DNA of 64,000 nt from Bacillus sp. BA3 (GTDB lineage: Bacteria; Bacillota; Bacilli; Bacillales; DSM-1321): assembly GCA_002835675.1 (NCBI GenBank), contig PIZR01000001.1, forward strand, positions 123,494 through 187,493, in the 5' to 3' direction. The position numbers and the translations under genes are program-made. Under the pieces are notes generated by a model that did no database searches, was not told where the DNA came from, and was given only the letters and a program-made list of their open reading frames with translations. This document shows, piece after piece, positions 1-64,000 of the stretch; position 1 is the first letter of the stretch, and every line of letters begins with the position of its first letter.

Positions 1-2
1 GA

Positions 3-902
3 GAGTATATATATATACATGAACTAGAATGGTCAGAATATATAGTTGTTGCTTCAAGAATGAGTCAAGAATATTATTCAGTAGCGTCCCTAAGAGAACA
101 GTTTTACAAAACTAGAGGAAATTATAGAAAATTAGTGAATGATAATTCAATTTGTGAAAATAGTAGTAGGAGAATAACGAGAGATTTAAGTAATTTCTAT
201 CTTTTTGATTTTTTTATAAATAATAAGTATATAAGAAGTTTACCTAATATAATCCGCGATGTAGTAAAAGATTATTTGTTTGCAGTTATAGATACACATT
301 CAATAGTTGGACAACTTAGCATGCTTGAAATGGAGAAGATAAGAGGACGTTTTGCAAGAAATGAATTACTTAACTCTGTTTTGTTAAGGGTAGAAGAATT
401 AATTATTGTGCAGAAAGATTTAGCTTCAATTATAAAAGATGAAGATCACATTTCTCTTTTAGAGGAAATAAAAAAATATCATCATCCTAAAGAATTCCAT
501 CTAGATAGAGTGGAAAATATTATTAATGAATATAAAATAGTTAACCTTAATACATCAGAAAAGAATAAACTAATTGATATTATTGAAGGATGGATAGACT
601 GTATTGATTTTATATGTATAACTAGACAGGAAAAAGAAAGTGGCATAAACAATATATCTTTTCACTGTAATATTTTTACGTCTAGCCATTATACAGAACC
701 AACTTTATTTGTGAATGGTAGAGGTTTTGCATGGAATCATGAGTATTATGGAGAAAGAGTTGCGTTAAAAGAATACTTGAATGACAAAAAAATTCCTTTT
801 ATCGAGATGGAATTAGAAAAAGTATTAAATAAACATATTTTTACAGAGTATCCTTATCAAAAAATGATGTTGGGATTATTATTGCAAAAGTATGGTTATT
901 AA
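3..902 (+). CDS. Unknown protein, 5' end cut by window edge
   Basis: An AT-rich reading frame is open from the first bases of the window to a TAA at 902. An ATG lies at 60, but the frame continues upstream of it without a stop and there is no good ribosome binding site there, so the true start is probably outside the window. About 299 residues are visible. I recognise no domain. The C-terminal third contains an NGRGFAWNHEYYGER stretch and several aromatic and charged residues; there is no signal peptide or membrane segment. It belongs to the same AT-rich accessory stretch as the genes that follow. Confidence 0.6.
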   Translation, partial: EYIYIHELEWSEYIVVASRMSQEYYSVASLREQFYKTRGNYRKLVNDNSICENSSRRITRDLSNFYLFDFFINNKYIRSLPNIIRDVVKDYLFAVIDTHSIVGQLSMLEMEKIRGRFARNELLNSVLLRVEELIIVQKDLASIIKDEDHISLLEEIKKYHHPKEFHLDRVENIINEYKIVNLNTSEKNKLIDIIEGWIDCIDFICITRQEKESGINNISFHCNIFTSSHYTEPTLFVNGRGFAWNHEYYGERVALKEYLNDKKIPFIEMELEKVLNKHIFTEYPYQKMMLGLLLQKYGY

Positions 903-1110
903 CGACTAGATAATAAAAACTGACTAGTTAATCTAATGTTAGTGAGTTTTTTTATGATTGATATGGGGAGCCTTTCATTAATTGTTCAAAGCTAGATTTA
1001 ATTACAGTAGATTTCGTTAGATTGAACTATTAATAGTCGTAGTCAAAAACTTATTCAAGCATTCATTAAACAGTCGAAAAAGCCTTATAATTATTTGATA
1101 AAAAGGCTTT

Positions 1111-1145
1111 CTTTGGAGAGGTTGGTTCGACTCTCACATTCGCCA
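1111..1145 (+). other. Degenerate ssrA (tmRNA) 3'-end-like sequence, possible attachment site
   Basis: The segment begins CTTTGGAG, contains GGTTCGACTC and ends CGCCA, the order seen at the 3' end of Bacillus tmRNA (CTTTGGA, GGTTCGACTCCCAC, CTCCACCA). The acceptor part no longer pairs properly and there is no tmRNA body upstream. Integrative elements often use the ssrA 3' end as attachment site, so this may be a worn att site of the island. The comparison with tmRNA is from memory. Confidence 0.3.
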
Positions 1146-1395
1146 ACAAAAGCGCCTCTAACAATTTCGATTGAAAGCCTTTAAAATCGTAGTTCAGAAT
1201 ATTTCAATCTAAGCGATGGGAGCTTTAGGATTTTCCTAGGACTCTTTTTTATCGAATGGGATACAATGTAATTAAGTCTCATTGGGTAAATCTTACTCGT
1301 CCTTACTGCGACAAGGACTCAAGGTGATTACTAAGGATATTTTCTAAAGCCTCTCGTTTTTGAAAGAGACATAAATTAAAATATACTTATATTAA

Positions 1396-1539
1396 GTATC
1401 ATTCGATGGAATTTGTAGAGCCAATTTAGTAGATCATTTTGGTGCCAAAAAAATTGAGAGTTCAACTGGGAAAAAACTTTTTTCTAGTAATCCCGAAAAT
1501 ATGTTACTGGAAAGGATTAAAAAGAAAATGAGTGATTAG
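1396..1539 (+). pseudogene. Coding-like remnant, 3' end of a lost gene
   Basis: A start-less open frame of about 47 residues ends at TAG 1537-1539. Its composition looks like coding sequence (LVDHFGAKKIESSTGKKLF followed by a charged tail), and a terminator hairpin follows at 1577-1600. I do not recognise the family. It is best read as the 3' tail of a gene whose front was deleted. Confidence 0.25.
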
Positions 1540-1576
1540 TTAATTATGCTTACCAAATTATTGTACATAATACATA

Positions 1577-1600
1577 AAAGTACCCTATAGGGTGCTTTTT
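1577..1600 (+). terminator. Rho-independent terminator
   Basis: A 9-bp stem (AAAGTACCC / GGGTGCTTT with one G-T pair) has a TATA loop and runs into TTTTT. It lies just after the coding-like remnant ending at 1539. Confidence 0.55.
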
Positions 1601-1716
1601 AAATATGTAGCTGACCTATAAATACGAACGGGTGCTTTAGTTCAATATTTGGATTATCAGCACCAACTAACGGAGCTCACAGTATGTGCTATCTTATATT
1701 TGTTTAAAAGCCTTAA

Positions 1717-1872
1717 CTATTTTCTACTAATCAGTAAAGCTCGGATTCTGTGATCATCTTTTGCAACATGATTAAGAAGTATTTTTTCAATAAATCTTCT
1801 AAACCATAATTCTGATTCAGATGATAATTCTTCAGTGCAACTGTACTTGTGTCTTGGATTTGTTAAGTCAAT
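1717..1872 (-). pseudogene. Coding-like remnant on the minus strand
   Basis: On the minus strand an open frame of 51 residues ends at 1717 and has no start codon. It reads as a plausible protein C-terminus (NPRHKYSCTEEL, then SELWFRRFIEKILLNHV, then DDHRIRALLISRK). The frame closes upstream at about 1873. Family unknown; it converges on the plus-strand remnant at 1396-1539, which suggests successive deletions in this stretch. Confidence 0.25.
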
Positions 1873-1990
1873 TTAGGTATGGTATATAATTCCTAAATAG
1901 TTATTTAGAGGTATAGTAATGTATACTAAAGATAGAAGGTTAGGTTAGGTTAGCTAATCTATTCGCAATATTATAGAGGGAGTCTTATAA

Positions 1991-2773
1991 ATGCGTAAAA
2001 TTATATATTTTGATGAAGGTTCAGCAACAGATATTTTACTAATTGAACATGGAGGACAAATTTCCTCAATTGACGAGAAGAAAGGGACGGTTAGTCTGAA
2101 GGGAGAAGCTGGTGGAGAGGTTTCAGCAGGGGCAAGTACTGGATTTTTAACTATTGTTAAAGCTGCTTTTAATACAAAAGTAAGTGCTAATGTTTCTCAT
2201 AGCAGGGATACACTGGCCACCAAAACAGTCACAAATACAATTTTTACTGATTTTGTTGCTCTAAAGGAAAAATTAGTAGAAAAGAAAACAATTGAAATAC
2301 TCGAAGGATATAAAGTTACAGCTTTAAAAGATTCTTTTGCATTTATGAAAATGTATGCACCATATATGAAAATATTTAGAGAAGGTTCAGAAGCAATAGA
2401 AGCACTTAGAGATCTTGATTTACAAAATGTTGATGAAATTCTTACAGCAGCTAAGGGATACTATGAAATGGTTGCTTATAATAACGAAAAGGAAATTGTT
2501 CTTCGTTTTAACATTAATGCATTTAAAAATGCGTACATGTTAACCGACTTATCCAAAATGAACTTAACCTTTATTGCAATAGAGGTTGGGGATTGTAATA
2601 AAGAAGAACTTATTATGCAGAATGAACTTTCAGGTGATTCTCCTTCCATTGAATCTTTGGATATAAACGCTATTATGGGGAATAATCCTTCCACTCAATC
2701 TGGTGCAAATACAAAGTTAAAACTATATGATGTTATTTTAGCTGGGATAGGTGAAATTCAAAATGAAAATTAA
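1991..2773 (+). CDS. DUF6414-like protein, first gene of a pair with an AAA+ ATPase
   Basis: This 260-residue protein starts at an ATG preceded by AGAGGGAG. Its N-terminus (IIYFDEGSATD, then GGQISSIDE) resembles the family I know as DUF6414; that assignment is from memory. Residues about 33-60 are rich in Gly, Ala and Ser with alternating polar and non-polar positions (GEAGGEVSAGASTGF), followed by a Thr/Ser-rich stretch. The C-terminal half is mixed alpha/beta without recognised catalytic residues. There is no signal peptide. The stop overlaps the start of the next gene by 11 bases, so the two are translationally coupled and likely act together. The biochemical role is unknown. Confidence 0.65.
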   Translation: MRKIIYFDEGSATDILLIEHGGQISSIDEKKGTVSLKGEAGGEVSAGASTGFLTIVKAAFNTKVSANVSHSRDTLATKTVTNTIFTDFVALKEKLVEKKTIEILEGYKVTALKDSFAFMKMYAPYMKIFREGSEAIEALRDLDLQNVDEILTAAKGYYEMVAYNNEKEIVLRFNINAFKNAYMLTDLSKMNLTFIAIEVGDCNKEELIMQNELSGDSPSIESLDINAIMGNNPSTQSGANTKLKLYDVILAGIGEIQNEN

Positions 2774-3854
2774 TATTATCTACGGCCCAATGAAAGAATT
2801 TAACTCGAAAATTCCAACTGAAGATACTATAAGTCTTTCAGAAATGGTCAGATGGAGTGATGCTAGGCGCTCTAATCCAATTGAAGATGAATTAATTGGT
2901 ACTTATAATTATCTAACGGTTTCTACTGAAGAATATGGTGGAGTAACAGATGCATTTATCGAAAGATTTATCATCAGTATTTTGATTTATCAAAATCATT
3001 TAGGGTATACAGAAATCTTCCTTCATAATCCGCCAACTCGTATCTATGATCAAATACAAATTTATAAAGACCATTTTGAACTTTCAATTCAGCATTCATC
3101 CTACCCAAAGACATCTAAAGATGCTCTTAAAGAAATTAAAGAGAACTTTGATGGAAAGATTTTAGGTCAACCTCAAGCAAAAACAGAAATTCTAACTGCA
3201 CTATATGACTTATCAAACAATCACGACACTAAACCTAAAATAATTATGCTATACGGTCCTCCGGGTGTAGGGAAAACCGAAACTGCTCTTTTCATAAATC
3301 AAGCTATTAACCAAGAAAATAAACTTCTAAGAAAGCAATTTTCTATGTATCATAATGATAGTTTTTACAGCTATATTTTCGGAGATAGAACTAATTCATT
3401 TGCAAAAGATTTAATAGATAGAGAATCTAATATTATTTTATTAGATGAATTTGATAAGTGTAACAAGGTTTTCTTCAGTGCCTTTTATCAATTATTCGAT
3501 GAAGGAATATATGAGGATAAATACTATAAGGTAAATTTACAAAATGCAGTTATTCTGTGTACATCAAATTATTTATCAGAGTCTGATATAAGAAAAAATC
3601 TAGGTGAAGCCATATTTTCTCGATTTGATGCTTTTATAAACTTTCATTCATTTTCAAATGAGGTAAAAGAACAATTAATTGATAGAATTTATGACGAAGA
3701 AATCGCTAAATATTCTTCTTCAGAGATTGAAATTATTTCAAGTATCAATATTCCGAATTTACTAAAACAGTATTTATCTTCTATAAATAATGCACGTGAT
3801 ATAAGGAGATATCTAAAACAAATGATTGCTACACCGTTGATTGAGTATATTTAG
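2763..3854 (+). CDS. ClpA/ClpB-type AAA+ ATPase
   Basis: The protein has 363 residues from ATG 2763; a GTG at 2751 is also possible but badly placed relative to GGATAGGTG. It has an N-terminal region of about 130 residues without recognised motifs, then one AAA+ module: Walker A GPPGVGKTE at about 165, Walker B IILLDEFDK with Asp near 228, sensor-1 Asn in CTSN near 269, an arginine-finger-like FSRFD near 287, and sensor-2 ARDIRR near 344. The Walker B to sensor-1 spacing is typical of the Clp/HSP100 (AAA_2) class, but there is only one module and no protease-docking loop is evident. It overlaps the DUF6414-like gene, so it may remodel or control that partner. Confidence 0.8.
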   Translation: MKINIIYGPMKEFNSKIPTEDTISLSEMVRWSDARRSNPIEDELIGTYNYLTVSTEEYGGVTDAFIERFIISILIYQNHLGYTEIFLHNPPTRIYDQIQIYKDHFELSIQHSSYPKTSKDALKEIKENFDGKILGQPQAKTEILTALYDLSNNHDTKPKIIMLYGPPGVGKTETALFINQAINQENKLLRKQFSMYHNDSFYSYIFGDRTNSFAKDLIDRESNIILLDEFDKCNKVFFSAFYQLFDEGIYEDKYYKVNLQNAVILCTSNYLSESDIRKNLGEAIFSRFDAFINFHSFSNEVKEQLIDRIYDEEIAKYSSSEIEIISSINIPNLLKQYLSSINNARDIRRYLKQMIATPLIEYI

Positions 3855-4014
3855 TACAAAAGTACAGTGTTGAATTAAACCCTCAATTATTCTTAGGTTC
3901 CTAAATAATACAACGGCTAAGCATTCAATGAGCTGAAATTATAGGAGTAAATCATTGATTATCTTATGAAAATAGTAAGAACAAATTAAAAAAATTATTG
4001 TAGGGGGTTATCTA

Positions 4015-4903
4015 ATGGATTTAGTTTTAGATAAAAGAGAAGATAAGGCACTTGCTCAATTTTGCAGTTATATTAGTATTCCAGTTCGGAGAGCAATTAG
4101 GGAGAATGGGAATGGTTGGATTGAACAGGTTTTAAATTGTGTTGGATTATCAACTTTACATGATGAATTTGAACATTATTTTGAACCTAATAGCTTTAAT
4201 AGAGGTTATAAAAAATCCTAATGAATACTTTAATCCGGAATTAGGTATGATGAAAATCCTTTTTCAGATAAAATCAGGTAAGGAAATTGTTAATGAATTC
4301 TTAAATGAAATTTTCAAGAGATTAAAAGGTATTGAAATTGAAGAGGCGCAATTTGAAAAAATAACTTATACATTAAATTTTTTAGGTTACGAGTTAACGG
4401 TATTTGAAGAAGATGATTATGGAAATATCAGTTATTTATTGGGTTATTTATCAATTGGTGAAGTAAAGCGTCAAGAGGATATGACTTTAATGAGAAAAGA
4501 AATCAATGCTATTAATTCAGCAGTTCTTACTCACTATAATGAGGCTCTTGAAACATACAGTAACGGGAATTTTAAAAGTTGTATTGATAATTGTAGAACT
4601 GCCTTTGAAAAATTTTTCTCGAAATTCGATTCTATTAATGAAGATTATTTAAAAGGAATATTAAACGTTACAAATGAGAAGATAATTGATGATAATGGAG
4701 TAGAATTAAGTAGTAGAAATAAAATTTTTAAGTACTGGTTGGATAAGAAAAAAGGTGCTAACAGATATCGCACTTTTGCAATTATATACAGTGCAATGTC
4801 AGGATTAGGAGCGCATGGAGAAGATAACCCAACTCAAGCAGATGCCCTATTGTTTTTGAGAATGACTGAAGATGTATTTTTATGGTTTATCCAGAAAAAA
4901 TAA
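4015..4903 (+). pseudogene. HEPN/Abi_C-like gene interrupted by a frameshift
   Basis: Two overlapping frames make one apparent gene. The first starts at ATG 4015 behind GTAGGGGG and runs to a stop at 4221; the second is open from before 4139 to 4903. The switch falls around 4170-4200 and corresponds to one extra base or two missing. The joined product would be about 295 residues. The C-terminal half (SNGNFKSCIDNCRTAFEKF, then GLGAHGEDNP, then ALLFLRMTEDVFLWF) resembles the all-helical HEPN or Abi_C domains found in abortive-infection proteins. No clean R-x4-6-H ribonuclease motif is visible. Either decayed, a sequencing error, or a programmed shift. Confidence 0.55.
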
Positions 4904-5093
4904 ATTCAATTTTCTAGAATGATAAGTTAACCTAACTTCCGCTTTTAAGTAGAAAACTATTACAAAGAATTAGAATGTAATAATCGGTTAATATGTAACT
5001 AATATTCAGAATAGCTAGCGGTTAGAATTAAAACATAAAACAAATAATTGACCGATGTAATCGAAATTTGGAAATTTGAAAGGAGTTTTAGGA

Positions 5094-5513
5094 TTGCCCA
5101 GTACACATCAAACTAAAAAGTATAATGAATGTACTTACATATTTTCAGACCAACATAGAAACTTACAGAATCGTAATAAATCAGAGTGGAAAATTAGTCA
5201 AGATGAAGAATTTAACTCATTTATCTTAATGTATGATGAGAATTGGATTTTTAATGAGTATAAAGGATGGTCCTTACATAGAATCAATTCTAGAAATGAG
5301 AGGTTAGGAAAAAATAGATCACAAGAATGGGTTAAAATTGCTAAATTTGTTGATAGTACTAAAAATTCTGAGTGGCATGGTTATCCTGTAGATTATCGAG
5401 AATCCATATACGATAAACCACCAACTAGAATATTAAAGGAATGGGTAAAAAAAGGCATAATAAGTAAAAGTCAAATGGGAAAAATCGTAGATAATAGAGG
5501 TTGTGATATTTAA
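5094..5513 (+). CDS. Unknown protein, first gene of a three-gene operon
   Basis: I place the start at TTG 5094, which has AGGAG at 5081-5085 with an 8-base spacer; the open frame extends slightly further upstream. The product has 139 residues and no signal or membrane segment. It begins PSTHQTKKYNECTYIFSD and ends with a conserved-looking block (WHGYPVDYRES, PPTRILKEWVKKG, then MGKIVDNRGCDI). I do not recognise the family. The TAA at 5511-5513 shares its last base with the next ATG, so the two genes are coupled. Confidence 0.65.
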   Translation: MPSTHQTKKYNECTYIFSDQHRNLQNRNKSEWKISQDEEFNSFILMYDENWIFNEYKGWSLHRINSRNERLGKNRSQEWVKIAKFVDSTKNSEWHGYPVDYRESIYDKPPTRILKEWVKKGIISKSQMGKIVDNRGCDI

Positions 5514-6559
5514 TGAGAGCGGTGAATTTAAGAATAGAAGGGGAATATTGGGAATTTTTAATTAAATATAACAAACTATTTTTATGGAATCTTGTTGGGG
5601 AAATTGAGATTTATAATTGGGAAGAAATTTTAAGAAATATTTCTAGTACATACGGTAATTTAATATATAGTTTGTTTAATGGGTCAATGAAAAATAAAAT
5701 ATTTATAGAAAAAGATATTATTGGTTTGACTAGCGATAATAATAATAATGATATATACCTTTCTAAAAACTATTTAGAAAGGTATCTTGAAAAAAATGTA
5801 TTAACTCCTAACGAAGAAGTAATAACCTCCATTAATTCTTATAATGATAATTTAATAATAAATACAGATGATGGGTTATTTATTTCTTTTTTAGACGATA
5901 TGGAGAGGTTTGAAAAAATAACAGATATGCCATTTTACAACATAAGTGTTGGGACATATGGAAGAGTTGCTTTTGCTGGCGGAGAAGAAGGTATATTTGA
6001 ACTATTATTACCACCAAATAATTATAAAGATTATAAGGGGTATAAGGAAAATTTCAGAAATGTAATTAAGAAACATTCGAATAAAACCAGTTGGGTTAAA
6101 AATAACATCTACAGCTCTTCGTATTTTGAAGAGTTTATATTGGATCCTCAAAATCAAAATAAAAAACATTATGACGAAAATCAAATATTCAAACATTCTA
6201 ATAATGAAGAAAAAGCAAAGGTGACTTGGGTAAATAATAATAAAATTTATCGTAAATTAAATTCAAGTAAATTAGAGGAAGTAACAGTAATAGATCTAGG
6301 GGATGGAGAATTGTCTTTTAAATCTAGAGTATTAAATTTCCAAGATTGGAAAGGTGAAATTATAGCAGGCGCAGGAACTGCTTTTGGAACAATAGTTGAA
6401 TGTGAGAATGCTATGGTTATTATTTTTAAAGACACAAGTGTAATGAATATACCGGGTGAAGTTGTGAGATGGAAAAGTTATAGGTCAAATGAGAGGTATA
6501 GTAATATTCTTGGAATTATCTATGACGAAGAGTTAGTTTTATCAGCTTTTAACTATTAA
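5513..6559 (+). CDS. Unknown protein, second gene of the operon
   Basis: The protein has 348 residues and starts at the ATG of a TAATG overlap with the preceding gene. It is rich in Asn, Ile and aromatic residues and has repeated beta-strand-like segments, for example NDNLIINTDDGLFISFL, VGTYGRVAFAGGEEGIFEL and WKGEIIAGAGTAFGTIV, which could be blades of a propeller-like sensor or scaffold. This is a guess from pattern only; I find no catalytic motif. No signal peptide. It is followed after 24 bases by the DUF1643 gene. Confidence 0.65.
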   Translation: MRAVNLRIEGEYWEFLIKYNKLFLWNLVGEIEIYNWEEILRNISSTYGNLIYSLFNGSMKNKIFIEKDIIGLTSDNNNNDIYLSKNYLERYLEKNVLTPNEEVITSINSYNDNLIINTDDGLFISFLDDMERFEKITDMPFYNISVGTYGRVAFAGGEEGIFELLLPPNNYKDYKGYKENFRNVIKKHSNKTSWVKNNIYSSSYFEEFILDPQNQNKKHYDENQIFKHSNNEEKAKVTWVNNNKIYRKLNSSKLEEVTVIDLGDGELSFKSRVLNFQDWKGEIIAGAGTAFGTIVECENAMVIIFKDTSVMNIPGEVVRWKSYRSNERYSNILGIIYDEELVLSAFNY

Positions 6560-6583
6560 TATATTCTTGGAAGAAGGGATAAT

Positions 6584-7249
6584 ATGCCTCCTAGAGACTA
6601 TCCTATTTCAAAGGTGACTTTACCAGCTGAAGTACATCCAGTTAATACTACATACAGGATAAGAGAATCTATAAAAATAACTTTAAATAATAATTATTCT
6701 TCCCGTATAACCTTTATTATGATGAACCCAGCTTTTGCAAATGACAATCAATCTGATGACACGGTTAATGGAATAATTAATTTTATATTTAATAATTCTA
6801 TTCAAATTGTAAATACCAATGAAAATATCGTTGATGTAGGATTTTTAAACGTCGTAAATTTGTTTTCTATATATAATCGCGATTCTAGGGAGTTATGGGA
6901 TGATTTATTGAATATACGCTCTAATAATCAATTAGGAGAAGAAGAGTTCAAAACTTTGTTGGATAATAATATTAACACCATTAATAATGTTATAAATAAT
7001 CATTCTGATTATATTGTATTAGCTTGGGGATTGCCTAATGATATTTACATTAGTTTAGCTCTTTATTACAGACAAATATTTGAAATACAAAAAATTGTTA
7101 AACATTCAGGGCTACCTATTTTTGTTCCACAGACTAATAATAGACCATACTTATCGAAACAAGAAACTCCTTTTCATCCAAATAAAAAACGTTTAACTGG
7201 TTTAGTTAAGGTTGAAATAAATAATTTGAATGAAATAATACCACTTTAG
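6584..7249 (+). CDS. DUF1643 family protein
   Basis: The product has 221 residues, with AGAAGGG before the ATG. It shows the DUF1643 pattern: an early Arg-containing strand, IMMNPAFAND near residue 46, an Asp-Thr pair (SDDTVNG), GFLNVVNLFSIYNRDSREL in the middle, and VLAWGLPND towards the C-terminus. The biochemical function of DUF1643 is not established. As third gene of a tight operon with two unrecognised proteins inside an island, it is more likely part of an accessory (possibly defence) function than of core metabolism. Confidence 0.75.
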   Translation: MPPRDYPISKVTLPAEVHPVNTTYRIRESIKITLNNNYSSRITFIMMNPAFANDNQSDDTVNGIINFIFNNSIQIVNTNENIVDVGFLNVVNLFSIYNRDSRELWDDLLNIRSNNQLGEEEFKTLLDNNINTINNVINNHSDYIVLAWGLPNDIYISLALYYRQIFEIQKIVKHSGLPIFVPQTNNRPYLSKQETPFHPNKKRLTGLVKVEINNLNEIIPL

Positions 7250-7694
7250 ATTAAATTCTTTATACCCTTTACTAATAAATTAGTTATTAATCTATAACAA
7301 ATTATATAAAGTATCCAGTGATTAAATAGATTCTTAGTGAAAAAGAAACTTGTAAAATCTTTTTGAAGGTTAAATTAGTGTTTTTTAGGACTGAGGCTTT
7401 ATAAGGGAACTATAAATGGTAGCCTTTAAAATCACTTTTAGATTAAACAATGCTAACATTTTGCTAACGCCATCCCATAAAAAAACGGTAAATATCTGTT
7501 AAAGATGTTACATCAAACAACATCCCAAACGTTGATATATTGCTCTTTTTACAATAAACGTGAAAGATATTACAAATTTTCACCTTACCGGCGGCACGAT
7601 GTTAGTATAAAAGGGATATTGATAAATAGATGAACCAGAAAATCATCTACATGAAAAATTTTCAAATTTATAACAAGGAAAATAGGGGACAAAT
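7250..7694. other. Intergenic stretch without recognisable genes
   Basis: I examined these 445 bases on both strands and saw only short AT-rich frames. There is no convincing terminator directly after the DUF1643 gene. The stretch ends with the AATAGGGGAC ribosome binding site of the next gene. Confidence 0.4.
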
Positions 7695-8087
7695 ATGGAA
7701 AAGGGGTTCAATAAATATTCTCAGAGTTTTTCTTTGAATTTCAGTCTACTAGATAAAAATCTAGATAGCAATGGTAGGGGAACGTATTATGCAAAATGGA
7801 AAAAAAGATATGATTGTTTAAATTGGGGTAATAATACAAAAATTGAGTGGGATATCAGAAATATAAATAACCAAAGCTTTCAAGCGATGGTGATCCAGAG
7901 AAAGATTGAAAGTTCACTGGAAGAGGAGGCGAACCAGGCATGGTCCAACTTGCCTGAGGATCAACGCCTTAAGAGGGTGGGGTTTTTAGAAAAGACATCG
8001 ATTTGGAAAAAAAACCAGTTTTTCCGTACTTATATCAATGAGCGTTTTATGGAACGGTTGAAAAAAGAAATGGAACTTGGTAAGTAA
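7695..8087 (+). CDS. Small unknown protein
   Basis: This 130-residue frame starts at ATG 7695 behind AATAGGGGAC. The N-terminal half is rich in Asn and aromatic residues (SQSFSLNFSLLDKNLDSNG), the C-terminal half is charged and helical (SSLEEEANQAWSNLPEDQR, then FMERLKKEMELGK). No domain recognised, no signal peptide. It is probably a real gene because of the start site and coding-like composition, and it may be a truncated member of a longer family. It is the last plus-strand gene before the duplicated segment. Confidence 0.5.
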   Translation: MEKGFNKYSQSFSLNFSLLDKNLDSNGRGTYYAKWKKRYDCLNWGNNTKIEWDIRNINNQSFQAMVIQRKIESSLEEEANQAWSNLPEDQRLKRVGFLEKTSIWKKNQFFRTYINERFMERLKKEMELGK

Positions 8088-8285
8088 GTCATGGAAGGGC
8101 ATGCTTTACATTAACATAATTAATGGATAAAGATATTTACAATCACTAATCCAACATATCCACATAAAAACAGTAAATACATCAGTTTTCCATCTTATTT
8201 CATGGTTTCAATTATGGAACTTTACCTGACAACAAAGTTGTATCCACAAAAGTCCTTGCAAACAAGTATACAAGGACTTTTATAA

Positions 8286-8888
8286 TTTACATATCCTGAA
8301 CTGCGGAAATCTATCGGCTGGGTCAGTTCCTCATTAGATCAGGAATATCAGTCACGCCCAAATGATACAGCACTTGAAGTAGTTTTAAGCGGAAAATTTG
8401 CTTCAATTGGATTATATGAGGAAATTACAGAGGATGATATAAAGAAAGCAAAAGCATTACTTGACCAATTCAGAATCAAACTTTTGTCTAACCAATTTAT
8501 CCACACACTCTCTCAAGGTGAAAAAAGAAAAGTAATGATTGCAAGGGCCCTCATGTCTTCACCACAATTATTAATCTTAGATGAGCCTTGCAATGGACTG
8601 GATATTTACTCTAAAGAAGAGCTGTTAACATCTATTGAAGATATGACTGCTGCTGCACCGAACGGCCCAACCATTTTATATGTTACACATCATATTGAAG
8701 AAATTGTACCATCTATAACCCATGCTATGTTAATCAATTCGGGGAACGTTATGGAAAAAGGAGAAAAAAGGGATGTATTAACCGAATCATTATTGGAAAA
8801 GACCTTTCGTGTCCCAGTCAAAGTAGAATGGGAGAATGAGCGTCCCTGGATCCGGATTAAATCCCTGTTATTAAATGAAAAAAAATAA
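8286..8888 (+). pseudogene. YlmA-like ABC transporter ATPase, N-terminal third missing (duplicate copy A)
   Basis: An open frame without start codon runs to 8888. It aligns with the C-terminal two thirds of the ATPase at 17447-18265, beginning at PELRKSIGWVSSS. The ABC signature LSQGEKRKVM and Walker B LLILDEPCNGLD are intact, but Walker A is absent because homology starts abruptly at 8294. Compared with the other copy it lacks the extra T that breaks that one (EEIVPSI reads through here) and carries one extra Ala codon. It cannot hydrolyse ATP without the P-loop; treat it as a fragment left by duplication. Confidence 0.75.
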
Positions 8889-9100
8889 ACCTAGTATGTT
8901 GAAGAGTAAAGTAAAGCAGTCGTAATGGTAAAACTACAAGATGAATATAGATTGCTTTTCATTGGAGGGCCTAATTAAATAACTTAATTTAGTGAGCCAT
9001 AATAATACTCGTTAGGAAATCTTAATTTATCCCAATATGTCGAATGGTAGGTGTCTCTATAAGGGAGTACTATACTTGGCATTGTTATTTGCTCTCAAAC

Positions 9101-9137
9101 AAAAAAGGCGAAGACTAGAAATCTTCTCCTTTTTTTA
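9101..9137. terminator. Terminator between ABC remnant and integrase remnant (copy A)
   Basis: Inverted repeat AAGGCGAAGA / TCTTCTCCTT flanked by an A-run on the left and T-run on the right, so it could serve both the ATPase remnant (plus) and the converging integrase remnant (minus). Confidence 0.65.
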
Positions 9138-9345
9138 ATCCTTTTCACGATAATTGGTTCTTCTCTCTCCCAGCAGTTTCGCAGCCTTTTTAGCCTTCTC
9201 TTGCTCAGGGTTTGTATAGAGGGCAGCTGTTGTGGTTGAAGTATGACCGAGTTGAGTCATCAACAAATGAATATCTCCTGATTGCTCCATTAAGTTCGTC
9301 CCATAGGTATGCCTTAGTTTGTGTGGGGACATAGATTTATTGGAC
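9135..9345 (-). pseudogene. Tyrosine recombinase (phage integrase family), C-terminal remnant, copy A
   Basis: The minus-strand frame keeps the C-terminal catalytic end of a tyrosine recombinase: SPHKLRHTYGTNLM (HxLRHT box), LGHTSTTTAALYTN (LGH box with the nucleophilic Tyr) and a Lys-rich tail. About 70 residues remain, compared with roughly 300-400 in intact relatives. The frame is cut where the duplicated segment ends at 9346. It is not functional and marks a former integrated element. Confidence 0.8.
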
Positions 9346-9429
9346 TAATTACCTTAGCCATAACAGCTTTACCTAAATTGCTTTACTGATTTGCTTCTTT
9401 TAATATTAAATTAAATAGAATAAGGCTTA

Positions 9430-9472
9430 AATTTCCACTATAAATAAAAATATTTATAGTGGGAATTTTTTT
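9430..9472. terminator. Strong AT-rich hairpin with T-run
   Basis: ATTTCCACTATAAATA pairs with TATTTATAGTGGGAAT across a 4-base loop, followed by seven or more T. It separates the integrase remnant from the MORC-like remnant. Confidence 0.6.
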
Positions 9473-9610
9473 TATCCCAAAACCCCATATATAGTGAAGG
9501 CAATTAAGAATAAAATGACACATATAAAATGGTTATTTTTTCACCTTAACAACTTTCAACAAAATATTTGAATTAGACCTGAGGCTAATTCAATAATAGG
9601 AGGAATTGTA

Positions 9611-10299
9611 ATGGAAAACCAAGTAACTCCTCAGACATTTTTCAGGTGGAAAAGGCGCTTGAGAGTTGGCGTGATTCGGGTTTTGATCTGTCAACTGCAA
9701 TAGGTGAGGTAGTTGATAATTCAATAGAAGCCGGCTCTAAAATCGTTAAAGTTGTTCCTTATCAAAATAAAAAGGATAAAAGTATTGAAACCATAATATT
9801 TGCAGATGATGGAATAGGAATTACAGAAATATTAGCACAAACCTTAAAAATAGGTTTTTCCACTCGGTATAATCAACGTAAAGGGCTCGGTCGTTTTGGT
9901 GTAGGGTTGAAAGTTGCTGCCTTAAGTCAAGGTAGAAGAATTGATATTTATACAAAGCCTTTTGGGCAGGAACGATACTATCATGCATATTTAGATCTTG
10001 GATTAATTGTCAGTGAAGAACAAACTCATATCATAGCAAATGAGGTTCAAGGATTCCCAGCAGAATATACTAAACATATGGGGTGGGAAGACGGTGCGCC
10101 TTTTGAATCAGGTACTTTAATTATATGGTCTAAAATTGATCGACTAATGAATGAAGGAAAATACGGGAATTCTGTTAGTGAATCTCTACAGGATTTGACT
10201 AAATTCTTAGCAAGAGCATATCGGAAATTTATCGATAAAGGCTTAGTTATCCAGTTAGATGATAAGATTCTGGATTTATATGATCCCTTAAGTTGTTAG
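9611..10299 (+). pseudogene. MORC/MutL-like GHKL ATPase, frameshifted and C-terminally truncated
   Basis: A good start (AATAGGAGGAATTGTAATG, ATG at 9611) gives MENQVTPQTFF and then loses frame; the continuation VEKALESWRDSG is in the next frame. Restoring one T in the TTTTT run at about 9636-9640 gives one continuous protein. The GHKL motifs are clear: AIGEVVDNSIEA (N-box), IIFADDGIGI (G1) and GLGRFGVGLK (G2). The frame stops after about 230 residues at a point where relatives continue for some 200 more. Such MutL-like ATPases are known partners in restriction and Z1/PD-(D/E)XK defence loci; none of those partners is present. Confidence 0.75.
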
Positions 10300-10323
10300 A
10301 TTATTTCTGAAAGTGATAAAAGT

Positions 10324-10366
10324 AAAAGCGGGAAACCCTGAATTATCAATGTTTTTCCCGCTTTTT
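10324..10366. terminator. Terminator after the MORC-like remnant
   Basis: AAAAGCGGGAAA pairs with TTTTCCCGCTTTT, with a T-run, 25 bases after the stop. The symmetrical A- and T-runs allow use from both sides, including for the small minus-strand gene ending at 10384. Confidence 0.7.
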
Positions 10367-10383
10367 ATCATTTTATATTTTAT

Positions 10384-10530
10384 TTACATATAATCATAAA
10401 CAGAGTCATCAAAATAGAGCCAGTGATAATATTCAATCTGTGAATCTGTCATCCTGGAAATTTCTTTCTCATTGAATTTTTGTTGCTCAATTAATTTCTG
10501 CGATTTGGAATTTCTTTCTACTTGGCTCAT
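10384..10530 (-). CDS. Small 48-residue protein, unknown
   Basis: Not a shadow of another gene: the minus strand has CTATAAGGAGG eight bases before an ATG (10530), a 48-codon frame and a terminator-like hairpin beyond its stop. The peptide begins MSQVERNSKSQKLIEQQ and ends with an acidic aromatic tail (YYHWLYFDDSVYDYM). Such short, charged proteins with an aromatic tail are common in Bacillus but I cannot name this one. A cre-like site lies upstream at 10572-10585, so carbon catabolite control is possible. Confidence 0.5.
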   Translation of the reverse strand: MSQVERNSKSQKLIEQQKFNEKEISRMTDSQIEYYHWLYFDDSVYDYM

Positions 10531-10571
10531 CTTAAATCCTCCTTATAGTATGAGAAATAATATTTAAATAT

Positions 10572-10585
10572 TGAAAACGCTTTCT
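10572..10585. promoter_or_regulatory. cre-like CcpA operator
   Basis: TGAAAACGCTTTCT matches the catabolite response element consensus TGWAANCGNTNWCA except for the last base. It lies 42 bases upstream of the minus-strand small gene, in a very AT-rich promoter region. Confidence 0.45.
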
Positions 10586-11041
10586 TTTTTTTCTTATTTT
10601 TATTATATATCTCAATGTGAGATTAAACAAATATCAAATATAGATGATTTTTCAGGAAATAATATAGAAATGATATTTATCTATTTACTTTGAAGCAGTC
10701 AGTTAAAGAGGCAAGGTCGAATTGCCAAAGCCTGAGTTTTGTTAACGATTAGGGATTTTCTTCAATAAGTTGGACACAAAAAAGTGGGGATTATGCTGCT
10801 TTTAGAGTTTGACCAGCGAAAGCGTAGGGAGTCAGCGAAAGTAGGGGAAAGAAATTCAGCTGAGAGAGGGAACCAAAAGAAGTTTGTTAGGAAGTAGTCT
10901 GTATCGATTTTGTATCTATTTGGAAAATTTCTCTTTATTTTGTAGTGAGCAATTGCGGAAACCAGATAGTCCATAGGTTGCTTTTTACCTATTAACCGTA
11001 GTTGTGTTACTCGTTGATTGGATAATAGCCGGGGAATGAGT

Positions 11042-11315
11042 GAGATCCAGCGCAGCCAGATGTTGATTCTGGATGAATGGGGCTACATGTCGGTCGATAA
11101 AAAGGGCTCTCAACTGCTCTTTCGAGTGATTGCGGACAGCTATGAAAGCTGAGGTTTGATCATTACAACCAACTTGAAATTCTCCAAAAGGGGTTCTGTC
11201 TTCACGGATGACCAGATGGCAGAAGCAATGATTGACCGATTGGCTCATCATGGTATTTACTGTCTTTTAAGGTGAGAGCAATCGAACGAAACATGCACTG
11301 ATGAAAGAGCACTAA
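11042..11315 (+). pseudogene. IS21-family IstB ATPase remnant
   Basis: The translation contains the C-terminal signature of IS21 helper proteins: LILDEWGYMSVDKKGSQLLF, then a stop, LIITTNLKFSKRGSVFTDD, AMIDRLAHHG and, in a shifted frame, HALMKEH. There are in-frame stops and at least one frameshift. The Walker A half and the IstA transposase are missing. It is a relic of an insertion sequence within the duplicated island. Confidence 0.75.
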
Positions 11316-11375
11316 AAGGCGAAGAAGATGAAACAGTAAAGAACACATGGCAATGAAGCAGAGAAGGGAGTAGCT

Positions 11376-11525
11376 ATGAAACATGGCAAAGAGGTTGAAA
11401 AAGTGAAAACTAATACTGAGGCTGCTGAACCAATGACAAAAGAAGAAGTGGATGCAATAGATATCACTATAGATAAAGCAGATACACCATCAACAGAAGA
11501 TGTAATTAAGAAGAATATCAATTAG
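11376..11525 (+). CDS. Small 49-residue acidic protein
   Basis: GAGAAGGGAG precedes ATG 11376 and the 49-codon frame ends at TAG 11525, with a terminator 60 bases on. The peptide is Lys/Glu/Thr-rich (MKHGKEVEKVKTNTEAAEP, then TKEEVDAIDITIDKADTPS). No family recognised. The last bases of the gene and the sequence after it (AAGAATATCAATTAGTG, then a T-rich stretch and GTCTCAA) recur at 19632-19672, where the rest of the gene is absent. Confidence 0.4.
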   Translation: MKHGKEVEKVKTNTEAAEPMTKEEVDAIDITIDKADTPSTEDVIKKNIN

Positions 11526-11583
11526 TGTAAAATTCTTTTTTGTCTCAAAATATAAGAATACTATTGGCAATGAGATACTAATT

Positions 11584-11618
11584 AAAAAAGCCTCTAAGAT
11601 ATACCTAGAGGTTTTTTC
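11584..11618 (+). terminator. Rho-independent terminator
   Basis: AAAAAGCCTCTA pairs with TAGAGGTTTTTT; it follows the small gene ending at 11525. Confidence 0.7.
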
Positions 11619-11968
11619 TGTCTGTCTACGGAGTCCTGGCAAACCGTAAATAGAGTTTCCTTAATTATACATTACAATAAAAGAAATTGATTCAAGAAAA
11701 TGTAAATGTATTTTTATTTTTTTATTCTACAACAAGATTACTTGTTTTTAGTTTTAAATATGTTGAATAAATTCAAGTTTCTTTCCATTCCTTTTATTAT
11801 ATTCTTTAGCTATTAACTTGGAGATAGCAAAGGCTACACAGATTACCCATTATTAAATTCTAAGTAAGTTGGATTAAAACAAGAAATGTTATCTATACTT
11901 CTTGTTTTAATATTTTAAAAGGGGGGAATAGTGGGAAACCATTATTATAGTCATTTAATATTATTTGG

Positions 11969-12010
11969 AATAAGCCTATTCGAGATCACTCTCGAGTAGG
12001 CTTATTTATT
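11969..12010. terminator. Perfect inverted repeat, terminator of the abgB-like operon
   Basis: AATAAGCCTATTCGAGA and TCTCGAGTAGGCTTATT are near-perfect complements with a 4-base loop, flanked by AT-rich runs. It lies just beyond the 3' end of the minus-strand hydrolase operon. Confidence 0.65.
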
Positions 12011-12086
12011 TTTACAAGCAACACCTTTACTTATGGTTCACCGTAATGCATCTAAATGATATTTTTATTTTTCATTGATCAAACTA

Positions 12087-13550
12087 TCAATTAAACAATT
12101 TTTGTTTGTTACCCTTTTGTTTATTTTTCGGAGGGGTAAGGTCTTTTGGAATTAGGGATGTATAAGTTTCCCCGTCGAGTCTTTCAGCTAACTCTTTTTT
12201 AGCATTATCAAGTAATTCTGGGTTTTCAAGAGCCGAAATAGCAGTACATGCCATTGCTTTTCCAGCTAATAACATGGCATCATGGGCGTAGCTTTCTTTA
12301 CCTTGTGCGACAGCCTGCCAAGTATGAAATGGTGTTCCAAACGCCCAGGTGGAAGTAACACATTGTGCGGTTGGAACATTCCAGCTAACATCGGCAACAT
12401 CTGTAGACCCTCCCATAAATGTTTCTTTTTCAGAAAAAGGAACGATAAAGTCGGCAATAGGTCGTTCTGCTAATTGAGAAGCTCCTTGTTTTCCAACTTG
12501 TAAAGCTGCCGCACGCTTCTCCTCGTCAGTCAACGATTCATAGATTGTTTTTGCATAGTCTATATCCTGTTCATTAGCATGAGGAGCTCCTATTTCCTGC
12601 ATATATTGGTGCATCACTTTTTCAAGGGTCATATTTGGAATTAAATTATGGCAGGAACCTTGAATTTCGAAATCAACCTTCGTTTGCGTCATAAGTGCCG
12701 CACCGCGGGAACAGTTAACTACCCTGTCATAAAGCTCTTTTACTTGATCTGGTTTCGGTGCACGGATTAAGTATGTCACTTCCGCCTCAGCCTGAACAAC
12801 GTTTGGAGCCAATCCTCCTGTATTGGTTACAGCATAATGAATCCGAGCTTCATCAATCATGTGTTCTCTCAAATAATTGACTCCAACATTCATAAGTTCG
12901 ACTGCATCTAAGGCACTTCTTCCTAAATGTGGTGATGCAGCGGCATGGGCACTTCTCCCTTTAAATTTAAAGTGTGCATGGATGACCGCATTGGCAGTGG
13001 AGTTCATGACAGCATTCATTGTTGAAGGATGCCATGAGAAGGCAGCATCAACATCTTTAAAAAGACCGTCTCTTGCCATAAAAGTTTTCCCGTATCCACT
13101 TTCTTCTGCTGGACAGCCAAAATATTGTACTGTTCCACCAAGCTTATTTTCCATCAAATAATCCTTAACCGCAATAGCTGCCGCTAAGGAACCTACACCC
13201 AGCAAATTATGTCCACAGCCATGGCCATTTCCATTTTTATTAATGGGCTCGAATGTACTGCTGCGTGCCTGTTGACTTAGCCCTGCCAAGGCATCATATT
13301 CCCCGAGAATCGCAATGACCGGATGACCAGATCCATATGAGGCAACAAAACCTGTTTCAAGACTAGCTATTCCCTTTTTTACGGTAAACCCTTCCTTTTC
13401 CATTGCTTCGCTAAGCAAATCAGCTGAACGGAATTCCTCAAATCTGGTTTCTGCAAACTCCCATATTTGATCACTTAGCTGTGTAAACAAGGTGCGTTTA
13501 TTATCTATTAAATTTGTAATTTTTTCTGATAGGGTAGTCAATTTTTCCAT
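12087..13550 (-). CDS. AbgB-like M20 amidohydrolase (p-aminobenzoyl-glutamate hydrolase type)
   Basis: The 487-residue protein closely matches the AbgB pattern: DQIWEFAETRFEEF near 27-40, VIAILGEYDALAGLSQQA near 78, the metal-binding GNGHGCGHNLLG near 107-118, CPAEESGYGKTF near 145, SAHAAASPHLGRSALDAV near 200, and APNVVQAEAEV. M20 enzymes use a two-metal site to cleave amide bonds; AbgB releases p-aminobenzoate from its glutamate conjugate. No AbgA partner is next to it, so the substrate may be another N-acyl compound. AGGAG touches the ATG, so the in-frame TTG at 13541 may be the real start. It sits 3 bases downstream of an MFS gene in one operon. Confidence 0.85.
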   Translation of the reverse strand: MEKLTTLSEKITNLIDNKRTLFTQLSDQIWEFAETRFEEFRSADLLSEAMEKEGFTVKKGIASLETGFVASYGSGHPVIAILGEYDALAGLSQQARSSTFEPINKNGNGHGCGHNLLGVGSLAAAIAVKDYLMENKLGGTVQYFGCPAEESGYGKTFMARDGLFKDVDAAFSWHPSTMNAVMNSTANAVIHAHFKFKGRSAHAAASPHLGRSALDAVELMNVGVNYLREHMIDEARIHYAVTNTGGLAPNVVQAEAEVTYLIRAPKPDQVKELYDRVVNCSRGAALMTQTKVDFEIQGSCHNLIPNMTLEKVMHQYMQEIGAPHANEQDIDYAKTIYESLTDEEKRAAALQVGKQGASQLAERPIADFIVPFSEKETFMGGSTDVADVSWNVPTAQCVTSTWAFGTPFHTWQAVAQGKESYAHDAMLLAGKAMACTAISALENPELLDNAKKELAERLDGETYTSLIPKDLTPPKNKQKGNKQKLFN

Positions 13551-13553
13551 CTC

Positions 13554-14780
13554 CTAAATTGCGTTATTTTTGAAAGAAGGAACCTCTTTCTTAGTGCGAA
13601 TTAAAAATAAAGATCCCGCACACAATAGAGCAAACATAATCAGCATAATAAAAGCAACTGTATAAGAACCGTCAAAAGCATCGACTAAAAATCCTATTAA
13701 CATCGGAGTAAGAACCCCAGCGAATTGGGCTCCGGTATTAATGAACCCATTTGCAGTGCCTACAACCTCTTCAGACAGCATTTTTAATGGAGCTGAGATG
13801 ATCAGAATAATATTAAACGACATGAATACAGTAACAACACTTTGATAGACAGCAAACATTGCTATATTTGGTGCATAAGCCATTAAATATAGAAAAACCG
13901 CCGTTAATACTGCAAATACAGCTGCAATTACCTTATCTTTCCCTTCAGGTAATTTATCCAAAATATAGCCGCTTACAATCATTGCAATAATTCCTGCAAA
14001 CGCTGGAATAGCTGAAATATACCCGACTGATGTTAAGTCGAGATGGCGTTCCGCTACCAAATAAGTTGGCATCCACGCCATTAATCCCCATTGCACTGCA
14101 TAAATGGCAAAATAGGCAATGAACAAATTCCAGATAATCGGAGTTTTTAAAACTTCTCTTAAGGGTGCTTTATTTTTTGAAGGGTTTTCACTTTTTCCTA
14201 CAGTTGAATCTTTCCGCTCTTTTATAAAAAATACATAGAGGAAGGCAAATATAATACCAATGGCACCCGCAATATAAAAGATTGTTCTCCAACCGATACT
14301 TTGCATGGACTGGGTACCTATTATTGGTGTTATTACCCCCATAATTGTCCCAGAAGTGAGCATAAAGGACATGGCACGGCTACGTTCATTTTGTGGAAAC
14401 CAACTCGCAATACCTTTTGACGCAGATGGAAAAAAGCTGCCTTCCCCAAGTCCAAAAAGAAATCGAATGAGGATTAAGGACATGAAGGACCACGCCATTC
14501 CTGACAAAATCGTGAAGACGGACCAAGCAAAAACAGCCATGATAATGATTTTTCGGAAACCAAACCGATCTGCGAGCCACCCACCGGGAATTTGCATTAA
14601 GGCATAACCTGCAAAAAAGCTGCTTAAAACAATTCCAGTCTGGGAGGCACTTAAATGTAGATCCTCTGAAATACCTAAAATCGCATAATTCATAAAAAAT
14701 CGATCAAAGTTTCCAATTGACCATCCTAAAAATAGCAAGATGATAATGACATACTTCCAGTGCGACAATTTAGATACCAT
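13554..14780 (-). CDS. MFS transporter, ACS (anion:cation symporter) type
   Basis: This 408-residue protein has about 12 hydrophobic segments and the MFS signature GGWLADRFGFRK after helix 2. The early NFDRFFMNYAI segment and the RFLFGLGEGSFFPSASKGIASWF segment, with its acidic residues in helix 4, are typical of the ACS family that imports organic anions such as hexuronates and phthalates. It is the first gene of a two-gene operon with the AbgB-like hydrolase and probably brings in that enzyme's substrate. It is a paralogue of the MFS at 45574-46824. The ATG follows TAGGAGGAATTAT. Confidence 0.85.
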   Translation of the reverse strand: MVSKLSHWKYVIIILLFLGWSIGNFDRFFMNYAILGISEDLHLSASQTGIVLSSFFAGYALMQIPGGWLADRFGFRKIIIMAVFAWSVFTILSGMAWSFMSLILIRFLFGLGEGSFFPSASKGIASWFPQNERSRAMSFMLTSGTIMGVITPIIGTQSMQSIGWRTIFYIAGAIGIIFAFLYVFFIKERKDSTVGKSENPSKNKAPLREVLKTPIIWNLFIAYFAIYAVQWGLMAWMPTYLVAERHLDLTSVGYISAIPAFAGIIAMIVSGYILDKLPEGKDKVIAAVFAVLTAVFLYLMAYAPNIAMFAVYQSVVTVFMSFNIILIISAPLKMLSEEVVGTANGFINTGAQFAGVLTPMLIGFLVDAFDGSYTVAFIMLIMFALLCAGSLFLIRTKKEVPSFKNNAI

Positions 14781-14915
14781 ATAATTCCTCCTAGCGAAAT
14801 TAGTTGAATTCTGTATAATTATAAAAAATTCTAACTATTCAAACAATGTTTGACTCTATATAATAATTACATAAACTATGTGGAGGTCTACATATTCCTA
14901 TGGAGGTTGTATAAA
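14781..14915. promoter_or_regulatory. Divergent promoter region of hydrolase operon and regulator
   Basis: The 135 bases between the divergent genes are very AT-rich and contain a short palindrome CAAACAATGTTTG at 14840-14852 and a TATAATAATTA stretch. The arrangement suggests that the PucR-type regulator controls both directions; the exact operator is not proven. Confidence 0.4.
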
Positions 14916-16970
14916 GTGGAAACATTGATGAAAATTAAACAATTTTTAGTGGGTGACTGCTGCTTTTCCCATTTTCAGCTGTGGCAAAGCCTAAATGGAT
15001 TAGATTTTTCACTTGTTTTATCTCTTCATTTTGACAAAGAAACACCCATACCAGAAAGATTTTACAATGAAAAAATTCGCACCCATGAAAATTACACCGA
15101 TATTTACTATCATTATGTCAATCATACAACCATTGTCCTCAGGCTCAGCAAATCATCCGTATTAAAAATCGAAAGCAAGCAAAAACTTAAAACGATAATC
15201 GATTTACATTACTTGCAAGTAATGCTAGATAGAGAAAAATATATTAGGAACAAAATGATGGAGAGCATCCGTGATATATCCGTACACGAAGATTTAGATG
15301 ATTTGTTAAAAAAAATATTAGAAAATGCCTTGTCTGTTATACCTGTAGCTAATATGGGAGTTTTATGGATATACGAACCAAGCTTAGACGTGCTTTTTCC
15401 TAAAGCATGGACAGGCGGTCCTAATGAAGAAATTGGAAAAATGAGAATGAGGGTTGGGGAGGGAATTATCGGAAAAACCTTTAAAGATAATAAATCTTTT
15501 ATTCTTACAAATATAGAGGGAATTCTCTCAGAATCCTCTAATATTTCACCAGGTAATCTTTTTCATTTGTATAACTCTGTCCAATTTGACGATTTACAAT
15601 CCATTATTTCAGTGCCAATAAAGGTTGAGGAGAGTACTTTATGTGTTTTGATCGTCTACCAAAATGGTGCTTATCCTCTTTTAACGAAAGATGATCAACA
15701 ACTGTTAGAAAGTTTTTCCGATCAGGTTTCTATCGTTTTAAGAAATTCGAAGCTATACCAAAATCTAAAAAAACAAAATGACCTTTTAATTCAACGAGAT
15801 ACCATACACAATTCTTTAATAAAACTGTCACTTCAAAGTAAAGGGTTACAAAAAATCGCAAATGAAATAAAAAAGATGATAAACCATCCATTAATGATAG
15901 TAGACTTAACAGATGATCAATTATATTCAAGTCCAACCCCATGGAAGGTGGAGCTTCCTTCAGAGCTGATAAAAATAAATACAAAAATACCAACTCAATC
16001 TTTTTTTACTGAGTCTTATAATAGTCAGTCATTGTATATTCACCCCATTATTGCTATTGATGTTCCAATTGGAATAATGGCCGTAGAAATGGAGGAAGAT
16101 GACCTTTTTCCTTTAAACAAAATGATTATTGAACAGGCAAGCTCAGTAATTGCATTAGAGATTATCAGAAAACAAACATTAGTGGATTCTTTTTATCAAA
16201 AAACAAATGATCTATTCAATGATTTTATTCAGAGCCGAGAGTATAATCTGATACGAAAGAAGGCCATTGAGCTTAGAATTAATCAACATCCCTATTATAT
16301 GGCGATCGTAATTCATCTACATCCTCATGCAGATTTCCATTTTGTTAATATGCAAATGCACAAACTAATTGCCCAAATTAAAAGGCATTTAGGAATATTT
16401 GTTTCACTCGTTTTTGGTTATGGAAATAAAGTGACGTTGATATGCCAATTTAATAACTTTGCAGATCAAGATTATGTAAAAAAGAGACTAGCGCTTATTC
16501 ATACCAACTGGAATAATGTGCATGAAGAATCCCTGAAAATAGGGATGGGTACCTGCTACCCAAGTATGGAGAATATAGCAAAAAGTTACTCCGAAGCGGA
16601 TAAAGCCCTTTCTTTTCTGATCTCGAGGCAGCTTAAAAATATCGTGAACTATCAGGATATTGGCATAAATCATCTTTTTATTCACCAACCCATTGATGAC
16701 TTGAACTCTTTTGTAAATGAAATTTTTAATCCCTTCCAATCTGATAAAGACGGTACTTTGGATTTAGAACAAACCCTGCTTGCCTATATGGAGAACGACC
16801 GTCAAGCTACACAAACAGCCAAAATTTTGCATATCCATGTTAATACTTTATATCAAAGGCTAAAAAGGATCGAAGAAAAGCTTCAAATTTCCTTTTCAAA
16901 TCCAGAAGACATTTTAAAAGTTCAACTTGCATGTTATTTAAGAAATTCAATCGTCTCACTAGACTCGTAG
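14916..16970 (+). CDS. PucR/CdaR-type transcriptional regulator with GAF domain
   Basis: I choose GTG 14916, which has GGAGG nine bases upstream, giving 684 residues; the open frame extends further up without a ribosome site. After about 100 N-terminal residues there is a GAF-like sensor (around residues 130-280, with VPIKVEESTLCVLIVYQ). The middle contains a diguanylate-cyclase-like, non-catalytic region typical of CdaR proteins, and the C-terminus carries the PucR helix-turn-helix (QTAKILHIHVNTLYQRLKRIE). Such proteins activate neighbouring catabolic genes in response to a metabolite. It is divergent from the MFS/AbgB-like operon, its likely target. Confidence 0.8.
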   Translation: METLMKIKQFLVGDCCFSHFQLWQSLNGLDFSLVLSLHFDKETPIPERFYNEKIRTHENYTDIYYHYVNHTTIVLRLSKSSVLKIESKQKLKTIIDLHYLQVMLDREKYIRNKMMESIRDISVHEDLDDLLKKILENALSVIPVANMGVLWIYEPSLDVLFPKAWTGGPNEEIGKMRMRVGEGIIGKTFKDNKSFILTNIEGILSESSNISPGNLFHLYNSVQFDDLQSIISVPIKVEESTLCVLIVYQNGAYPLLTKDDQQLLESFSDQVSIVLRNSKLYQNLKKQNDLLIQRDTIHNSLIKLSLQSKGLQKIANEIKKMINHPLMIVDLTDDQLYSSPTPWKVELPSELIKINTKIPTQSFFTESYNSQSLYIHPIIAIDVPIGIMAVEMEEDDLFPLNKMIIEQASSVIALEIIRKQTLVDSFYQKTNDLFNDFIQSREYNLIRKKAIELRINQHPYYMAIVIHLHPHADFHFVNMQMHKLIAQIKRHLGIFVSLVFGYGNKVTLICQFNNFADQDYVKKRLALIHTNWNNVHEESLKIGMGTCYPSMENIAKSYSEADKALSFLISRQLKNIVNYQDIGINHLFIHQPIDDLNSFVNEIFNPFQSDKDGTLDLEQTLLAYMENDRQATQTAKILHIHVNTLYQRLKRIEEKLQISFSNPEDILKVQLACYLRNSIVSLDS

Positions 16971-17446
16971 CCTTAAGTTGGATAACTCGTTTACCCGGAT
17001 CACGCCTCCTAAGAAGAGGGATATTCCTTTTCTGAATTCACACCTTTTTATCCTGTTAATTTGATAATATTGGAAGAGAATCTCGTCTTTTTTATGAGGT
17101 TCTTGGGAGTAAAAAATTGACAACATTGAGGTTAACATTTCTGGCAAGAAACTCAACGAATGTGTTTATGGATGGGATAATATTAGATCACTACTTTTAA
17201 ACTAAGATATTTAGATACTAAATTAAAAGGTAATATTAATATGACGTTGATGTTTGTAGTGGATTTATTCTTCTACTTTTGCCCCCTTGGGTGAAGGGAA
17301 TCAACTAAAAAAATAGAGAAAAGATTGCTAGGGGACATTGGTCAACGTCCATTAACGTAGCAACGGAACATGGAAACATTTAAAAAAATATTGTACATGG
17401 GGAAAAACGTCTGTAAAAGGATTTAATACCTTAAGGAGGAGAAAAA
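16971..17446. other. Intergenic stretch
   Basis: I see no supported gene in these 476 bases. Only short frames exist on either strand, and no clear hairpin terminator follows the regulator. The last 15 bases are the AAGGAGGAGA ribosome site of the ABC ATPase pseudogene. Confidence 0.35.
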
Positions 17447-18265
17447 GTGAGTCCAACGAAAAGCATCATTTCACTTAAAAACATTACCTGGAAACGAAAT
17501 GGAAAGCTGTTATTGAATGGGGTTTCATGGGAGGTCCAAAAAGGGGAACATTGGGCTCTTCTAGGACTAAATGGATCAGGAAAAACATCTCTTTTAAAAA
17601 TGATTACAGGTTATCAATGGCCAATAGTGGTGAAGTGTCTGTTTTGGGAAATCTTTTTGGAAAAACGAATATTCCTGAACTGCGGAAATCCATCGGCTGG
17701 GTCAGTTCCTCATTAGATCAGGAATACCAGTCGCGCCCAAATGATACAGCACTTGAAGTAGTTTTAAGCGGAAAATTTGCTTCAATTGGATTATATGAGG
17801 AAATTACAGAGGATGATGTAAAGAAAGCAAAAGCATTACTTGACCAATTCAGAATCAAACTTTTGTCTAACCAATTTATCCACACACTCTCTCAAGGTGA
17901 AAAAAGAAAAGTAATGATTGCAAGGGCCCTCATGTCTTCACCGCAATTATTAATCTTAGATGAGCCTTGCAATGGACTGGATATTTACTCTAAAGAAGAG
18001 CTGTTAACATCTATTGAAGAAATGACAGCTGCACCGAACGGCCCAACCATTTTATATGTTACACACCATATTGAAGAAATTTGTACCATCTATAACCCAT
18101 GCTATGTTAATCAATTCGGGGAACGTTATGGAAAAAGGAGAAAAGAGGGACGTATTAACCGAATCATTATTGGAAAAGACCTTTCGTGTCCCAGTCAAAG
18201 TAGAATGGGAGAATGAGCGTCCCTGGATCCGGATTAAATCCCTGTTATTAACTGAAAAAAAATAA
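17447..18265 (+). pseudogene. YlmA-like ABC transporter ATPase with two frameshifts (copy B)
   Basis: Behind CTTAAGGAGGAG a GTG starts an ABC ATPase with Walker A GLNGSGKTSLL, signature LSQGEKRKVM and Walker B LLILDEPCNGLD. The frame breaks twice: once at about 17625 after YQWP, where one base is missing, and again at about 18080, where AATTTGTACC has one T more than the intact AATTGTACC of copy A. The joined protein would be about 270 residues and resembles B. subtilis YlmA. No permease gene is adjacent. From 17673 on it belongs to the 1 kb duplication. Confidence 0.8.
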
Positions 18266-18709
18266 ACCTAGTATGTTGAAGAGTAAAGTAAAGCATTCGT
18301 AATGCTAAAACTACAAGATAATATAATTGCTTTCCATTGGAGGACCTAATTAAATAACTTGATTTAGTGAGGCATAATAATACTCGTTAGGACATCTTAA
18401 TTTATCCCATTATGTAGAATGGTAGGTGTCTTTATAAGGGAGTACTATACTTGGCATTGTTATGTGCTCTCAAACTAAAAAGGCGAAGACTAAAAATCTT
18501 CTCCTTTTTTAATCCTTTTCACGATAATTGGTTCTTCACTCTCCCAGCTGTTTTGCGGCCTTTTTAGACTTCTCCTGCTCAGGGATTGTATATAGCGCAG
18601 CCGTTGTGGTTGAAGTATGACCAAGTTGAGTCATTAGCAAATGGATGCTCCATTAAGTTCGACCCCTAGGTATGCCTCAGATTGTGTGGCGAAATCGATT
18701 TATTGGACT
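17673..18709 (+). repeat. Direct duplication, copy B (partner at 8294-9346)
   Basis: Same order as copy A: ATPase 3' part, non-coding spacer, terminator, integrase 3' end. In this copy sequence on both sides continues the reading frames (ATPase N-terminus to the left, more integrase to the right), so copy B looks closer to the original and copy A is the transplanted fragment. Confidence 0.9.
18478..18511. terminator. Terminator between ABC and integrase remnants (copy B)
   Basis: Same hairpin as in copy A (AAGGCGAAGA / TCTTCTCCTT with a T-run), with one changed loop base. Confidence 0.65.
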
Positions 18710-18830
18710 TAAATGCCTTTGTGTATTTCTTAACTAGAGCATTAATGGCACGGTTGGAAATCAGAGTGATATTGAAATAGTTAGTTAAAACCTTTCAGAA
18801 AACCTTTGACTAACGGTACTTTAGTTCTAT
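18518..18830 (-). pseudogene. Tyrosine recombinase remnant, longer copy B
   Basis: On the minus strand the C-terminal part of an integrase can be read from about 18800 down to 18518: YFNITLISNRAINALVKKY, then TKAFKSNKSISPHNLRHT, then the LGH region and the Lys-rich tail. Eleven bases are deleted within the region that reads NLMEQSGDIH in copy A, and a further frameshift lies near 18790. It preserves more of the gene than copy A, but is clearly dead. Confidence 0.75.
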
Positions 18831-19181
18831 ACAAAATGAGTTAAGACCACAAATATAAGACGGGGGAAGAGTTGCTCGTGGTGATTGAAGAACAGCGAAA
18901 TAAGTTTATAAATCTCGTCCAACAAGATCTGCTCAATGAAGCAATTTCCGAGAGATTTACATAAGAGTAGGTTTTTTCGAGGTCCTCTTTTGAGGGCTTT
19001 TTTTGTTGCAAATATAAACACCCAATTAATTCTAGGTATTTTGGGAGTAATGAGCGTATTTTGTATTGGATGCGCTTCAAAAGGATTATTTTAAAAATAA
19101 GCCCATTTTACTAGATTGGTTTGATATACTAGAAATGGAAAAATTGAGAGAATCATTTTAATGAGTAGGGAAGTGTAAATA
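18831..19181. other. Intergenic stretch with a weak terminator-like hairpin
   Basis: No supported gene. A short stem (CCTC TTTT GAGG) followed by TTTTTTT lies at about 18983-19003 and could end transcription on the plus strand. A 30-codon frame before it (18870-18963) has only a weak TTG start. Confidence 0.35.
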
Positions 19182-19529
19182 ATGCTCTGGAAAATTTACT
19201 TTTGGCTAATTTTAGCTATAGAGATAGCTTCAATGTTTGTAGAAACGGTTCATGGTCCGGTGGTAGAAATTACGGATACGGTTATTAGCGTTATCTCCAC
19301 AATTGGATTATTCGGTTATGTATATAAGAAGCAGTTGTTGTCAAAGTTATTCTGGAAATTCGTATTTATAATAACTGTAATTGAGGGGCTTGCCTACATA
19401 ATGTTGGATGTACTTAATGATCCAGAACTTGGATTAGGTGGAATAATTTTCGTTACAGCTTTCACGCTATCCATAATGTATCCTTTCTTTCTAGGTTTAT
19501 ATAGATATGGATTCCGTAAGCAAAATTAA
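19182..19529 (+). CDS. Small integral membrane protein
   Basis: The 115-residue protein has four hydrophobic segments, roughly residues 2-20, 32-48, 57-75 and 83-106, with short charged loops (YKKQLLSKLFW) and a basic end (YRYGFRKQN). It has the look of a small four-helix Bacillus membrane protein, but no family can be assigned. AGGGAAGTG lies before the ATG, and a strong terminator follows at 19579-19606, so it is a single-gene unit. Confidence 0.6.
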   Translation: MLWKIYFWLILAIEIASMFVETVHGPVVEITDTVISVISTIGLFGYVYKKQLLSKLFWKFVFIITVIEGLAYIMLDVLNDPELGLGGIIFVTAFTLSIMYPFFLGLYRYGFRKQN

Positions 19530-19578
19530 GCTTAGTGACATGTTAAATAACAGGTACATTTGTTTAAATAAGGTATAG

Positions 19579-19606
19579 AGAGACCACAATATGTGGTCTT
19601 TTTTTA
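19579..19606 (+). terminator. Rho-independent terminator
   Basis: AGACCACA pairs with TGTGGTCT around a short AT loop, followed by seven T. It ends the membrane protein gene. Confidence 0.8.
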
Positions 19607-19817
19607 TTTGTTTATAATCACAAATATACAAATAAGAATATCAATTAGTGAAATTTTTTCTTTTTGTCTCAACTGCTATTTACGTTGAGGAATTAACAGC
19701 TTAAGAACGACTGACATCTAGATAAAAAAATTCCAAAAGAATAAAAAATTGGGAAGATTATTTGTGAAACATGGTAGAATAATATTCTAGTAAAAATGTC
19801 ATAGGAGGAATTTAACA

Positions 19818-21509
19818 ATGAAAAAATATTTAATGGCAGCAAGTGCTTTTTTGGGGGTACTATGTCTCATCTTGGTTAGCGGCGCCTTGAAGGTTTCAGC
19901 AAACGTTGGACAGGATACCCTGCAAGCAGCAAAGCCCATTAATGTAAATGCTGTTAATCATGCAATCCTTAATGGAGATGGAGATTATGAAGATTATTGG
20001 AAATTCACGCTGACAAAACCGGGTCAAGTTACCTTTAACATGAATAACTATTCGGGATATTCATGGGATTTTGAAATCCTAGATGGTAATGGAAATGAGT
20101 TTACAGGTGGAACAACAGATGACAGCAATAAAGCCATGGGTGTGACGGCAAGGAAAGTAGGATTGCCAGCTGGTACTTATTACGTACATATTGAGGATGA
20201 TTGGAATTCTATTAACGAAACCTATTATTTTGCTGTTAATTTTGCAGAAAACGCAAATGTGGAATACGAATTCAACGATAGTTCAAGTGCAGCAAATAAA
20301 ATTAAATTAAATACACCTTACGTGGGTGAGATACAAAATTATAATGATGAGGATTATTATAGATTCACCCTTCCTGAAAGTGGAGCTGTCACTCTCAATA
20401 TGAGTCAAAAATCTGGTAACGGATGGAATGCGAGTATTTTAACTTTAGAGGGTGAAGTGCTTAGTGAGTTGACGACAGAAGATTCTTCGAACGTCACAAA
20501 ACCGACGGAACGGACGGTCGGGCTACCTAAAGGAGATTACTTAATCCATATTGAAGACAATTGGGGTTCAACTTACCAGCCCTATGCCTTTACCGTGAAG
20601 TTTGCAAAGTCAACTACCTATGAAAAAGAATTCAATAACAACGCCCAGCAGGCAAACAGTATTGGGTTGGGCAAAAACTATTATGGGAATCTCCAAGATA
20701 ACAATGACACTGATTATTTTACGTTTTACCTATCAAAACCATCAAGTGTATCACTAGAGATGGGAAGGAAGCCATCTGTTAGTTGGTATATGAGCCTCTA
20801 TAATTCAAACGGTGATGAAGTGGGATCCTTTAATACGAAGGATGACCAGTTTGCAAAGGGTATAGAATCGAAGAGGTATTCCCTTCCTGCAGGGCGGTAC
20901 TATATATCGGTGAGTGATTATTATTCAAACACTACTAATTATAAATACCAACTGGCTGTAAAAGTTCAAACGCCGTCTATTAGCAGTAAGTCGGTACAAA
21001 TAACAAATTATGTAGGCAAATCGGATAGCGTGAAAGTGAGTGCCTTGACTAAAGGCGATGTAGTGAAGTTGTTCGATTCGAAAGGAAAGCTATTTGCTAC
21101 ATCTAAACCAGTTTCAGGTTCCTCTACAACTTTTAGCATCAAACAATTAGGAAAGAATGCCGGTTTTATCTATGTGTCAAACACCCGAAGTGGAATGCTT
21201 GAGAGTTCTAGAGTAAAAGTGTCGTTTAAAGCAGAACCGAAGACACCTAAGCCAAGCGCTTCCAACATTACGATTAAGAATAATAAGGGTAAGTCAGATA
21301 CAGTAATAGTCAAAGGATTAAAAAAAAGCGATGTTGTAAAACTCTATTCATCCTCCGGGAAGTATCTATCTAGTAAAACATCCACTTCTTCCTCTGCAAC
21401 CATTACGGTTAAGCAGTTAGGTAAGGGCTCAGGTTCTGTTTATGTAACAGTGACACGCCCTGGAATGAATGAAAGCGACAAAGTGAAGAAAACATTCAAA
21501 GCAGAATAA
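19818..21509 (+). CDS. Secreted protein with three pre-peptidase C-terminal (PPC)-like domains
   Basis: This 563-residue protein has a signal peptide (MKKYLMAASAFLGVLCLIL, cleavage likely after VSA near residue 28). Three tandem beta-sandwich repeats of about 115 residues follow, each with the PPC pattern: an N/D-rich start, DYWKFTL / DYYRFTL / DYFTFYL, and LPAGTYYVHIED, LPKGDYLIHIED, LPAGRYYISVSD. The last 170 residues contain two further repeats (GKSDSVKVSALTKGDVVKLF and GKSDTVIVKGLKKSDVVKLY). No peptidase domain is attached, so it is probably a surface or matrix binding protein. Strong AGGAGGAAT ribosome site; terminator downstream. Confidence 0.8.
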   Translation: MKKYLMAASAFLGVLCLILVSGALKVSANVGQDTLQAAKPINVNAVNHAILNGDGDYEDYWKFTLTKPGQVTFNMNNYSGYSWDFEILDGNGNEFTGGTTDDSNKAMGVTARKVGLPAGTYYVHIEDDWNSINETYYFAVNFAENANVEYEFNDSSSAANKIKLNTPYVGEIQNYNDEDYYRFTLPESGAVTLNMSQKSGNGWNASILTLEGEVLSELTTEDSSNVTKPTERTVGLPKGDYLIHIEDNWGSTYQPYAFTVKFAKSTTYEKEFNNNAQQANSIGLGKNYYGNLQDNNDTDYFTFYLSKPSSVSLEMGRKPSVSWYMSLYNSNGDEVGSFNTKDDQFAKGIESKRYSLPAGRYYISVSDYYSNTTNYKYQLAVKVQTPSISSKSVQITNYVGKSDSVKVSALTKGDVVKLFDSKGKLFATSKPVSGSSTTFSIKQLGKNAGFIYVSNTRSGMLESSRVKVSFKAEPKTPKPSASNITIKNNKGKSDTVIVKGLKKSDVVKLYSSSGKYLSSKTSTSSSATITVKQLGKGSGSVYVTVTRPGMNESDKVKKTFKAE

Positions 21510-21550
21510 TGCATATTAGAGTTGGGACAGTTTAATTAAAGAAAAGGGGG

Positions 21551-21578
21551 CGGCACTCAAATTGAGAGCCGTCTTTTT
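21551..21578 (+). terminator. Rho-independent terminator
   Basis: CGGCACTCAA pairs with TTGAGAGCCG (one A-A mismatch), followed by TCTTTTT. It ends the PPC-repeat gene. Confidence 0.75.
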
Positions 21579-21803
21579 AGTATAAAGAAGGGAATTAGTC
21601 ATTCTTAAATAGGATGGAAAATTTGCATTGGAATTTTGGATTATCTCATTTTTTTCGTCTCATAAGTTAAGATTACTCTTAATATATAGGCTATTTATTT
21701 TGGGATTTTATTACATGTAAGATTTTTGAATGACCGTTAATGTGGATTATTTCCAGAAACAATGCTGTTATTTGTAAAATACATACTCTAAGAAGGGACG
21801 CTT

Positions 21804-21933
21804 ATGACTAAAAAAACGCAACTAGCTTTGATGTTTCTCTTAATACCTCTGGCAATATCAATTTGTTTTTGGTTTTCGGAAACCTCAATTTTACGAACCA
21901 AATGATTCGCCAGCACCAGTTGATCTAAAGTAA
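21804..21933 (+). pseudogene. Small membrane peptide gene with a one-base frameshift
   Basis: Behind AAGAAGGGACG an ATG at 21804 opens a frame with a hydrophobic N-terminus (MTKKTQLALMFLLIPLAIS). Removing one T from the TTTTT run near 21866 continues it as GFRKPQFYEPNDSPAPVDL to a TAA at 21931, a plausible 42-residue product. As written the frame ends at 21911. Either a decayed gene or a base error. Confidence 0.3.
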
Positions 21934-22062
21934 TCATTTCAAGTTGCTCGCTGAATAGAATGATGTTTCGAAAGCATCCTTATCACCTCAAGTTTTAATA
22001 GTTCTATTTTTAAACAAAAAAGACTGTAGGCAAAAGGAGTTTCATCTAAAATTTTAATCATT

Positions 22063-22197
22063 GTTGATTGGAACGGAAGGTGCGAGACTCCTGCGGGAAT
22101 AGCGAGTCCAAGGGAGACCCCACAGGCGCAAGTGCGCCGAGGAGGCTCCCGGACCGCCCGCGGAAAGCGAGTGCCTGAAGTGGAAATCAAGGTTCAA
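22063..22197 (+). repeat. GC-rich structured interspersed repeat, copy 1
   Basis: About 135 bases from GTTGATTGGAACGG to GGTTCAAA, much richer in GC than its surroundings and nearly identical to 28903-29037 and, inverted, 34108-34243. Internal complementarity: GACTC/GAGTC, GGGAG/CTCCC enclosing GGCGC/GCGCC, and GTTGATT near the 5' end with AATCAA near the 3' end. Short frames across it are chance products of the repeat. Confidence 0.85.
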
Positions 22198-22473
22198 ATT
22201 GTACAAGCCAAAAAAAATGTAGACAAACTCGATTTCCATTTTTGTTTCTGTATTTTTTAGGTCATAAATTCCGTATTATATATTAAGTTTTTATCAACCT
22301 AGTACAGTGTGATTTCTAATAACTGGATTAATATTGGATTTGACATCTTCTCCAACAAATGCTTTCCAAATATTCAATTTTAAAAGGTCACTGAGGTTAT
22401 AAAAAACTTCATTTTTTGTTATTGATAGGTTTTTGTATTACTTAATCTATATATTCTTAGGCAGCAAGGCTCA

Positions 22474-23691
22474 TTATCTTGTGAATTTTAAAGGAAGTCT
22501 TTTCACTCCAAAAACGAACGGACTTGGAATCGCCTCCAGCTCAGTCCCTTTTACACCTTCCAATTTTGTAAATGTACTTAATAGTGTCACGAGAGCTACT
22601 TCTGCTTCTAGACGTGCAAGCGGGGCACCTAAACAAAAATGAATACCAAACCCGAAACTCAAATGAGGATTTAATTTCCTTTCTAACGTAAACCGATTAG
22701 GTTCTGCAAACTTTTGTTCATCCCGGTTTGCCGAAGCGACCCAGCAAATTACTTGTTCCCCCTTTTGGATTGTTTTGCCCCCAACTTTGACATGTTCCTT
22801 TGCAACACGGCCAATTGCCTGTATTGGAGGATAAAAGCGTAGTGTTTCTTCTACCAATTTTGGTATTAAAGGCAGGTTTGTCCTAGCTTGTTCTTGAATG
22901 TTTTTATCTTCTGTCATATAGCGTACGGCATTTGTAATCAAATTAGTTGTTGTTTCATTTCCCGCAACTAATAATAAAACACAGAAAGATAGTACCTCTT
23001 CTTCTGTTAATTTTTCCCCATCAATTTTTGCTGCTAATAATAGCGAAATTAAATCTTCTTCAGGATTAACTTTTCTCTCTAAAATTATTTTTTTGAAATA
23101 TTCTTTAAGAAACCCACTTCCTTCCTTACGTTTTTGTGCCATTCTTTGGAAGGCTTCATTTGAATTATCTTTGGCGCCTGCCACGAGAACATCAGAATAG
23201 GTTTTAAAAAGATCCCGATCCTTAGCAGGGACCCCCAATAATTCGGCAATTATTATGACAGGCAACGGACCAGCAAGGTTATGAACGAGATCCATAGTCC
23301 CCTTCTCATTAACTTGATCGAGAAGGTAATGTGTCACCTCTTCGATTTTATTTTTTAAATCCTTCACTGCTTTAGGAGTGAATGCCTTGTTCACTAAGTT
23401 TCTCATTTTAGTGTGTCTAGGAGGGTCCAATGTCAAAATGCTTCCTTGAAGAGTTCCAGACCCTCGTTCCGATGAAAACAGTTTTGGATTTTTTAGAATA
23501 TAATGTACGTCCTCATATCGAAACACATCCCAGCAGCTTCGTGCCTCGTCGTACCGTACAGGAGTTTTTTGTCGTAAACTATTAAAGATTGGAAAAGGAA
23601 ATAATTGATCTGCGTTCGAAGCAATTTCGCTCATGGGGATGAGATTAGCATACTGCTCCACTGCGCTTGTTGATTTACGTTCTTGTGTCAT
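22474..23691 (-). CDS. Cytochrome P450 (CYP107/CYP109-like)
   Basis: I start at ATG 23691, which has AAAGGAGAG upstream, giving 405 residues; the open frame extends 21 codons further without a ribosome site. P450 hallmarks are all present: I-helix AGNETTTN, K-helix EETLR (ExxR), the meander, and the heme loop FGFGIHFCLGAPLAR with Cys near 353. Size and motifs fit soluble bacterial class I P450s such as B. subtilis CYP109B1 or CYP107 members, which hydroxylate fatty acids, terpenoids or polyketides. No ferredoxin or reductase gene is next to it, so electrons must come from elsewhere. Substrate unknown. Confidence 0.9.
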   Translation of the reverse strand: MTQERKSTSAVEQYANLIPMSEIASNADQLFPFPIFNSLRQKTPVRYDEARSCWDVFRYEDVHYILKNPKLFSSERGSGTLQGSILTLDPPRHTKMRNLVNKAFTPKAVKDLKNKIEEVTHYLLDQVNEKGTMDLVHNLAGPLPVIIIAELLGVPAKDRDLFKTYSDVLVAGAKDNSNEAFQRMAQKRKEGSGFLKEYFKKIILERKVNPEEDLISLLLAAKIDGEKLTEEEVLSFCVLLLVAGNETTTNLITNAVRYMTEDKNIQEQARTNLPLIPKLVEETLRFYPPIQAIGRVAKEHVKVGGKTIQKGEQVICWVASANRDEQKFAEPNRFTLERKLNPHLSFGFGIHFCLGAPLARLEAEVALVTLLSTFTKLEGVKGTELEAIPSPFVFGVKRLPLKFTR

Positions 23692-23894
23692 GGTTTCATC
23701 TCTCCTTTTATTGTGTCTAATATTCATACAGAAAATAGTCATGAACCGGTTCATTAACTAAAATAACAAACTCGTAATTTGGTTTCAATTGACATAAATT
23801 GAGATATTTTTCAATGAGAAGAAAGTAATAACTCGGAAAATTTGATTCACCACCTATTGAAAAACTCTTTTGGGTTTCATAGCTTTTCGTTTAA

Positions 23895-24050
23895 GGTCAT
23901 GCCGGTACCGCAAGTCATGCCAGCAGTGTAACTATATTTACTGCACCCTTATCCACTATTATTTTAAGTCTGCTGCTGAAGTTTTTACCTGAAGCAATAG
24001 GTGGGTTTCTGAAAAGGGTGTGTCAATCTAGGGATGCTGGCTACATTTAA
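23895..24050 (+). pseudogene. Hydrophobic coding-like remnant
   Basis: An open frame without start codon reads GHAGTASHASSVTIFTAPL, then a hydrophobic helix STIILSLLLKFLPEAIGGF and a basic tail, ending at TAA 24048. It could be the C-terminal end of a membrane transporter. It directly precedes, in the same frame, the truncated VOC gene. Family not recognised. Confidence 0.25.
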
Positions 24051-24347
24051 GGGGAATTTCATATCTATCGGGCAGAAAGGAAGTCCTATAAATTGGATCT
24101 AATGGTCGGAGGGGAATATCAGCTGGAATTGTTCTCTTTTCCTTATAGCCCCAATCGCCCAAGTTATCCTGAAGCAAGAGGACTTAGACATCTTGCCTTT
24201 GAAGTGGAAGATATTCATCAAGCGATTGAAGAGTTAGAAAGAGAAAAAATTCTAGTCGAACCCATCCGTGTTGATGAGTTAACAGGAAAAAGGTTTACTT
24301 TTTTTGGTGATGCGGATGATTTGCCTCTTGGAATATATGAACAGTAG
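24051..24347 (+). pseudogene. YwkD-like VOC (glyoxalase-fold) protein, N-terminus missing
   Basis: The frame is closed by a TAA at 24048 and then reads EFHIYRAERKSYKLDLMVGG, QLELFSFPYSPNRP, GLRHLAFEVEDIHQAIEEL and LPLGIYEQ, matching the C-terminal three quarters of YwkD-type VOC proteins (about 128 residues when intact). The first beta-alpha unit with its metal-binding His is missing, and no ribosome site precedes the internal ATG at 24102. Likely a gene remnant. Confidence 0.6.
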
Positions 24348-24417
24348 AAATTATAGGCTTGGCTAGGAAAATGCGTGAAAATTTAAGACATGAAGTTTTT
24401 TGGGAGGTAAAACTTGG

Positions 24418-24561
24418 TTGAATTCAAAAGCTGAAAAGTGGTTGAAATGCAATATCGCTACACTAGTGTTATTCGGAAGATTCATGATTTCAGCACTATT
24501 GAAAAAGGTTATTGACCCTACAATAAAAGGTGGAAAGGGGGCAGTATTTAGGTTAGGTTAG
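24418..24561 (+). CDS. Possible small membrane peptide (47 residues)
   Basis: GGGAGGT lies 10 bases before TTG 24418, and the frame runs 47 codons to TAG. The peptide has one hydrophobic helix (CNIATLVLFGRFMISALL) between a charged start (MNSKAEKWLK) and a basic tail (IDPTIKGGKG). It overlaps no other gene. No family recognised; it may also be a truncated gene. Confidence 0.3.
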   Translation: MNSKAEKWLKCNIATLVLFGRFMISALLKKVIDPTIKGGKGAVFRLG

Positions 24562-24742
24562 GCAGTCTTCTCCATTAATATTGTTTGCATTCTCGATATT
24601 TCTTTAAGATCCCAACGGTCCACTTTATCCAAGTAGGGCTTCTTTTATTTTTCAGAAACATAAAAAGGGCTGTTAGTAATCTATTAAGTAGTATACAGAT
24701 TTCTAGGACGCTTCATAAGATATAAAAAAGGAGGTACAAGCA

Positions 24743-24900
24743 TTGAAAGAAAAAATAATTAACGCGGAAAATAACTGTTTCCGCTTAGTAACAGGTACAT
24801 TTCCTGATAAAGAAACCGCCTAATGGCTGAAGAGCTGAAAATTCGTTATGGCTGGATTGTCTATATAATTCCGGAACAAAGTGAAAAAGACTGGAATTAA
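24743..24900 (+). pseudogene. SPOR-domain-like fragment with a frameshift
   Basis: AAAAAAGGAGGTACAAGCA precedes TTG 24743. The first frame reads NNCFRLVTGTFPDKETA and stops; the next frame continues MAEELKIRYGWIVYIIPEQ and stops at 24900. Joined, the two halves give the beta-alpha pattern of a SPOR peptidoglycan-binding repeat (FRLVTGTF, then KETA, then WIVYII). One base change near 24820 separates them. Probably a disrupted small gene. Confidence 0.4.
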
Positions 24901-24952
24901 AATTAGTTAACTACCAAAAGGATTTGATGAAATAGGGAAATTAGTAGAGAGG

Positions 24953-25645
24953 ATGACTGAATTGAAATTACAAGATATAAAAGGATCTTATGATGTAATC
25001 ATTAGCCTAGGCAGTTGGTGTGGACCTTCTCTTAATTTAAGGCGGCATAATTTGAGGCGGTTTTCGTTTCCTCTTGATTGGGTTGTATCTAACTCACTCC
25101 CGGATGTAAGCAGATTATTGAAGAACAGATTTGTCGGATTTATGGACTTAAACAATATGAAGCAGGTAGATGGCATCGCTTCTTATCTTGATGATGGAGA
25201 TGCGGTTTTTTCTGATGAAGGCGGTAAGCAGCAAGACGCCTATTTTATCCAAGATACCTATTATAATATTATTTCAGTCCATGATTTCCCAATAATACCT
25301 AATCAAGATTGGACTCATCTTTACCCTGCTTACAAAGAAAAACTTAATTACCGGATAAATAAGTTTATTGAAATAATTTCAAATAGCAAATCCGTCTTAT
25401 TTGTTAGATGGGGGGCAGTTTCGGTTCACGGTGCAGTTGAATTGCAATCCGTCTTGTCCGAAATGATACCGGGGAAATTTAATATCCTCTTCCTTGATCC
25501 ACTAGCGGGGTTAAAAGGTGTTAATGAAATCGACTGGGGAATCAAAGGCATTTGTACAGTGCAAGTACCCAGTGATGGTCCTAATGATGATTCAATGTGG
25601 GATTATGTTTATAATGGGCTAACCTTAACAAAAACATATTCTTAG
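24953..25645 (+). CDS. DUF1796 family putative cysteine peptidase
   Basis: The 230-residue protein carries the DUF1796 start: YDVIISLGSWCGPSLNLRRH near residues 13-32, with a conserved Cys, then FSFPLDWVVSN. Later motifs include NIISVHDFPI with a His, RINKFIEIISNSKSVLFVRW, and ILFLDP. The family is annotated as putative papain-like cysteine peptidases and appears in Bacillus accessory regions; the activity is not established. GAGAGG precedes the ATG at 24953. It is cytosolic, with no signal peptide. Confidence 0.8.
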   Translation: MTELKLQDIKGSYDVIISLGSWCGPSLNLRRHNLRRFSFPLDWVVSNSLPDVSRLLKNRFVGFMDLNNMKQVDGIASYLDDGDAVFSDEGGKQQDAYFIQDTYYNIISVHDFPIIPNQDWTHLYPAYKEKLNYRINKFIEIISNSKSVLFVRWGAVSVHGAVELQSVLSEMIPGKFNILFLDPLAGLKGVNEIDWGIKGICTVQVPSDGPNDDSMWDYVYNGLTLTKTYS

Positions 25646-25788
25646 TAGTGATTTCACGTCTTTTATTGCAAACGTTTAAATTTGGTGAAGCATTAATGGA
25701 TTGAGAATAAGTCTTTTTCCTTTATTTGAAGGATGGAACAAAAGAGTTATTTTTACGGAAGAAGAAAATTGTATCTTAAGAGTTAAAG

Positions 25789-25820
25789 GACACTCATTAT
25801 TCTAAAAGAGTGTTTTTTTG
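25789..25820 (+). terminator. Rho-independent terminator
   Basis: ACACTC pairs with GAGTGT around a 12-base AT loop, followed by seven T. It lies downstream of the DUF1796 gene. Confidence 0.65.
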
Positions 25821-25862
25821 TGCAGCAATCCACTGAATTATCTAAATTTTCCAAAATTACAT

Positions 25863-25934
25863 TTGACCCAAATGGGACAGCTGATTTAGAATTGGTATGT
25901 ATATGAAATAATGTTTTGTATAAAAAACATTATT
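25863..25934 (+). promoter_or_regulatory. Promoter with 11-bp perfect inverted repeat upstream of ABC importer
   Basis: TTGACC (25863) and TAGAAT (25887) with an 18-base spacer form a plausible sigma-A promoter. Just downstream AATAATGTTTT and AAAACATTATT (25907-25934) are perfect complements separated by 6 bases, in the position of an operator close to the transcription start. No regulator gene is adjacent. Confidence 0.45.
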
Positions 25935-26000
25935 AGGGAGGGAATATAGTTAGATAGTGAATTAAGTGTAAAAAATATTTGATTTAGGGAGGTAAGTAAT

Positions 26001-27056
26001 ATGTTTAAGAAAAAATTGGCGTTCGTTCTGATTTGTTTGGTGTTAATAGTTTCTGCATGCGGTCCAAGTGACGAAACAACTAGAGAAGGACGTTCCGGAG
26101 GAAAAGCGATAAAGCTTACTTTTACGGAACCTGCACGGTTATTGTCAGTTGCCCCATTGTATGTAGCCATCGAGCAGGGTTTTTTTGAAAAAGAAGGAAT
26201 TGAAGCAGAGATTGTATCGGGTGGTGGAGGAGCACAAGTAATTGCTTCTGTATTATCAGGTGAAGCTCAGTTTGCGGTCTCGGGTCCTCGAAGTATGTTT
26301 ACTCCTCTTGATAAAGGTGAAGAATTAATGGCGATTCAATCTTTAAATTCAGCGCTAACCTATCAAATTACTCTTTCTAAACAATATCAAAAGAAAAAGA
26401 ATGTTTCTAAAGACTCATCATTTGAAGATAGAGTGGCTTCATTGAATGGCGCAACTATTGGTACAAATCTTGTCGGTGATTCTGGAGACGTATACACCCG
26501 CTATTTAATGCAAATGCATGGTGTTGACCCCGATACGCTTAAAACTGTCAAATTAGCAGGAGATGGATCGAAGATTGGCGGTATGCAGGAGGGGATTGTT
26601 GACGGTGGTATAGCATCGCCTCCAATGGGTTTACAGGCGGAAAGTAAAGATGTTGGTGAGATTGTAATCAATACAAGTGAAGAGCCAATGTATGGGAATA
26701 TGGTCTGGGAAGCTGTTTTTGCTAAAAAGGAATATTTAGAAAAAAATCAGGAAACATCTTTGAAAGTAGTTAGGGCAATTGGGAAAGGTATGGAATTCAC
26801 ACGTAATAATCCTAGAGAGGCAGCCGAATCAATCGTATCTTATTTTGATGGGATTGATGTTGATATCCTAGAGGAATCACTAATCGGATTGAAAAACACT
26901 TTTAAAGGCTATGGGGAAATGAATCAAGAAGCTTGGGATAATGCCCAGGATCCATTAGTTGAATTCGGCAAGTTGTCAGGCGTTTCTACTAAACAGGATA
27001 CTACTGAAGATGTTATTTGGACAAATAGTTATATAGAAGAAGCATTTAAAAAATAA
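26001..27056 (+). CDS. ABC transporter substrate-binding lipoprotein, NitT/TauT family
   Basis: The 351-residue lipoprotein has signal peptide MFKKKLAFVLICLVLIVSAC with the lipobox Cys at position 20. The mature part has the NMT1/SsuA-like fold pattern: LLSVAPLYVAIEQGFFEKEG, then GGGGAQVIASVLSGEAQFAV, and a later DGGIASPPMGLQAE. The family binds nitrate, sulfonates, taurine or thiamine precursors; the ligand cannot be told from the sequence. Start ATG has GGGAGGT upstream. First gene of a three-gene importer operon (substrate-binding, ATPase, permease). Confidence 0.88.
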   Translation: MFKKKLAFVLICLVLIVSACGPSDETTREGRSGGKAIKLTFTEPARLLSVAPLYVAIEQGFFEKEGIEAEIVSGGGGAQVIASVLSGEAQFAVSGPRSMFTPLDKGEELMAIQSLNSALTYQITLSKQYQKKKNVSKDSSFEDRVASLNGATIGTNLVGDSGDVYTRYLMQMHGVDPDTLKTVKLAGDGSKIGGMQEGIVDGGIASPPMGLQAESKDVGEIVINTSEEPMYGNMVWEAVFAKKEYLEKNQETSLKVVRAIGKGMEFTRNNPREAAESIVSYFDGIDVDILEESLIGLKNTFKGYGEMNQEAWDNAQDPLVEFGKLSGVSTKQDTTEDVIWTNSYIEEAFKK

Positions 27057-27083
27057 TTAGATAGAAAGGAGATGATAGGTAAG

Positions 27084-27899
27084 ATGGAAAATGCACAACT
27101 GGAAAATTTCAAATTGTCTACTCGTTTTTTGGATGTTACTTACGTAAACAATAAAACTGGTGCAGAAGTGATTGCTCTGCAGAATATAAACTTGAATATC
27201 AAAGATGGTGAATTTATATGTATTGTTGGGCCGAGCGGCTGTGGAAAAACCACTTTTTTAAATACTGTAGTTGGATTACTTAAGCCAAGTAAGGGTGAAA
27301 TTCTATTAGATCAGCAAAAAATTGATGGTCCCGGCAAGGACAGGGCAATGGTTTTTCAAAACCCGAGTCTGTTACCTTGGAGAACAGTATTGGAAAATGT
27401 TCTCTATGGAGTTGAACTTTTAAAGCAAATAACGGCAGAGAAAAAGAAAGAGGCGAAGGAATTTATTGAAATGGTCGGTTTAAAAGGTTATGAAAATCAT
27501 TATCCCCACGAATTATCAGGGGGGATGCAGCAAAGGGTAAACTTGGCTCGAGCATTAACGGTAAACCCGTCCTTAATATTACTGGATGAACCATTTTCGG
27601 CATTGGACGCACAAACCAGGGAGTTTATGCAAGGTGAGTTACTTAGAATATGGGATGAGACAAAAAAGACAAGTCTTTTTATTACACACCAAATTGATGA
27701 AGCGGTATTTTTAGCTGATAGAGTTTTTGTTTTTGGAGCAAGACCAGGACGTGTAGTGGAGGTTGTTGATGTTGATATACCTAGACCGAGAGATCTTCAT
27801 GTGAAGCGCAGCCCGGAATTTTTAGAGTTTGTAGACCATATATGGTCCATTATTGAGCAGGAGTCTTCAAAACAAGGCTTCGATAATAAAGAAAAATAA
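27084..27899 (+). CDS. ABC transporter ATP-binding protein, NitT/TauT family
   Basis: I choose ATG 27084, 12 bases after AAAGGAG, rather than the ATG at 27072 that touches it. The protein has 271 residues with Walker A GPSGCGKTTFL, Q-loop VFQNPSLLPW, signature ELSGGMQQRVNLAR, Walker B SLILLDEPFSALD and switch His in FITHQIDEA. The Q-loop sequence is typical of SsuB/TauB ATPases. It powers uptake with the permease encoded next, 20 bases downstream. Confidence 0.92.
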   Translation: MENAQLENFKLSTRFLDVTYVNNKTGAEVIALQNINLNIKDGEFICIVGPSGCGKTTFLNTVVGLLKPSKGEILLDQQKIDGPGKDRAMVFQNPSLLPWRTVLENVLYGVELLKQITAEKKKEAKEFIEMVGLKGYENHYPHELSGGMQQRVNLARALTVNPSLILLDEPFSALDAQTREFMQGELLRIWDETKKTSLFITHQIDEAVFLADRVFVFGARPGRVVEVVDVDIPRPRDLHVKRSPEFLEFVDHIWSIIEQESSKQGFDNKEK

Positions 27900-27919
27900 T
27901 ATAGTGAAAGGAGAATAAA

Positions 27920-28744
27920 ATGGCGAAGAGTACGATCCAACTTACACAAACAAAGCACAAGATAAAAAAGGCGAAGAAAATAAAAAAAGAAAAAAAAACA
28001 TTTTTTATCAGTGTTGCATCTGTTTTAATATTCCTGTTGCTTTGGGAAGTTGCCTCTCAAAACGAATGGATAAATCCATTGTTCATTAGCTCACCAGTTG
28101 AAATTGCACAAGCGGCAGTTTTAATGGTCCAAGAAGTATCTTTTTGGGAAAATATGAAAGTGAGTGGTTACGAATTTGTTTCAGGCTTTGTTTTAGCAAT
28201 ACTGATTGGAATACCACTTGGTGTGTTATCTGGCTGGAATTCTAACTTTAATGCAGTAGTTAACCCTTTCATTTCAGGATTATATGTAACGCCTAAAGTT
28301 GCACTTTTACCAGTGATCATTATTGCATTTGGAATAGGACCAGCATCAAAAATTGTTATAGTATTTTTGATGGCCTTCTTTCCAATAGTGATGAGCGCCC
28401 AAAAAGCTATGTTAACATTAGATCAAAACTTAATAAAAGCAGCAAGAACATTTAATGCAAGTGAATTTCAAATCTTTAAAACAATTGCATTGCCTTCGAC
28501 GGTACCTTTCCTTTTAAACGGTATTCGCTTAGGTATAGGCCAAGGATTAATTGCTGTAGTTGTAGGTGAATTATTCGCTTCGACAGCTGGTATCGGATAT
28601 CAATTGACAAGCAATGGTCAAAATCTACAAACAGACCGTATGTTTGTTGGAGTGTTAGTCATTACGATAACGGGAATCATTCTTACTTCATTATTAGGCA
28701 TTATTGAAAGACGCTTTTCTTCTTGGAAACCAGAAAATAATTAA
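27920..28744 (+). CDS. ABC transporter permease, NitT/TauT family
   Basis: The 274-residue protein has a very basic N-terminus (KHKIKKAKKIKKEKK), then six hydrophobic segments and the coupling EAA-like loop AARTFNASEFQIFKTIALPS around residues 175-195, which contacts the ATPase. It matches SsuC/TauC-type permeases. AAAGGAGAAT precedes the ATG. Last gene of the importer operon; a strong terminator lies at 29095 beyond the structured repeat. Confidence 0.9.
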   Translation: MAKSTIQLTQTKHKIKKAKKIKKEKKTFFISVASVLIFLLLWEVASQNEWINPLFISSPVEIAQAAVLMVQEVSFWENMKVSGYEFVSGFVLAILIGIPLGVLSGWNSNFNAVVNPFISGLYVTPKVALLPVIIIAFGIGPASKIVIVFLMAFFPIVMSAQKAMLTLDQNLIKAARTFNASEFQIFKTIALPSTVPFLLNGIRLGIGQGLIAVVVGELFASTAGIGYQLTSNGQNLQTDRMFVGVLVITITGIILTSLLGIIERRFSSWKPENN

Positions 28745-28902
28745 TTAAATTTACACTTTAAACGTTATTTTTCAGTATTACAGCACAAAACGGTTACAGT
28801 GTAAAAGCCTCAAGCCAATATTTCAAGTAAGCTTAAATTTGGAAAAGGTAATTGTAAACAAGTTTGTAGACAAAAGGGTTTCCATTTGAATTTATAAACA
28901 AA

Positions 28903-29037
28903 GTTGATTGGAACGGAAGGTACGAGACTCCTGCGGGAAAAGCGCGTCCAAGGGAGACCCCACAGGCGCAAGAGCGCCGAGGAGGCTCCCGGACCGCCCG
29001 CGGAAAGCGAGTGCCTGGAGTGGAAATTAACGTTCAT
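28903..29037 (+). repeat. GC-rich structured interspersed repeat, copy 2
   Basis: Same element as at 22063 and 34108. Here the outer flanks also match copy 1: TTTGTAGACAAAAGG upstream and AAAAAAATATAGGCAA plus ATCGAGTTTGTC downstream, so the full unit may span about 28860-29090. One arm of the first hairpin is changed (GCGTC instead of GAGTC). Confidence 0.85.
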
Positions 29038-29094
29038 ATTTTACACTCACTCAAAAAAATATAGGCAATCTTAATATCGAGTTTGTCTCCAGTC

Positions 29095-29135
29095 TAAACC
29101 AAAGGTGCTTCCTATACGAAGCACCTTTGGTTTAG
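29095..29135. terminator. Strong terminator downstream of ABC importer operon
   Basis: AAACCAAAGGTGCTTC and GAAGCACCTTTGGTTT are perfect 16-bp complements with a 6-base loop. Confidence 0.75.
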
Positions 29136-29346
29136 TATGCTTTTTAAACCTGATCCATCTTTAAACAAAGTTCTCAAATCCAATCCCAAATGGAATAGAA
29201 TTTCTTCAGCGATGGTTACAACTCAGAATGTACTTAAATTCGTTATTTTACTGTTCCACTTCACAGTGAGATAGAAAATTTATTGAAGTTCTCCCGTATC
29301 CATGATACCTTCAGTTTATAGTGAATGGTCATGGGAGGAATAGGTT

Positions 29347-30243
29347 TTGAACACTAAGGCATTTATATTGGCATCAATTACAGTTATTATTTGGGGATCT
29401 ACATTCGCTGCTATTCGTGCAAGCTTGCATGGCGGGTATTCAGCTGGCCATTTGGTACTTGTTCGTTATCTTATAGCATCAGGGATTTTTGTCCTTTATG
29501 CTCTATGGCCTGGGGTGAAATTTCGACTCCCGAAAAAAGCGGATTTGTTGAGGATATCAATCCTTGCATTTATTGGAATTAGTATTTACCATATTGGGGT
29601 GACATTCGGGGAACAAACTGTTTCGGCGGGAACGGCTGGAATGCTGATTGGTTCAGCACCTGTCTTCATAGCGATCATTGCTGCTTTCGTCTTAAAAGAA
29701 CGCCTCGGCCTATTCGGATGGATTGGTTTAGGAATAGGGTTCACAGGAATCACCTTAATAACTTTAGGTACTGCAGGCCCTTCCCTGAATATTTCTGAAG
29801 GAGCCTTTTTAGTGCTGATGTCGGCTATTGCTTCTGCAGTGTTTTTTGTTTTCCAAAAGCCACTGTTCAGCCGTTATAATCCGATTGAATTGACAGCATA
29901 TTTCACATGGATTGGTACAATTCCCTTTTTTATATTTTTTCCTGGGCTATTTCAAGAAATTCAACATGCAACGATGGAAGGTCATTTATCAGCGGTTTTT
30001 GTTGGTGTTTTCCCTGCGGCCATCGGTTACGTAACTTGGGCAGTTGCACTATCATTAGGAAAAGCCAGTTCCGTATCCAGTCTGTTATACATTGAGCCTG
30101 TAATTGCCATTTTTGTCGCTTGGGTTTGGCTGCAGGAGGTCCCTAGTACCCTTTCAGTCATTGGCGGCGCTATTGCTATATTTGGGGTTCTTGTCGTTAA
30201 TGGGTTCGGAAAGTATAAATCGGTGATGAAAAAAGCAGCATGA
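29347..30243 (+). CDS. EamA/DMT-family transporter
   Basis: This 298-residue membrane protein starts at TTG 29347 behind GGGAGGAAT. It has ten hydrophobic segments in two EamA repeats: the first begins ITVIIWGSTFAAIRASLHGG, the second after about residue 155 with ASAVFFVFQKPLFSRYNP and the end LYIEPVIAIFVAWVWLQEVP. The E-P pairs in the helices before GxxLI are typical. DMT transporters export amino acids or metabolites or take up nucleotide-like compounds; the substrate is unknown. It ends in Lys-Lys-Ala-Ala and stands alone. Confidence 0.88.
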   Translation: MNTKAFILASITVIIWGSTFAAIRASLHGGYSAGHLVLVRYLIASGIFVLYALWPGVKFRLPKKADLLRISILAFIGISIYHIGVTFGEQTVSAGTAGMLIGSAPVFIAIIAAFVLKERLGLFGWIGLGIGFTGITLITLGTAGPSLNISEGAFLVLMSAIASAVFFVFQKPLFSRYNPIELTAYFTWIGTIPFFIFFPGLFQEIQHATMEGHLSAVFVGVFPAAIGYVTWAVALSLGKASSVSSLLYIEPVIAIFVAWVWLQEVPSTLSVIGGAIAIFGVLVVNGFGKYKSVMKKAA

Positions 30244-30300
30244 AAGATCCTTAAACAGGCTAGTATAATCGCAGCATTCTTGAATCATCATGGAGGATGT

Positions 30301-30351
30301 ATGACTAAACACAAAGGGAAGGCACCCAAAAAAGGAATTCACCCAGGTTGA
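30301..30351 (+). CDS. Possible 16-residue peptide
   Basis: ATG 30301 follows CATGGAGGATGT and opens a 16-codon basic peptide (MTKHKGKAPKKGIHPG). The spacing to GGAGG is short. It could be a tiny basic gene or the front of a deleted small-protein gene. Confidence 0.2.
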   Translation: MTKHKGKAPKKGIHPG

Positions 30352-30356
30352 TGAGG

Positions 30357-32174
30357 TCAATCAGATACACCTGGGGAATTGGATTTTTCCGCCTTGAAAT
30401 TAAATCTTTTTTTAAAGTCCCAATCTAATTTAAATGAATTATTTTCACCTGTTAAAAATTTATAATCGATATAGGATTTTTCTTTTTTTGACATTTCGTC
30501 GACAAATGGCGAATAGGTTCGGAATAACAATACATTTTTCTTTTCATCAAATTCTACAAGTCTTAGCCAGCCATTACCCCCTCGATAATTCGTTTGGTAA
30601 TTGACCAGCATTTGAATGACATCATTTCCTGCTGAGTTTTGTTTTACCCGATGTGCTATCCCATAATAATGTCCATTAACCGTCATGAATACTTGATTAT
30701 GGTCCTTTACGAGTTCATCCCAAATCACCCGGCCATTAGAAGATTCGACGGCAATGGTTTTATCATCCTTAATCTTCGGGAATATAATATCATGCGAGAC
30801 GAGGATTGTCGGTTTATCTTTATGCTGGTCTAGAACTTTTTTTGACCATTCCAGATCCTTATGCAAATTTTTCATATCCACTATCAAGATTAGATATTCA
30901 TAACTTCCTGCCTTAGTGATTGCATATGAACTATACCCAGAGTGAGACGACCCCTTATAGTATTTTTTATTCAAAAAACGCTGCGGCCCATAATGCGTTA
31001 AGAAAGGATCGCCGTCCGCATAGTCATGATTCCCAGCCGCCATCAAATATGGAATTTCCTTTTTATCCAAATGGGAAATGGCTCCGAGGGAATTCTGCCA
31101 TTGTTTTTCTGAATCACTATCGACAATGTCCCCAACAAATGTATTCATGATGATATTGTTCTTCTTGGTGTTATTGGAAATCCAGTTCATTTGGCTATTG
31201 AAAATCTCTGGATTTTGGCTTGAATATTTCTGGGTATCCGGGACAAATAGAAAATTATAATTCTTTTTATTCGTTAGAAAGGGTAAAGCTTTGTTTGATC
31301 CTTCGAATGGTTCATCGTCACGGGCATCCTGTACAAGCCATTCTTTTTCAGTTAAAGCCTTATTGGCAATTCGTATTTGCTGGATATTCCCTTTGAATAG
31401 TGCATTAAACTTATTTCCCCACTCAGATGCTCCGATGTTCCAGCCTTTCCCTTTAACTGCTGCAATACCGATTACTTTTTCCGATTTTCCGTAATCGCTG
31501 ACGCCATTCAAAGTCAGAGTCGTCGTGTCACCATCATTAACAACCGCCAAATGGTACCATTCATCAGCATTTAATGAACGAGACCAATTGCTTACATTAT
31601 AATTTAAATTAGATGGATGGCTTGTCCAATGGATTTTTTGATCACTGGACACAGTTAAAGCAGAAAGGATTTTCTTCTCGCCTTCCATTTTATTAAGATC
31701 TGCTGCCTGTCCTTGTCTAGAAAAAAGCCCCATGGCATTCTTGGAATCGCTTGGTAACTTGAACACCGCTTCGATGGTAAACCCCTTATCGAATTCCTCC
31801 GAATTGATAGGGGAACCCTTTTTGGTTTTAAAATATCTTCCTGAAGGGGCGTTTTCGTAATTAGCGAACTCCAAGCTATCCACTTTTTCTTGATCATGAT
31901 AATCTTCTTCGGACCATTGAATCATATCTTTTAATTCAGGCGAGGCAGGATCCCCTATCGTCACTAACTCTAAATCATTTCCATGTTTGCTTGTATCTTC
32001 TATAATTAAATTACCTTTATCGATTGAACCGCTTTTAACATGTTGTTTTGTGAATTTCCAATTTGCCACGATATTGCTTCGATTATTTTCAGCAACGGAA
32101 TCAGCCGATTTGGCAATACCAGGAACAATCATACATAAGAGTGAGAGACCTATTAATGCTTTTTTCATTCTCAT
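30357..32174 (-). CDS. Secreted protein: LamG-like domain fused to calcineurin-like phosphoesterase
   Basis: I start at ATG 32174, eight bases after GGGG; earlier in-frame codons exist. The product has 605 residues with a signal peptide (MRMKKALIGLSLLCMIVPG). Residues about 40-280 form a LamG/concanavalin-like sandwich (FTIEAVFKLPSDSKNAMGLF, WYHLAVVNDGDTTTLTLNG). Residues about 300-560 carry metallophosphoesterase motifs: FVPDTQ, FVGDIVD, AAGNHDY, LVSHD and VNGHYYG. The first motif has D-x-Q in place of the usual D-x-H, as in other secreted members of this group. Likely an extracellular phosphoesterase bound to a glycan surface; substrate unknown. Confidence 0.85.
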   Translation of the reverse strand: MRMKKALIGLSLLCMIVPGIAKSADSVAENNRSNIVANWKFTKQHVKSGSIDKGNLIIEDTSKHGNDLELVTIGDPASPELKDMIQWSEEDYHDQEKVDSLEFANYENAPSGRYFKTKKGSPINSEEFDKGFTIEAVFKLPSDSKNAMGLFSRQGQAADLNKMEGEKKILSALTVSSDQKIHWTSHPSNLNYNVSNWSRSLNADEWYHLAVVNDGDTTTLTLNGVSDYGKSEKVIGIAAVKGKGWNIGASEWGNKFNALFKGNIQQIRIANKALTEKEWLVQDARDDEPFEGSNKALPFLTNKKNYNFLFVPDTQKYSSQNPEIFNSQMNWISNNTKKNNIIMNTFVGDIVDSDSEKQWQNSLGAISHLDKKEIPYLMAAGNHDYADGDPFLTHYGPQRFLNKKYYKGSSHSGYSSYAITKAGSYEYLILIVDMKNLHKDLEWSKKVLDQHKDKPTILVSHDIIFPKIKDDKTIAVESSNGRVIWDELVKDHNQVFMTVNGHYYGIAHRVKQNSAGNDVIQMLVNYQTNYRGGNGWLRLVEFDEKKNVLLFRTYSPFVDEMSKKEKSYIDYKFLTGENNSFKLDWDFKKRFNFKAEKSNSPGVSD

Positions 32175-32553
32175 AAACATCACCCCGTTACATTTTGATT
32201 AAGCGATATACATTTATCCTTTTTACTACCTGGATTAATTTGTAGCTTAGTAAGCCAAGGTAGATTCCGTACAGCTGCAATATGGTATAGTTTGCTTATC
32301 TTCTCTGTAACTTATTAAGGATGAGTAAAAAAGTCTTATTTCCACAAAACCCATTAGGTAATAAGTCCTAATGGGTTGTTTAACTTGTTAAATCAAGGTT
32401 TTCAATCGATAGAAATCAATAATATGAAGAGATGTAGTTTGAAGGAATTTGAAAATCAGATGGGGAGTAGGAAAACAAGCCTACTGGTAATTGGAGTTAA
32501 TGGACAAAACGAAGAAAAAGCAAAAAAAGAGACAGCCATAAGCTGTCTTTTTT

Positions 32554-32892
32554 TCACCATCTACAAATCCAAGTCCAACCAAATCCGGGAACCCATACTC
32601 TCCTACAGCGTGGAATCCATTGTCCGTGTTCCCAATGACCGCCACCGTGTCCGTCCCATTGACCGCCGCCATGACCGCCACCGTGTCCGTCCCATTGACC
32701 GCCGCCATGACCACCGCCATGACCGCCGCCATGACCGCCGCCATGACCGCCGCCATGACCACCGCCGTGACCACCGCCATGACCACCGCCGTGTCCGTCC
32801 CATTGACCGCCGCCCGGGCCAGGTATTCGTTCACCATCTATATAATAATACATATTATTAGGGTAATAAGCGCCGTAATTATAATTATACAT
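32554..32892 (-). CDS. Gly/His-repeat protein, spore-coat-like
   Basis: AAAAAAAAGGAGG lies nine bases before ATG 32892 on the minus strand, so this strand is the coding one. The 112-residue protein begins with a Tyr/Asn-rich head (MYNYNYGAYYPNNMYYY), continues with tandem HGGG units broken by QWDG, and ends with Trp/Arg-rich WIPRCRRVWVPGFGWTW. Differences between DNA units change only third codon positions, so the protein sequence is kept. Tyr-rich and Gly/His-rich proteins of this kind occur in spore coats and bind metals; that role is inference. Frames on the plus strand are shadows of the repeat. Confidence 0.75.
   Translation of the reverse strand: MYNYNYGAYYPNNMYYYIDGERIPGPGGGQWDGHGGGHGGGHGGGHGGGHGGGHGGGHGGGHGGGQWDGHGGGHGGGQWDGHGGGHWEHGQWIPRCRRVWVPGFGWTWICRW
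32637..32812. repeat. 12-bp minisatellite within the Gly/His gene
   Basis: Eight tandem 12-bp units (ACCGCCATGACC and variants) fill 32701-32796; further units separated by GTGTCCGTCCCATTGACC lie to the left. Each unit encodes Gly-Gly-Gly-His on the minus strand. Copy number is likely variable by slippage. Confidence 0.85.
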
Positions 32893-32995
32893 TCAAGAAA
32901 TCCTCCTTTTTTTTGTTTACCCTTTCAGACTATGTACAAAGGGTGGGAAGGGTCCTATATGGACAATGATGGACAACAAAACAGGGCTGCCTATT

Positions 32996-33024
32996 TATTG
33001 TTGTCAAAATAAAAGACAACAATA
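32996..33024. repeat. Inverted repeat TATTGTTGTC / GACAACAATA
   Basis: Perfect 10-bp arms around a 9-base A/T loop, about 100 bases upstream of the Gly/His gene. A T-run follows on the plus strand after 13 bases, so it may be a weak terminator or an operator. Confidence 0.4.
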
Positions 33025-33085
33025 TTAATGGCTGTTTTTTTTTGCCTCATATTGAATTTTAAACACTAATAGTGCTTAAGTTGTT

Positions 33086-33238
33086 TTGTTCAGCATTAAA
33101 GCAGTAAAGGAACCGATGCCTTCTAATGAAATATTAAAAAGTGTTCCTGAAATGAAAGATGAAAATCGAAGACCCATGTTTTTAATCATTTCAGCAGTAA
33201 AGGAAACAAAAAATTCATTTAATGAAGGAATTAAATAA
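33086..33238 (+). CDS. Possible small protein or gene tail (50 residues)
   Basis: An open frame ends at TAA 33238, six bases before a good terminator hairpin, which suggests a real gene end. The peptide contains two similar segments (FSIKAVKEP near the start and LIISAVKET near the end). The only start is a TTG without a ribosome site, so it may be the tail of a lost gene. Family unknown. Confidence 0.25.
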   Translation: MFSIKAVKEPMPSNEILKSVPEMKDENRRPMFLIISAVKETKNSFNEGIK

Positions 33239-33244
33239 AACGGG

Positions 33245-33281
33245 AAAAAGGCGTTTCTACGAAAGTAGGGACGCCTTTTAG
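33245..33281 (+). terminator. Rho-independent terminator
   Basis: AAAAGGCGTTTCTAC pairs with GTAGGGACGCCTTTT (one mismatch), T-run at the end. Confidence 0.65.
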
Positions 33282-33386
33282 TTATTAACATTAATTTTTA
33301 AGCAATAATGCGTTGATTATCTTCTTTAATTAGGTAATGATTAAAATAGTTAAATATGGAAAAGGGGATTTAGAGGAGGGAAATTG

Positions 33387-33944
33387 ATGGAGAAGGTATT
33401 TCCACTTATTGAAACAAAACGATTGATATTAAGGGAAGTAACACTAGAAGATGCGGGTGACATGTTTAAATATCTATCTGATACAGATGTGGTGAAGCCA
33501 ATGGGGTTAGACCCATTCGAGACAGTAAATGATGTATGGGATGAAATTAAGTGGTACGAATCTATATTCGAAGAAGGTTCGGGAATCAGATGGGGAATTA
33601 CATTAAAGAATTCCGGTAAGGTTATAGGAAGTTGTGGTTTTCTGAATATGGTCTCCAAACATCATCGAGCTGAAATTGGATATGAATTAACTAAAGATCA
33701 ATGGGGAAAAGGCATTGCGAGCGAAGCGTTGGAAGCCGTGGTTATGTATGGTTATCGTCACTTTCACCTGGAAAGGATTGAAGCCTTGATTGAACCGGAT
33801 AATCTCCCATCCCAAAAACTAGTGGAAAAGCAAGGGTTTAGAAGAGAAGGATTGCTAAGGCATTATGAATATACCTGTGGCAAATTCGATGATTTATATA
33901 TGTACTCACTCATAAAAGAAGACCTTAACGGCATTTCCTTTTAA
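33387..33944 (+). CDS. GNAT N-acetyltransferase, RimJ/RimL type
   Basis: ATG 33387 is six bases after GGAGGG; the product has 185 residues. It has the GNAT layout: ETKRLILREVTLEDAGDMF at the start, IGSCGFLNM (strand 4), AEIGYELTKDQWGKGIASEA (the acetyl-CoA binding Q/RxxGxG/A motif), and ALIEPDNLPSQKLVEKQGF near the end. The family acetylates ribosomal protein N-termini, spermidine or antibiotics; similarity is to the YoaA/YdaF/RimJ group of Bacillus. Single-gene unit. Confidence 0.88.
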   Translation: MEKVFPLIETKRLILREVTLEDAGDMFKYLSDTDVVKPMGLDPFETVNDVWDEIKWYESIFEEGSGIRWGITLKNSGKVIGSCGFLNMVSKHHRAEIGYELTKDQWGKGIASEALEAVVMYGYRHFHLERIEALIEPDNLPSQKLVEKQGFRREGLLRHYEYTCGKFDDLYMYSLIKEDLNGISF

Positions 33945-34107
33945 TTAACCCGAAGCTCTTTTGCGGTTTTTCTGAGGGAATTATTACCGATTTTAAGGGG
34001 ATTTTAGCGGTCTCATGTTGAAGACAAACTCAATGTATCACTAGAAATAAAATTTATGAATTTTTACCCATAAAAAAACCGCTTTTACTTTTTAAGGGTT
34101 TGTAAAT

Positions 34108-34243
34108 TTGAACGTTGATTTCCATTCCAGGCACTCGCTTTCCGCGGGCGGTCCGGGAGCCTCCTCGGCGCTCTTTGCGCCTGTGGGGTCTCCCTTGGAC
34201 TCGCTTTTCCCGCAGGAGTCTCGTACCTTCCATTTCAATCAAC
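34108..34243 (-). repeat. GC-rich structured interspersed repeat, copy 3 (inverted)
   Basis: Same element as at 22063 and 28903 but on the minus strand. The loop of the central GGCGC/GCGCC hairpin has one extra base here, and both GACTC/GAGTC arms are intact. The closing GTTGATT/AATCAAC pairing is complete. Confidence 0.85.
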
Positions 34244-34422
34244 TAGAATTTTTTTACACTTTAGTCTGTTCATCACAAACCATGTTTAAGACTAAGTTTC
34301 CATTATGGGTTTTTACTCTTTTATGAAACACTTATTAGATTGAAGAAATTTACCATACTCCTGGAGAGTAACTGGCAGTACCAAAGAAGCTTGCGGTTAG
34401 AACGTTTTTTAAACTGAAGTCA

Positions 34423-34749
34423 TTATTTGCTTGTATAATCTCTTTCAACCTTACAAATTCGGGTAGTGTATGACGAGTACCAATCTTTCATACCTTTTTC
34501 TTGTGCCTTTTTGTGAGCGGCATTTTCCTTCCAAAGTCTAATGGCATCCAGGGACTTCCAATAGGATACGGTAATTCCTAACCCGTTTTGATCTCTTACG
34601 CTTTCGACTCCTAAATAGCCATCTTGTTGAGCGGCAAGTTCATCCATGAATTCTGCGGTTGAATTATAGCTTGCGGCATCCTTATCGCTTCTTTGCGAAG
34701 TGAAAATACAAGCGTAATAGGGCGGTTCGGGAGTATTTGCAAATAACAT
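34423..34749 (-). CDS. Antibiotic biosynthesis monooxygenase (ABM) domain protein, YqjZ-like
   Basis: The 108-residue protein follows AAAAGGAGGC. It has the ABM dimeric alpha/beta-barrel pattern: YYACIFTSQRS, a helix with MDELAAQQDGYLGVESVRD, GITVSYWKSLDAIRLWKENA and the C-terminal WYSSYTTRICKVERDY. Such small proteins act as heme-degrading or quinol monooxygenases or as stress proteins; the specific reaction is unknown. The Trp-rich SYWKSLDAIRLWK segment is strongly conserved in the Bacillus members. Confidence 0.85.
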   Translation of the reverse strand: MLFANTPEPPYYACIFTSQRSDKDAASYNSTAEFMDELAAQQDGYLGVESVRDQNGLGITVSYWKSLDAIRLWKENAAHKKAQEKGMKDWYSSYTTRICKVERDYTSK

Positions 34750-34958
34750 GAAATGATGCCTCCTTTTAACTTAATATTCAAAATAATACCACATAGGCGA
34801 GAATGAGGATAGTTGCCCGGTAAAGAGGTACTCAGCAAAGAAAACAAGGAGGTAAAAAGCAGTATATATCTCTGACACGGCAATTCTGCTAAAGGGATTT
34901 TATTCTGATTCACGAATATATATATTACTTTGACGATTTACAAAAAAAGGAGATGGTC

Positions 34959-35804
34959 TTGTGTGCGGGATTCGTTAGCAAATATATAGAAAGAGATGCA
35001 TTTTTACCGGAACAACGCGATATTCTTTTGGAAAATGCATTAAAAGATTTATCGGCAGATCCTGATGTTTTGGCTATTTACATTGCTGGTTCATTAGCAA
35101 AAGGAAACGATGATCAATACTCCGATATAGATTTGCACACCATTGTTATTCCAAAACGCAAAGCAGAATTTTTAAAGGGAAAAAGGGATAGAGCCAATAA
35201 TTGGGGAGATGTTTCATTTCACGAAGACTGCAATCCTTATTCACCGTATGTCGTCACTCATTATAATACCTTTGTGAAAGTTGATAGCTGGTATCATGCA
35301 CCAGAAGAAATTGTTCCCTCCATCTGGTTAAAAGAGGTAGAAGTCATCTATGATCCTTTTAATATTATGAGTCCTGTTATAAAAGAAGCTGCAGAGAAAG
35401 TGTATAAACCTACACCTGATGAAGTTGAGCATTGGAGAGGAAAGCTGCTTGCTTTTGTCCATGAAACCTACAGGGCCGTTATGAGAAGAGAAATGTTATA
35501 TGCACTATCCAATCTTGATAGGATACGGTGGCTGATTGTGTCTGGTTGGTATATGGAAATGGAAGAGCATATAGATGTCCCCTATGGAGTATGGGCAAAA
35601 ATCGAGGGCAATAGAAGTAAATTAGCTGGAAAGCAGTTATTCCTGTTGGAAAGTTGGGATTGTGGCCGCAATTCAAATGAAATTATTAAAACATTGAGAC
35701 GTATGATCCCAGAATTCCTCAGACTAAATGAATACCTATGTACTCAAGTGGGTGTCGAAACAAATGAAGACCATATCAAAAGAATAATCGATATGGCTAT
35801 CTGA
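34959..35804 (+). CDS. Nucleotidyltransferase domain protein (aminoglycoside adenylyltransferase-like)
   Basis: AGGAG touches an ATG at 34953, so I prefer the in-frame TTG 34959, six bases after it; 281 residues. The minimal nucleotidyltransferase motif is clear: YIAGSLAKGNDDQYSDIDLH (GS...DxD) near residues 45-65, followed by a helical C-terminal half (RGKLLAFVHETYRAVMRRE). This combination occurs in streptomycin/spectinomycin adenylyltransferases and in related proteins with no known resistance role. Whether it modifies an antibiotic cannot be told from the sequence. Confidence 0.75.
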   Translation: MCAGFVSKYIERDAFLPEQRDILLENALKDLSADPDVLAIYIAGSLAKGNDDQYSDIDLHTIVIPKRKAEFLKGKRDRANNWGDVSFHEDCNPYSPYVVTHYNTFVKVDSWYHAPEEIVPSIWLKEVEVIYDPFNIMSPVIKEAAEKVYKPTPDEVEHWRGKLLAFVHETYRAVMRREMLYALSNLDRIRWLIVSGWYMEMEEHIDVPYGVWAKIEGNRSKLAGKQLFLLESWDCGRNSNEIIKTLRRMIPEFLRLNEYLCTQVGVETNEDHIKRIIDMAI

Positions 35805-35869
35805 TACCATATGAGGCTAATGAAATAAAGTACGTGTAAAATGTGTAATCTCTATTGGAGGGATGCTGA

Positions 35870-36421
35870 GTGGCACAATTGGTATATCATGTAGCCGTTT
35901 CACTTGATAATTTCATTGCCGACCAAGCAATGTTGGAAGGGGATATCAATCATTCTTTTTTCTTATTTGAAGGAGATCATGTCCCGGACTTTTTATCCGA
36001 TATCCAGCAATATGAAGCGGTGTTGATGGGAAGTAAAACATATGAATTTGGATTTCAATTCGGAGCTAAACCGGGTGAACCAGGGTATAAGGGTTTGAAA
36101 CATTATATATTCTCGAGCTCCCTTCAGTTTGAATCGAATGAAGAGGTAGAACTTATCGAAGGAGACGCCGTTGCGTTTATAGAAAACCTCAAACAGCAAA
36201 GTGACGGAAAGCTATGGCTTTGCGGGGGCGGAGAACTGGCTGGAACGTTATTAAAACATAAACTCATTGATCAATTGGTGCTTAAAGTGAATCCAGTCAT
36301 AATCGGAGAAGGCATCCCTCTTTTCGGCAGTGTTAAGTCAAGTCTAAAATTAGATTTAGTTGAAATGAAACAATTCCCAAACGGTGTGATTAAACCGACA
36401 TATAATATTATTTATCCTTAG
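35870..36421 (+). CDS. Dihydrofolate-reductase-like protein (RibD C-terminal domain family)
   Basis: GTG 35870 follows TTGGAGGGA. The 183-residue protein has VYHVAVSLDNFIADQ at the start, AVLMGSKTYEFGF (the MGxxTY motif), LKHYIFSSSLQ, LWLCGGGELAGTLLKHKLID (the NADPH-binding GGG) and LKVNPVIIGEGIPLFG. This matches the YyaP/YwjB group of RibD_C reductases, which are not true DHFR enzymes; the substrate is unknown. A terminator follows directly at 36423. Confidence 0.88.
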   Translation: MAQLVYHVAVSLDNFIADQAMLEGDINHSFFLFEGDHVPDFLSDIQQYEAVLMGSKTYEFGFQFGAKPGEPGYKGLKHYIFSSSLQFESNEEVELIEGDAVAFIENLKQQSDGKLWLCGGGELAGTLLKHKLIDQLVLKVNPVIIGEGIPLFGSVKSSLKLDLVEMKQFPNGVIKPTYNIIYP

Positions 36422-36422
36422 G

Positions 36423-36446
36423 GCTGCGCTGGCGCAGCTTTTTTAA
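36423..36446 (+). terminator. Rho-independent terminator
   Basis: GCTGCGCTGGCGCAGC hairpin with TTTTTT, immediately after the RibD-like gene. Confidence 0.8.
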
Positions 36447-36565
36447 TGCAAATCAATGGACAATAAAAGGTGAATTTTTCTTTTATTGAAAAATACAATG
36501 AAAATTAATTAGAAATTTATTTTTAACATATATCCTTTCAATATAACTTGAAAGGAGTTTTCTAT

Positions 36566-37531
36566 ATGAGAAAAATGTTGAAAGAATTAAAGAATATATT
36601 TTTTACCTTCATTGCTATTTTCTTATTTGTAGTATTAGCTGTTTTTATTTACCATAATTATCAAAAGGGCAAGGAATCATCATTAATTAATGTAGGAACA
36701 TCTGTTGATTTTAATAACAAAGAAATTAATGTATATACGGAAGGCAACGGGGAGGGTACATACGTTTTTATGTCCGGTTCCGGGATTGCTGCTCCTGTTT
36801 ATGAATTGAAGGGATTATATAGTAAGTTTGCAAAAGAAAATAAGATTGCAGTCATTGAAAGAGCGGGATATGGATACAGTGATGTTTTTCATGATGATAG
36901 GGATATTGATGCAATTTTGGAACAAAGCAGGAAATCTTTAATGGAAAGTGGTAATAAACCTCCTTATATTTTGGTACCACACTCATTATCAGGTATCGAA
37001 GCTATTTACTGGGCACAAAAATACCCAAGTGAAGTAAAGGGAATCATTGCTTTGGATATTGGTTTACCGCACCAATATGTAACTCATAAAATGGGCATGG
37101 TTGATTCATTGACAGTAAGAGGAGTGAATATTTTAACGAAAATGGGTTTGCACCGTCTTATCCCTTCAGCTGTTTATAATCCCGAAGTGATCCGGCAATC
37201 ATTCTTGACTGACCATGAAAAAGAAATGTATAAAGCACTATCATATAAACAGTTTTTTAATGATGATATGGAGCAAGAGCTTATACAAAGTTACAATAAT
37301 GGTAAAAAATCTTTTAACCTGCCGATTCCAAAAGGAACACCCATTTTATTTTTAGATGCGATTGCCGATGAAAATAAGGATTCAAAATATACAAAACAAA
37401 AAAATGAAGATTATGAGGAGTTTGCAGAGAAACTATTAAAAGCGGATGTAATAAAACTGAAAGGGACGCACAGCATTTATTTATATGTGCCAGATGAGAT
37501 ATATGATCTTGCCATGGAATTTATCAAATGA
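36566..37531 (+). CDS. Membrane-anchored alpha/beta hydrolase
   Basis: ATG 36566 lies behind GAAAGGAG; 321 residues. One N-terminal membrane segment (FFTFIAIFLFVVLAVFIYH, residues about 12-31) anchors an extracytoplasmic alpha/beta hydrolase. It has the oxyanion region YVFMSGSGIAAPVYEL, nucleophile elbow VPHSLSGIEAIYWA (S in HSLSG), an acidic region LDAIADENK, and the catalytic His in KGTHSIYLYVPDEI. It heads an apparent operon with a response regulator and histidine kinase (15-base gap), so the hydrolase and the sensor may respond to the same envelope signal. Confidence 0.82.
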   Translation: MRKMLKELKNIFFTFIAIFLFVVLAVFIYHNYQKGKESSLINVGTSVDFNNKEINVYTEGNGEGTYVFMSGSGIAAPVYELKGLYSKFAKENKIAVIERAGYGYSDVFHDDRDIDAILEQSRKSLMESGNKPPYILVPHSLSGIEAIYWAQKYPSEVKGIIALDIGLPHQYVTHKMGMVDSLTVRGVNILTKMGLHRLIPSAVYNPEVIRQSFLTDHEKEMYKALSYKQFFNDDMEQELIQSYNNGKKSFNLPIPKGTPILFLDAIADENKDSKYTKQKNEDYEEFAEKLLKADVIKLKGTHSIYLYVPDEIYDLAMEFIK

Positions 37532-37546
37532 ATAAAGAAAGGCTTT

Positions 37547-38221
37547 ATGATGAAAAGATATAATATTTTAATTGTTGAAGATGATTTGATGATTGGTGAT
37601 TTATTGAAAAAAATTTTGCAACGCGAAAAATACAATGTACATTGGGTGAAAGAAGGAAAAGGAATTATAGATATAATCCATGAGATGGATTTAGTCATTA
37701 TGGATGTTATGCTGCCAGGAGATGATGGCTTTCAAATTACAAAGAAAGTAAAAAGTCTAGGTTTAAATATTCCAGTTATTTTTCTATCCGCCCGAAATGA
37801 TATGGAAAGCAAACTCCAAGGTTTGACAATTGGTGAGGATTATATGACTAAGCCCTTTGATCCTAGGGAGCTATTACTAAGAATGCAGAAATTGCTGGAT
37901 CATCAATATGGTACTTTCACGCAAATTAAGCATATATATATAGATGCCGAACATAAAAAGGTATTCAATAATGACTTGCATAATGAAGTGGTTTTTACTG
38001 CGATAGAGCGTAAAATATTTTTCTATTTATATGAAAATAGGGATCGGATCTTAACGAAAGAACATTTCTTTGAATATTTATGGCAGCTCGAGGATAGGAA
38101 TCAAAATATCATTAATGTACATATAAAAAAAGTTAGAACAAAAATCAATGATAACACCGGTGAGATCATCCAAAATATATATGGAGAAGGGTATAGATTG
38201 AATACCTATATAAAGAAATGA
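37547..38221 (+). CDS. OmpR-family response regulator
   Basis: The 224-residue protein has a receiver domain (ILIVEDDLMIGDLL; phospho-acceptor Asp near 53 in VIMDVMLP; Lys in MTKPFDP) and a winged-helix DNA-binding domain (FTAIERKIFFYLYENRDRIL, then NVHIKKVRTKI and GEGYRLN). The usual Asp before the Lys loop reads GEDYMTKPF. Its stop overlaps the kinase start by four bases (ATGA), so the two are translated together. Confidence 0.92.
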   Translation: MMKRYNILIVEDDLMIGDLLKKILQREKYNVHWVKEGKGIIDIIHEMDLVIMDVMLPGDDGFQITKKVKSLGLNIPVIFLSARNDMESKLQGLTIGEDYMTKPFDPRELLLRMQKLLDHQYGTFTQIKHIYIDAEHKKVFNNDLHNEVVFTAIERKIFFYLYENRDRILTKEHFFEYLWQLEDRNQNIINVHIKKVRTKINDNTGEIIQNIYGEGYRLNTYIKK

Positions 38222-39213
38222 AGTTAAAGAAAAAATACCAGATATTGTTATTTATTGCCGTTATTAGCGTGCCATTTATATTACTGTTGATAAGTATCCT
38301 AATGTCATTAATTTATGATTTGGCCTTTAGATCCAATAATAGTGACATTCCTTTTCATGAATCTTTTGCATATCCTACAATGCTGGGAGTATTTATTTTA
38401 TCACTATTATTGTTAGCCTTCTTATTTTCCAAATCTATTAACTCGCTATTAAAAAAAATAAATATATTGAATGAAACCATCAGGAATTTAGCCAGTGATG
38501 AGGAGATTCCGAATAAATTAGAGGTAAATAGCAATGATGAAATCGGGGAATTAACTAAATCGGTAAACTTACTGATTGAAAGAACGACCTATCGGGAATT
38601 GGAACTAAAGCAACAAGAGGAAATGAAAAAGGAACTCTTAAATAAATTAAGGCATGACATCAATACACCTTTAACTGCAGTAAGATTACAATTATTCTAT
38701 TTAGAAGGTCAATATACGGAACAAGCTCCATTATTACAATCACTATATCAACAAATAAATTATATTGCCGAATTAACAAATGAATATAATATTCAATCCA
38801 CAGATACGCTCGATAATTCCTATATATTATATGACGAAGTGAATATGCACGATTTAATAGAAATGATGGTTAAAAAATGGGCCTATTTGTATAATATGCA
38901 TGGTATTGAACTAGTATATCGGCCTATAAATGAAGAGTTGGAATGGATAAGTAATGACTTGTGGCTCCAAAGGTTATTCGATAACGTTTTCCAAAATGTG
39001 TTGAATCACTCGAGGGCTGATAAACTTGTGATAACCATTGAAAATAACGAGGTCAGTATCAAGGATAACGGGGTTGGTTTTGATATCGATAGTAGTAAAG
39101 GGCTTGGCTTAAAAATAATCGAGGATATAGCTAAGACACTTCATATAAAATATAATTTGCATTCAAATGAAAGCGGAACTTTATTTTGTTTTACTTTCGA
39201 AAATACAATATGA
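38218..39213 (+). CDS. Sensor histidine kinase
   Basis: This 331-residue kinase has two membrane segments (about 8-34 and 54-74) with a short extracellular loop of roughly 20 residues, so it is an intramembrane-type sensor. A HAMP-like linker follows, then the phospho-acceptor His near 146 in LRHDINTPL, and the ATPase boxes NVLNHS (N), DNGVGFD (G1) and GLGLKI (G2). Small extracellular loops are typical for kinases that sense membrane stress or peptide antibiotics, but no ABC exporter is adjacent here; the partner is the hydrolase upstream. Confidence 0.9.
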   Translation: MKLKKKYQILLFIAVISVPFILLLISILMSLIYDLAFRSNNSDIPFHESFAYPTMLGVFILSLLLLAFLFSKSINSLLKKINILNETIRNLASDEEIPNKLEVNSNDEIGELTKSVNLLIERTTYRELELKQQEEMKKELLNKLRHDINTPLTAVRLQLFYLEGQYTEQAPLLQSLYQQINYIAELTNEYNIQSTDTLDNSYILYDEVNMHDLIEMMVKKWAYLYNMHGIELVYRPINEELEWISNDLWLQRLFDNVFQNVLNHSRADKLVITIENNEVSIKDNGVGFDIDSSKGLGLKIIEDIAKTLHIKYNLHSNESGTLFCFTFENTI

Positions 39214-39296
39214 ATCTCATTTGAATTAAGTTATTTTGCGGGGATGACATCCGTGGATTTTGTCAGGGACTCATAAATATCATTCTTTTCAGATAG

Positions 39297-39311
39297 TTTG
39301 CCATATGCAAC
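39297..39311. promoter_or_regulatory. Possible MntR-like operator
   Basis: TTTGCCATATGCAAC is an imperfect palindrome resembling MntR sites (TTTGC...GCAAA type), about 110 bases upstream of the CDF exporter. The match is partial. Confidence 0.25.
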
Positions 39312-39420
39312 ATAGTTATCTATCACTTACTTATATAAAGCGATACAAAAAGGTTGCTATAGACCCACCCATTTTTAAGTTGATATGATATTCAGGTACT
39401 TAATTGTGGGGGGAAGTTGA

Positions 39421-40290
39421 ATGGAAGAACAAAAATATAATGATCTCAAATTAGGCGAACGTGGAGCAATCATCAGTATAATTGCTTATATTTGTCTATC
39501 GATCATGAAGCTGGCTATCGGATACATAAGCGACTCAGCGGCCTTGAAAGCGGATGGTTTGAATAACACGACTGATATTATTGCGTCCATTGCCGTACTG
39601 ATCGGTTTAAGGCTAGCTCAAAGACCCCCCGATAAAGATCATGGTTATGGTCATTGGAAAAGTGAAACGATTGCATCGATGGTAGCTTCATTTATTATGT
39701 TTGCTGTTGGTGTACAAGTTTTAATAGATGCAGTTGCTTCCATGCTTAAAGGTGGAAAGGAATCTCCTGACATTATTGCCGGGTATGTAGGTGTTTTATC
39801 AGCAATAGCCATGTATTTTGTATACCGATATAATAAAAAGCTTGCTATGAAAATTAACAGTAAAGCCGTTATGGCAGCTTCGAAAGATAATATTTCCGAT
39901 GCTTGGGTAAGTATTGGAACAGCTATAGGGATTTTTGGCTCCCAATTAAACATGCCTTGGCTGGATCCCCTTACTGCAGTCATTGTTGGTTTATTAATAT
40001 GCAAAACAGCCTGGGATATTTTCATTCAAGCCTCACATGAACTTTCTGACGGATTTGATGAAAATAAAATTCATCTATATAAGGATGTAATTACAAATGT
40101 CGATGGAGTCAAGGGGATAAAAGAGATTAAAGGGAGAAATTACGGTAACAACGAAGTGATTGATGTTGTGATCCTTGTCAATTCTACCTTGGATATTAAA
40201 GAAGCACATGATATAGCGACACATGTAGAAAAAGTGATGATGACAGATCATGGAGTGTATGATGTTCATGTCCATGTAGAGCCCAATTAA
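39421..40290 (+). CDS. Cation diffusion facilitator (CDF), MneP/MneS-like metal exporter
   Basis: The 289-residue protein starts after GGGGGGAAG. It has six hydrophobic segments and the CDF metal sites: ADGLNNTTDIIAS in helix 2 (DxxxD) and SKDNISDAWVSIG in helix 5 (DxxxD). The DxxxD rather than HxxxD pair, and overall resemblance to B. subtilis YeaB (MneS), point to manganese export. The C-terminal cytoplasmic domain (residues about 205-289) ends with DVHVHVEPN, contributing His ligands. Function by proton-driven antiport at the cell membrane. Confidence 0.85.
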   Translation: MEEQKYNDLKLGERGAIISIIAYICLSIMKLAIGYISDSAALKADGLNNTTDIIASIAVLIGLRLAQRPPDKDHGYGHWKSETIASMVASFIMFAVGVQVLIDAVASMLKGGKESPDIIAGYVGVLSAIAMYFVYRYNKKLAMKINSKAVMAASKDNISDAWVSIGTAIGIFGSQLNMPWLDPLTAVIVGLLICKTAWDIFIQASHELSDGFDENKIHLYKDVITNVDGVKGIKEIKGRNYGNNEVIDVVILVNSTLDIKEAHDIATHVEKVMMTDHGVYDVHVHVEPN

Positions 40291-40474
40291 TTTTCTCTTT
40301 TTATGAATTAAGAAAAAAGGGTATAAATCTGCTTTACAAACATATTAATAATATGCAATCATTAATTCATTACATTGGAAGGAATAGGTACCTTATACAA
40401 TGAAGCAGTAATCTTATCAAATAAACAGTAAATCTAAATCAATTTCAATGGGTGTTATCGGTTAGATATATTCA

Positions 40475-40561
40475 ATGAAAAACGCGTCACTTTGTTTGCT
40501 TACCGGTTTTATCGGTAAGTTAAGTGAATTCACTTTTTCATTTGAACAAGAATCTTTTTAG
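40475..40561 (+). CDS. Candidate leader peptide upstream of ABC-F gene
   Basis: A 28-codon frame (ATG 40475, MKNASLCLLTGFIGKLSEF) lies 180 bases before the ABC-F start. Its coding sequence contains the hairpin CTTACCG/CGGTAAG (40499-40519) followed by the terminator-like palindrome AAGTGAATTCACTT with T-run (40522-40538). Overlap of a short peptide and alternative hairpins is typical of ribosome-mediated attenuation of antibiotic-resistance ABC-F genes. The ribosome site is weak. Confidence 0.4.
   Translation: MKNASLCLLTGFIGKLSEFTFSFEQESF
40499..40538 (+). promoter_or_regulatory. Attenuator-like hairpins in ABC-F leader
   Basis: Two adjacent hairpins, CTTACCG-N7-CGGTAAG and AAGTGAATTCACTT followed by TTT, sit inside the leader peptide frame. 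The second resembles an intrinsic terminator. Confidence 0.4.
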
Positions 40562-40741
40562 ATACCCATGTGAGATTTTTAATGATTATGTTTAGAGATG
40601 GGATACGTCTGTTCGTTTATAGGTACTAATTCATATACAACTACTTTTTCTGTTATCAAAGCAGATGAGGTATATTTGGTTTATGTATATTAATTTAGTA
40701 GCAGGCGATCTCTCTCTAGAAAAATGGAGGGGGATTTTTTT

Positions 40742-42370
40742 ATGTTATTTTTAAAAGCGAATGATTTAAAGAAAAGCTACGGGGGCCGTGAAGTTCTTTC
40801 TGTAGATACACTTCATCTTTATAGTCATGACCGTGTTGGTTTGGTTGGTAGGAATGGAGAAGGTAAAACGACCCTGCTTTCTATACTAGCGGGCGTGAGG
40901 GAACCCGATTCCGGTTATATAGAGAGCTATGGAACAGTCAGCTATATCCCGCAGATGGAAGAAACTGAACAAGAAATAAGCGGTGTATTAACGAGCATAT
41001 GGAAATTGCCCAATGAGGATCAAGAAAACATAAGCGGCGGCGAACGTACTCGAAGAAAAATCGCCGCAGCCCTTTCTTCCAATGCGGATGTATTGATTGC
41101 GGATGAACCTACCAGCCATTTGGATATATTCGGAATTGAACAATTGGAAAAGGATTTAAAATCTTTTAATGGCGCTATTTTGCTTACTTCACATGATAAA
41201 GCATTCTTGAATCATCTGTGTACAACAATATGGGAAGTTGAGCAAGGCAAGGTAACGGTATATGAAGGGAATTACGAAGCGTATATCAAACAAAAGCAAG
41301 CAAAAACAGAAAAGGAAAATAAGCAATATGAAGAGTATACCCGCGAAAAGAACCGGTTGAAACAGGCTGCACAAAACCTCCAAGCCAAATCTGATTCGAT
41401 TAGGAAAGCCCCTAAACGAATGGGTAACTCAGAAGCAAGGCTCCATAAACGCAGCGCCGGGAAACAGAAGGCGAAATTGAACCGTTCTGCTGAAGCGATT
41501 GAAACTAGGATTGAAAAATTAGCAAAAAAAGAAAAACCGAGGGAGGATCCCCCTATCATCTTTGATATTTCAGAATTTCCATCTTTGCATAGCAAAAGGG
41601 TCATTCGATTTAATGGCTGTTCCCTGAAAGTTGGATCAAGGATGCTGAAGCAACATATTTTTGGAGATGTCCAACTAGCTTGCAGACTCGCCATCAATGG
41701 TCAAAATGGTTCAGGAAAATCGACATTACTGAAAAAGATAGTGGAAAGGCACCCAGATTTATATGTCGCAAAGCCGGCAAAGATTGGATTTTTTGCACAA
41801 CAACAAGAAAATTTGAATGAAAGTAAAACGGTTCTTGAAAATATATTGGAGGACAGTCCCTACAATCAGGCTTTTATTCGTACGCTATTATCACGATTAG
41901 CTTTTAAAGGAAATGACGTTCACAAACAAGTATCACTTTTAAGCGGTGGGGAAAGAGTCAGGGCTTCCCTAGCTAAAGTTTTTTTGGGAAATTATAATGT
42001 ACTGGTTCTGGATGAACCTACAAATTACCTGGATATTCATACTAAAGAGGCTTTAACCGAAGTGTTAAAAGCATATCCAGGAACCATCGTTTTTGTGACT
42101 CATGATCGTTCATTGATTCAATCGCTTGCAACGCATTCACTTTCATTTGAAGATGAACCTTCGAGAGTAAGTGCTATCAATCAGGAAGCAACAAAAACGG
42201 CCACACGCAAGGATGATCATCAAGATAAACAGGCTGAACTTCTTATGATTGAAGTGCAAATCATCGAGACACTTGGGAAACTTTCCAGTGTTGTGAAGGA
42301 AGAGGGAAAAGAGGAATTGGATAGGGAATATCTCCAACTCTTAAACAAGAAAAAGGAGCTTGAAGATTAA
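40742..42370 (+). CDS. ABC-F ATPase, antibiotic-target-protection type
   Basis: ATG 40742 is seven bases after GGAGGGGG; 542 residues. Two ABC domains in one chain without membrane segments: Walker A GRNGEGKTTLL and GQNGSGKSTLL, signatures SGGERTRRKIA and LSGGERVRASLA, Walker B motifs VLIADEPTSHLD and VLVLDEPTNYLD. The linker between them (residues about 190-275) is long, charged and helical, and there is a C-terminal extension. Length and linker fit Vga/Lsa/VmlR-like proteins that displace antibiotics from the ribosome rather than the housekeeping EttA-type. The leader upstream supports inducible expression. The drug spectrum cannot be inferred. Confidence 0.85.
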   Translation: MLFLKANDLKKSYGGREVLSVDTLHLYSHDRVGLVGRNGEGKTTLLSILAGVREPDSGYIESYGTVSYIPQMEETEQEISGVLTSIWKLPNEDQENISGGERTRRKIAAALSSNADVLIADEPTSHLDIFGIEQLEKDLKSFNGAILLTSHDKAFLNHLCTTIWEVEQGKVTVYEGNYEAYIKQKQAKTEKENKQYEEYTREKNRLKQAAQNLQAKSDSIRKAPKRMGNSEARLHKRSAGKQKAKLNRSAEAIETRIEKLAKKEKPREDPPIIFDISEFPSLHSKRVIRFNGCSLKVGSRMLKQHIFGDVQLACRLAINGQNGSGKSTLLKKIVERHPDLYVAKPAKIGFFAQQQENLNESKTVLENILEDSPYNQAFIRTLLSRLAFKGNDVHKQVSLLSGGERVRASLAKVFLGNYNVLVLDEPTNYLDIHTKEALTEVLKAYPGTIVFVTHDRSLIQSLATHSLSFEDEPSRVSAINQEATKTATRKDDHQDKQAELLMIEVQIIETLGKLSSVVKEEGKEELDREYLQLLNKKKELED

Positions 42371-42386
42371 GTGCAATCCATTAATG

Positions 42387-42413
42387 GCCTCTCTCAATCG
42401 AGAGGGGCTTTTT
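42387..42413 (+). terminator. Rho-independent terminator
   Basis: GCCTCTC TCAATC GAGAGGGGC hairpin followed by TTTTT, just after the ABC-F gene. Confidence 0.8.
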
Positions 42414-42625
42414 AATGGATAAAGAGCGGTTAAAGTAGGTAAAGAGTTATTTTACACTTAAAATACCAATAAAATGGTTTAGTAAAATTAATGAAAAAAA
42501 AGATGGGAATGTTAAAATTAACCAAGTGTATGAAGGAGGGACTCATTTAGATTGGGATTTGATTAGAAGCGATTATTTACACCAATCAAAAAGGAATGCC
42601 AATTATTATAAGCATTCCTATGCAT

Positions 42626-42973
42626 TCAGATTTTGCTGCTATTGCTCTCGTTTTCCGGTTTCTTTATGATTGCGTATGCTAGGTATCCTATTAAGCCCAT
42701 AAATAATCCGGTGCCGCCTACAATATAAATCATTGTAAACACTTTTCCTAATGTTGTCTGCGGTTCAAAGCTGGGATGCCCGACCGTGCTAAGAGTAACA
42801 ACACAGAAGTAAAGGGAATCAATCACAGTCAGACCTTCCTGCTTAACATAGAAAATCGTGCCGGAAAATAACATAACGAGGACCAAGACGAAAAGAACCT
42901 GGAAGTTCTTCAGTTTAAAAGCGGACCAGAGCGCTTTTAGAAAACGTTTCAAGGTGAGGATAAATGAAATCAT
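42626..42973 (-). CDS. Two-helix ion channel (K+ channel family)
   Basis: I prefer the internal ATG 42973, preceded by AAAGGAAAAG; an upstream in-frame ATG at 43000 lacks a ribosome site. About 115 residues: a basic N-terminus, helix 1 (VLFVLVLVMLFSGTIFYV), a pore loop with CVVTLSTVGHPSF and helix 2 (MIYIVGGTGLFMGLIGYLA). It matches the Ion_trans_2 pore of small bacterial K+ channels, but the filter reads TVGHP where TVGYGD is usual, and there is no RCK domain. Conductance and selectivity are therefore uncertain. Confidence 0.8.
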   Translation of the reverse strand: MISFILTLKRFLKALWSAFKLKNFQVLFVLVLVMLFSGTIFYVKQEGLTVIDSLYFCVVTLSTVGHPSFEPQTTLGKVFTMIYIVGGTGLFMGLIGYLAYAIIKKPENESNSSKI

Positions 42974-43178
42974 TGGTAATCGCTTTTCCTTTCGGATCAT
43001 TACATTTTAAGTAAAGTGAATGAGTAAATCCTGATATTCGAGCTTGATCAGTCAATCATTCTACTATACAGGAATTCAGCTTGGATTGACAAAAAAAACC
43101 GTATTTATTTTGATCTCGTTTGAACTAAAAGAGTTGGTAAACAATAGTAGGAGAAAGTAAGTAAAAAGGGGGACAATC

Positions 43179-43601
43179 ATGAAACCACGTATTACTGTCA
43201 TAACATTAGGTGTGGATGATTTGGAAAAATCGCTGGAATTCTATCGGGATGGCCTGGGATTTCAAACAGAAGGGATAGTGGGCAAAGAATTTGAGCATGG
43301 AGCCGTTGCCTTTTTCCACCTGCAAGGTGGCTTAAAACTTGCCATATGGAATCGCAGGGATATAGCGCATGAGGCCAAGGTTCCTTTGTCTCCGGCAAGT
43401 CCTACTGAATTTACCCTTGGTCACAATGTAGGCAGTAAAGAGGAAGTGAATATTGTATTGGAAAAAGCAAAAAAAGCTGGCGCGATCATAACCGATCCGG
43501 CACATGACACTTTCTGGGGAGGATACTCTGCACACTTTCAAGACCCTGATGGACACCTTTGGGAAGTCGTTTGGAATCCGCAGTGGGATATTAAAGAATA
43601 A
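43179..43601 (+). CDS. VOC (glyoxalase/dioxygenase-fold) protein
   Basis: The 140-residue protein follows AAGGGGGAC. Motifs: VITLGVDDLEKSLEFYRDGLGF at the start, AVAFFHLQGGLKLAIW, and FQDPDGHLWEVVWNP at the end, the last containing the usual metal-ligand Glu position. It resembles the Bacillus YdfO/YraH-like group of glyoxalase-superfamily proteins used for detoxification or antibiotic binding; substrate not known. Single gene. Confidence 0.85.
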   Translation: MKPRITVITLGVDDLEKSLEFYRDGLGFQTEGIVGKEFEHGAVAFFHLQGGLKLAIWNRRDIAHEAKVPLSPASPTEFTLGHNVGSKEEVNIVLEKAKKAGAIITDPAHDTFWGGYSAHFQDPDGHLWEVVWNPQWDIKE

Positions 43602-43756
43602 TGAAAGCCTGGTTGGCAGCGTCATCTCCAGAATAAGGAGAATGCAGAAAGCGAATGAGGTAAAAAATTGAAAAAAGCATGACTTTTGGTTGACCCCTCA
43701 CACTGTCAAGGTTTCCTAACATTTTTATCAGTTACGGCGGCATCCACCGTTCCAGC

Positions 43757-45169
43757 TTATTTTTCTTCTTTTGTAATCTCATATTTCGCCAACCTGCGCA
43801 TAAATAATGACTGAGTAACGCCCAGTGCTTTTGCCGCATCGCGGGTTGTTTTATGATGATGGAATGCTTGTGTGATCATTCTTTTTTCGACGCATTCCAA
43901 AACTTCATGTAAAGAATTTCCTGCATTTAAAGAGATAGAAACCTCTTCGGAGACTGAACCGATCAAGCGTTTTGGCAAATCCTGAATTGCAACTTCATCC
44001 TCTTTTGCCATAATGACAAGCTGCTCAATTATATTTTCCAATTCCCGTACATTTCCAGGCCAATGATAGTTTTGAAGCACTTCGACCACTTTTGTAGAAA
44101 GCACTCGTTTATGGTTATGCAAGTAATTAAACTTCTCCAAATTATACTGAAGGAGACAAAAGATGTCTTCCTTCCGCTCACGAAGCGAGGGTATGCGGAT
44201 CGGTAAAATATGGAGGCGATAATATAAATCAGCCCGGAATTTCCCTTCTTTGACCATATCCTCCAAATTACAGTTGGTAGCTGCAATGATACGCACATCG
44301 GCTTTTACCGTTTGGGAAGCTCCAATCGGCATGTACGTTTTATTTTGCAGCAATTGAAGGAGTTTGGGTTGTAAAGAATGTGAGAGTTCGCCAATCTCGT
44401 CTAAGAAAAGGGTGCCTTTCTCCGCAAGTTTGACAAGTCCGGTTTTGCCGTTTGCATTTGCTCCGGTGAACGCCCCTTTTTGATAGCCGAACAGTTCGGA
44501 TTCCAGGAGCAATTCCGGAATCGCTGCGCAATTAAGATGGATAAACGGACGATCTTTCCGGTCACTCAGATGATGAATACGTTCAGCTATAAGCGTTTTT
44601 CCAACACCTGTTTCCCCTGTAATAAGAACGGTAGTTTCCACACAGGCAACTTTTTCAATTGTTTCCTTGAGCATATCATAGACCCGGCTTTGTCCGATAA
44701 AAAAAGGGACTTCTTTTGCCCTTACAAGTTTCGCCTTGAGTTTTTGTAATTCGTGTAAATAAAACCGAAAAGCAGAATCCAATTCTTCAATTTTAATTTG
44801 AGAACTGTAACCGACGAAATCCGGAATATCATAACCCAATGCGACTGCATATTTTGGTTTATTATGTTCGTCCAATATTAGATGTCCTGTAGCCACTCCT
44901 TTTCCTTCTCCAACTTGTTGGATAATGCTTACATTTTGTTTCTTATCTAACACTATTTTCGTAACAGACTGATTGAAGATCCCCTCTTTTTCCAATTGAG
45001 AGACGTTTTTTCCGATTAGCTCCTCTCTCTTTTTTCCAAACAACTTACAGCTCATGTCGCTAACAAAAAGAGTCATTCCGTTCTTATCGGTTATATAAAT
45101 AGGTTTATTCATGTAGTTCATGATTTTGAATAAATATTCCGGTTCAATGGTTAACATATTCTGATTCAT
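43757..45169 (-). CDS. Sigma-54-dependent transcriptional activator with PAS domain
   Basis: I start at ATG 45169, with AAAGGAAAGG upstream; the frame extends 24 codons further. The 470-residue protein has a PAS sensor (YLFKIMNYMNKPIYITDKNG), an AAA+ module with Walker A TGETGVGKTLIAE, the sigma-54 contact loop GAFTGA, Walker B GTLFLDEIGEL and the R-finger region, and a C-terminal Fis-type helix-turn-helix (TRDAAKALGVTQSLFMRRL). It is divergent from the MFS/M20 operon, whose promoter at 45372-45388 is of the -24/-12 type, so it almost certainly activates that operon after binding an intracellular ligand through PAS. Confidence 0.92.
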   Translation of the reverse strand: MNQNMLTIEPEYLFKIMNYMNKPIYITDKNGMTLFVSDMSCKLFGKKREELIGKNVSQLEKEGIFNQSVTKIVLDKKQNVSIIQQVGEGKGVATGHLILDEHNKPKYAVALGYDIPDFVGYSSQIKIEELDSAFRFYLHELQKLKAKLVRAKEVPFFIGQSRVYDMLKETIEKVACVETTVLITGETGVGKTLIAERIHHLSDRKDRPFIHLNCAAIPELLLESELFGYQKGAFTGANANGKTGLVKLAEKGTLFLDEIGELSHSLQPKLLQLLQNKTYMPIGASQTVKADVRIIAATNCNLEDMVKEGKFRADLYYRLHILPIRIPSLRERKEDIFCLLQYNLEKFNYLHNHKRVLSTKVVEVLQNYHWPGNVRELENIIEQLVIMAKEDEVAIQDLPKRLIGSVSEEVSISLNAGNSLHEVLECVEKRMITQAFHHHKTTRDAAKALGVTQSLFMRRLAKYEITKEEK

Positions 45170-45267
45170 CACTTGCCTTTCCTTTAATGACGGATGGATC
45201 GACCTTTTATTTTGAATCGAAAATAGTTCAAAGTTCATCATTATTGTGAGTAGCGTTGATTCAATTT

Positions 45268-45283
45268 CGATTCATTTGAATCG
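45268..45283. promoter_or_regulatory. Palindromic upstream activating site
   Basis: CGATTCATTTGAATCG is a perfect 7-bp inverted repeat with a 2-base centre, with further ATTCA/GATTC half-sites on both sides. It lies about 90-100 bases upstream of the sigma-54 promoter, the usual place for the activator. Confidence 0.65.
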
Positions 45284-45371
45284 ATTCATAATAATTATAC
45301 CTTGAATATTTAGAAATTTCACACAATTATACCTATTTACGTTATTTTTTCATTGTAAAGTGATCTTTTTC

Positions 45372-45388
45372 TTGGCATAAAACTTGCA
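45372..45388 (+). promoter_or_regulatory. Sigma-54 (SigL) -24/-12 promoter
   Basis: TTGGCATAAAACTTGCA has GG and GC exactly 12 bases apart, as in the consensus TGGCAC-N5-TTGC. It lies 185 bases upstream of the MFS gene and next to the divergent sigma-54 activator. Confidence 0.8.
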
Positions 45389-45573
45389 TAAACAATTTGG
45401 TGTAAAGGAGGTAATGAGATCCATAAGAAAACAAAAAATAATGCACTTGAGTTAGTAAATTCGTAAAGAACTAAATTGAAGAACTGTCGTAAGAGGAGTT
45501 GCCTTTTTACAGAAACTTGGTGCAAGCTGCAATCCATTATTTGCTGGGCATCATTAAGGGGAGGTTATGATTT

Positions 45574-46824
45574 GTGAAGCGTATGGCTGTTCAAGGGGAC
45601 AACAGGAAGTTCATTTTGTCTCTCCTATTTGTGGGTTATATGGTTTCATATATGGACCGGTTAGTTATGAATCTAGCTGTTGTGCCAATTGGTCAAGAAT
45701 TCAATCTTAGTCCGGCTGCCACGGGAACAGTAATCAGCGCCTTCTTCTTGGCTTACGCCATCATGCAAATTCCGGCCGGCTGGCTGACAGATCAGTTGGG
45801 TTACCGAAGGGTGATTATTTTTTCTATTGTCCTCTGGTCGCTTTTTACAGTCTTCACCGGTTTCGCTTGGTCGTTTACCGCTTTAATCGTGATTCGTTTT
45901 TTGTTCGGAATTATGGAGGGGGGATATCCTGCTGCATGTGCAAAAGCCATCGCTGAGTATTTCCCTCAGAAAGAAAAAGGTAAGGCACAGTCCATCTTAA
46001 TGTCATCGAATTCGTTTGGCGGTCTAATTACGGGTGTTCTTGTGCCAACACTCCTGATCTGGTTAGGCTGGAGGAACGTGTTCTTTGCTCTTGGAGCAGC
46101 AGGTGTCATCATTGGAGTACTGCTTTGGAAATACATTCGTAGTCCGATTCAATTGGAAGAAGCAAAAGAACAACAACCAGTAAACAAGGATTCCATGCTC
46201 TCTTTATTGAAAACTCGTCAGACATGGGCATTGGTCCTAACGTGGTTTTCAATCAGCATTGCTTCGTGGGGCACGTCTTCATGGTTGCCCATGTATATGG
46301 TAACAGTACGCCATTTAGATTTGGTTTCTGCAGGGGTGTTGGGACTCCTTCCGACTACGGCCGCAACTCTGGGAACGGCAGCGGGTGGTTGGTTGCTAGT
46401 CAAATTTTCCGGTAGGGAGAAAATGTACTTTTTAATGAATGGACTTTTTTACACAGTATTTTTATTTTTAGCACTCTTCGCACCTAATGTTGGAATGGTC
46501 TTTACTTATTTGACACTGTCATCAATCTTTTATGGTTTTGTGTTTAGTGCAGTATACGCACTCCCTCACAAATTGTTTGACAAGAGTGTGATTGGTTCCG
46601 CGATTGGAATTATGAATCTGGGATCGATGATTGGTGGATTCATTGCACCGATCATGATGGGTGTACTCATCTCAGAATTAAAAGGTTCTTACGACGGCGC
46701 TTTCTGGTTCTTAATTGCGGCTGGTTTGTCCTCCGCGCTATTCGGACTAACCATTCGAAACAGCAATCTTGTTTCTCACGGGGACGTGAGTGATCAAATA
46801 CAGTCGAATGTCAAAGTAAAATAG
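45574..46824 (+). CDS. MFS transporter, ACS type
   Basis: The GTG at 45574 follows GGGGAGGTTATG. The 416-residue protein has about 12 membrane segments. VSYMDRLVMNLAVVPI in helix 1, GWLTDQLGYRR after helix 2, and RFLFGIMEGGYPAACAKAIAEYF in helix 4 are typical of the ACS family that takes up organic anions. It is first in an operon under the sigma-54 promoter and is followed by an M20 amidohydrolase and an amidohydrolase, so it likely imports their substrate. It is paralogous to the MFS at 13554-14780. Confidence 0.88.
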   Translation: MKRMAVQGDNRKFILSLLFVGYMVSYMDRLVMNLAVVPIGQEFNLSPAATGTVISAFFLAYAIMQIPAGWLTDQLGYRRVIIFSIVLWSLFTVFTGFAWSFTALIVIRFLFGIMEGGYPAACAKAIAEYFPQKEKGKAQSILMSSNSFGGLITGVLVPTLLIWLGWRNVFFALGAAGVIIGVLLWKYIRSPIQLEEAKEQQPVNKDSMLSLLKTRQTWALVLTWFSISIASWGTSSWLPMYMVTVRHLDLVSAGVLGLLPTTAATLGTAAGGWLLVKFSGREKMYFLMNGLFYTVFLFLALFAPNVGMVFTYLTLSSIFYGFVFSAVYALPHKLFDKSVIGSAIGIMNLGSMIGGFIAPIMMGVLISELKGSYDGAFWFLIAAGLSSALFGLTIRNSNLVSHGDVSDQIQSNVKVK

Positions 46825-46931
46825 TGGTGTTTGGCTAATGGGAAAACAAATTTAGTAAGGTGGAACTGAAATGTTGATCATGTATATAAGCAATCAGGTG
46901 GATTAATGCTAGAACAAATATCGGGGTGGAA

Positions 46932-48149
46932 ATGATGCTAAAAAACTTATTTAGTAGACTTCAAGAGGTATATCCGGAGTTGGTTAAATTTCGCAGAGAT
47001 CTTCATATGTATCCTGAATTATCCTTCCAGGAGATCAATACCCCAAAAATGATCGCTGATTTTTTAACCAACTTGGGATTGGAAGTAAGAACAGAAGTTG
47101 GCGGAAGAGGAGTAGTTGGACTCTTGAGAGGAGGGAAACCGGGCAAGACAGTAGCGCTGCGCGCGGATTTCGATGCATTGCCGATATCAGACGAGAAAAA
47201 CGTGGAGTACAAGTCCCGTATACCTGGGGTGATGCATGCCTGCGGCCATGATATTCATACAGCAGCTTTGATTGGAGTAGCCAAAGTATTAAGCGAAGTG
47301 AAGGATGAGCTCGAAGGAAATGTTGTCTTTATCCATCAGTTTGCGGAAGAGGTAATTCCAGGAGGAGCAAAGCCCATGATTGAAGATGGCTGTCTGGATG
47401 GAGTCGATGTCATTTATGGAGCCCATGTATCTTCCATTCTTCCGCTTGGTATGGTTGCTGTTGGAGAGGGATATATAATGGCGGCAGGAGATACATTTGA
47501 AATTGAGGTTTATGGGAAAGGAGGGCATGGAGCGACTCCTCATTTGACGGTAGACCCAATTGTGGTGGGTAGCCAACTGGTGCTCAATTTGCAGCAAATC
47601 GTCAGCCGCCGCGTTGATCCGTCTAAAACAGCGGTTGTCTCGATTGGTTCTTTTCAAAGCGGACAGGCTTTTAATGTCATTCCCGACACAGCCAAAATTA
47701 CTGGAACGGTACGAACCTTCGAGGAAAGCGTGCAGGTTTTGATAGAAGAAGCCATTGGTCAAATCGCAACATCTAACTGCGAAGGTGCAGGAGCCACTGT
47801 GAAATTTAAGTACGAGAGAGGATATCCCGCTTTGTGGAATCATCCGGAGGAAACAATAAAAGCGGACAAGTTAGCAAAAAATCTTCTGGGAGAGGAAAAA
47901 GTAATACAAATCCCGCCGTATACGTTAACAGGAATGGAAGATTTCTCCTTATATCTAGAGAAGGTTCCTGGAACGTTTTTCTACGTGGGAGGTGCGAATC
48001 CTTCGAAGAATGCGATATACCCGCATCATCATCCGAAATTTGATGTAGATGAAAAATCAATGTTGTATATCGGAAAGATGTTTATTGCATTGGTTTTTAA
48101 TTATCTCTCAAACAGAGATGCCGATTCAATGAATCAAGTAGAAGCTTAG
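46932..48149 (+). CDS. M20 family amidohydrolase (N-acyl-amino-acid / hippurate hydrolase type)
   Basis: ATG 46932 follows TCGGGGTGGAA; about 405 residues. Motifs: FRRDLHMYPELSFQE, ALRADFDALPI, the metal-binding MHACGHDIHTAALIG, HQFAEEVIPGGAK (catalytic and metal Glu pair), VYGKGGHGATPH and QIVSRRVDPSKTAVVSIG in the dimerisation domain, and GMEDFSLYLEKVPGTFFYVG. This pattern is that of AmhX, HipO and IAA-amino-acid hydrolases, which cleave N-acyl amino acids. It sits between the MFS importer and another amidohydrolase in the sigma-54 operon. Confidence 0.9.
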   Translation: MMLKNLFSRLQEVYPELVKFRRDLHMYPELSFQEINTPKMIADFLTNLGLEVRTEVGGRGVVGLLRGGKPGKTVALRADFDALPISDEKNVEYKSRIPGVMHACGHDIHTAALIGVAKVLSEVKDELEGNVVFIHQFAEEVIPGGAKPMIEDGCLDGVDVIYGAHVSSILPLGMVAVGEGYIMAAGDTFEIEVYGKGGHGATPHLTVDPIVVGSQLVLNLQQIVSRRVDPSKTAVVSIGSFQSGQAFNVIPDTAKITGTVRTFEESVQVLIEEAIGQIATSNCEGAGATVKFKYERGYPALWNHPEETIKADKLAKNLLGEEKVIQIPPYTLTGMEDFSLYLEKVPGTFFYVGGANPSKNAIYPHHHPKFDVDEKSMLYIGKMFIALVFNYLSNRDADSMNQVEA

Positions 48150-48251
48150 TAGAAATCAATTATGTTTTGTAGGCTGAATTGGCTGAAAAACTAGAACACA
48201 ACAAAGTATAGTCATTAGATCTTGTTTACAGAAAAAATAAGAGGTGATCGT

Positions 48252-49895
48252 ATGTTTGCTGATGTAGTATTTGTAAACGGACAAGTCATTACCGTCGATT
48301 CGAACAATCTGATCGCAGAAGCAGTTGCCGTTAAACGTAACCGAATTGAAGCAGTCGGGACGAATGAGAATATCAAACGTTGGATCGGAGAGAGCACCAA
48401 AGTGATGGATTTGCGAGGTAGGACTCTACTGCCAGGATTTATAGATTCGCATTTGCACTTGCTCGGTTATGGACTTACAAGGCTAGCGATTAATTGCAAA
48501 GACGCATCGATTCAATCCAATGCAGATATTATCTGTGAATTGAAACGGAAGGCGGAATCTATCCCTATAGGAGGGTGGATCATAGCAGTAGGCTACAACG
48601 AAATGTTTATGTTGGAAGGGCGGTACCTAACCCGACATGAACTTGATGAAGTGTCGACGGTACACCCGATTCTAATTGTGCGACAATGCGGCCACATTAT
48701 GATTGCGAACAGTAAAGTGTTGGAATTGGCAGGTGTAAACGACCAATCGGGCGATTCGGAAGGTGCAGTGTTCGGTCGGGACGAGTCCGGGAGATTAAAC
48801 GGGCTACTAGTGGAAGCAGCAATGGATCCGGTAAAACGTGTCATGAATCCGACGGAAGAGGTCTTGGCCAGAGCGGCGGAAATCGCTTCGCGCGATTTCG
48901 TATCGTTAGGCATTACGACAATTCATGATGCCGGAGGGTACGAGCCGGTCAATCTTCGCATCCTGCAGCAAGCGGTTCGTTCCGGTCGCTTAAAAGTTCG
49001 GGTGTATGCAATGGTCGTTCACGAGCCTAACTTTATCCGAATGAGAGAGACGTGCTTGTCGACTGGGTTCGGAGACGATCGATTTCGTATCGGTCCGGCG
49101 AAAATCTTTATAGACGGAGCCAGCACCGCACCGACGCTTGCGACGCGTCAGCCATATGAGACGAATCCGGAAGACAGCGGCATTCTGTATTACACGCAAG
49201 AGAATATGAACGACGCGCTCATCGCAGCCCATCGCGATGGTTATCAAATTACGGCTCACGCCCAGGGCGATCGGGCAATCGAGATGTTGTTGAATACGTT
49301 CGAAGAAGCGCTTAGACAATATCCGCGGCACAATCACAGACATCGAATCGAGCATGCCGGTTTGGCGATGCCCGATCTCATCGAGCGAATGGCTAAATTG
49401 GGTATAGTGACCGTTCCTAACCCGAACTTTTTCACTGAATTTGGAGATATATACATTAAGCACTTCGGCGCTCGCAGCGACTATTTTTACCCAATTGGAG
49501 CCTGTTTAAAAGCTGGCATTGTCGTAGCAGGAGCCTCGGATAGCCCCGTCTCGAACTGCAATCCGCTTATCGGCATTCATGGGGCGGTCAACCGACTGAC
49601 ACCTTCCGGCGCGGTCATTGGGGAAGAGCAGAAAATCTCCGTCATGGAAGCGATTAGGCTGTACACCTGGAACGGAGCCTACGCAAGCTTCGAGGAAGAC
49701 CGAAAAGGAAGCATCGAGGTAGGGAAATTAGCCGATTTGGTTGTGTTGAACGAACGAATATTGGATGTAACAATTGAAAGAATTGATCAATTACGGGTTG
49801 AAATGACGATGATTGACGGGGAAATCGTTTACGAGGTGGGGAAATCTCCGGATGCAGGTGATGCGTTGGAAGAAACCATTAATTTCATTATATAA
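48252..49895 (+). CDS. Amidohydrolase family protein (YtcJ-like, Amidohydro_3)
   Basis: ATG 48252 follows AGAGGTGATCG; 547 residues. It carries the metal-dependent TIM-barrel signs: LLPGFIDSHLHLLGYGL near residues 63-79, a Lys in KIFIDGAST, HAQGDRAIEML, HRHRIEHAGLA, and GASDSPVSNCNP. The family includes N-substituted formamide deformylases and other amide hydrolases. Base composition is visibly richer in GC than its neighbours (35 of 60 bases from 48841), which suggests transfer from a higher-GC donor. Probably the third gene of the sigma-54 operon. Confidence 0.88.
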   Translation: MFADVVFVNGQVITVDSNNLIAEAVAVKRNRIEAVGTNENIKRWIGESTKVMDLRGRTLLPGFIDSHLHLLGYGLTRLAINCKDASIQSNADIICELKRKAESIPIGGWIIAVGYNEMFMLEGRYLTRHELDEVSTVHPILIVRQCGHIMIANSKVLELAGVNDQSGDSEGAVFGRDESGRLNGLLVEAAMDPVKRVMNPTEEVLARAAEIASRDFVSLGITTIHDAGGYEPVNLRILQQAVRSGRLKVRVYAMVVHEPNFIRMRETCLSTGFGDDRFRIGPAKIFIDGASTAPTLATRQPYETNPEDSGILYYTQENMNDALIAAHRDGYQITAHAQGDRAIEMLLNTFEEALRQYPRHNHRHRIEHAGLAMPDLIERMAKLGIVTVPNPNFFTEFGDIYIKHFGARSDYFYPIGACLKAGIVVAGASDSPVSNCNPLIGIHGAVNRLTPSGAVIGEEQKISVMEAIRLYTWNGAYASFEEDRKGSIEVGKLADLVVLNERILDVTIERIDQLRVEMTMIDGEIVYEVGKSPDAGDALEETINFII

Positions 49896-50299
49896 TATAA
49901 ATTTTCGACTACACTATATCATTCTATTATTAATGAAAAGTGAAAAGAAAATATAGGAATTTGATACTAGGAAAAGAAAAAAATGAGCTCTAGACTCGAC
50001 CAGTCTAGAGCTACAGATTGTCATAAATATTTACTGTTTTAATAAATATGTTTCAAAAATTAGGTAAAATTTTTTAATGATGGCAGTTATCTTTAAATAG
50101 GAAAAGAGAAAAATTTTAATTCTTTAAAGATTAAATTGAATAACTGAAATGCAGAAAATGCTAGAAGAAAGATTGAAGGCTTTAAAAGAAAGAAAAACAT
50201 ATAAATCCAATAAATTATGGATCATGTAATGGTAAGGAAGTATTGCGTACGGCTCTCCAATTAATATCAAAATAACATACTATCAAAAGGGGGGTTAAT
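49896..50299. other. Intergenic stretch after the amidohydrolase operon
   Basis: Apart from the terminator hairpin at 49986-50012 I see only a weak 26-codon frame (ATG 50151) without ribosome site. The end carries the AAAAGGGGGG site of the IIA gene. Confidence 0.4.
49986..50012. terminator. Hairpin after the amidohydrolase
   Basis: AGCTCTAGACT and AGTCTAGAGCT are perfect 11-bp complements with a 5-base loop. The T-run is missing, so termination strength is uncertain. Confidence 0.55.
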
Positions 50300-50626
50300 A
50301 TGACGAAAACGAAAGAGGATCTCTCTGAATTATCATTTCAATTAATTCTCCATAGCGGGAATGCCCGCAGTTGTGCAATGGAAGCCATCGCCTTGCAAAA
50401 ACAAGGTAAATCAAGCGATGCCCAGGATAAATTAAAGGAAGCGGAACAAGAGTTTGTTGCGGCACATAAAATCCAAACCGCATTGATTCAACAAGAAGTG
50501 AATGGTGAGAAATTCGATATTCCAATGCTCCTGATCCATGCTCAAGATCACTTGATGACTTCCATGACAACAAAAGATTTAGCGATAGAAATCGTGGAAT
50601 TACATGAGAAAATACAAAAGAACTAA
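50300..50626 (+). CDS. PTS lactose/cellobiose-family IIA protein
   Basis: The 108-residue all-helical protein has SELSFQLILHSGNARSCAMEA, AQDKLKEAEQEFVAAHKIQ (the LKxAxxxFxxAHxxQ pattern), and the active-site region PMLLIHAQDHLMTSM with the phosphorylated His. It matches LacF/CelC-type IIA proteins, which pass phosphate from HPr to a IIB partner during uptake of beta-glucosides or lactose. No IIB, IIC or phospho-glucosidase gene is next to it, so it is an orphan that works with components elsewhere or has a regulatory role. Confidence 0.9.
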   Translation: MTKTKEDLSELSFQLILHSGNARSCAMEAIALQKQGKSSDAQDKLKEAEQEFVAAHKIQTALIQQEVNGEKFDIPMLLIHAQDHLMTSMTTKDLAIEIVELHEKIQKN

Positions 50627-50636
50627 CAATATTCAG

Positions 50637-50661
50637 GAGGTTGCTGCGGCAGCCTTTTTCT
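50637..50661 (+). terminator. Rho-independent terminator
   Basis: GGTTGC TGCG GCAGCC (one G-T pair) followed by TTTTT, 10 bases after the IIA gene. Confidence 0.75.
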
Positions 50662-50899
50662 TATGTTCATAACGTGGGAACTTCAACGAGAAGGCGGCGA
50701 TATATTTCTTCACGAACCTAAGTTAAATAAATTTGGCAGATAAGGGTCACTCAAGATTAGGATTCTCCGAAAATTTAAATTATACTAAGGTTCATGGCAG
50801 TAGCTTTAGATACTGTCACTGATTAACGAAGGGTAGTAATGATAGAAAAACAAACAACTAATTAGCAAGCCCAATCATGTTATAAAAGGGGAGAAAAAC

Positions 50900-51802
50900 A
50901 TGCAAAGAGTCAATCTAATTGAAGATCTTAGTCTTTCACGCATTGTACACGGTATGTGGAGATTGGCAGATTGGAGATTTTCTGCCGAGGATATCCTATC
51001 TCTTATTGAACACGGAATGGATCGGGGCGTCACTACATATGATCACGCCGATATATATGGAAGCTATACGTGTGAGGAGATTTTTGGGAACGCACTTTCA
51101 TTAAAGCCTTCTTTACGCGATAAAATGGAGATCGTTACGAAATGTGGCATCGTTCTTCAATCAGAAAACCGTCCTTCCCATAAAAGTCACCATTACGATA
51201 CTAGTAAAACCCATATCATAAAGTCTGTTGAACAATCTCTTATGAATCTTAAAACGGATTATATTGATATATTACTTATCCATCGTCCGGATCCCCTGAT
51301 GGACCCGGCAGAAACGGCTGAGGCGTTTAATCAATTAAAGGAATCAGGAAAGGTCCGGAACTTTGGAGTATCGAACTTCAAAAAAACGCAATGGGATATG
51401 CTTCAATCATATCTAGACTATCCGCTTGTGACGAATCAGCTGGAGCTTTCGGCATACAATCTTGAAAACTTCGAAGACGGAACCTTGAACTTATGTCAGG
51501 AAAAGGGCGTTGCGCCTATGGCATGGTCACCGCTTGCAGGAGGCAGCATCTTTGAGGAATCGAACGAAAAAGCTGTCCGCTTAAGAAAAACATTAGAAAC
51601 CGTAAAAGAAGAGATCGGGGCTAACGGAATAGATGAAGTGATGTATGCCTGGCTGTTGAGGCATCCCGCAAAAATCATTCCAATCGTTGGGTCCGGTAAG
51701 AAAGAACGGTTGGACAGCGCTATTGATTCACTAAACTTAAGCATGGAAAAAGAGCAATGGTTTAACATATTAACAAGCTCGATGGGACATGATATTCCGT
51801 AA
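50900..51802 (+). CDS. Aldo/keto reductase, YcsN/YdhF-like
   Basis: The 300-residue protein starts after AAGGGGAG. It contains the AKR catalytic tetrad: Asp in TYDHADIYGSY (with catalytic Tyr), Lys in IVTKCG and His in LLIHRPDPLMDP, plus the GKVRNFGVSNF motif and IIPIVGSGKKERL for NADPH binding. The HADIYG and HRPDPLMDP segments match E. coli YdhF and B. subtilis YcsN. Cytosolic NADPH-dependent oxidoreductase; substrate unknown. Single gene followed by a strong terminator. Confidence 0.9.
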   Translation: MQRVNLIEDLSLSRIVHGMWRLADWRFSAEDILSLIEHGMDRGVTTYDHADIYGSYTCEEIFGNALSLKPSLRDKMEIVTKCGIVLQSENRPSHKSHHYDTSKTHIIKSVEQSLMNLKTDYIDILLIHRPDPLMDPAETAEAFNQLKESGKVRNFGVSNFKKTQWDMLQSYLDYPLVTNQLELSAYNLENFEDGTLNLCQEKGVAPMAWSPLAGGSIFEESNEKAVRLRKTLETVKEEIGANGIDEVMYAWLLRHPAKIIPIVGSGKKERLDSAIDSLNLSMEKEQWFNILTSSMGHDIP

Positions 51803-51841
51803 TGAATTGCACCTTTGAACAAGAAACCTTGCTTCATTAAT

Positions 51842-51866
51842 GGGGACCTCCGTAAAGAGGTCCCCA
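51842..51866. terminator. Rho-independent terminator
   Basis: GGGGACCTC CGTAAA GAGGTCCCC, a 9-bp perfect stem. Confidence 0.75.
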
Positions 51867-51884
51867 TTAGTTTGTCTACAAACT

Positions 51885-51918
51885 GAAGTCTTTGCTCATT
51901 AGAGCAAAGGCTTCTTTA
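51885..51918. terminator. Second hairpin after the aldo/keto reductase
   Basis: GAAGTCTTTGCTC pairs with GAGCAAAGGCTTC (one G-T pair) and is followed by TTTAT. A palindrome AGTTTGTCTACAAACT lies between the two hairpins. Confidence 0.6.
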
Positions 51919-52250
51919 TATTCTAAAAAAAACACCGTTATTTGATAATTCAATAATTTTAGCTTCTTCGATTAAACCTTGGTCAATACTTGACACTCAT
52001 TCTCTTAAAATAAGGACTATGTATTGTCTCTATATATCTTTTGATAATTTAAAAATAGTATCAAGTTGGTTAATAAGTAATATAATGAGGTTTTTACGCA
52101 TATAAAGAAAAAACACTATCCAGATTCTTTAATTAAAATTCAAAACATAAACAATCAATGTTCTCTTAATAGTCCATACAGCAAATCCTTCCTCCGCTTT
52201 ATGATTGTATTGTGAGATTTAAGAAAAATGATAGGTAGAAGGTGACGAAT
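51919..52250. other. Intergenic stretch upstream of the molybdenum hydroxylase cluster
   Basis: AT-rich sequence with no supported gene. I see no -24/-12 promoter here, unlike the operon at 45.4 kb. The promoter of the cluster is probably within the last 100 bases but is not obvious. Confidence 0.35.
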
Positions 52251-52850
52251 ATGGAAGCAATCGTCCTAGCTGCTGGATATTCCAGCCGAGCGAATGCATT
52301 TAAAATGACTTTGCCGATCGGGCAAATGAGCGTGTTGGAGCAAACGATCTCTAAATTTGAAGGATTATGCAACAAGGTCATCGTCGTAGCTGGATTTCAA
52401 GCGGAAATCATCCAAGAGGAAATTGTCAAAATCATCAGTGAAAATGCCTATTCATTTCAGATCAAGTTTGTTTATAATGAAAACTTTAACCAGGGAATGT
52501 TTCATTCCATTCAAAAGGGCTGCAACGAAGTAAATGACCCAACCTTCTTTATAACACCCGGCGATTGTCCGCTTGTAAAAAAAGAGACTGTTCAGCTACT
52601 AGCAAAACACAAAGGAAACGTGGTTATTCCCAGCTTTGACTTTAAAGGCGGCCATCCCATTAAATTATCAAGCGAAGTGAAACAGAAAATTCTCGAAACC
52701 AATCCAGAAAGTAATTTGCGTGTGGTCCTGGGCGGTTACGAAAAGCAATACATGAATGTAGATGATGCGGGAGTATTAATGGATGTTGATACACCGGAGG
52801 ATTACCAAAAAGCCATTGATTATGATAATGCTTTAAATTTCTCGAAGTAA
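52251..52850 (+). CDS. MocA-like molybdenum cofactor cytidylyltransferase (PucB-type)
   Basis: ATG 52251 is preceded by GAAGGTGACG; 199 residues. The nucleotidyltransferase start IVLAAGYSSRANAFKMTLPIG matches the LAAGxSxRxGxxK pattern of MocA/PucB. Later motifs are MFHSIQKGC, FFITPGDCPLV (the PGDxP/A motif), and DFKGGHPIKL. MocA-type enzymes attach CMP to molybdopterin to make the cofactor of xanthine-dehydrogenase-type enzymes. The position directly before such an enzyme supports this role. Confidence 0.85.
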   Translation: MEAIVLAAGYSSRANAFKMTLPIGQMSVLEQTISKFEGLCNKVIVVAGFQAEIIQEEIVKIISENAYSFQIKFVYNENFNQGMFHSIQKGCNEVNDPTFFITPGDCPLVKKETVQLLAKHKGNVVIPSFDFKGGHPIKLSSEVKQKILETNPESNLRVVLGGYEKQYMNVDDAGVLMDVDTPEDYQKAIDYDNALNFSK

Positions 52851-52985
52851 AAATAAAAATAAAAACTACGAAAATCTTGAATAGAAATGAATCATAAAAG
52901 ATCATTCTCATTGATAAAATCATTGGAAGAGGTTTCTATTCAGAATATGTCCCATTAAAAAAATGAGTCGAAGGGTGTTGTTGCA

Positions 52986-55145
52986 ATGAATCTCAAAGAC
53001 ATAAGCACCTCAGTGCCCAAAAAGGACCATAAAGGTAAAGTATCGGGCCAGTTGCCCTATATTAGTGACGTAAAAGTGGAAAATATGGTTTATGGTGTTT
53101 TGTATCGATCGCCAATTGCTTATGGAAAAATCATATCCATTCAATTACCTAACCTTCCAGAAGGGTATGAAGCTGTTGGAGCAGAGCATATCCCCGGACC
53201 GAATTATGTCAAAATTATCAAAGAAGATCAGCCCATTTTTGCCAATGAGTGGGTCAATTATATTGGTGAGCCAATTCTCATGCTCACGGGCAAAGACCTG
53301 GATATCCTGTACAGTTTGTTAAATGAAGTGAAGGTTGAATTTGAAGAACATCAGGCTATCTATACATTGGACGAAGCGATCAAGCAAAAATCAGTATCCT
53401 TAGTTTTGGCAAGCTATGAATTTGGGGAAAGCTTAGAAAACATTTCAGCTATCGAGCAGGGAGCCCATCAAATCATCGAAGAAGAATATGATACGGGTTA
53501 TCAGGAGCATGTCTATCTTGAGCCGCAAGGAATGCTCGCCGTTTATAAGGATGATGAAATTGTCGTCCAGGGATCGATGCAATGTCTTTATTATATAAAA
53601 AATGCATTGCTAAGCGCATTAGCCTGTGGTGACGATGAAGTCAGGGTTGTTCAAAGTCCTACCGGCGGAGGTTTTGGCGGCAAAGAAGATTATCCTTCTA
53701 TGATGGCTTGTCACGTAGCCGTTGCCGCAAGAGCAGTAAAAAAATCGGTAATGCTCGTGTTCGACCGTTCTGAGGATATGCTGGTAACGACGAAAAGGCA
53801 TCCGGCCAAACTCAAATATCGGACGGCCCTTGATAAGGAAGGAAATATTTTGAGCATGTGTGTTGACATCTTTCTCGATGGAGGGGCAAATGTTGGATTG
53901 AGCTCTGTCGTGCTGCAGCGCGCATTATTAAACAGTGCCGGTGTTTATAAAATTCCGCATTTTCATGCAAAAGGCTATGTCTTAAAAACCAATACCGTTC
54001 CGAACGGCGCCTTCAGAGGCTTTGGTGCTCCTCAAAGCTTTGCCGGAATCGAAAGTCATATTGGACATCTTAGTAAACTGGCAAAAATCGACCCGCTTGA
54101 ATATAAACGAAAATACCTCGTCAAACAAGGAGACCCCACCATCACCAAAGGTAAATTCCGCGACCCGATATTAGTGGAAGATATGATTGAGGACGTACTC
54201 AACGTGTCAGAATACAACAAGAAAAAAGAAGACTTTCAGCGCTTAAATCAACAAAATCAGCGCTATAAAAAAGGCATAGGAACTTCGCTGTTCCTCCACG
54301 GCTGTGGATTTACTGGCAGTGGCGAAAGAGATCATATTAAAGCAAAGGTGAAACTGGTTAAATCAAAGGACGACCAGGTATCACTAAAAATCTCAAACTC
54401 TGATATGGGACAAGGTATTTTGACGACGTTGTGTAAAATTGTCGCCAAAGAACTTAACCTCCCGTTCGAAGATATTTTGTATCCTTATCCCGACACAAAA
54501 GAGGTTCCCGACTCGGGTCCGACCGTAGCTTCCAGGACGACGATGATTGTCGGAAAATTGCTTGAACGGGCCGCAAAAAAACTTAAGAATCAGTGGCAAA
54601 CAGGGGTGGAACAGGAAGTGGTTGAGCACTATGTTCACCGTGAAATGATTCCTTGGGACGAGAAAACCTTCACTGGAGATGCGTACCCGGCTTATTCATG
54701 GGGCGTTAATATCGTTGAAGTAGAAGTTGATACGTTAACAGGTAATTTAAAGTTAGAAAAAGTATACGGCAATTATGAAGTTGGGAAGGTCATCGATGAA
54801 CGGATTATGAAAGGCCAAATTGACGGTGGTTTGGCTCAAGGGCTAGCATACGGTTATCTAGAAAAGATGACGTCAAAACAAGGTAGAATCCAACAAAAAA
54901 GCATATCGGATTATGGACCGCCTACTTCCTTGGATATTGTTTCAATTGAAAGCAAGGTCTTTGATAACCCCTATGCTGATGGTCCATACGGGGCAAAGGG
55001 CGCAGGTGAATTGACTTTAATCGGAGGCGCTCCAGCAGTCCAAGCTGCGATTGAGGATGCCCTGCACACTTCTTTTCAGCAAATTCCGATTACACCGGAA
55101 GTCATTATTGAAAGTCTTTGGATGAAAGAAGGTGAAGAGGGTTGA
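52986..55145 (+). CDS. Xanthine dehydrogenase/aldehyde oxidase-family molybdopterin subunit
   Basis: The 719-residue protein has the large-subunit motifs: GKVSGQLPYISD at the start, YQEHVYLEPQGMLAVY, SPTGGGFGGKEDYPSM (cofactor loop), PNGAFRGFGAPQSFAG, SNSDMGQGILT and, near the end, GAKGAGELTLIGGAPAVQA containing the catalytic Glu. These enzymes hydroxylate N-heterocycles or aldehydes using water. The length is slightly shorter than PucD-like xanthine dehydrogenases. Its end overlaps the 2Fe-2S subunit by four bases. Substrate not readable. Confidence 0.9.
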   Translation: MNLKDISTSVPKKDHKGKVSGQLPYISDVKVENMVYGVLYRSPIAYGKIISIQLPNLPEGYEAVGAEHIPGPNYVKIIKEDQPIFANEWVNYIGEPILMLTGKDLDILYSLLNEVKVEFEEHQAIYTLDEAIKQKSVSLVLASYEFGESLENISAIEQGAHQIIEEEYDTGYQEHVYLEPQGMLAVYKDDEIVVQGSMQCLYYIKNALLSALACGDDEVRVVQSPTGGGFGGKEDYPSMMACHVAVAARAVKKSVMLVFDRSEDMLVTTKRHPAKLKYRTALDKEGNILSMCVDIFLDGGANVGLSSVVLQRALLNSAGVYKIPHFHAKGYVLKTNTVPNGAFRGFGAPQSFAGIESHIGHLSKLAKIDPLEYKRKYLVKQGDPTITKGKFRDPILVEDMIEDVLNVSEYNKKKEDFQRLNQQNQRYKKGIGTSLFLHGCGFTGSGERDHIKAKVKLVKSKDDQVSLKISNSDMGQGILTTLCKIVAKELNLPFEDILYPYPDTKEVPDSGPTVASRTTMIVGKLLERAAKKLKNQWQTGVEQEVVEHYVHREMIPWDEKTFTGDAYPAYSWGVNIVEVEVDTLTGNLKLEKVYGNYEVGKVIDERIMKGQIDGGLAQGLAYGYLEKMTSKQGRIQQKSISDYGPPTSLDIVSIESKVFDNPYADGPYGAKGAGELTLIGGAPAVQAAIEDALHTSFQQIPITPEVIIESLWMKEGEEG

Positions 55146-55606
55146 TTAAATTCACACTAAATGGAAGAACGGTAGAAACTGACGCCCCTGCTACAGCACG
55201 ATTACTAGATTTATTAAGAGATGAGTTTGAGTTAATCGGAACAAAGGAAGGCTGTGGTGAAGGGGAGTGCGGAGCCTGCAGTGTTTTTGTGAATAACCTC
55301 CTGCAAAACAGCTGCCTTATTCCAATTGGCTCGATTGCTGGTGCCGATATTCAAACGATTGAAGGCATCATTGAAACGGAACAATTTAAAATTTTAGATG
55401 AAAGCTATTCCATAGCCGGGGGAGTGCAATGCGGCTATTGCATACCGGGAATGATTATGGCAAGTGCAGCTTTGTTATCTGAAAATCCTCATCCTTCAGA
55501 GGCTGAAATTCGTGAGGGCATCTCCGGAAATCTGTGCCGATGTACGGGCTACAATATGATTGTTGAGGCGATTAACCTAGCAGCTAAAAAAGGTGATGGC
55601 TTATGA
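55142..55606 (+). CDS. 2Fe-2S subunit of molybdenum hydroxylase
   Basis: The 154-residue protein starts at a TTG overlapping the previous stop (TTGA). It has the N-terminal plant-type ferredoxin cluster (GCGEGECGACSV and, later, NSC) and the C-terminal helical 2Fe-2S domain (QCGYCIPGMIM, then GNLCRCTGYNMI). It passes electrons from the molybdenum centre to the FAD subunit. The stop overlaps the next start by four bases. Confidence 0.92.
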   Translation: MIKFTLNGRTVETDAPATARLLDLLRDEFELIGTKEGCGEGECGACSVFVNNLLQNSCLIPIGSIAGADIQTIEGIIETEQFKILDESYSIAGGVQCGYCIPGMIMASAALLSENPHPSEAEIREGISGNLCRCTGYNMIVEAINLAAKKGDGL

Positions 55607-56469
55607 TAGAGAAAATAACAGCGTATCGCTTCGAGCGTTTAGACGAAACTTTGAGCCAATTGAATAGAGAAGATTGTGCAATCATAGCCGGAGGCACCGA
55701 TGTTATGGTTCTTCACAAAAGTAGAAGGGGAGTACCTCCAAAAATCCCTAAACCGATTGTTTTTATTAATCATCTTTCCGAATTAAAGCAGGTGTATCAA
55801 CATCACAAGGATCTCCACATCGGGGCCTGCTGTACCTATAGTGAATTACTTGAAAATCCGTTGATTCCTTTTGCTTTAAAGAATGCAATTAAAACAATTG
55901 CTGCCCCGGCAATTAGAAACCGGGGAACATTAGGCGGTAATATTTGCAACGCCTCTCCAGCCGGTGACATGCTTCCTTTATTATATGTATACAATGCAAA
56001 GCTTCTGTTGCGCTCCGTAAATGGTGATCGCATGGTTGCGATTAGCGATTTCATTCAAGGTCCACGACAGGTTCAACGCTTTCACAATGAAATAGTAACG
56101 GAGATTATTCTGCCGTTCGTATTAGGAGATTCACATGTCGTTTTCGAGAAAGTCGGCAACCGCAACGCAGATGCCATTGCCAAAGTATCGTTTGCGGGTT
56201 TCGTCCGGATAAGCAAAGATCGAATCGATGACATTCGATTTGCCTTCGGGGCGGTCGGACCTACGATGGTTCGTTCCATTGATATTGAGAAGAAGCTGGT
56301 TGGAAAAACGATACCATTAGCCGATGCAGACATCGCTGAAATTGTGGCAGCCTTCGATAAGATCATTAGACCAATCGACGATCAACGCTCCACCGCGGCT
56401 TACAGAAAAACCGTTGCGTTACATCTTTTACGTTATTTTCTTAGCATGAAGCAATATCAACCGAATTAA
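55603..56469 (+). CDS. FAD-binding subunit of molybdenum hydroxylase
   Basis: The 288-residue protein matches the CoxM/XdhB type: CAIIAGGTDVMVLHKS (FAD pyrophosphate loop), IGACCTYSELLENP, IRNRGTLGGNICNASPAGDMLP (the second FAD motif) and a C-terminal CO-dehydrogenase flavoprotein domain. It transfers electrons to NAD or another acceptor. It starts by ATGA overlap with the 2Fe-2S gene and ends at the ATG-containing overlap with the XdhC gene. Confidence 0.92.
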   Translation: MIEKITAYRFERLDETLSQLNREDCAIIAGGTDVMVLHKSRRGVPPKIPKPIVFINHLSELKQVYQHHKDLHIGACCTYSELLENPLIPFALKNAIKTIAAPAIRNRGTLGGNICNASPAGDMLPLLYVYNAKLLLRSVNGDRMVAISDFIQGPRQVQRFHNEIVTEIILPFVLGDSHVVFEKVGNRNADAIAKVSFAGFVRISKDRIDDIRFAFGAVGPTMVRSIDIEKKLVGKTIPLADADIAEIVAAFDKIIRPIDDQRSTAAYRKTVALHLLRYFLSMKQYQPN

Positions 56470-56495
56470 TGTTTAAAGATAGGGGGGAGCTTTTC

Positions 56496-57290
56496 ATGCA
56501 GCTGATGGAAAAAGTGGCCATGCTGACGCGTCAAAACGAAACCTTTGCTTTAGCCATGATTATTGAATCAAAGGGCTCGACTCCCAGGCATGTTGGAAAA
56601 ATGATTGTCTACCGGGATGGTACCATTGAAGGGACTGTCGGAGGGGGCTTGGCTGAACACTATGTGATCGAAGATAGTGTAAAGGCGATCCAAGATGGCC
56701 AATCGAAAATCGTTGAATATAAATTGAATAAACATGCAAAAGACGGAATTCAGATGAATTGTGGCGGCACGTTACGGGTCTTTATTGAAGTCTATACAAG
56801 CAGGCCTGAACTCATTCTGGCTGGGGCCGGTCATTTAGGCCATGCGTTGGCAAAGCTCGCTGATTTCCTTGAATATCCTTATTGCATTGTCGATGATCGC
56901 GTTGGTTATTGTACAAAGGAACGCTTTCCGAATGCGACAAACCTTTTTGTGAACGAGGATATTGGAAAGGCTTTGCTCGCAGCCAACCTAAATGAAAAAT
57001 CATATGTGGTAATTGTTACAAAAGATTGTGATGATATTGTATTAAAAACGGCACTGCAATTTCCGATTGCATATGTTGGAATGGTAGCCAGTAAACGCAA
57101 GGTCATAAGCATATTTGAAAAGTTAAAAAGTGAAGGGGTCACGCAAGAACAGTTGGAGCAGGTACATTCTCCAATCGGATTGGAAATTGACTCGGAAACA
57201 TCAGAAGAAATTGCCATCAGTATTATCGGTCAAATCATCAAATTAAGCAAGGAAAAAAAGCCTGTAAAAGTGAAACAATTAAATAGATAA
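56496..57290 (+). CDS. XdhC-family maturation factor
   Basis: I prefer ATG 56496 with TAGGGGGGAG upstream; an earlier ATG at 56469 overlaps the previous stop. About 264 residues: an N-terminal region ALAMIIESKGSTPRHVGKM and GTVGGGLAEHYVIED typical of XdhC, MNCGGTLRVFIEVY, then a Rossmann half with LILAGAGHLGHALAKLADF. XdhC proteins bind molybdenum cofactor and insert it, sulfurated, into xanthine-dehydrogenase-type enzymes. It completes the cluster. Confidence 0.88.
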   Translation: MQLMEKVAMLTRQNETFALAMIIESKGSTPRHVGKMIVYRDGTIEGTVGGGLAEHYVIEDSVKAIQDGQSKIVEYKLNKHAKDGIQMNCGGTLRVFIEVYTSRPELILAGAGHLGHALAKLADFLEYPYCIVDDRVGYCTKERFPNATNLFVNEDIGKALLAANLNEKSYVVIVTKDCDDIVLKTALQFPIAYVGMVASKRKVISIFEKLKSEGVTQEQLEQVHSPIGLEIDSETSEEIAISIIGQIIKLSKEKKPVKVKQLNR

Positions 57291-57345
57291 GTAGAAAGGT
57301 CAGATAAAGGATAAAGCTAAAATCAAAATGTCTAATAGACAATTA

Positions 57346-57397
57346 GGTCAGTCCCCACTGTGTTAAAGTATTAACTCAGTGGGACTGACCCTTTTTC
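57346..57397 (+). terminator. Strong terminator after XdhC gene
   Basis: GGTCAGTCCCCACTG pairs with CAGTGGGACTGACC, followed by TTTTT. Confidence 0.8.
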
Positions 57398-57417
57398 TTT
57401 GATAAAAGCTAGAAGCA

Positions 57418-57446
57418 GGCCCTTGCTCTTCAGAGTGGGCTTTTTG
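57418..57446 (+). terminator. Second terminator-like hairpin
   Basis: GCCCTTGCTCT pairs partly with AGAGTGGGC, followed by TTTTT. It directly follows the stronger hairpin. Confidence 0.5.
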
Positions 57447-57543
57447 TCGTGTTGATTAATTCATTAATATGGTAGGAATATTTTACTTTATATGCTACTA
57501 CTATCATACTATACACAAAGGAAAACTCCGGGAGGGATTTTGT

Positions 57544-57667
57544 ATGGGGATATTAGATGGACTTATGGGAAACGGGTTCTGGTGCAAAGATTACATCCAT
57601 TGGAAAAAGGTATATAGATCCCTATAGAATCAACTATTATGCAGCCATTCCAAATAGTGATGAATGA
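57544..57667 (+). pseudogene. Small protein gene with a one-base frameshift
   Basis: CCGGGAGGGATTTTGT precedes ATG 57544. The frame reads MGILDGLMGNG, and one base fewer in the following GGG would continue it as SGAKITSIGKRYIDPYRI to a TGA at 57667, a 41-residue product. As written the frame goes on differently and ends at 57627. A terminator follows at 57683. Family unknown. Confidence 0.35.
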
Positions 57668-57682
57668 ACTTCACTTGATTTT

Positions 57683-57719
57683 GGACAGACTTGTTCTGTA
57701 AAGTAAGCTGTCCTTTTTT
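57683..57719 (+). terminator. Rho-independent terminator
   Basis: GGACAG pairs with CTGTCC, with inner TTGTTCTGTAAAGTAA loop, followed by TTTTTT. Confidence 0.6.
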
Positions 57720-57833
57720 AATGAAATGTATCGCTCTATGGATGAGAGTGCATAACATAGTTTGAAATGATAGCTGATAGGTAGTGCAAGTATCGAAAAA
57801 GCAAATTTAACCTGAAGAAAAGAAGTGAATTAA

Positions 57834-58946
57834 ATGGCTGAGCCTTTAAAGGATTTATATAATGAAACGTTCATTCGTGAATTCGGTGAAAAAGTAAAGG
57901 GTGTCCATCCGTCCTTCGCTACTGAATCGTTTATAGGGGAAGTGATTGATGAGCATTGGGACGAGAGGAAGTTAAAAGAACGGATAAGGCACATTTCCAT
58001 TACTCTTGGAAAGCATCTTCCAAGTGTTTATCAAGAGGCTCTGGATATTTTGTATCGGCTTGATAAGGATTGTGAAGGGTTTAGATATTTATTTTTCCCG
58101 GATTTTGTAGAGGTACATGGATTGAATAAGAAAGATTGGCCGTTATCGCTAGATGCGTTGGAGCGTTTTACAGCAAGGTCATCCTCTGAGTTTGCAATCC
58201 GTGCTTTTATCTTGCTTGATCCCGTTTTAATGATCGAGAAGATGAAGGAATGGACCAATCATGATGATGAGCATGTCCGCAGGCTGGCTAGTGAGGGATG
58301 CAGGCCCAGGTTACCTTGGGGGCAAGCTTTACCGATGTTCAAATCTGATCCGACACCAGTCTTGGAATTACTTGAGAACCTGAAAAACGATCCATCCCTG
58401 TATGTTCGCAAAAGTGTGGCCAATAACTTGAATGATATTGCCAAAGACCATCCCAAAACCGTAATAGAAACTGCCAAGCGCTGGCATGAAAGCGGAGAAC
58501 CCAACACGATTTGGATTATTCGACGGGGATGCAGGACCTTAGTTCGACAAGCAGATCCAGAGGTCCTTTCATTATTTGGATACACGGATGTATTGAATAA
58601 TCCGAATATCATTACAAACGCATTTATTAGAAATGAACCAGACTCGATTTTTATTGGGGAAACGAGTGAACTTCATTTCGGCTTTCGAGTTCAAGAAAAG
58701 AACTCTGTGAAACTTCGCATCGAGTATGCCATCGATTTTGTAAAAGCGAATCAGAAAACTTCCCGTAAAACTTTCCTATTGGCAGATAGGGATTTCTCAG
58801 ATGGTGAAGGAGTTGAAAGAGTGAGGATTCACAATTGGAAAGACCTGACGACACGGCGACATTACATGGGAATCCATCGAATATCACTTCTTGTAAATGG
58901 TGTGGAAGTTGCAGAAACGCAAGTGAAATTAAACGCTGAAAGATAA
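57834..58946 (+). CDS. alkC: DNA alkylation repair glycosylase AlkC
   Basis: The 370-residue protein begins MAEPLKDLYNETFIREFGE and has helical HEAT-like repeats (VRRLASEGCRPRLPWG, VRKSVANNLNDIAKDHP, WIIRRGCRTLVRQADPEVL), the pattern of AlkC/AlkD non-base-flipping glycosylases. The C-terminal 100 residues look like an Ig-type beta domain (LHFGFRVQEKNSVKLRIEY), as seen in two-domain AlkC. It removes 3-methylated purines or 3-methylcytosine from DNA. Assignment to AlkC rather than AlkD rests on the repeat sequence and the beta domain. Single gene. Confidence 0.8.
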   Translation: MAEPLKDLYNETFIREFGEKVKGVHPSFATESFIGEVIDEHWDERKLKERIRHISITLGKHLPSVYQEALDILYRLDKDCEGFRYLFFPDFVEVHGLNKKDWPLSLDALERFTARSSSEFAIRAFILLDPVLMIEKMKEWTNHDDEHVRRLASEGCRPRLPWGQALPMFKSDPTPVLELLENLKNDPSLYVRKSVANNLNDIAKDHPKTVIETAKRWHESGEPNTIWIIRRGCRTLVRQADPEVLSLFGYTDVLNNPNIITNAFIRNEPDSIFIGETSELHFGFRVQEKNSVKLRIEYAIDFVKANQKTSRKTFLLADRDFSDGEGVERVRIHNWKDLTTRRHYMGIHRISLLVNGVEVAETQVKLNAER

Positions 58947-59009
58947 TGGATTTTTAAAAAAGTTTGGGAGATCTTGATTAATTACAGGATTACCAGCACT
59001 TATAGCTGA

Positions 59010-59040
59010 CAAACGAGGAGCTGAGAGTTCCTCGTTTTTA
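59010..59040 (+). terminator. Rho-independent terminator of alkC
   Basis: AAACGAGGA pairs with TCCTCGTTT, followed by TTT. Confidence 0.75.
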
Positions 59041-59179
59041 ATTATTTCATGATAGTGAACCATTGCAAAAATACTTTTCATGCTTAATCACATTAAAAAG
59101 CAATCAAATCCAAGAAGTTTGAAATCCAAGAAGATTGAAGGTTCCGATTGCTACTCGTCTTTCTTTAGAAAATACGGGT

Positions 59180-59209
59180 TAATATGGATGTTATCAAACA
59201 TCCATATTA
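59180..59209. repeat. Perfect 13-bp inverted repeat upstream of the trehalose operon
   Basis: TAATATGGATGTT and AACATCCATATTA are perfect complements with a 4-base loop. No T-run follows. It lies 66 bases before the -35 box of the tre promoter. Confidence 0.6.
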
Positions 59210-59274
59210 GCAATAACAGAATTGCAATTGAAAGTACATGATAATCAATCCTTTTAAAGTGAGTAAAAAAGTTA

Positions 59275-59336
59275 TTGACAAAGCCTGTACGTACAGGATA
59301 ATATGAAAGCGTATACAGAACCTATACGTACAGGTT
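59275..59336 (+). promoter_or_regulatory. tre promoter with two TreR-type operators
   Basis: TTGACA (59275) and TAATAT (59299), spacer 18, form the promoter. The palindrome CCTGTACGTACAGG (59284-59297) sits between the boxes, and a second, imperfect one, AACCTATACGTACAGGTT (59319-59336), lies just downstream of the start. This layout fits repression by the GntR-family TreR encoded at the end of the operon. Confidence 0.8.
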
Positions 59337-59381
59337 ATAAAAACAACTATATTTTGCTTTCTAGGGAAAGGAAGTAGTGAA

Positions 59382-60833
59382 ATGGGTAAATACACAGAAC
59401 CAGCAACGGATTTACTCCAACATGTCGGAGGGAAAGAAAATATTGCGACGGTTACGCATTGTGCGACAAGAATGCGTTTTGCGTTGAAAGATCCCGCCAA
59501 GGCGGATGTAACGAATATCGAATCGATTAAGCTTGTGAAAGGAACGTTTACACAAGCTGGCCAGTTCCAGGTCATAATCGGGAACGAAGTATCATCGTTT
59601 TATAATGAATTCGTTTCCATAGCTGGACTTCAGGAAGCGTCAAAAGAAGATGTGAAAAATGCAGCAAAACAGAATATGAGCTGGCTGCAGCGTATGATTG
59701 CACATCTTGCGGATATTTTCACCCCGCTAATTCCTGCCATAGTCGTTGGCGGACTCATTCTTGGTTTCCGCAATATTATTGGGGATATAAAAATGTTCGA
59801 TGACAGCACAAAGACCCTTGTGGATATTTCACAATTTTGGGCAGGGGTACACGCCTTCCTTTGGCTGATAGGTGAAGCTATTTTTCATTTTCTTCCTGTT
59901 GGGATTACATGGTCGATCTCGAAGAAAATGGGCACGACTCAAATTCTCGGCATCGTCCTTGGTTTGACCCTGGTTTCCCCACAGCTTCTTAATGCATATG
60001 CAGTGGCAAACACAAAGGCAAGTGACATACCTTTTTGGGATTTCGGTTTTGCCCAAGTCGATATGATCGGCTACCAGGCACAAGTCATCCCAGCGATACT
60101 TGCAGGGTTCGTCCTAGCGTATTTAGAACGGTTCTTGAGAGATAAAGTGCACAATTCCATTTCCATGATCGTCGTTCCATTTTTCGCTTTACTTCCAACT
60201 GTAATCATTGCCCATACCATTCTGGGGCCAATAGGCTGGAAAATCGGTTCTGTCATTTCTACGGTTGTATATTCCGGATTGACTTCATCAGTTGGCTGGC
60301 TATTTGCTGCCGTTTTCGGCTTTGCCTATGCACCGCTTGTCATCACAGGCCTGCATCATATGACCAACGCAATCGATCTTCAGCTTATGAGTGAACTTGG
60401 CGGTACGAACCTATGGCCAATGATCGCATTATCCAATATTGCACAAGGTACGGCAGTGCTAGCAATGATTTACATCAACAGAAAAGACCAGGAGGAAAGA
60501 CAGGTTTCCATACCCGCCACGATTTCATGTTATCTCGGTGTAACCGAGCCAGCCATGTTCGGAATTAACCTGAAATACGGCTTTCCGTTCTTAGCGGGTA
60601 TGATCGGTTCACTTTTCGCAGGCATCGTTTCAGTCGGATCTGGCGTAATGGCAAATTCCATCGGTGTTGGAGGGATTCCAGGTATCCTATCCATCCAGCC
60701 GCAGCATATGGGAATGTTTGCACTCGCGATGCTGGTTGCATTCGTTGTGCCATTCATTTTGACTATAGCATTCTCCAAGCGACCTAATATGAACTTGAAA
60801 ACAAGAACGAAAACAACGAAATTAAATGCTTAA
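59382..60833 (+). CDS. treP: Trehalose-specific PTS enzyme IIBC
   Basis: The 483-residue protein follows AAAGGAAGTAG. The N-terminal IIB domain has the phosphorylated Cys27 in VTHCATRMRFAL; the IIC domain from about residue 105 has some ten hydrophobic segments, with the substrate-site regions GLHHMTNAIDLQ and GVTEPAMFGINLKYGFPF. It matches TreP of Bacillus, which takes up trehalose as trehalose-6-phosphate; no IIA domain is present, so a glucose-type IIA is shared. First gene of treP-treA-treR. Confidence 0.92.
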   Translation: MGKYTEPATDLLQHVGGKENIATVTHCATRMRFALKDPAKADVTNIESIKLVKGTFTQAGQFQVIIGNEVSSFYNEFVSIAGLQEASKEDVKNAAKQNMSWLQRMIAHLADIFTPLIPAIVVGGLILGFRNIIGDIKMFDDSTKTLVDISQFWAGVHAFLWLIGEAIFHFLPVGITWSISKKMGTTQILGIVLGLTLVSPQLLNAYAVANTKASDIPFWDFGFAQVDMIGYQAQVIPAILAGFVLAYLERFLRDKVHNSISMIVVPFFALLPTVIIAHTILGPIGWKIGSVISTVVYSGLTSSVGWLFAAVFGFAYAPLVITGLHHMTNAIDLQLMSELGGTNLWPMIALSNIAQGTAVLAMIYINRKDQEERQVSIPATISCYLGVTEPAMFGINLKYGFPFLAGMIGSLFAGIVSVGSGVMANSIGVGGIPGILSIQPQHMGMFALAMLVAFVVPFILTIAFSKRPNMNLKTRTKTTKLNA

Positions 60834-60839
60834 TAACGC

Positions 60840-60868
60840 GGAGGGAGAGCATTCTCCCTCTTTTTTTA
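60840..60868 (+). terminator. Hairpin with T-run between treP and treA
   Basis: GAGGGAGAGCATTCTCCCTC followed by seven T. It may reduce expression of the downstream genes relative to treP. Confidence 0.7.
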
Positions 60869-60914
60869 CCATACTGGCAAAAGATACATCATGGATAGCA
60901 GGGGAGGAATTACA

Positions 60915-62585
60915 ATGAAGGATTTTAAAAATAGTACGATCTATCAAATTTATCCGAAGTCATTTAAGGACTCGAACGGTGACGGCATCGGGGACATAAA
61001 TGGTGTGATAGAAAAACTTGATTATTTGAGTATACTGGGAGTGGATTATATTTGGCTGACCCCTTTTTATCGTTCACCTCAAAATGATAATGGATATGAT
61101 GTAGCGGATTATACATCCATTGATCCTGTTTTTGGGACGATGGATGATTTCGAAAGATTGGTGAAGGAGGCTAATTCGCGGGATATCCAAATCATGTTGG
61201 ATATGGTATTCAACCATACATCAACAGAGCATGAATGGTTCCAAAAAGCATTGGCTGGAGAGAAAGAATATAAGGACTATTATATTTTCAAGAAATCGAA
61301 AAATGGAGAGCCCCCTACGAATTGGATTTCGAAATTCGGAGGCCCTGCATGGGAATATGTAGCGGAACATGATGAATACTACCTCCATTTGTTCGATCGG
61401 ACACAAGCTGACCTTAATTGGGAAAATCCCAGAGTGAGGCAGGAAATCTTCAATGTAGTAAACTTCTGGCTGGATAAAGGTGTCAAAGGATTCCGTTTGG
61501 ATGTCATCAATCTTATTTCGAAACCTGACATCTATGAAAATGACAAAGATGGAGATGGACGATGCTTTTATACAGACGGTCCCAAGATTCATCAATTCCT
61601 AAAAGAGATGAATGAAGAAACTTTCGGGAAGGATGAAGAGGTGATGACGGTAGGGGAAATGTCATCGACGACCATTGACCATTGCATCAAATATTCATCT
61701 CCAGTTGAAAAGGAGCTTTCCATGGTATTCAGTTTCCATCATCTAAAGGTGGATTATAAGGATGGGGAAAAGTGGTCACTTGCAGATTTTGACTTCAGGC
61801 AGTTAAAGGAGATCCTAAGCAGCTGGCAATATGGGATGCAAGAAGGAAATGGATGGAATGCCCTGTTCTGGTGCAACCACGACCAGCCGAGGATCGTATC
61901 CAGGTTTGGGAATGATCAAGAATATCACAAGGAATCGGCCAAGATGCTGGCAACAGCCATTCATATGCTTAGGGGAACCCCTTATATATATCAAGGGGAG
62001 GAAATAGGTATGACCAACCCGAAATTCAATGAAATTGAACAATATCGGGACGTGGAATCGATTAATTATTACAATATTTTAAAAGAGGCAGGCAAGGATG
62101 AAAAGGAAATAATCGAAATCCTTCAAGCTAAATCCCGTGATAACTCGAGAACTCCCATGCAGTGGGAAAATGCGGAACATGCAGGCTTTACAAAAGGGAC
62201 TCCATGGATTGCAGTGCCTGATAATGCCAAAATCATCAATGCTGAACACGCACTGATGGATCAGGATTCCATTTTTCATCATTACCAAAAACTTATATTC
62301 TTACGCAAGAAACATGATATCATTGCATATGGGGACTATCAGGAAATTCTTGGCGACCATGACCAATTGTACGCTTATGTACGCAGTTATGAAGACGAGA
62401 AACTTTTGGTCGTCAATAACTTTTATGCAAAAGAAACGGTCTTCGAAATTCCAAAGGATATAGACCTATCCGGATACAACTCAGAGCTCCTTCTCTCAAA
62501 CTATATCGATTCGAAAGAACTTGCAGGTGATTTTATCCTTCGTCCCTATGAATCGGTGGTCTATTTGTTGAAAAAGGACGAGTAG
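60915..62585 (+). CDS. treA: Trehalose-6-phosphate hydrolase (phospho-alpha-1,1-glucosidase)
   Basis: ATG 60915 follows GGGGAGGAATTACA; 556 residues, as usual for TreA/TreC. GH13 motifs are complete: DMVFNHTS (region I), GFRLDVINLIS (nucleophile Asp), VGEMSST (acid/base Glu) and CNHDQPR (third Asp). YQIYPKSFKDSNGDGIGD at the start is typical of the oligo-1,6-glucosidase/trehalose-6-phosphate group. It splits trehalose-6-phosphate to glucose and glucose-6-phosphate. Second gene of the tre operon. Confidence 0.93.
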   Translation: MKDFKNSTIYQIYPKSFKDSNGDGIGDINGVIEKLDYLSILGVDYIWLTPFYRSPQNDNGYDVADYTSIDPVFGTMDDFERLVKEANSRDIQIMLDMVFNHTSTEHEWFQKALAGEKEYKDYYIFKKSKNGEPPTNWISKFGGPAWEYVAEHDEYYLHLFDRTQADLNWENPRVRQEIFNVVNFWLDKGVKGFRLDVINLISKPDIYENDKDGDGRCFYTDGPKIHQFLKEMNEETFGKDEEVMTVGEMSSTTIDHCIKYSSPVEKELSMVFSFHHLKVDYKDGEKWSLADFDFRQLKEILSSWQYGMQEGNGWNALFWCNHDQPRIVSRFGNDQEYHKESAKMLATAIHMLRGTPYIYQGEEIGMTNPKFNEIEQYRDVESINYYNILKEAGKDEKEIIEILQAKSRDNSRTPMQWENAEHAGFTKGTPWIAVPDNAKIINAEHALMDQDSIFHHYQKLIFLRKKHDIIAYGDYQEILGDHDQLYAYVRSYEDEKLLVVNNFYAKETVFEIPKDIDLSGYNSELLLSNYIDSKELAGDFILRPYESVVYLLKKDE

Positions 62586-62616
62586 CGGACTAAGAAAAAT
62601 ATATTGTGGTGATGAA

Positions 62617-63330
62617 ATGAACAGCAAATACCTATCGCTATATGGTGATATCGTTTCAAAAATTGAAGAAGGAACCTTTCCGACAAATTCAAAGCTTCCT
62701 TCCGAAAGCAGCTTCATGGAAGAGTATGACATATCCAGGGATACTGTGAGAAAATCCTTACAGTTGCTTGAACAAAATGGATATATCCATAAAATCAAAG
62801 GCAAGGGTTCCTTTGTCTTGGATTTCAGCAAATTTAATTTTCCTGTAGCAGGCTTGATTTCCTATAAAGAAATGGTGGAAAAGTTGAATTTGCATTCCAA
62901 AACGATCATCCACAAGTTGGAGCTTGAGACCCCCGACTCAAAAATGGCCAAGCTTCTAGACTTAACTGATGATGGTGAAATATGGAAGGTGTTCCGGGTA
63001 CGCCAAATCAATGGGAAGAAAATCATACTGGACAAAGACTATTTCAAAAGCGAATTCGTAACTAACCTGACCAAGGAAATTTGTGAGGATTCTATTTATG
63101 GATATATCGAAAAGGAACTCGGGCTCCAGATTGGTTTTTCCAACAAGGAAATTACCGTGGAGCCATGCAGTGAGGAAGATAAACAATTATTGGACATTGA
63201 AGACTTCGATATGGTGGCAGTTGTGAAAAGTACGGTCCATTTAATCGATGGAAGCTTGTTTCAATATAGCGAATCCAGGCATAGACCCGATAAATTCAAG
63301 TTCACTGACTTTGCACGAAGGACTTGGTGA
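62617..63330 (+). CDS. treR: Trehalose operon repressor, GntR family
   Basis: The 237-residue protein has an N-terminal GntR winged helix (KLPSESSFMEEYDISRDTVRK, then LEQNGYIHKIKGKGSFVL) and a C-terminal UTRA ligand domain (IWKVFRVRQINGKKIILDKD, ending SRHRPDKFKFTDFARR). Length and gene order match TreR, which is released by trehalose-6-phosphate. It lies 31 bases after treA and likely binds the two palindromes at 59284 and 59319. Confidence 0.92.
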   Translation: MNSKYLSLYGDIVSKIEEGTFPTNSKLPSESSFMEEYDISRDTVRKSLQLLEQNGYIHKIKGKGSFVLDFSKFNFPVAGLISYKEMVEKLNLHSKTIIHKLELETPDSKMAKLLDLTDDGEIWKVFRVRQINGKKIILDKDYFKSEFVTNLTKEICEDSIYGYIEKELGLQIGFSNKEITVEPCSEEDKQLLDIEDFDMVAVVKSTVHLIDGSLFQYSESRHRPDKFKFTDFARRTW

Positions 63331-63389
63331 AGGTTAAGGAAGAAATGAAGGACTGACTCTTGAAAGTTCAGTCCCATTCAAAATGAGAA

Positions 63390-63429
63390 CCCCGCCGTTG
63401 AAGATATTTTTATTTTTGAACGAGCGGGG
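63390..63429 (+). terminator. Terminator region of the tre operon
   Basis: CCCCGC and GCGGGG pair, with inner GTT/AAC pairing, around an AT loop. A smaller GGACTGA/TCAGTCC hairpin lies just upstream at 63352-63374. There is no T-run, so termination is less certain. Confidence 0.45.
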
Positions 63430-63435
63430 AGATGA

Positions 63436-63462
63436 GGAGAGTCAAACTTAATTTGACTCTCC
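63436..63462. terminator. Hairpin at the 3' end of the SMR gene
   Basis: GGAGAGTCAAA CTTAA TTTGACTCTCC is a perfect 11-bp inverted repeat; part of it encodes the last codons of the minus-strand SMR gene. Confidence 0.6.
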
Positions 63463-63795
63463 TTCCGCTTGTTTAGTGGTATGGGAAGCATTTAGTAAAA
63501 TCACTCCGCCAATGATTAATACTAAACCGCCTAATGTAGTGATACTAAATGGCTCATTCCATAATAGTACGCCAATCATTGCCGTTAAAGCTGTGCCTAT
63601 TCCTGACCAAATGGCATATGCTAAGCTTAACGGAATTGTTTTAAGACATAAAGATAAGCTATAAAATGCAATGCTAAACCCAATTATAACTCCAAATGAA
63701 GCGAATAAATGTGTGAAGCCTTCAGACAACTTAAGCATGGTCGTACCAAATACTTCACTAATGATTGATATTCCTAAGGCTATGTATCCCTTCAT
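63448..63795 (-). CDS. SMR-family efflux protein, EbrB-like
   Basis: The 115-residue protein has four hydrophobic helices, the essential Glu14 in IISEVFGTTMLKLSEGFT, and AYAIWSGIGTALTAMIGV in helix 3. The ATG is preceded by ATGGAGGTAAT and follows the upstream SMR gene by 25 bases, an ebrAB-like pair in which the two proteins form a heterodimeric drug/proton antiporter. Substrates (dyes, quaternary amines or guanidinium) cannot be inferred. Confidence 0.88.
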   Translation of the reverse strand: MKGYIALGISIISEVFGTTMLKLSEGFTHLFASFGVIIGFSIAFYSLSLCLKTIPLSLAYAIWSGIGTALTAMIGVLLWNEPFSITTLGGLVLIIGGVILLNASHTTKQAEGESN

Positions 63796-63819
63796 ATTAT
63801 TACCTCCATTACTAAATTG

Positions 63820-64000
63820 TTAAGAAGTGCCTCCACTAGAGAGTTTCAAAACAACAACTCCTCCAATGATCAGGACTAAACCTAAAAATTTTTTCACGTT
63901 AAAGCTTTCTTTATAAACGATAACTCCCACTAAAGCAGTTAAAGCAGTGCCTATTCCCGACCAAATGGCATAAGCCGTTCCAAGCGGTATGGTTATTAAA
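63820..64000 (-). CDS. SMR-family efflux protein, EbrA-like, cut by window edge
   Basis: The minus-strand frame from the right edge reads ITIPLGTAYAIWSGIGTALTAL, then GVIVYKESFNVKKFLGLVL and IIGGVVVLKLSSGGTS before a TAA at 63820. It is the C-terminal half (helices 3 and 4) of an SMR protein; the N-terminal half with Glu14 lies beyond the window. It is the upstream partner of the EbrB-like gene. Confidence 0.85.
   Translation of the reverse strand, partial: LITIPLGTAYAIWSGIGTALTALVGVIVYKESFNVKKFLGLVLIIGGVVVLKLSSGGTS

Follow-up and report, generated by a model that had tools for sequence, protein, structure and literature searches.

A divergent dolA–dolB pair of the anti-phage system Dodola in a putative defense island of Bacillus sp. 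BA3

Gene organization

The window analyzed is a stretch of 64,000 nucleotides from contig PIZR01000001.1 of Bacillus sp. BA3. Near its start it carries two overlapping open reading frames, dolA and dolB (Table 1). The overlap length recurs in three other pairs of the 17 compared below. An in-frame GTG at position 2751 is a possible alternative start of dolB, which would extend the overlap with dolA to 23 bases. The Shine-Dalgarno-like site of dolB sits inside dolA, which fits translational coupling of the two genes. No terminator-like site was found at positions 1540–4100, the 13 promoter-like sites in the same interval are no excess over a shuffle mean of 13.9, and Rfam at gathering score gives no match in window positions 1–16000.

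Table 1. Features of the dolA–dolB locus. Positions are those of the window; DolA segment limits and DolB motifs are also given as residue numbers.
Feature	Position	Strand	Description	Basis
dolA	1991..2773	+	DUF6414 protein, 260 aa	
dolB	2763..3854	+	single-module Clp-type AAA+ ATPase, 363 aa from ATG at 2763	
dolA/dolB overlap	2763..2773	+	11 bases	reading frames
Shine-Dalgarno-like GAGGGAG ahead of dolA	1976..1982	+	spacer 8 bases	read directly
Shine-Dalgarno-like AGGTGA for dolB, within dolA	2749..2754	+	spacer 8 bases	read directly
Gly/Ala/Ser-rich DolA segment	2087..2170	+	residues 33–60, ending in hydrophobic FLTIVKAAF	composition test
DolB motifs			Walker A 165–172, aromatic 204, Walker B 225–229, sensor-1 N269, Arg finger R287, sensor-2 R345	conservation, fold

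Identity of the gene pair

The HMM search suggested by the initial annotation was run with both proteins and matched the PADLOC models of DolA and DolB nearly end to end. DolA matches PDLC03837 at E = 3.7e-74 (profile positions 5–257 of 258) and DolB matches PDLC03838 at E = 2.3e-122 (positions 2–369 of 375). The gene order (dolA then dolB, adjacent and both on the + strand) and the tight spacing are also those of Dodola, and no essential difference from Dodola was found. Judged by these matches, the pair is almost certainly Dodola (DolA + DolB), a two-gene system against phages, in complete form. The initial annotation had proposed an undescribed two-gene system. That the two genes form one functional module holds, but the proposed novelty is rejected because of the two PADLOC matches, and as a discovery the pair is an ordinary, known system. 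Among the relatives compared, the nearest show about 49% identity for DolA and 48% for DolB.

Other claims made from the nucleotide sequence proved accurate. The gene coordinates and the 11-base overlap are exact. DolA displays the proposed resemblance to Pfam DUF6414 (PF19952, E = 2.8e-26; score 93 bits, cut-off 25) over residues 1–253, and the AAA+ motifs of DolB are real (Pfam AAA_2, E = 3.8e-12). The region is AT-rich, with a GC fraction of 0.27–0.32 across window positions 1–8000 versus 0.32–0.47 across nearly all of the remaining window (one 1-kb bin is at 0.30). DolB also matches PDC-M37B, a PADLOC candidate family, at E = 1.7e-25; however this match is much weaker than that to the DolB model and the family is a candidate only. 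In excerpts of a survey, one PDC-M37 call is counted as a duplicate of Dodola (PMC11811056). No named NCBIfam or PHROG family matches DolA up to E = 1.

Earlier reports of Dodola

Dodola was reportedly first described by Millman et al. in 2022. Passages of a later study present dolA and dolB as a two-gene system active against the B. subtilis phage SPP1, and count Dodola among strain-specific systems whose effect on the phages of that study's own assays was minimal (PMC11514479). The same passages give DolA the Clp-like hexamer fold, yet DolB the ClpB domain (PMC11514479). The two names look swapped there; here the Clp-like protein is DolB by Pfam, PADLOC and fold.

According to excerpts of a study in S. 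thermophilus, Dodola protects against all streptococcal phages tested, and chromosomal Dodola or Gabija gives near-complete protection at most multiplicities tested; on one of the vectors Dodola gave no protection (PMC12322248). The authors explain a growth delay with chromosomal Dodola by the metabolic burden of the ectopic locus, and the mechanism and the abortive phenotype of Dodola are both listed as "Unknown" (PMC12322248). Among the matches listed in a literature search that lay outside most subscription papers and bioRxiv preprints, no mechanistic study of Dodola, DUF6414 or DolA/DolB was found. These reports of protection against phage concern relatives of the present copy.

Relatives and co-inheritance

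The distribution of the pair is scattered. Of 398 genomes sampled across the phylum, three carry DolA (E up to 1e-10), one of which is the window's own genome, and DolB (E up to 1e-40) lies beside DolA in the same three. In the genus sample DolA is found in two of 36 genomes and is missing from the one further genome of this species. Seventeen plasmid records contain DolA, six of which were taken, and three further plasmid loci (L035–L037) were reached through DolB. A search of genome contigs with DolB yielded a single, remote ATPase. Of the best 80 loci in viral contigs searched with the DolB alignment, only the first, L064 (36%), was taken as DolB; the other 79 show 23%–31% identity.

The initial annotation took first-gene homologues mostly without the ATPase as a sign against its proposal. 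At the level of DolA-type loci the ATPase directly follows in 16 of 17, which include one broken and one split locus (L046 and L028), and in the seventeenth (L038) only 156 bases follow dolA before the contig ends. The set of 17 includes L037, which was itself obtained through its DolB. For the Pfam family as a whole this sign against the proposal is present, and DolB is absent from 16 of 24 places (see below).

The neighborhood survey for conserved pairing that had been suggested was run. The dolB start lies at −11 to +2 bases relative to the dolA end in all 17 pairs with both genes open. Left out of these 17 are L028, where DolB is split between two frames, L046, in which neither gene is intact, L038, cut off by the contig end, L035 and L036, for which no DolA was found upstream, and G511 (found later). 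DolA of L048, L050, L051 and L063 and DolB of L037, L048 and L051 were shortened so as to begin at the family start; the gap values of L037, L048 and L051 are set by this trimming, and their longest frames would give overlaps of 38–47 bases. The trimmed DolB start of L037 is the start annotated in its record. The DolA and DolB distance matrices of the 17 pairs are correlated (r = 0.94), and none of 5000 permutations reaches this value. Thus the tight spacing, the co-occurrence and the correlated distances indicate that dolA and dolB are inherited as a module. Decay is seen in some relatives (L035, L036 and L046). Two plasmid loci carry DolB with no recognizable DolA: L035, where DolB is in pieces, and L036, with a transposase gene just upstream.

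Genomic surroundings

Nine proteins encoded in the 20 kb that end at the window start (L152) were scanned. One contains an SNF2 helicase, and its first quarter resembles PbeA (E = 3.7e-63). Another is similar to MBL-fold partners of the DRT and LmuA/Avs1a models (E = 3.3e-15 and weaker). There is also an HNH protein (E = 9.8e-6), and SRA and DndB matches fall under the Pfam cut-offs. In the window, positions 9646–10299 encode a 217-aa protein that matches the N-terminal part of MzaB, a protein of about 500 aa (PADLOC E = 6.9e-17, NCBIfam E = 3.4e-20), a likely truncated remnant of an MZA-type system. The defense-like matches in L152 and the MzaB-like protein bear out the defense-rich setting proposed in the initial annotation, which we read as a putative defense island.

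Strong defense matches are also found near the pairs of relatives, i.e. AbiD (L029), GajA (L063), a type IIG restriction enzyme (L032) and a ThsA/SIR2-like protein (L050). These neighbors are part of ten picked by eye from a larger set (four strong, three weak and three without a match), which is not a rate.

Several other loci are present in this region. L152:2074–4776 encodes a bacterial ROCO GTPase (LRR, Roc, COR-A and COR-B) in the same defense-rich stretch. L152:7164–13487 displays three consecutive genes on the same strand, encoding an 821-aa protein with a match to sigma-70 region 4, a weakly ParB-like protein of 431 aa, and a PLD/SNF2 helicase of 859 aa that is partly PbeA-like; the three may form a multi-gene defense system. 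Window positions 4015–4903 appear to hold a single gene, probably broken since it is spread over two overlapping frames (4015–4221 and 4139–4903), the latter of which weakly matches PD-T4-4_B of PADLOC (E = 0.0036). Window positions 8294–9355 and 17673–18719 are repeats of each other, about 1 kb long and 94% identical, and contain an ABC-ATPase fragment.

No tRNA genes were found in the window or in L152. A string at window positions 1116–1145 that we read as similar to a tRNA 3′ end occurs once in its own genome and is absent from G024 with three mismatches allowed, thus it does not establish an attachment site. The left flank matches the genomes G024 and G001; the right-flank match in G024 lies on the other side at a distance of about 93 kb, therefore G024 offers no clean empty site.

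The DolA protein

Fifteen residues are invariant in the 17 aligned DolA sequences (K3, F7, D8, G22, Y157, R172, F173, N174, Y182, D186, L187, V199, G200, D247 and A251), and no known catalytic signature was recognized among them. The Gly/Ala/Ser-rich segment described in the initial annotation exists, but in this DolA alone the enrichment is weakly above chance. The richest 28-residue window is at residues 21–48, overlapping residues 33–60, with 50% G+A+S (shuffle p about 0.04). In all 17 aligned sequences, which are relatives and not independent samples, the start of this window falls within residues 21–62, and this recurrence of position makes the segment more convincing. Its sequence is variable and its position recurrent. 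A C-terminal VYDVILAGV-like strand holds the most hydrophobic nine-residue stretch in 16 of 17 DolA proteins, the exception being L051.

The structural model of DolA has a mean pLDDT of 44.8, and about 19 in residues 33–60, which with four aligned sequences says little. Foldseek with this model, uninformative at such confidence, gives nothing below E = 0.3, and cytolysin rows in the fold list, at a probability of 0.02, were disregarded. A search for a solved relative by sequence gave a single match, to a cement protein (E = 0.47). Any membrane-inserting amphipathic hairpin would lie in a segment that is modeled at low confidence and whose composition recurs but is weak.

DUF6414 genes outside Dodola

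In an order-wide sample DUF6414 is present in 22 of 397 genomes, at 24 places. A DolB-like ATPase adjoins eight of these (the window's own included, and one pair broken) and is absent from 16. Two of the 16 are partial matches (L056 and L061), and the 16 are not independent, since a single genome contributes both L058 and L059. The DolB-less proteins belong to the same Pfam family as DolA, some match phrog_9699 or phrog_16607, and by eye most share with it a Y-x-D-like motif at the N terminus and a hydrophobic strand at the C terminus. None of the eight that were tested has a PADLOC match.

Near the DolB-less genes of L055, L057, L058 and L059 are genes which we take, from their protein starts, to be recombinase-like and repressor-like, as prophage cargo would have. 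The two of these proteins tested, those of L055 and L057, match phrog_16607, of unknown function. At L043:2717–4973 a DolB-less DUF6414 gene is followed after 25 bases by a gene for a 464-aa protein that matches DitA of PADLOC (E = 2.7e-14), a possible different partner for DUF6414.

The DolB protein

The ATPase motifs are complete in all 17 DolB sequences, save sensor-2, which is present in 16. Fold matches mostly cover residues 118–363 against one Clp module. The N-terminal part is DolB's own and has an invariant N89 (17 of 17); for residues 1–110 no fold match was resolved, as the AAA+ module fills the fold list. Full-length ClpB/Hsp104 disaggregases have two AAA+ modules and a middle domain, whereas DolB has 363 aa and one module.

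In ClpC the ClpP-docking loop sits between sensor-1 and the Arg finger. DolB has no counterpart of ClpC positions 662–690 and thus lacks the docking segment of ClpA and ClpC. The DolB stretch at that position is 22 residues long in all 17 sequences (counted by alignment column). An [ILV]G[FL] tripeptide is found there in three of 17 (L032, L033 and L037), within an LGxxxxR element and not as an insert. Unlike the second AAA+ module (D2) of ClpA, ClpC and ClpB, DolB has a shortened pore loop 1 with no GYVG-type motif in any of the 17. Threading by DolB is thus not assured, but may still occur since the aromatic residue at position 204 is kept in all 17.

Possible mode of action

On these features, DolB is probably an ATP-driven, ClpP-independent protein remodeler, and we infer that its client is either DolA or something brought by DolA. 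A mechanism can be proposed in which one coupled message would supply DolA and DolB in a fixed ratio. DolB would assemble into a Clp/Hsp100-type AAA+ ring that hands no client to ClpP and would spend ATP on remodeling DolA, its dedicated client. In the uninfected cell DolA would be held soluble and inactive. A phage cue would tip the balance, and remodeled or released DolA would halt infection, possibly by oligomerizing or by entering the membrane with its small-residue-rich segment. This whole chain is put forward tentatively, and the same caution applies to its central part, that DolA is both client of DolB and effector. The effector/regulator model of the initial annotation, with membrane insertion or fibers formed by the DolA segment, is likewise hypothetical. 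DolA as client and effector is slightly preferred because DUF6414 is widespread without DolB and because a chromosomal copy of Dodola slowed growth.

DolA may instead be a sensor or adaptor that binds a protein of the phage and passes it on to the DolB ring for unfolding, i.e. direct defense and no suicide, and this is a possible though by no means assured reading. Dedicated adaptors are common for Clp-type ATPases, and the N-terminal part of DolB with its invariant N89 could dock DolA. However the 16 DolB-less DUF6414 places suggest that DUF6414 has a function of its own, and we know of no phage target of Dodola. The reported protection against all tested streptococcal phages counts for the adaptor reading. 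The near-complete protection at most multiplicities fits direct defense at least as well as suicide and brings the adaptor reading closer to the preferred one (excerpts of PMC12322248).

A rather unlikely alternative, to which the conserved ATPase motifs of DolB lend some support, is that DolB is itself the effector and, after DolA senses infection, burns ATP or wrecks host proteins indiscriminately. Depletion of ATP or NAD is a common defense output; however, Clp-type ATPases turn over slowly compared with the known depletion effectors. That the pair is toxin-antitoxin-like or housekeeping with no defense role is very improbable, for although relatives show decay (L035, L036 and L046) and passages of one study record minimal impact on phages (PMC11514479), no result of the analysis favors it, the scattered distribution (two of 36 genus genomes) speaks against it, and it is contradicted by the excerpted assays on relatives, with SPP1 in B. 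subtilis (PMC11514479) and with S. thermophilus phages (PMC12322248).

Significance

The analysis removes a false claim of novelty and places a divergent, intact Dodola pair in a defense-rich island. The window contributes one divergent Dodola sequence and no decisive datum on mechanism. The motif comparison (a complete ATPase, no ClpP-docking segment, no GYVG and a conserved aromatic 204), together with the DolB-less DUF6414 proteins, leads to testable hypotheses. A speculative reading, improbable as it stands, is that the DUF6414 family consists of effectors that pass from a soluble to a membrane state, in which the small-residue-rich segment with its hydrophobic center would be an inserting hairpin or the core of an oligomer, and which in Dodola would be armed or disarmed by a dedicated ClpP-free AAA+ motor. 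If true, DUF6414 would represent an immune effector that is switched by protein unfolding and not by cleavage or a nucleotide signal.
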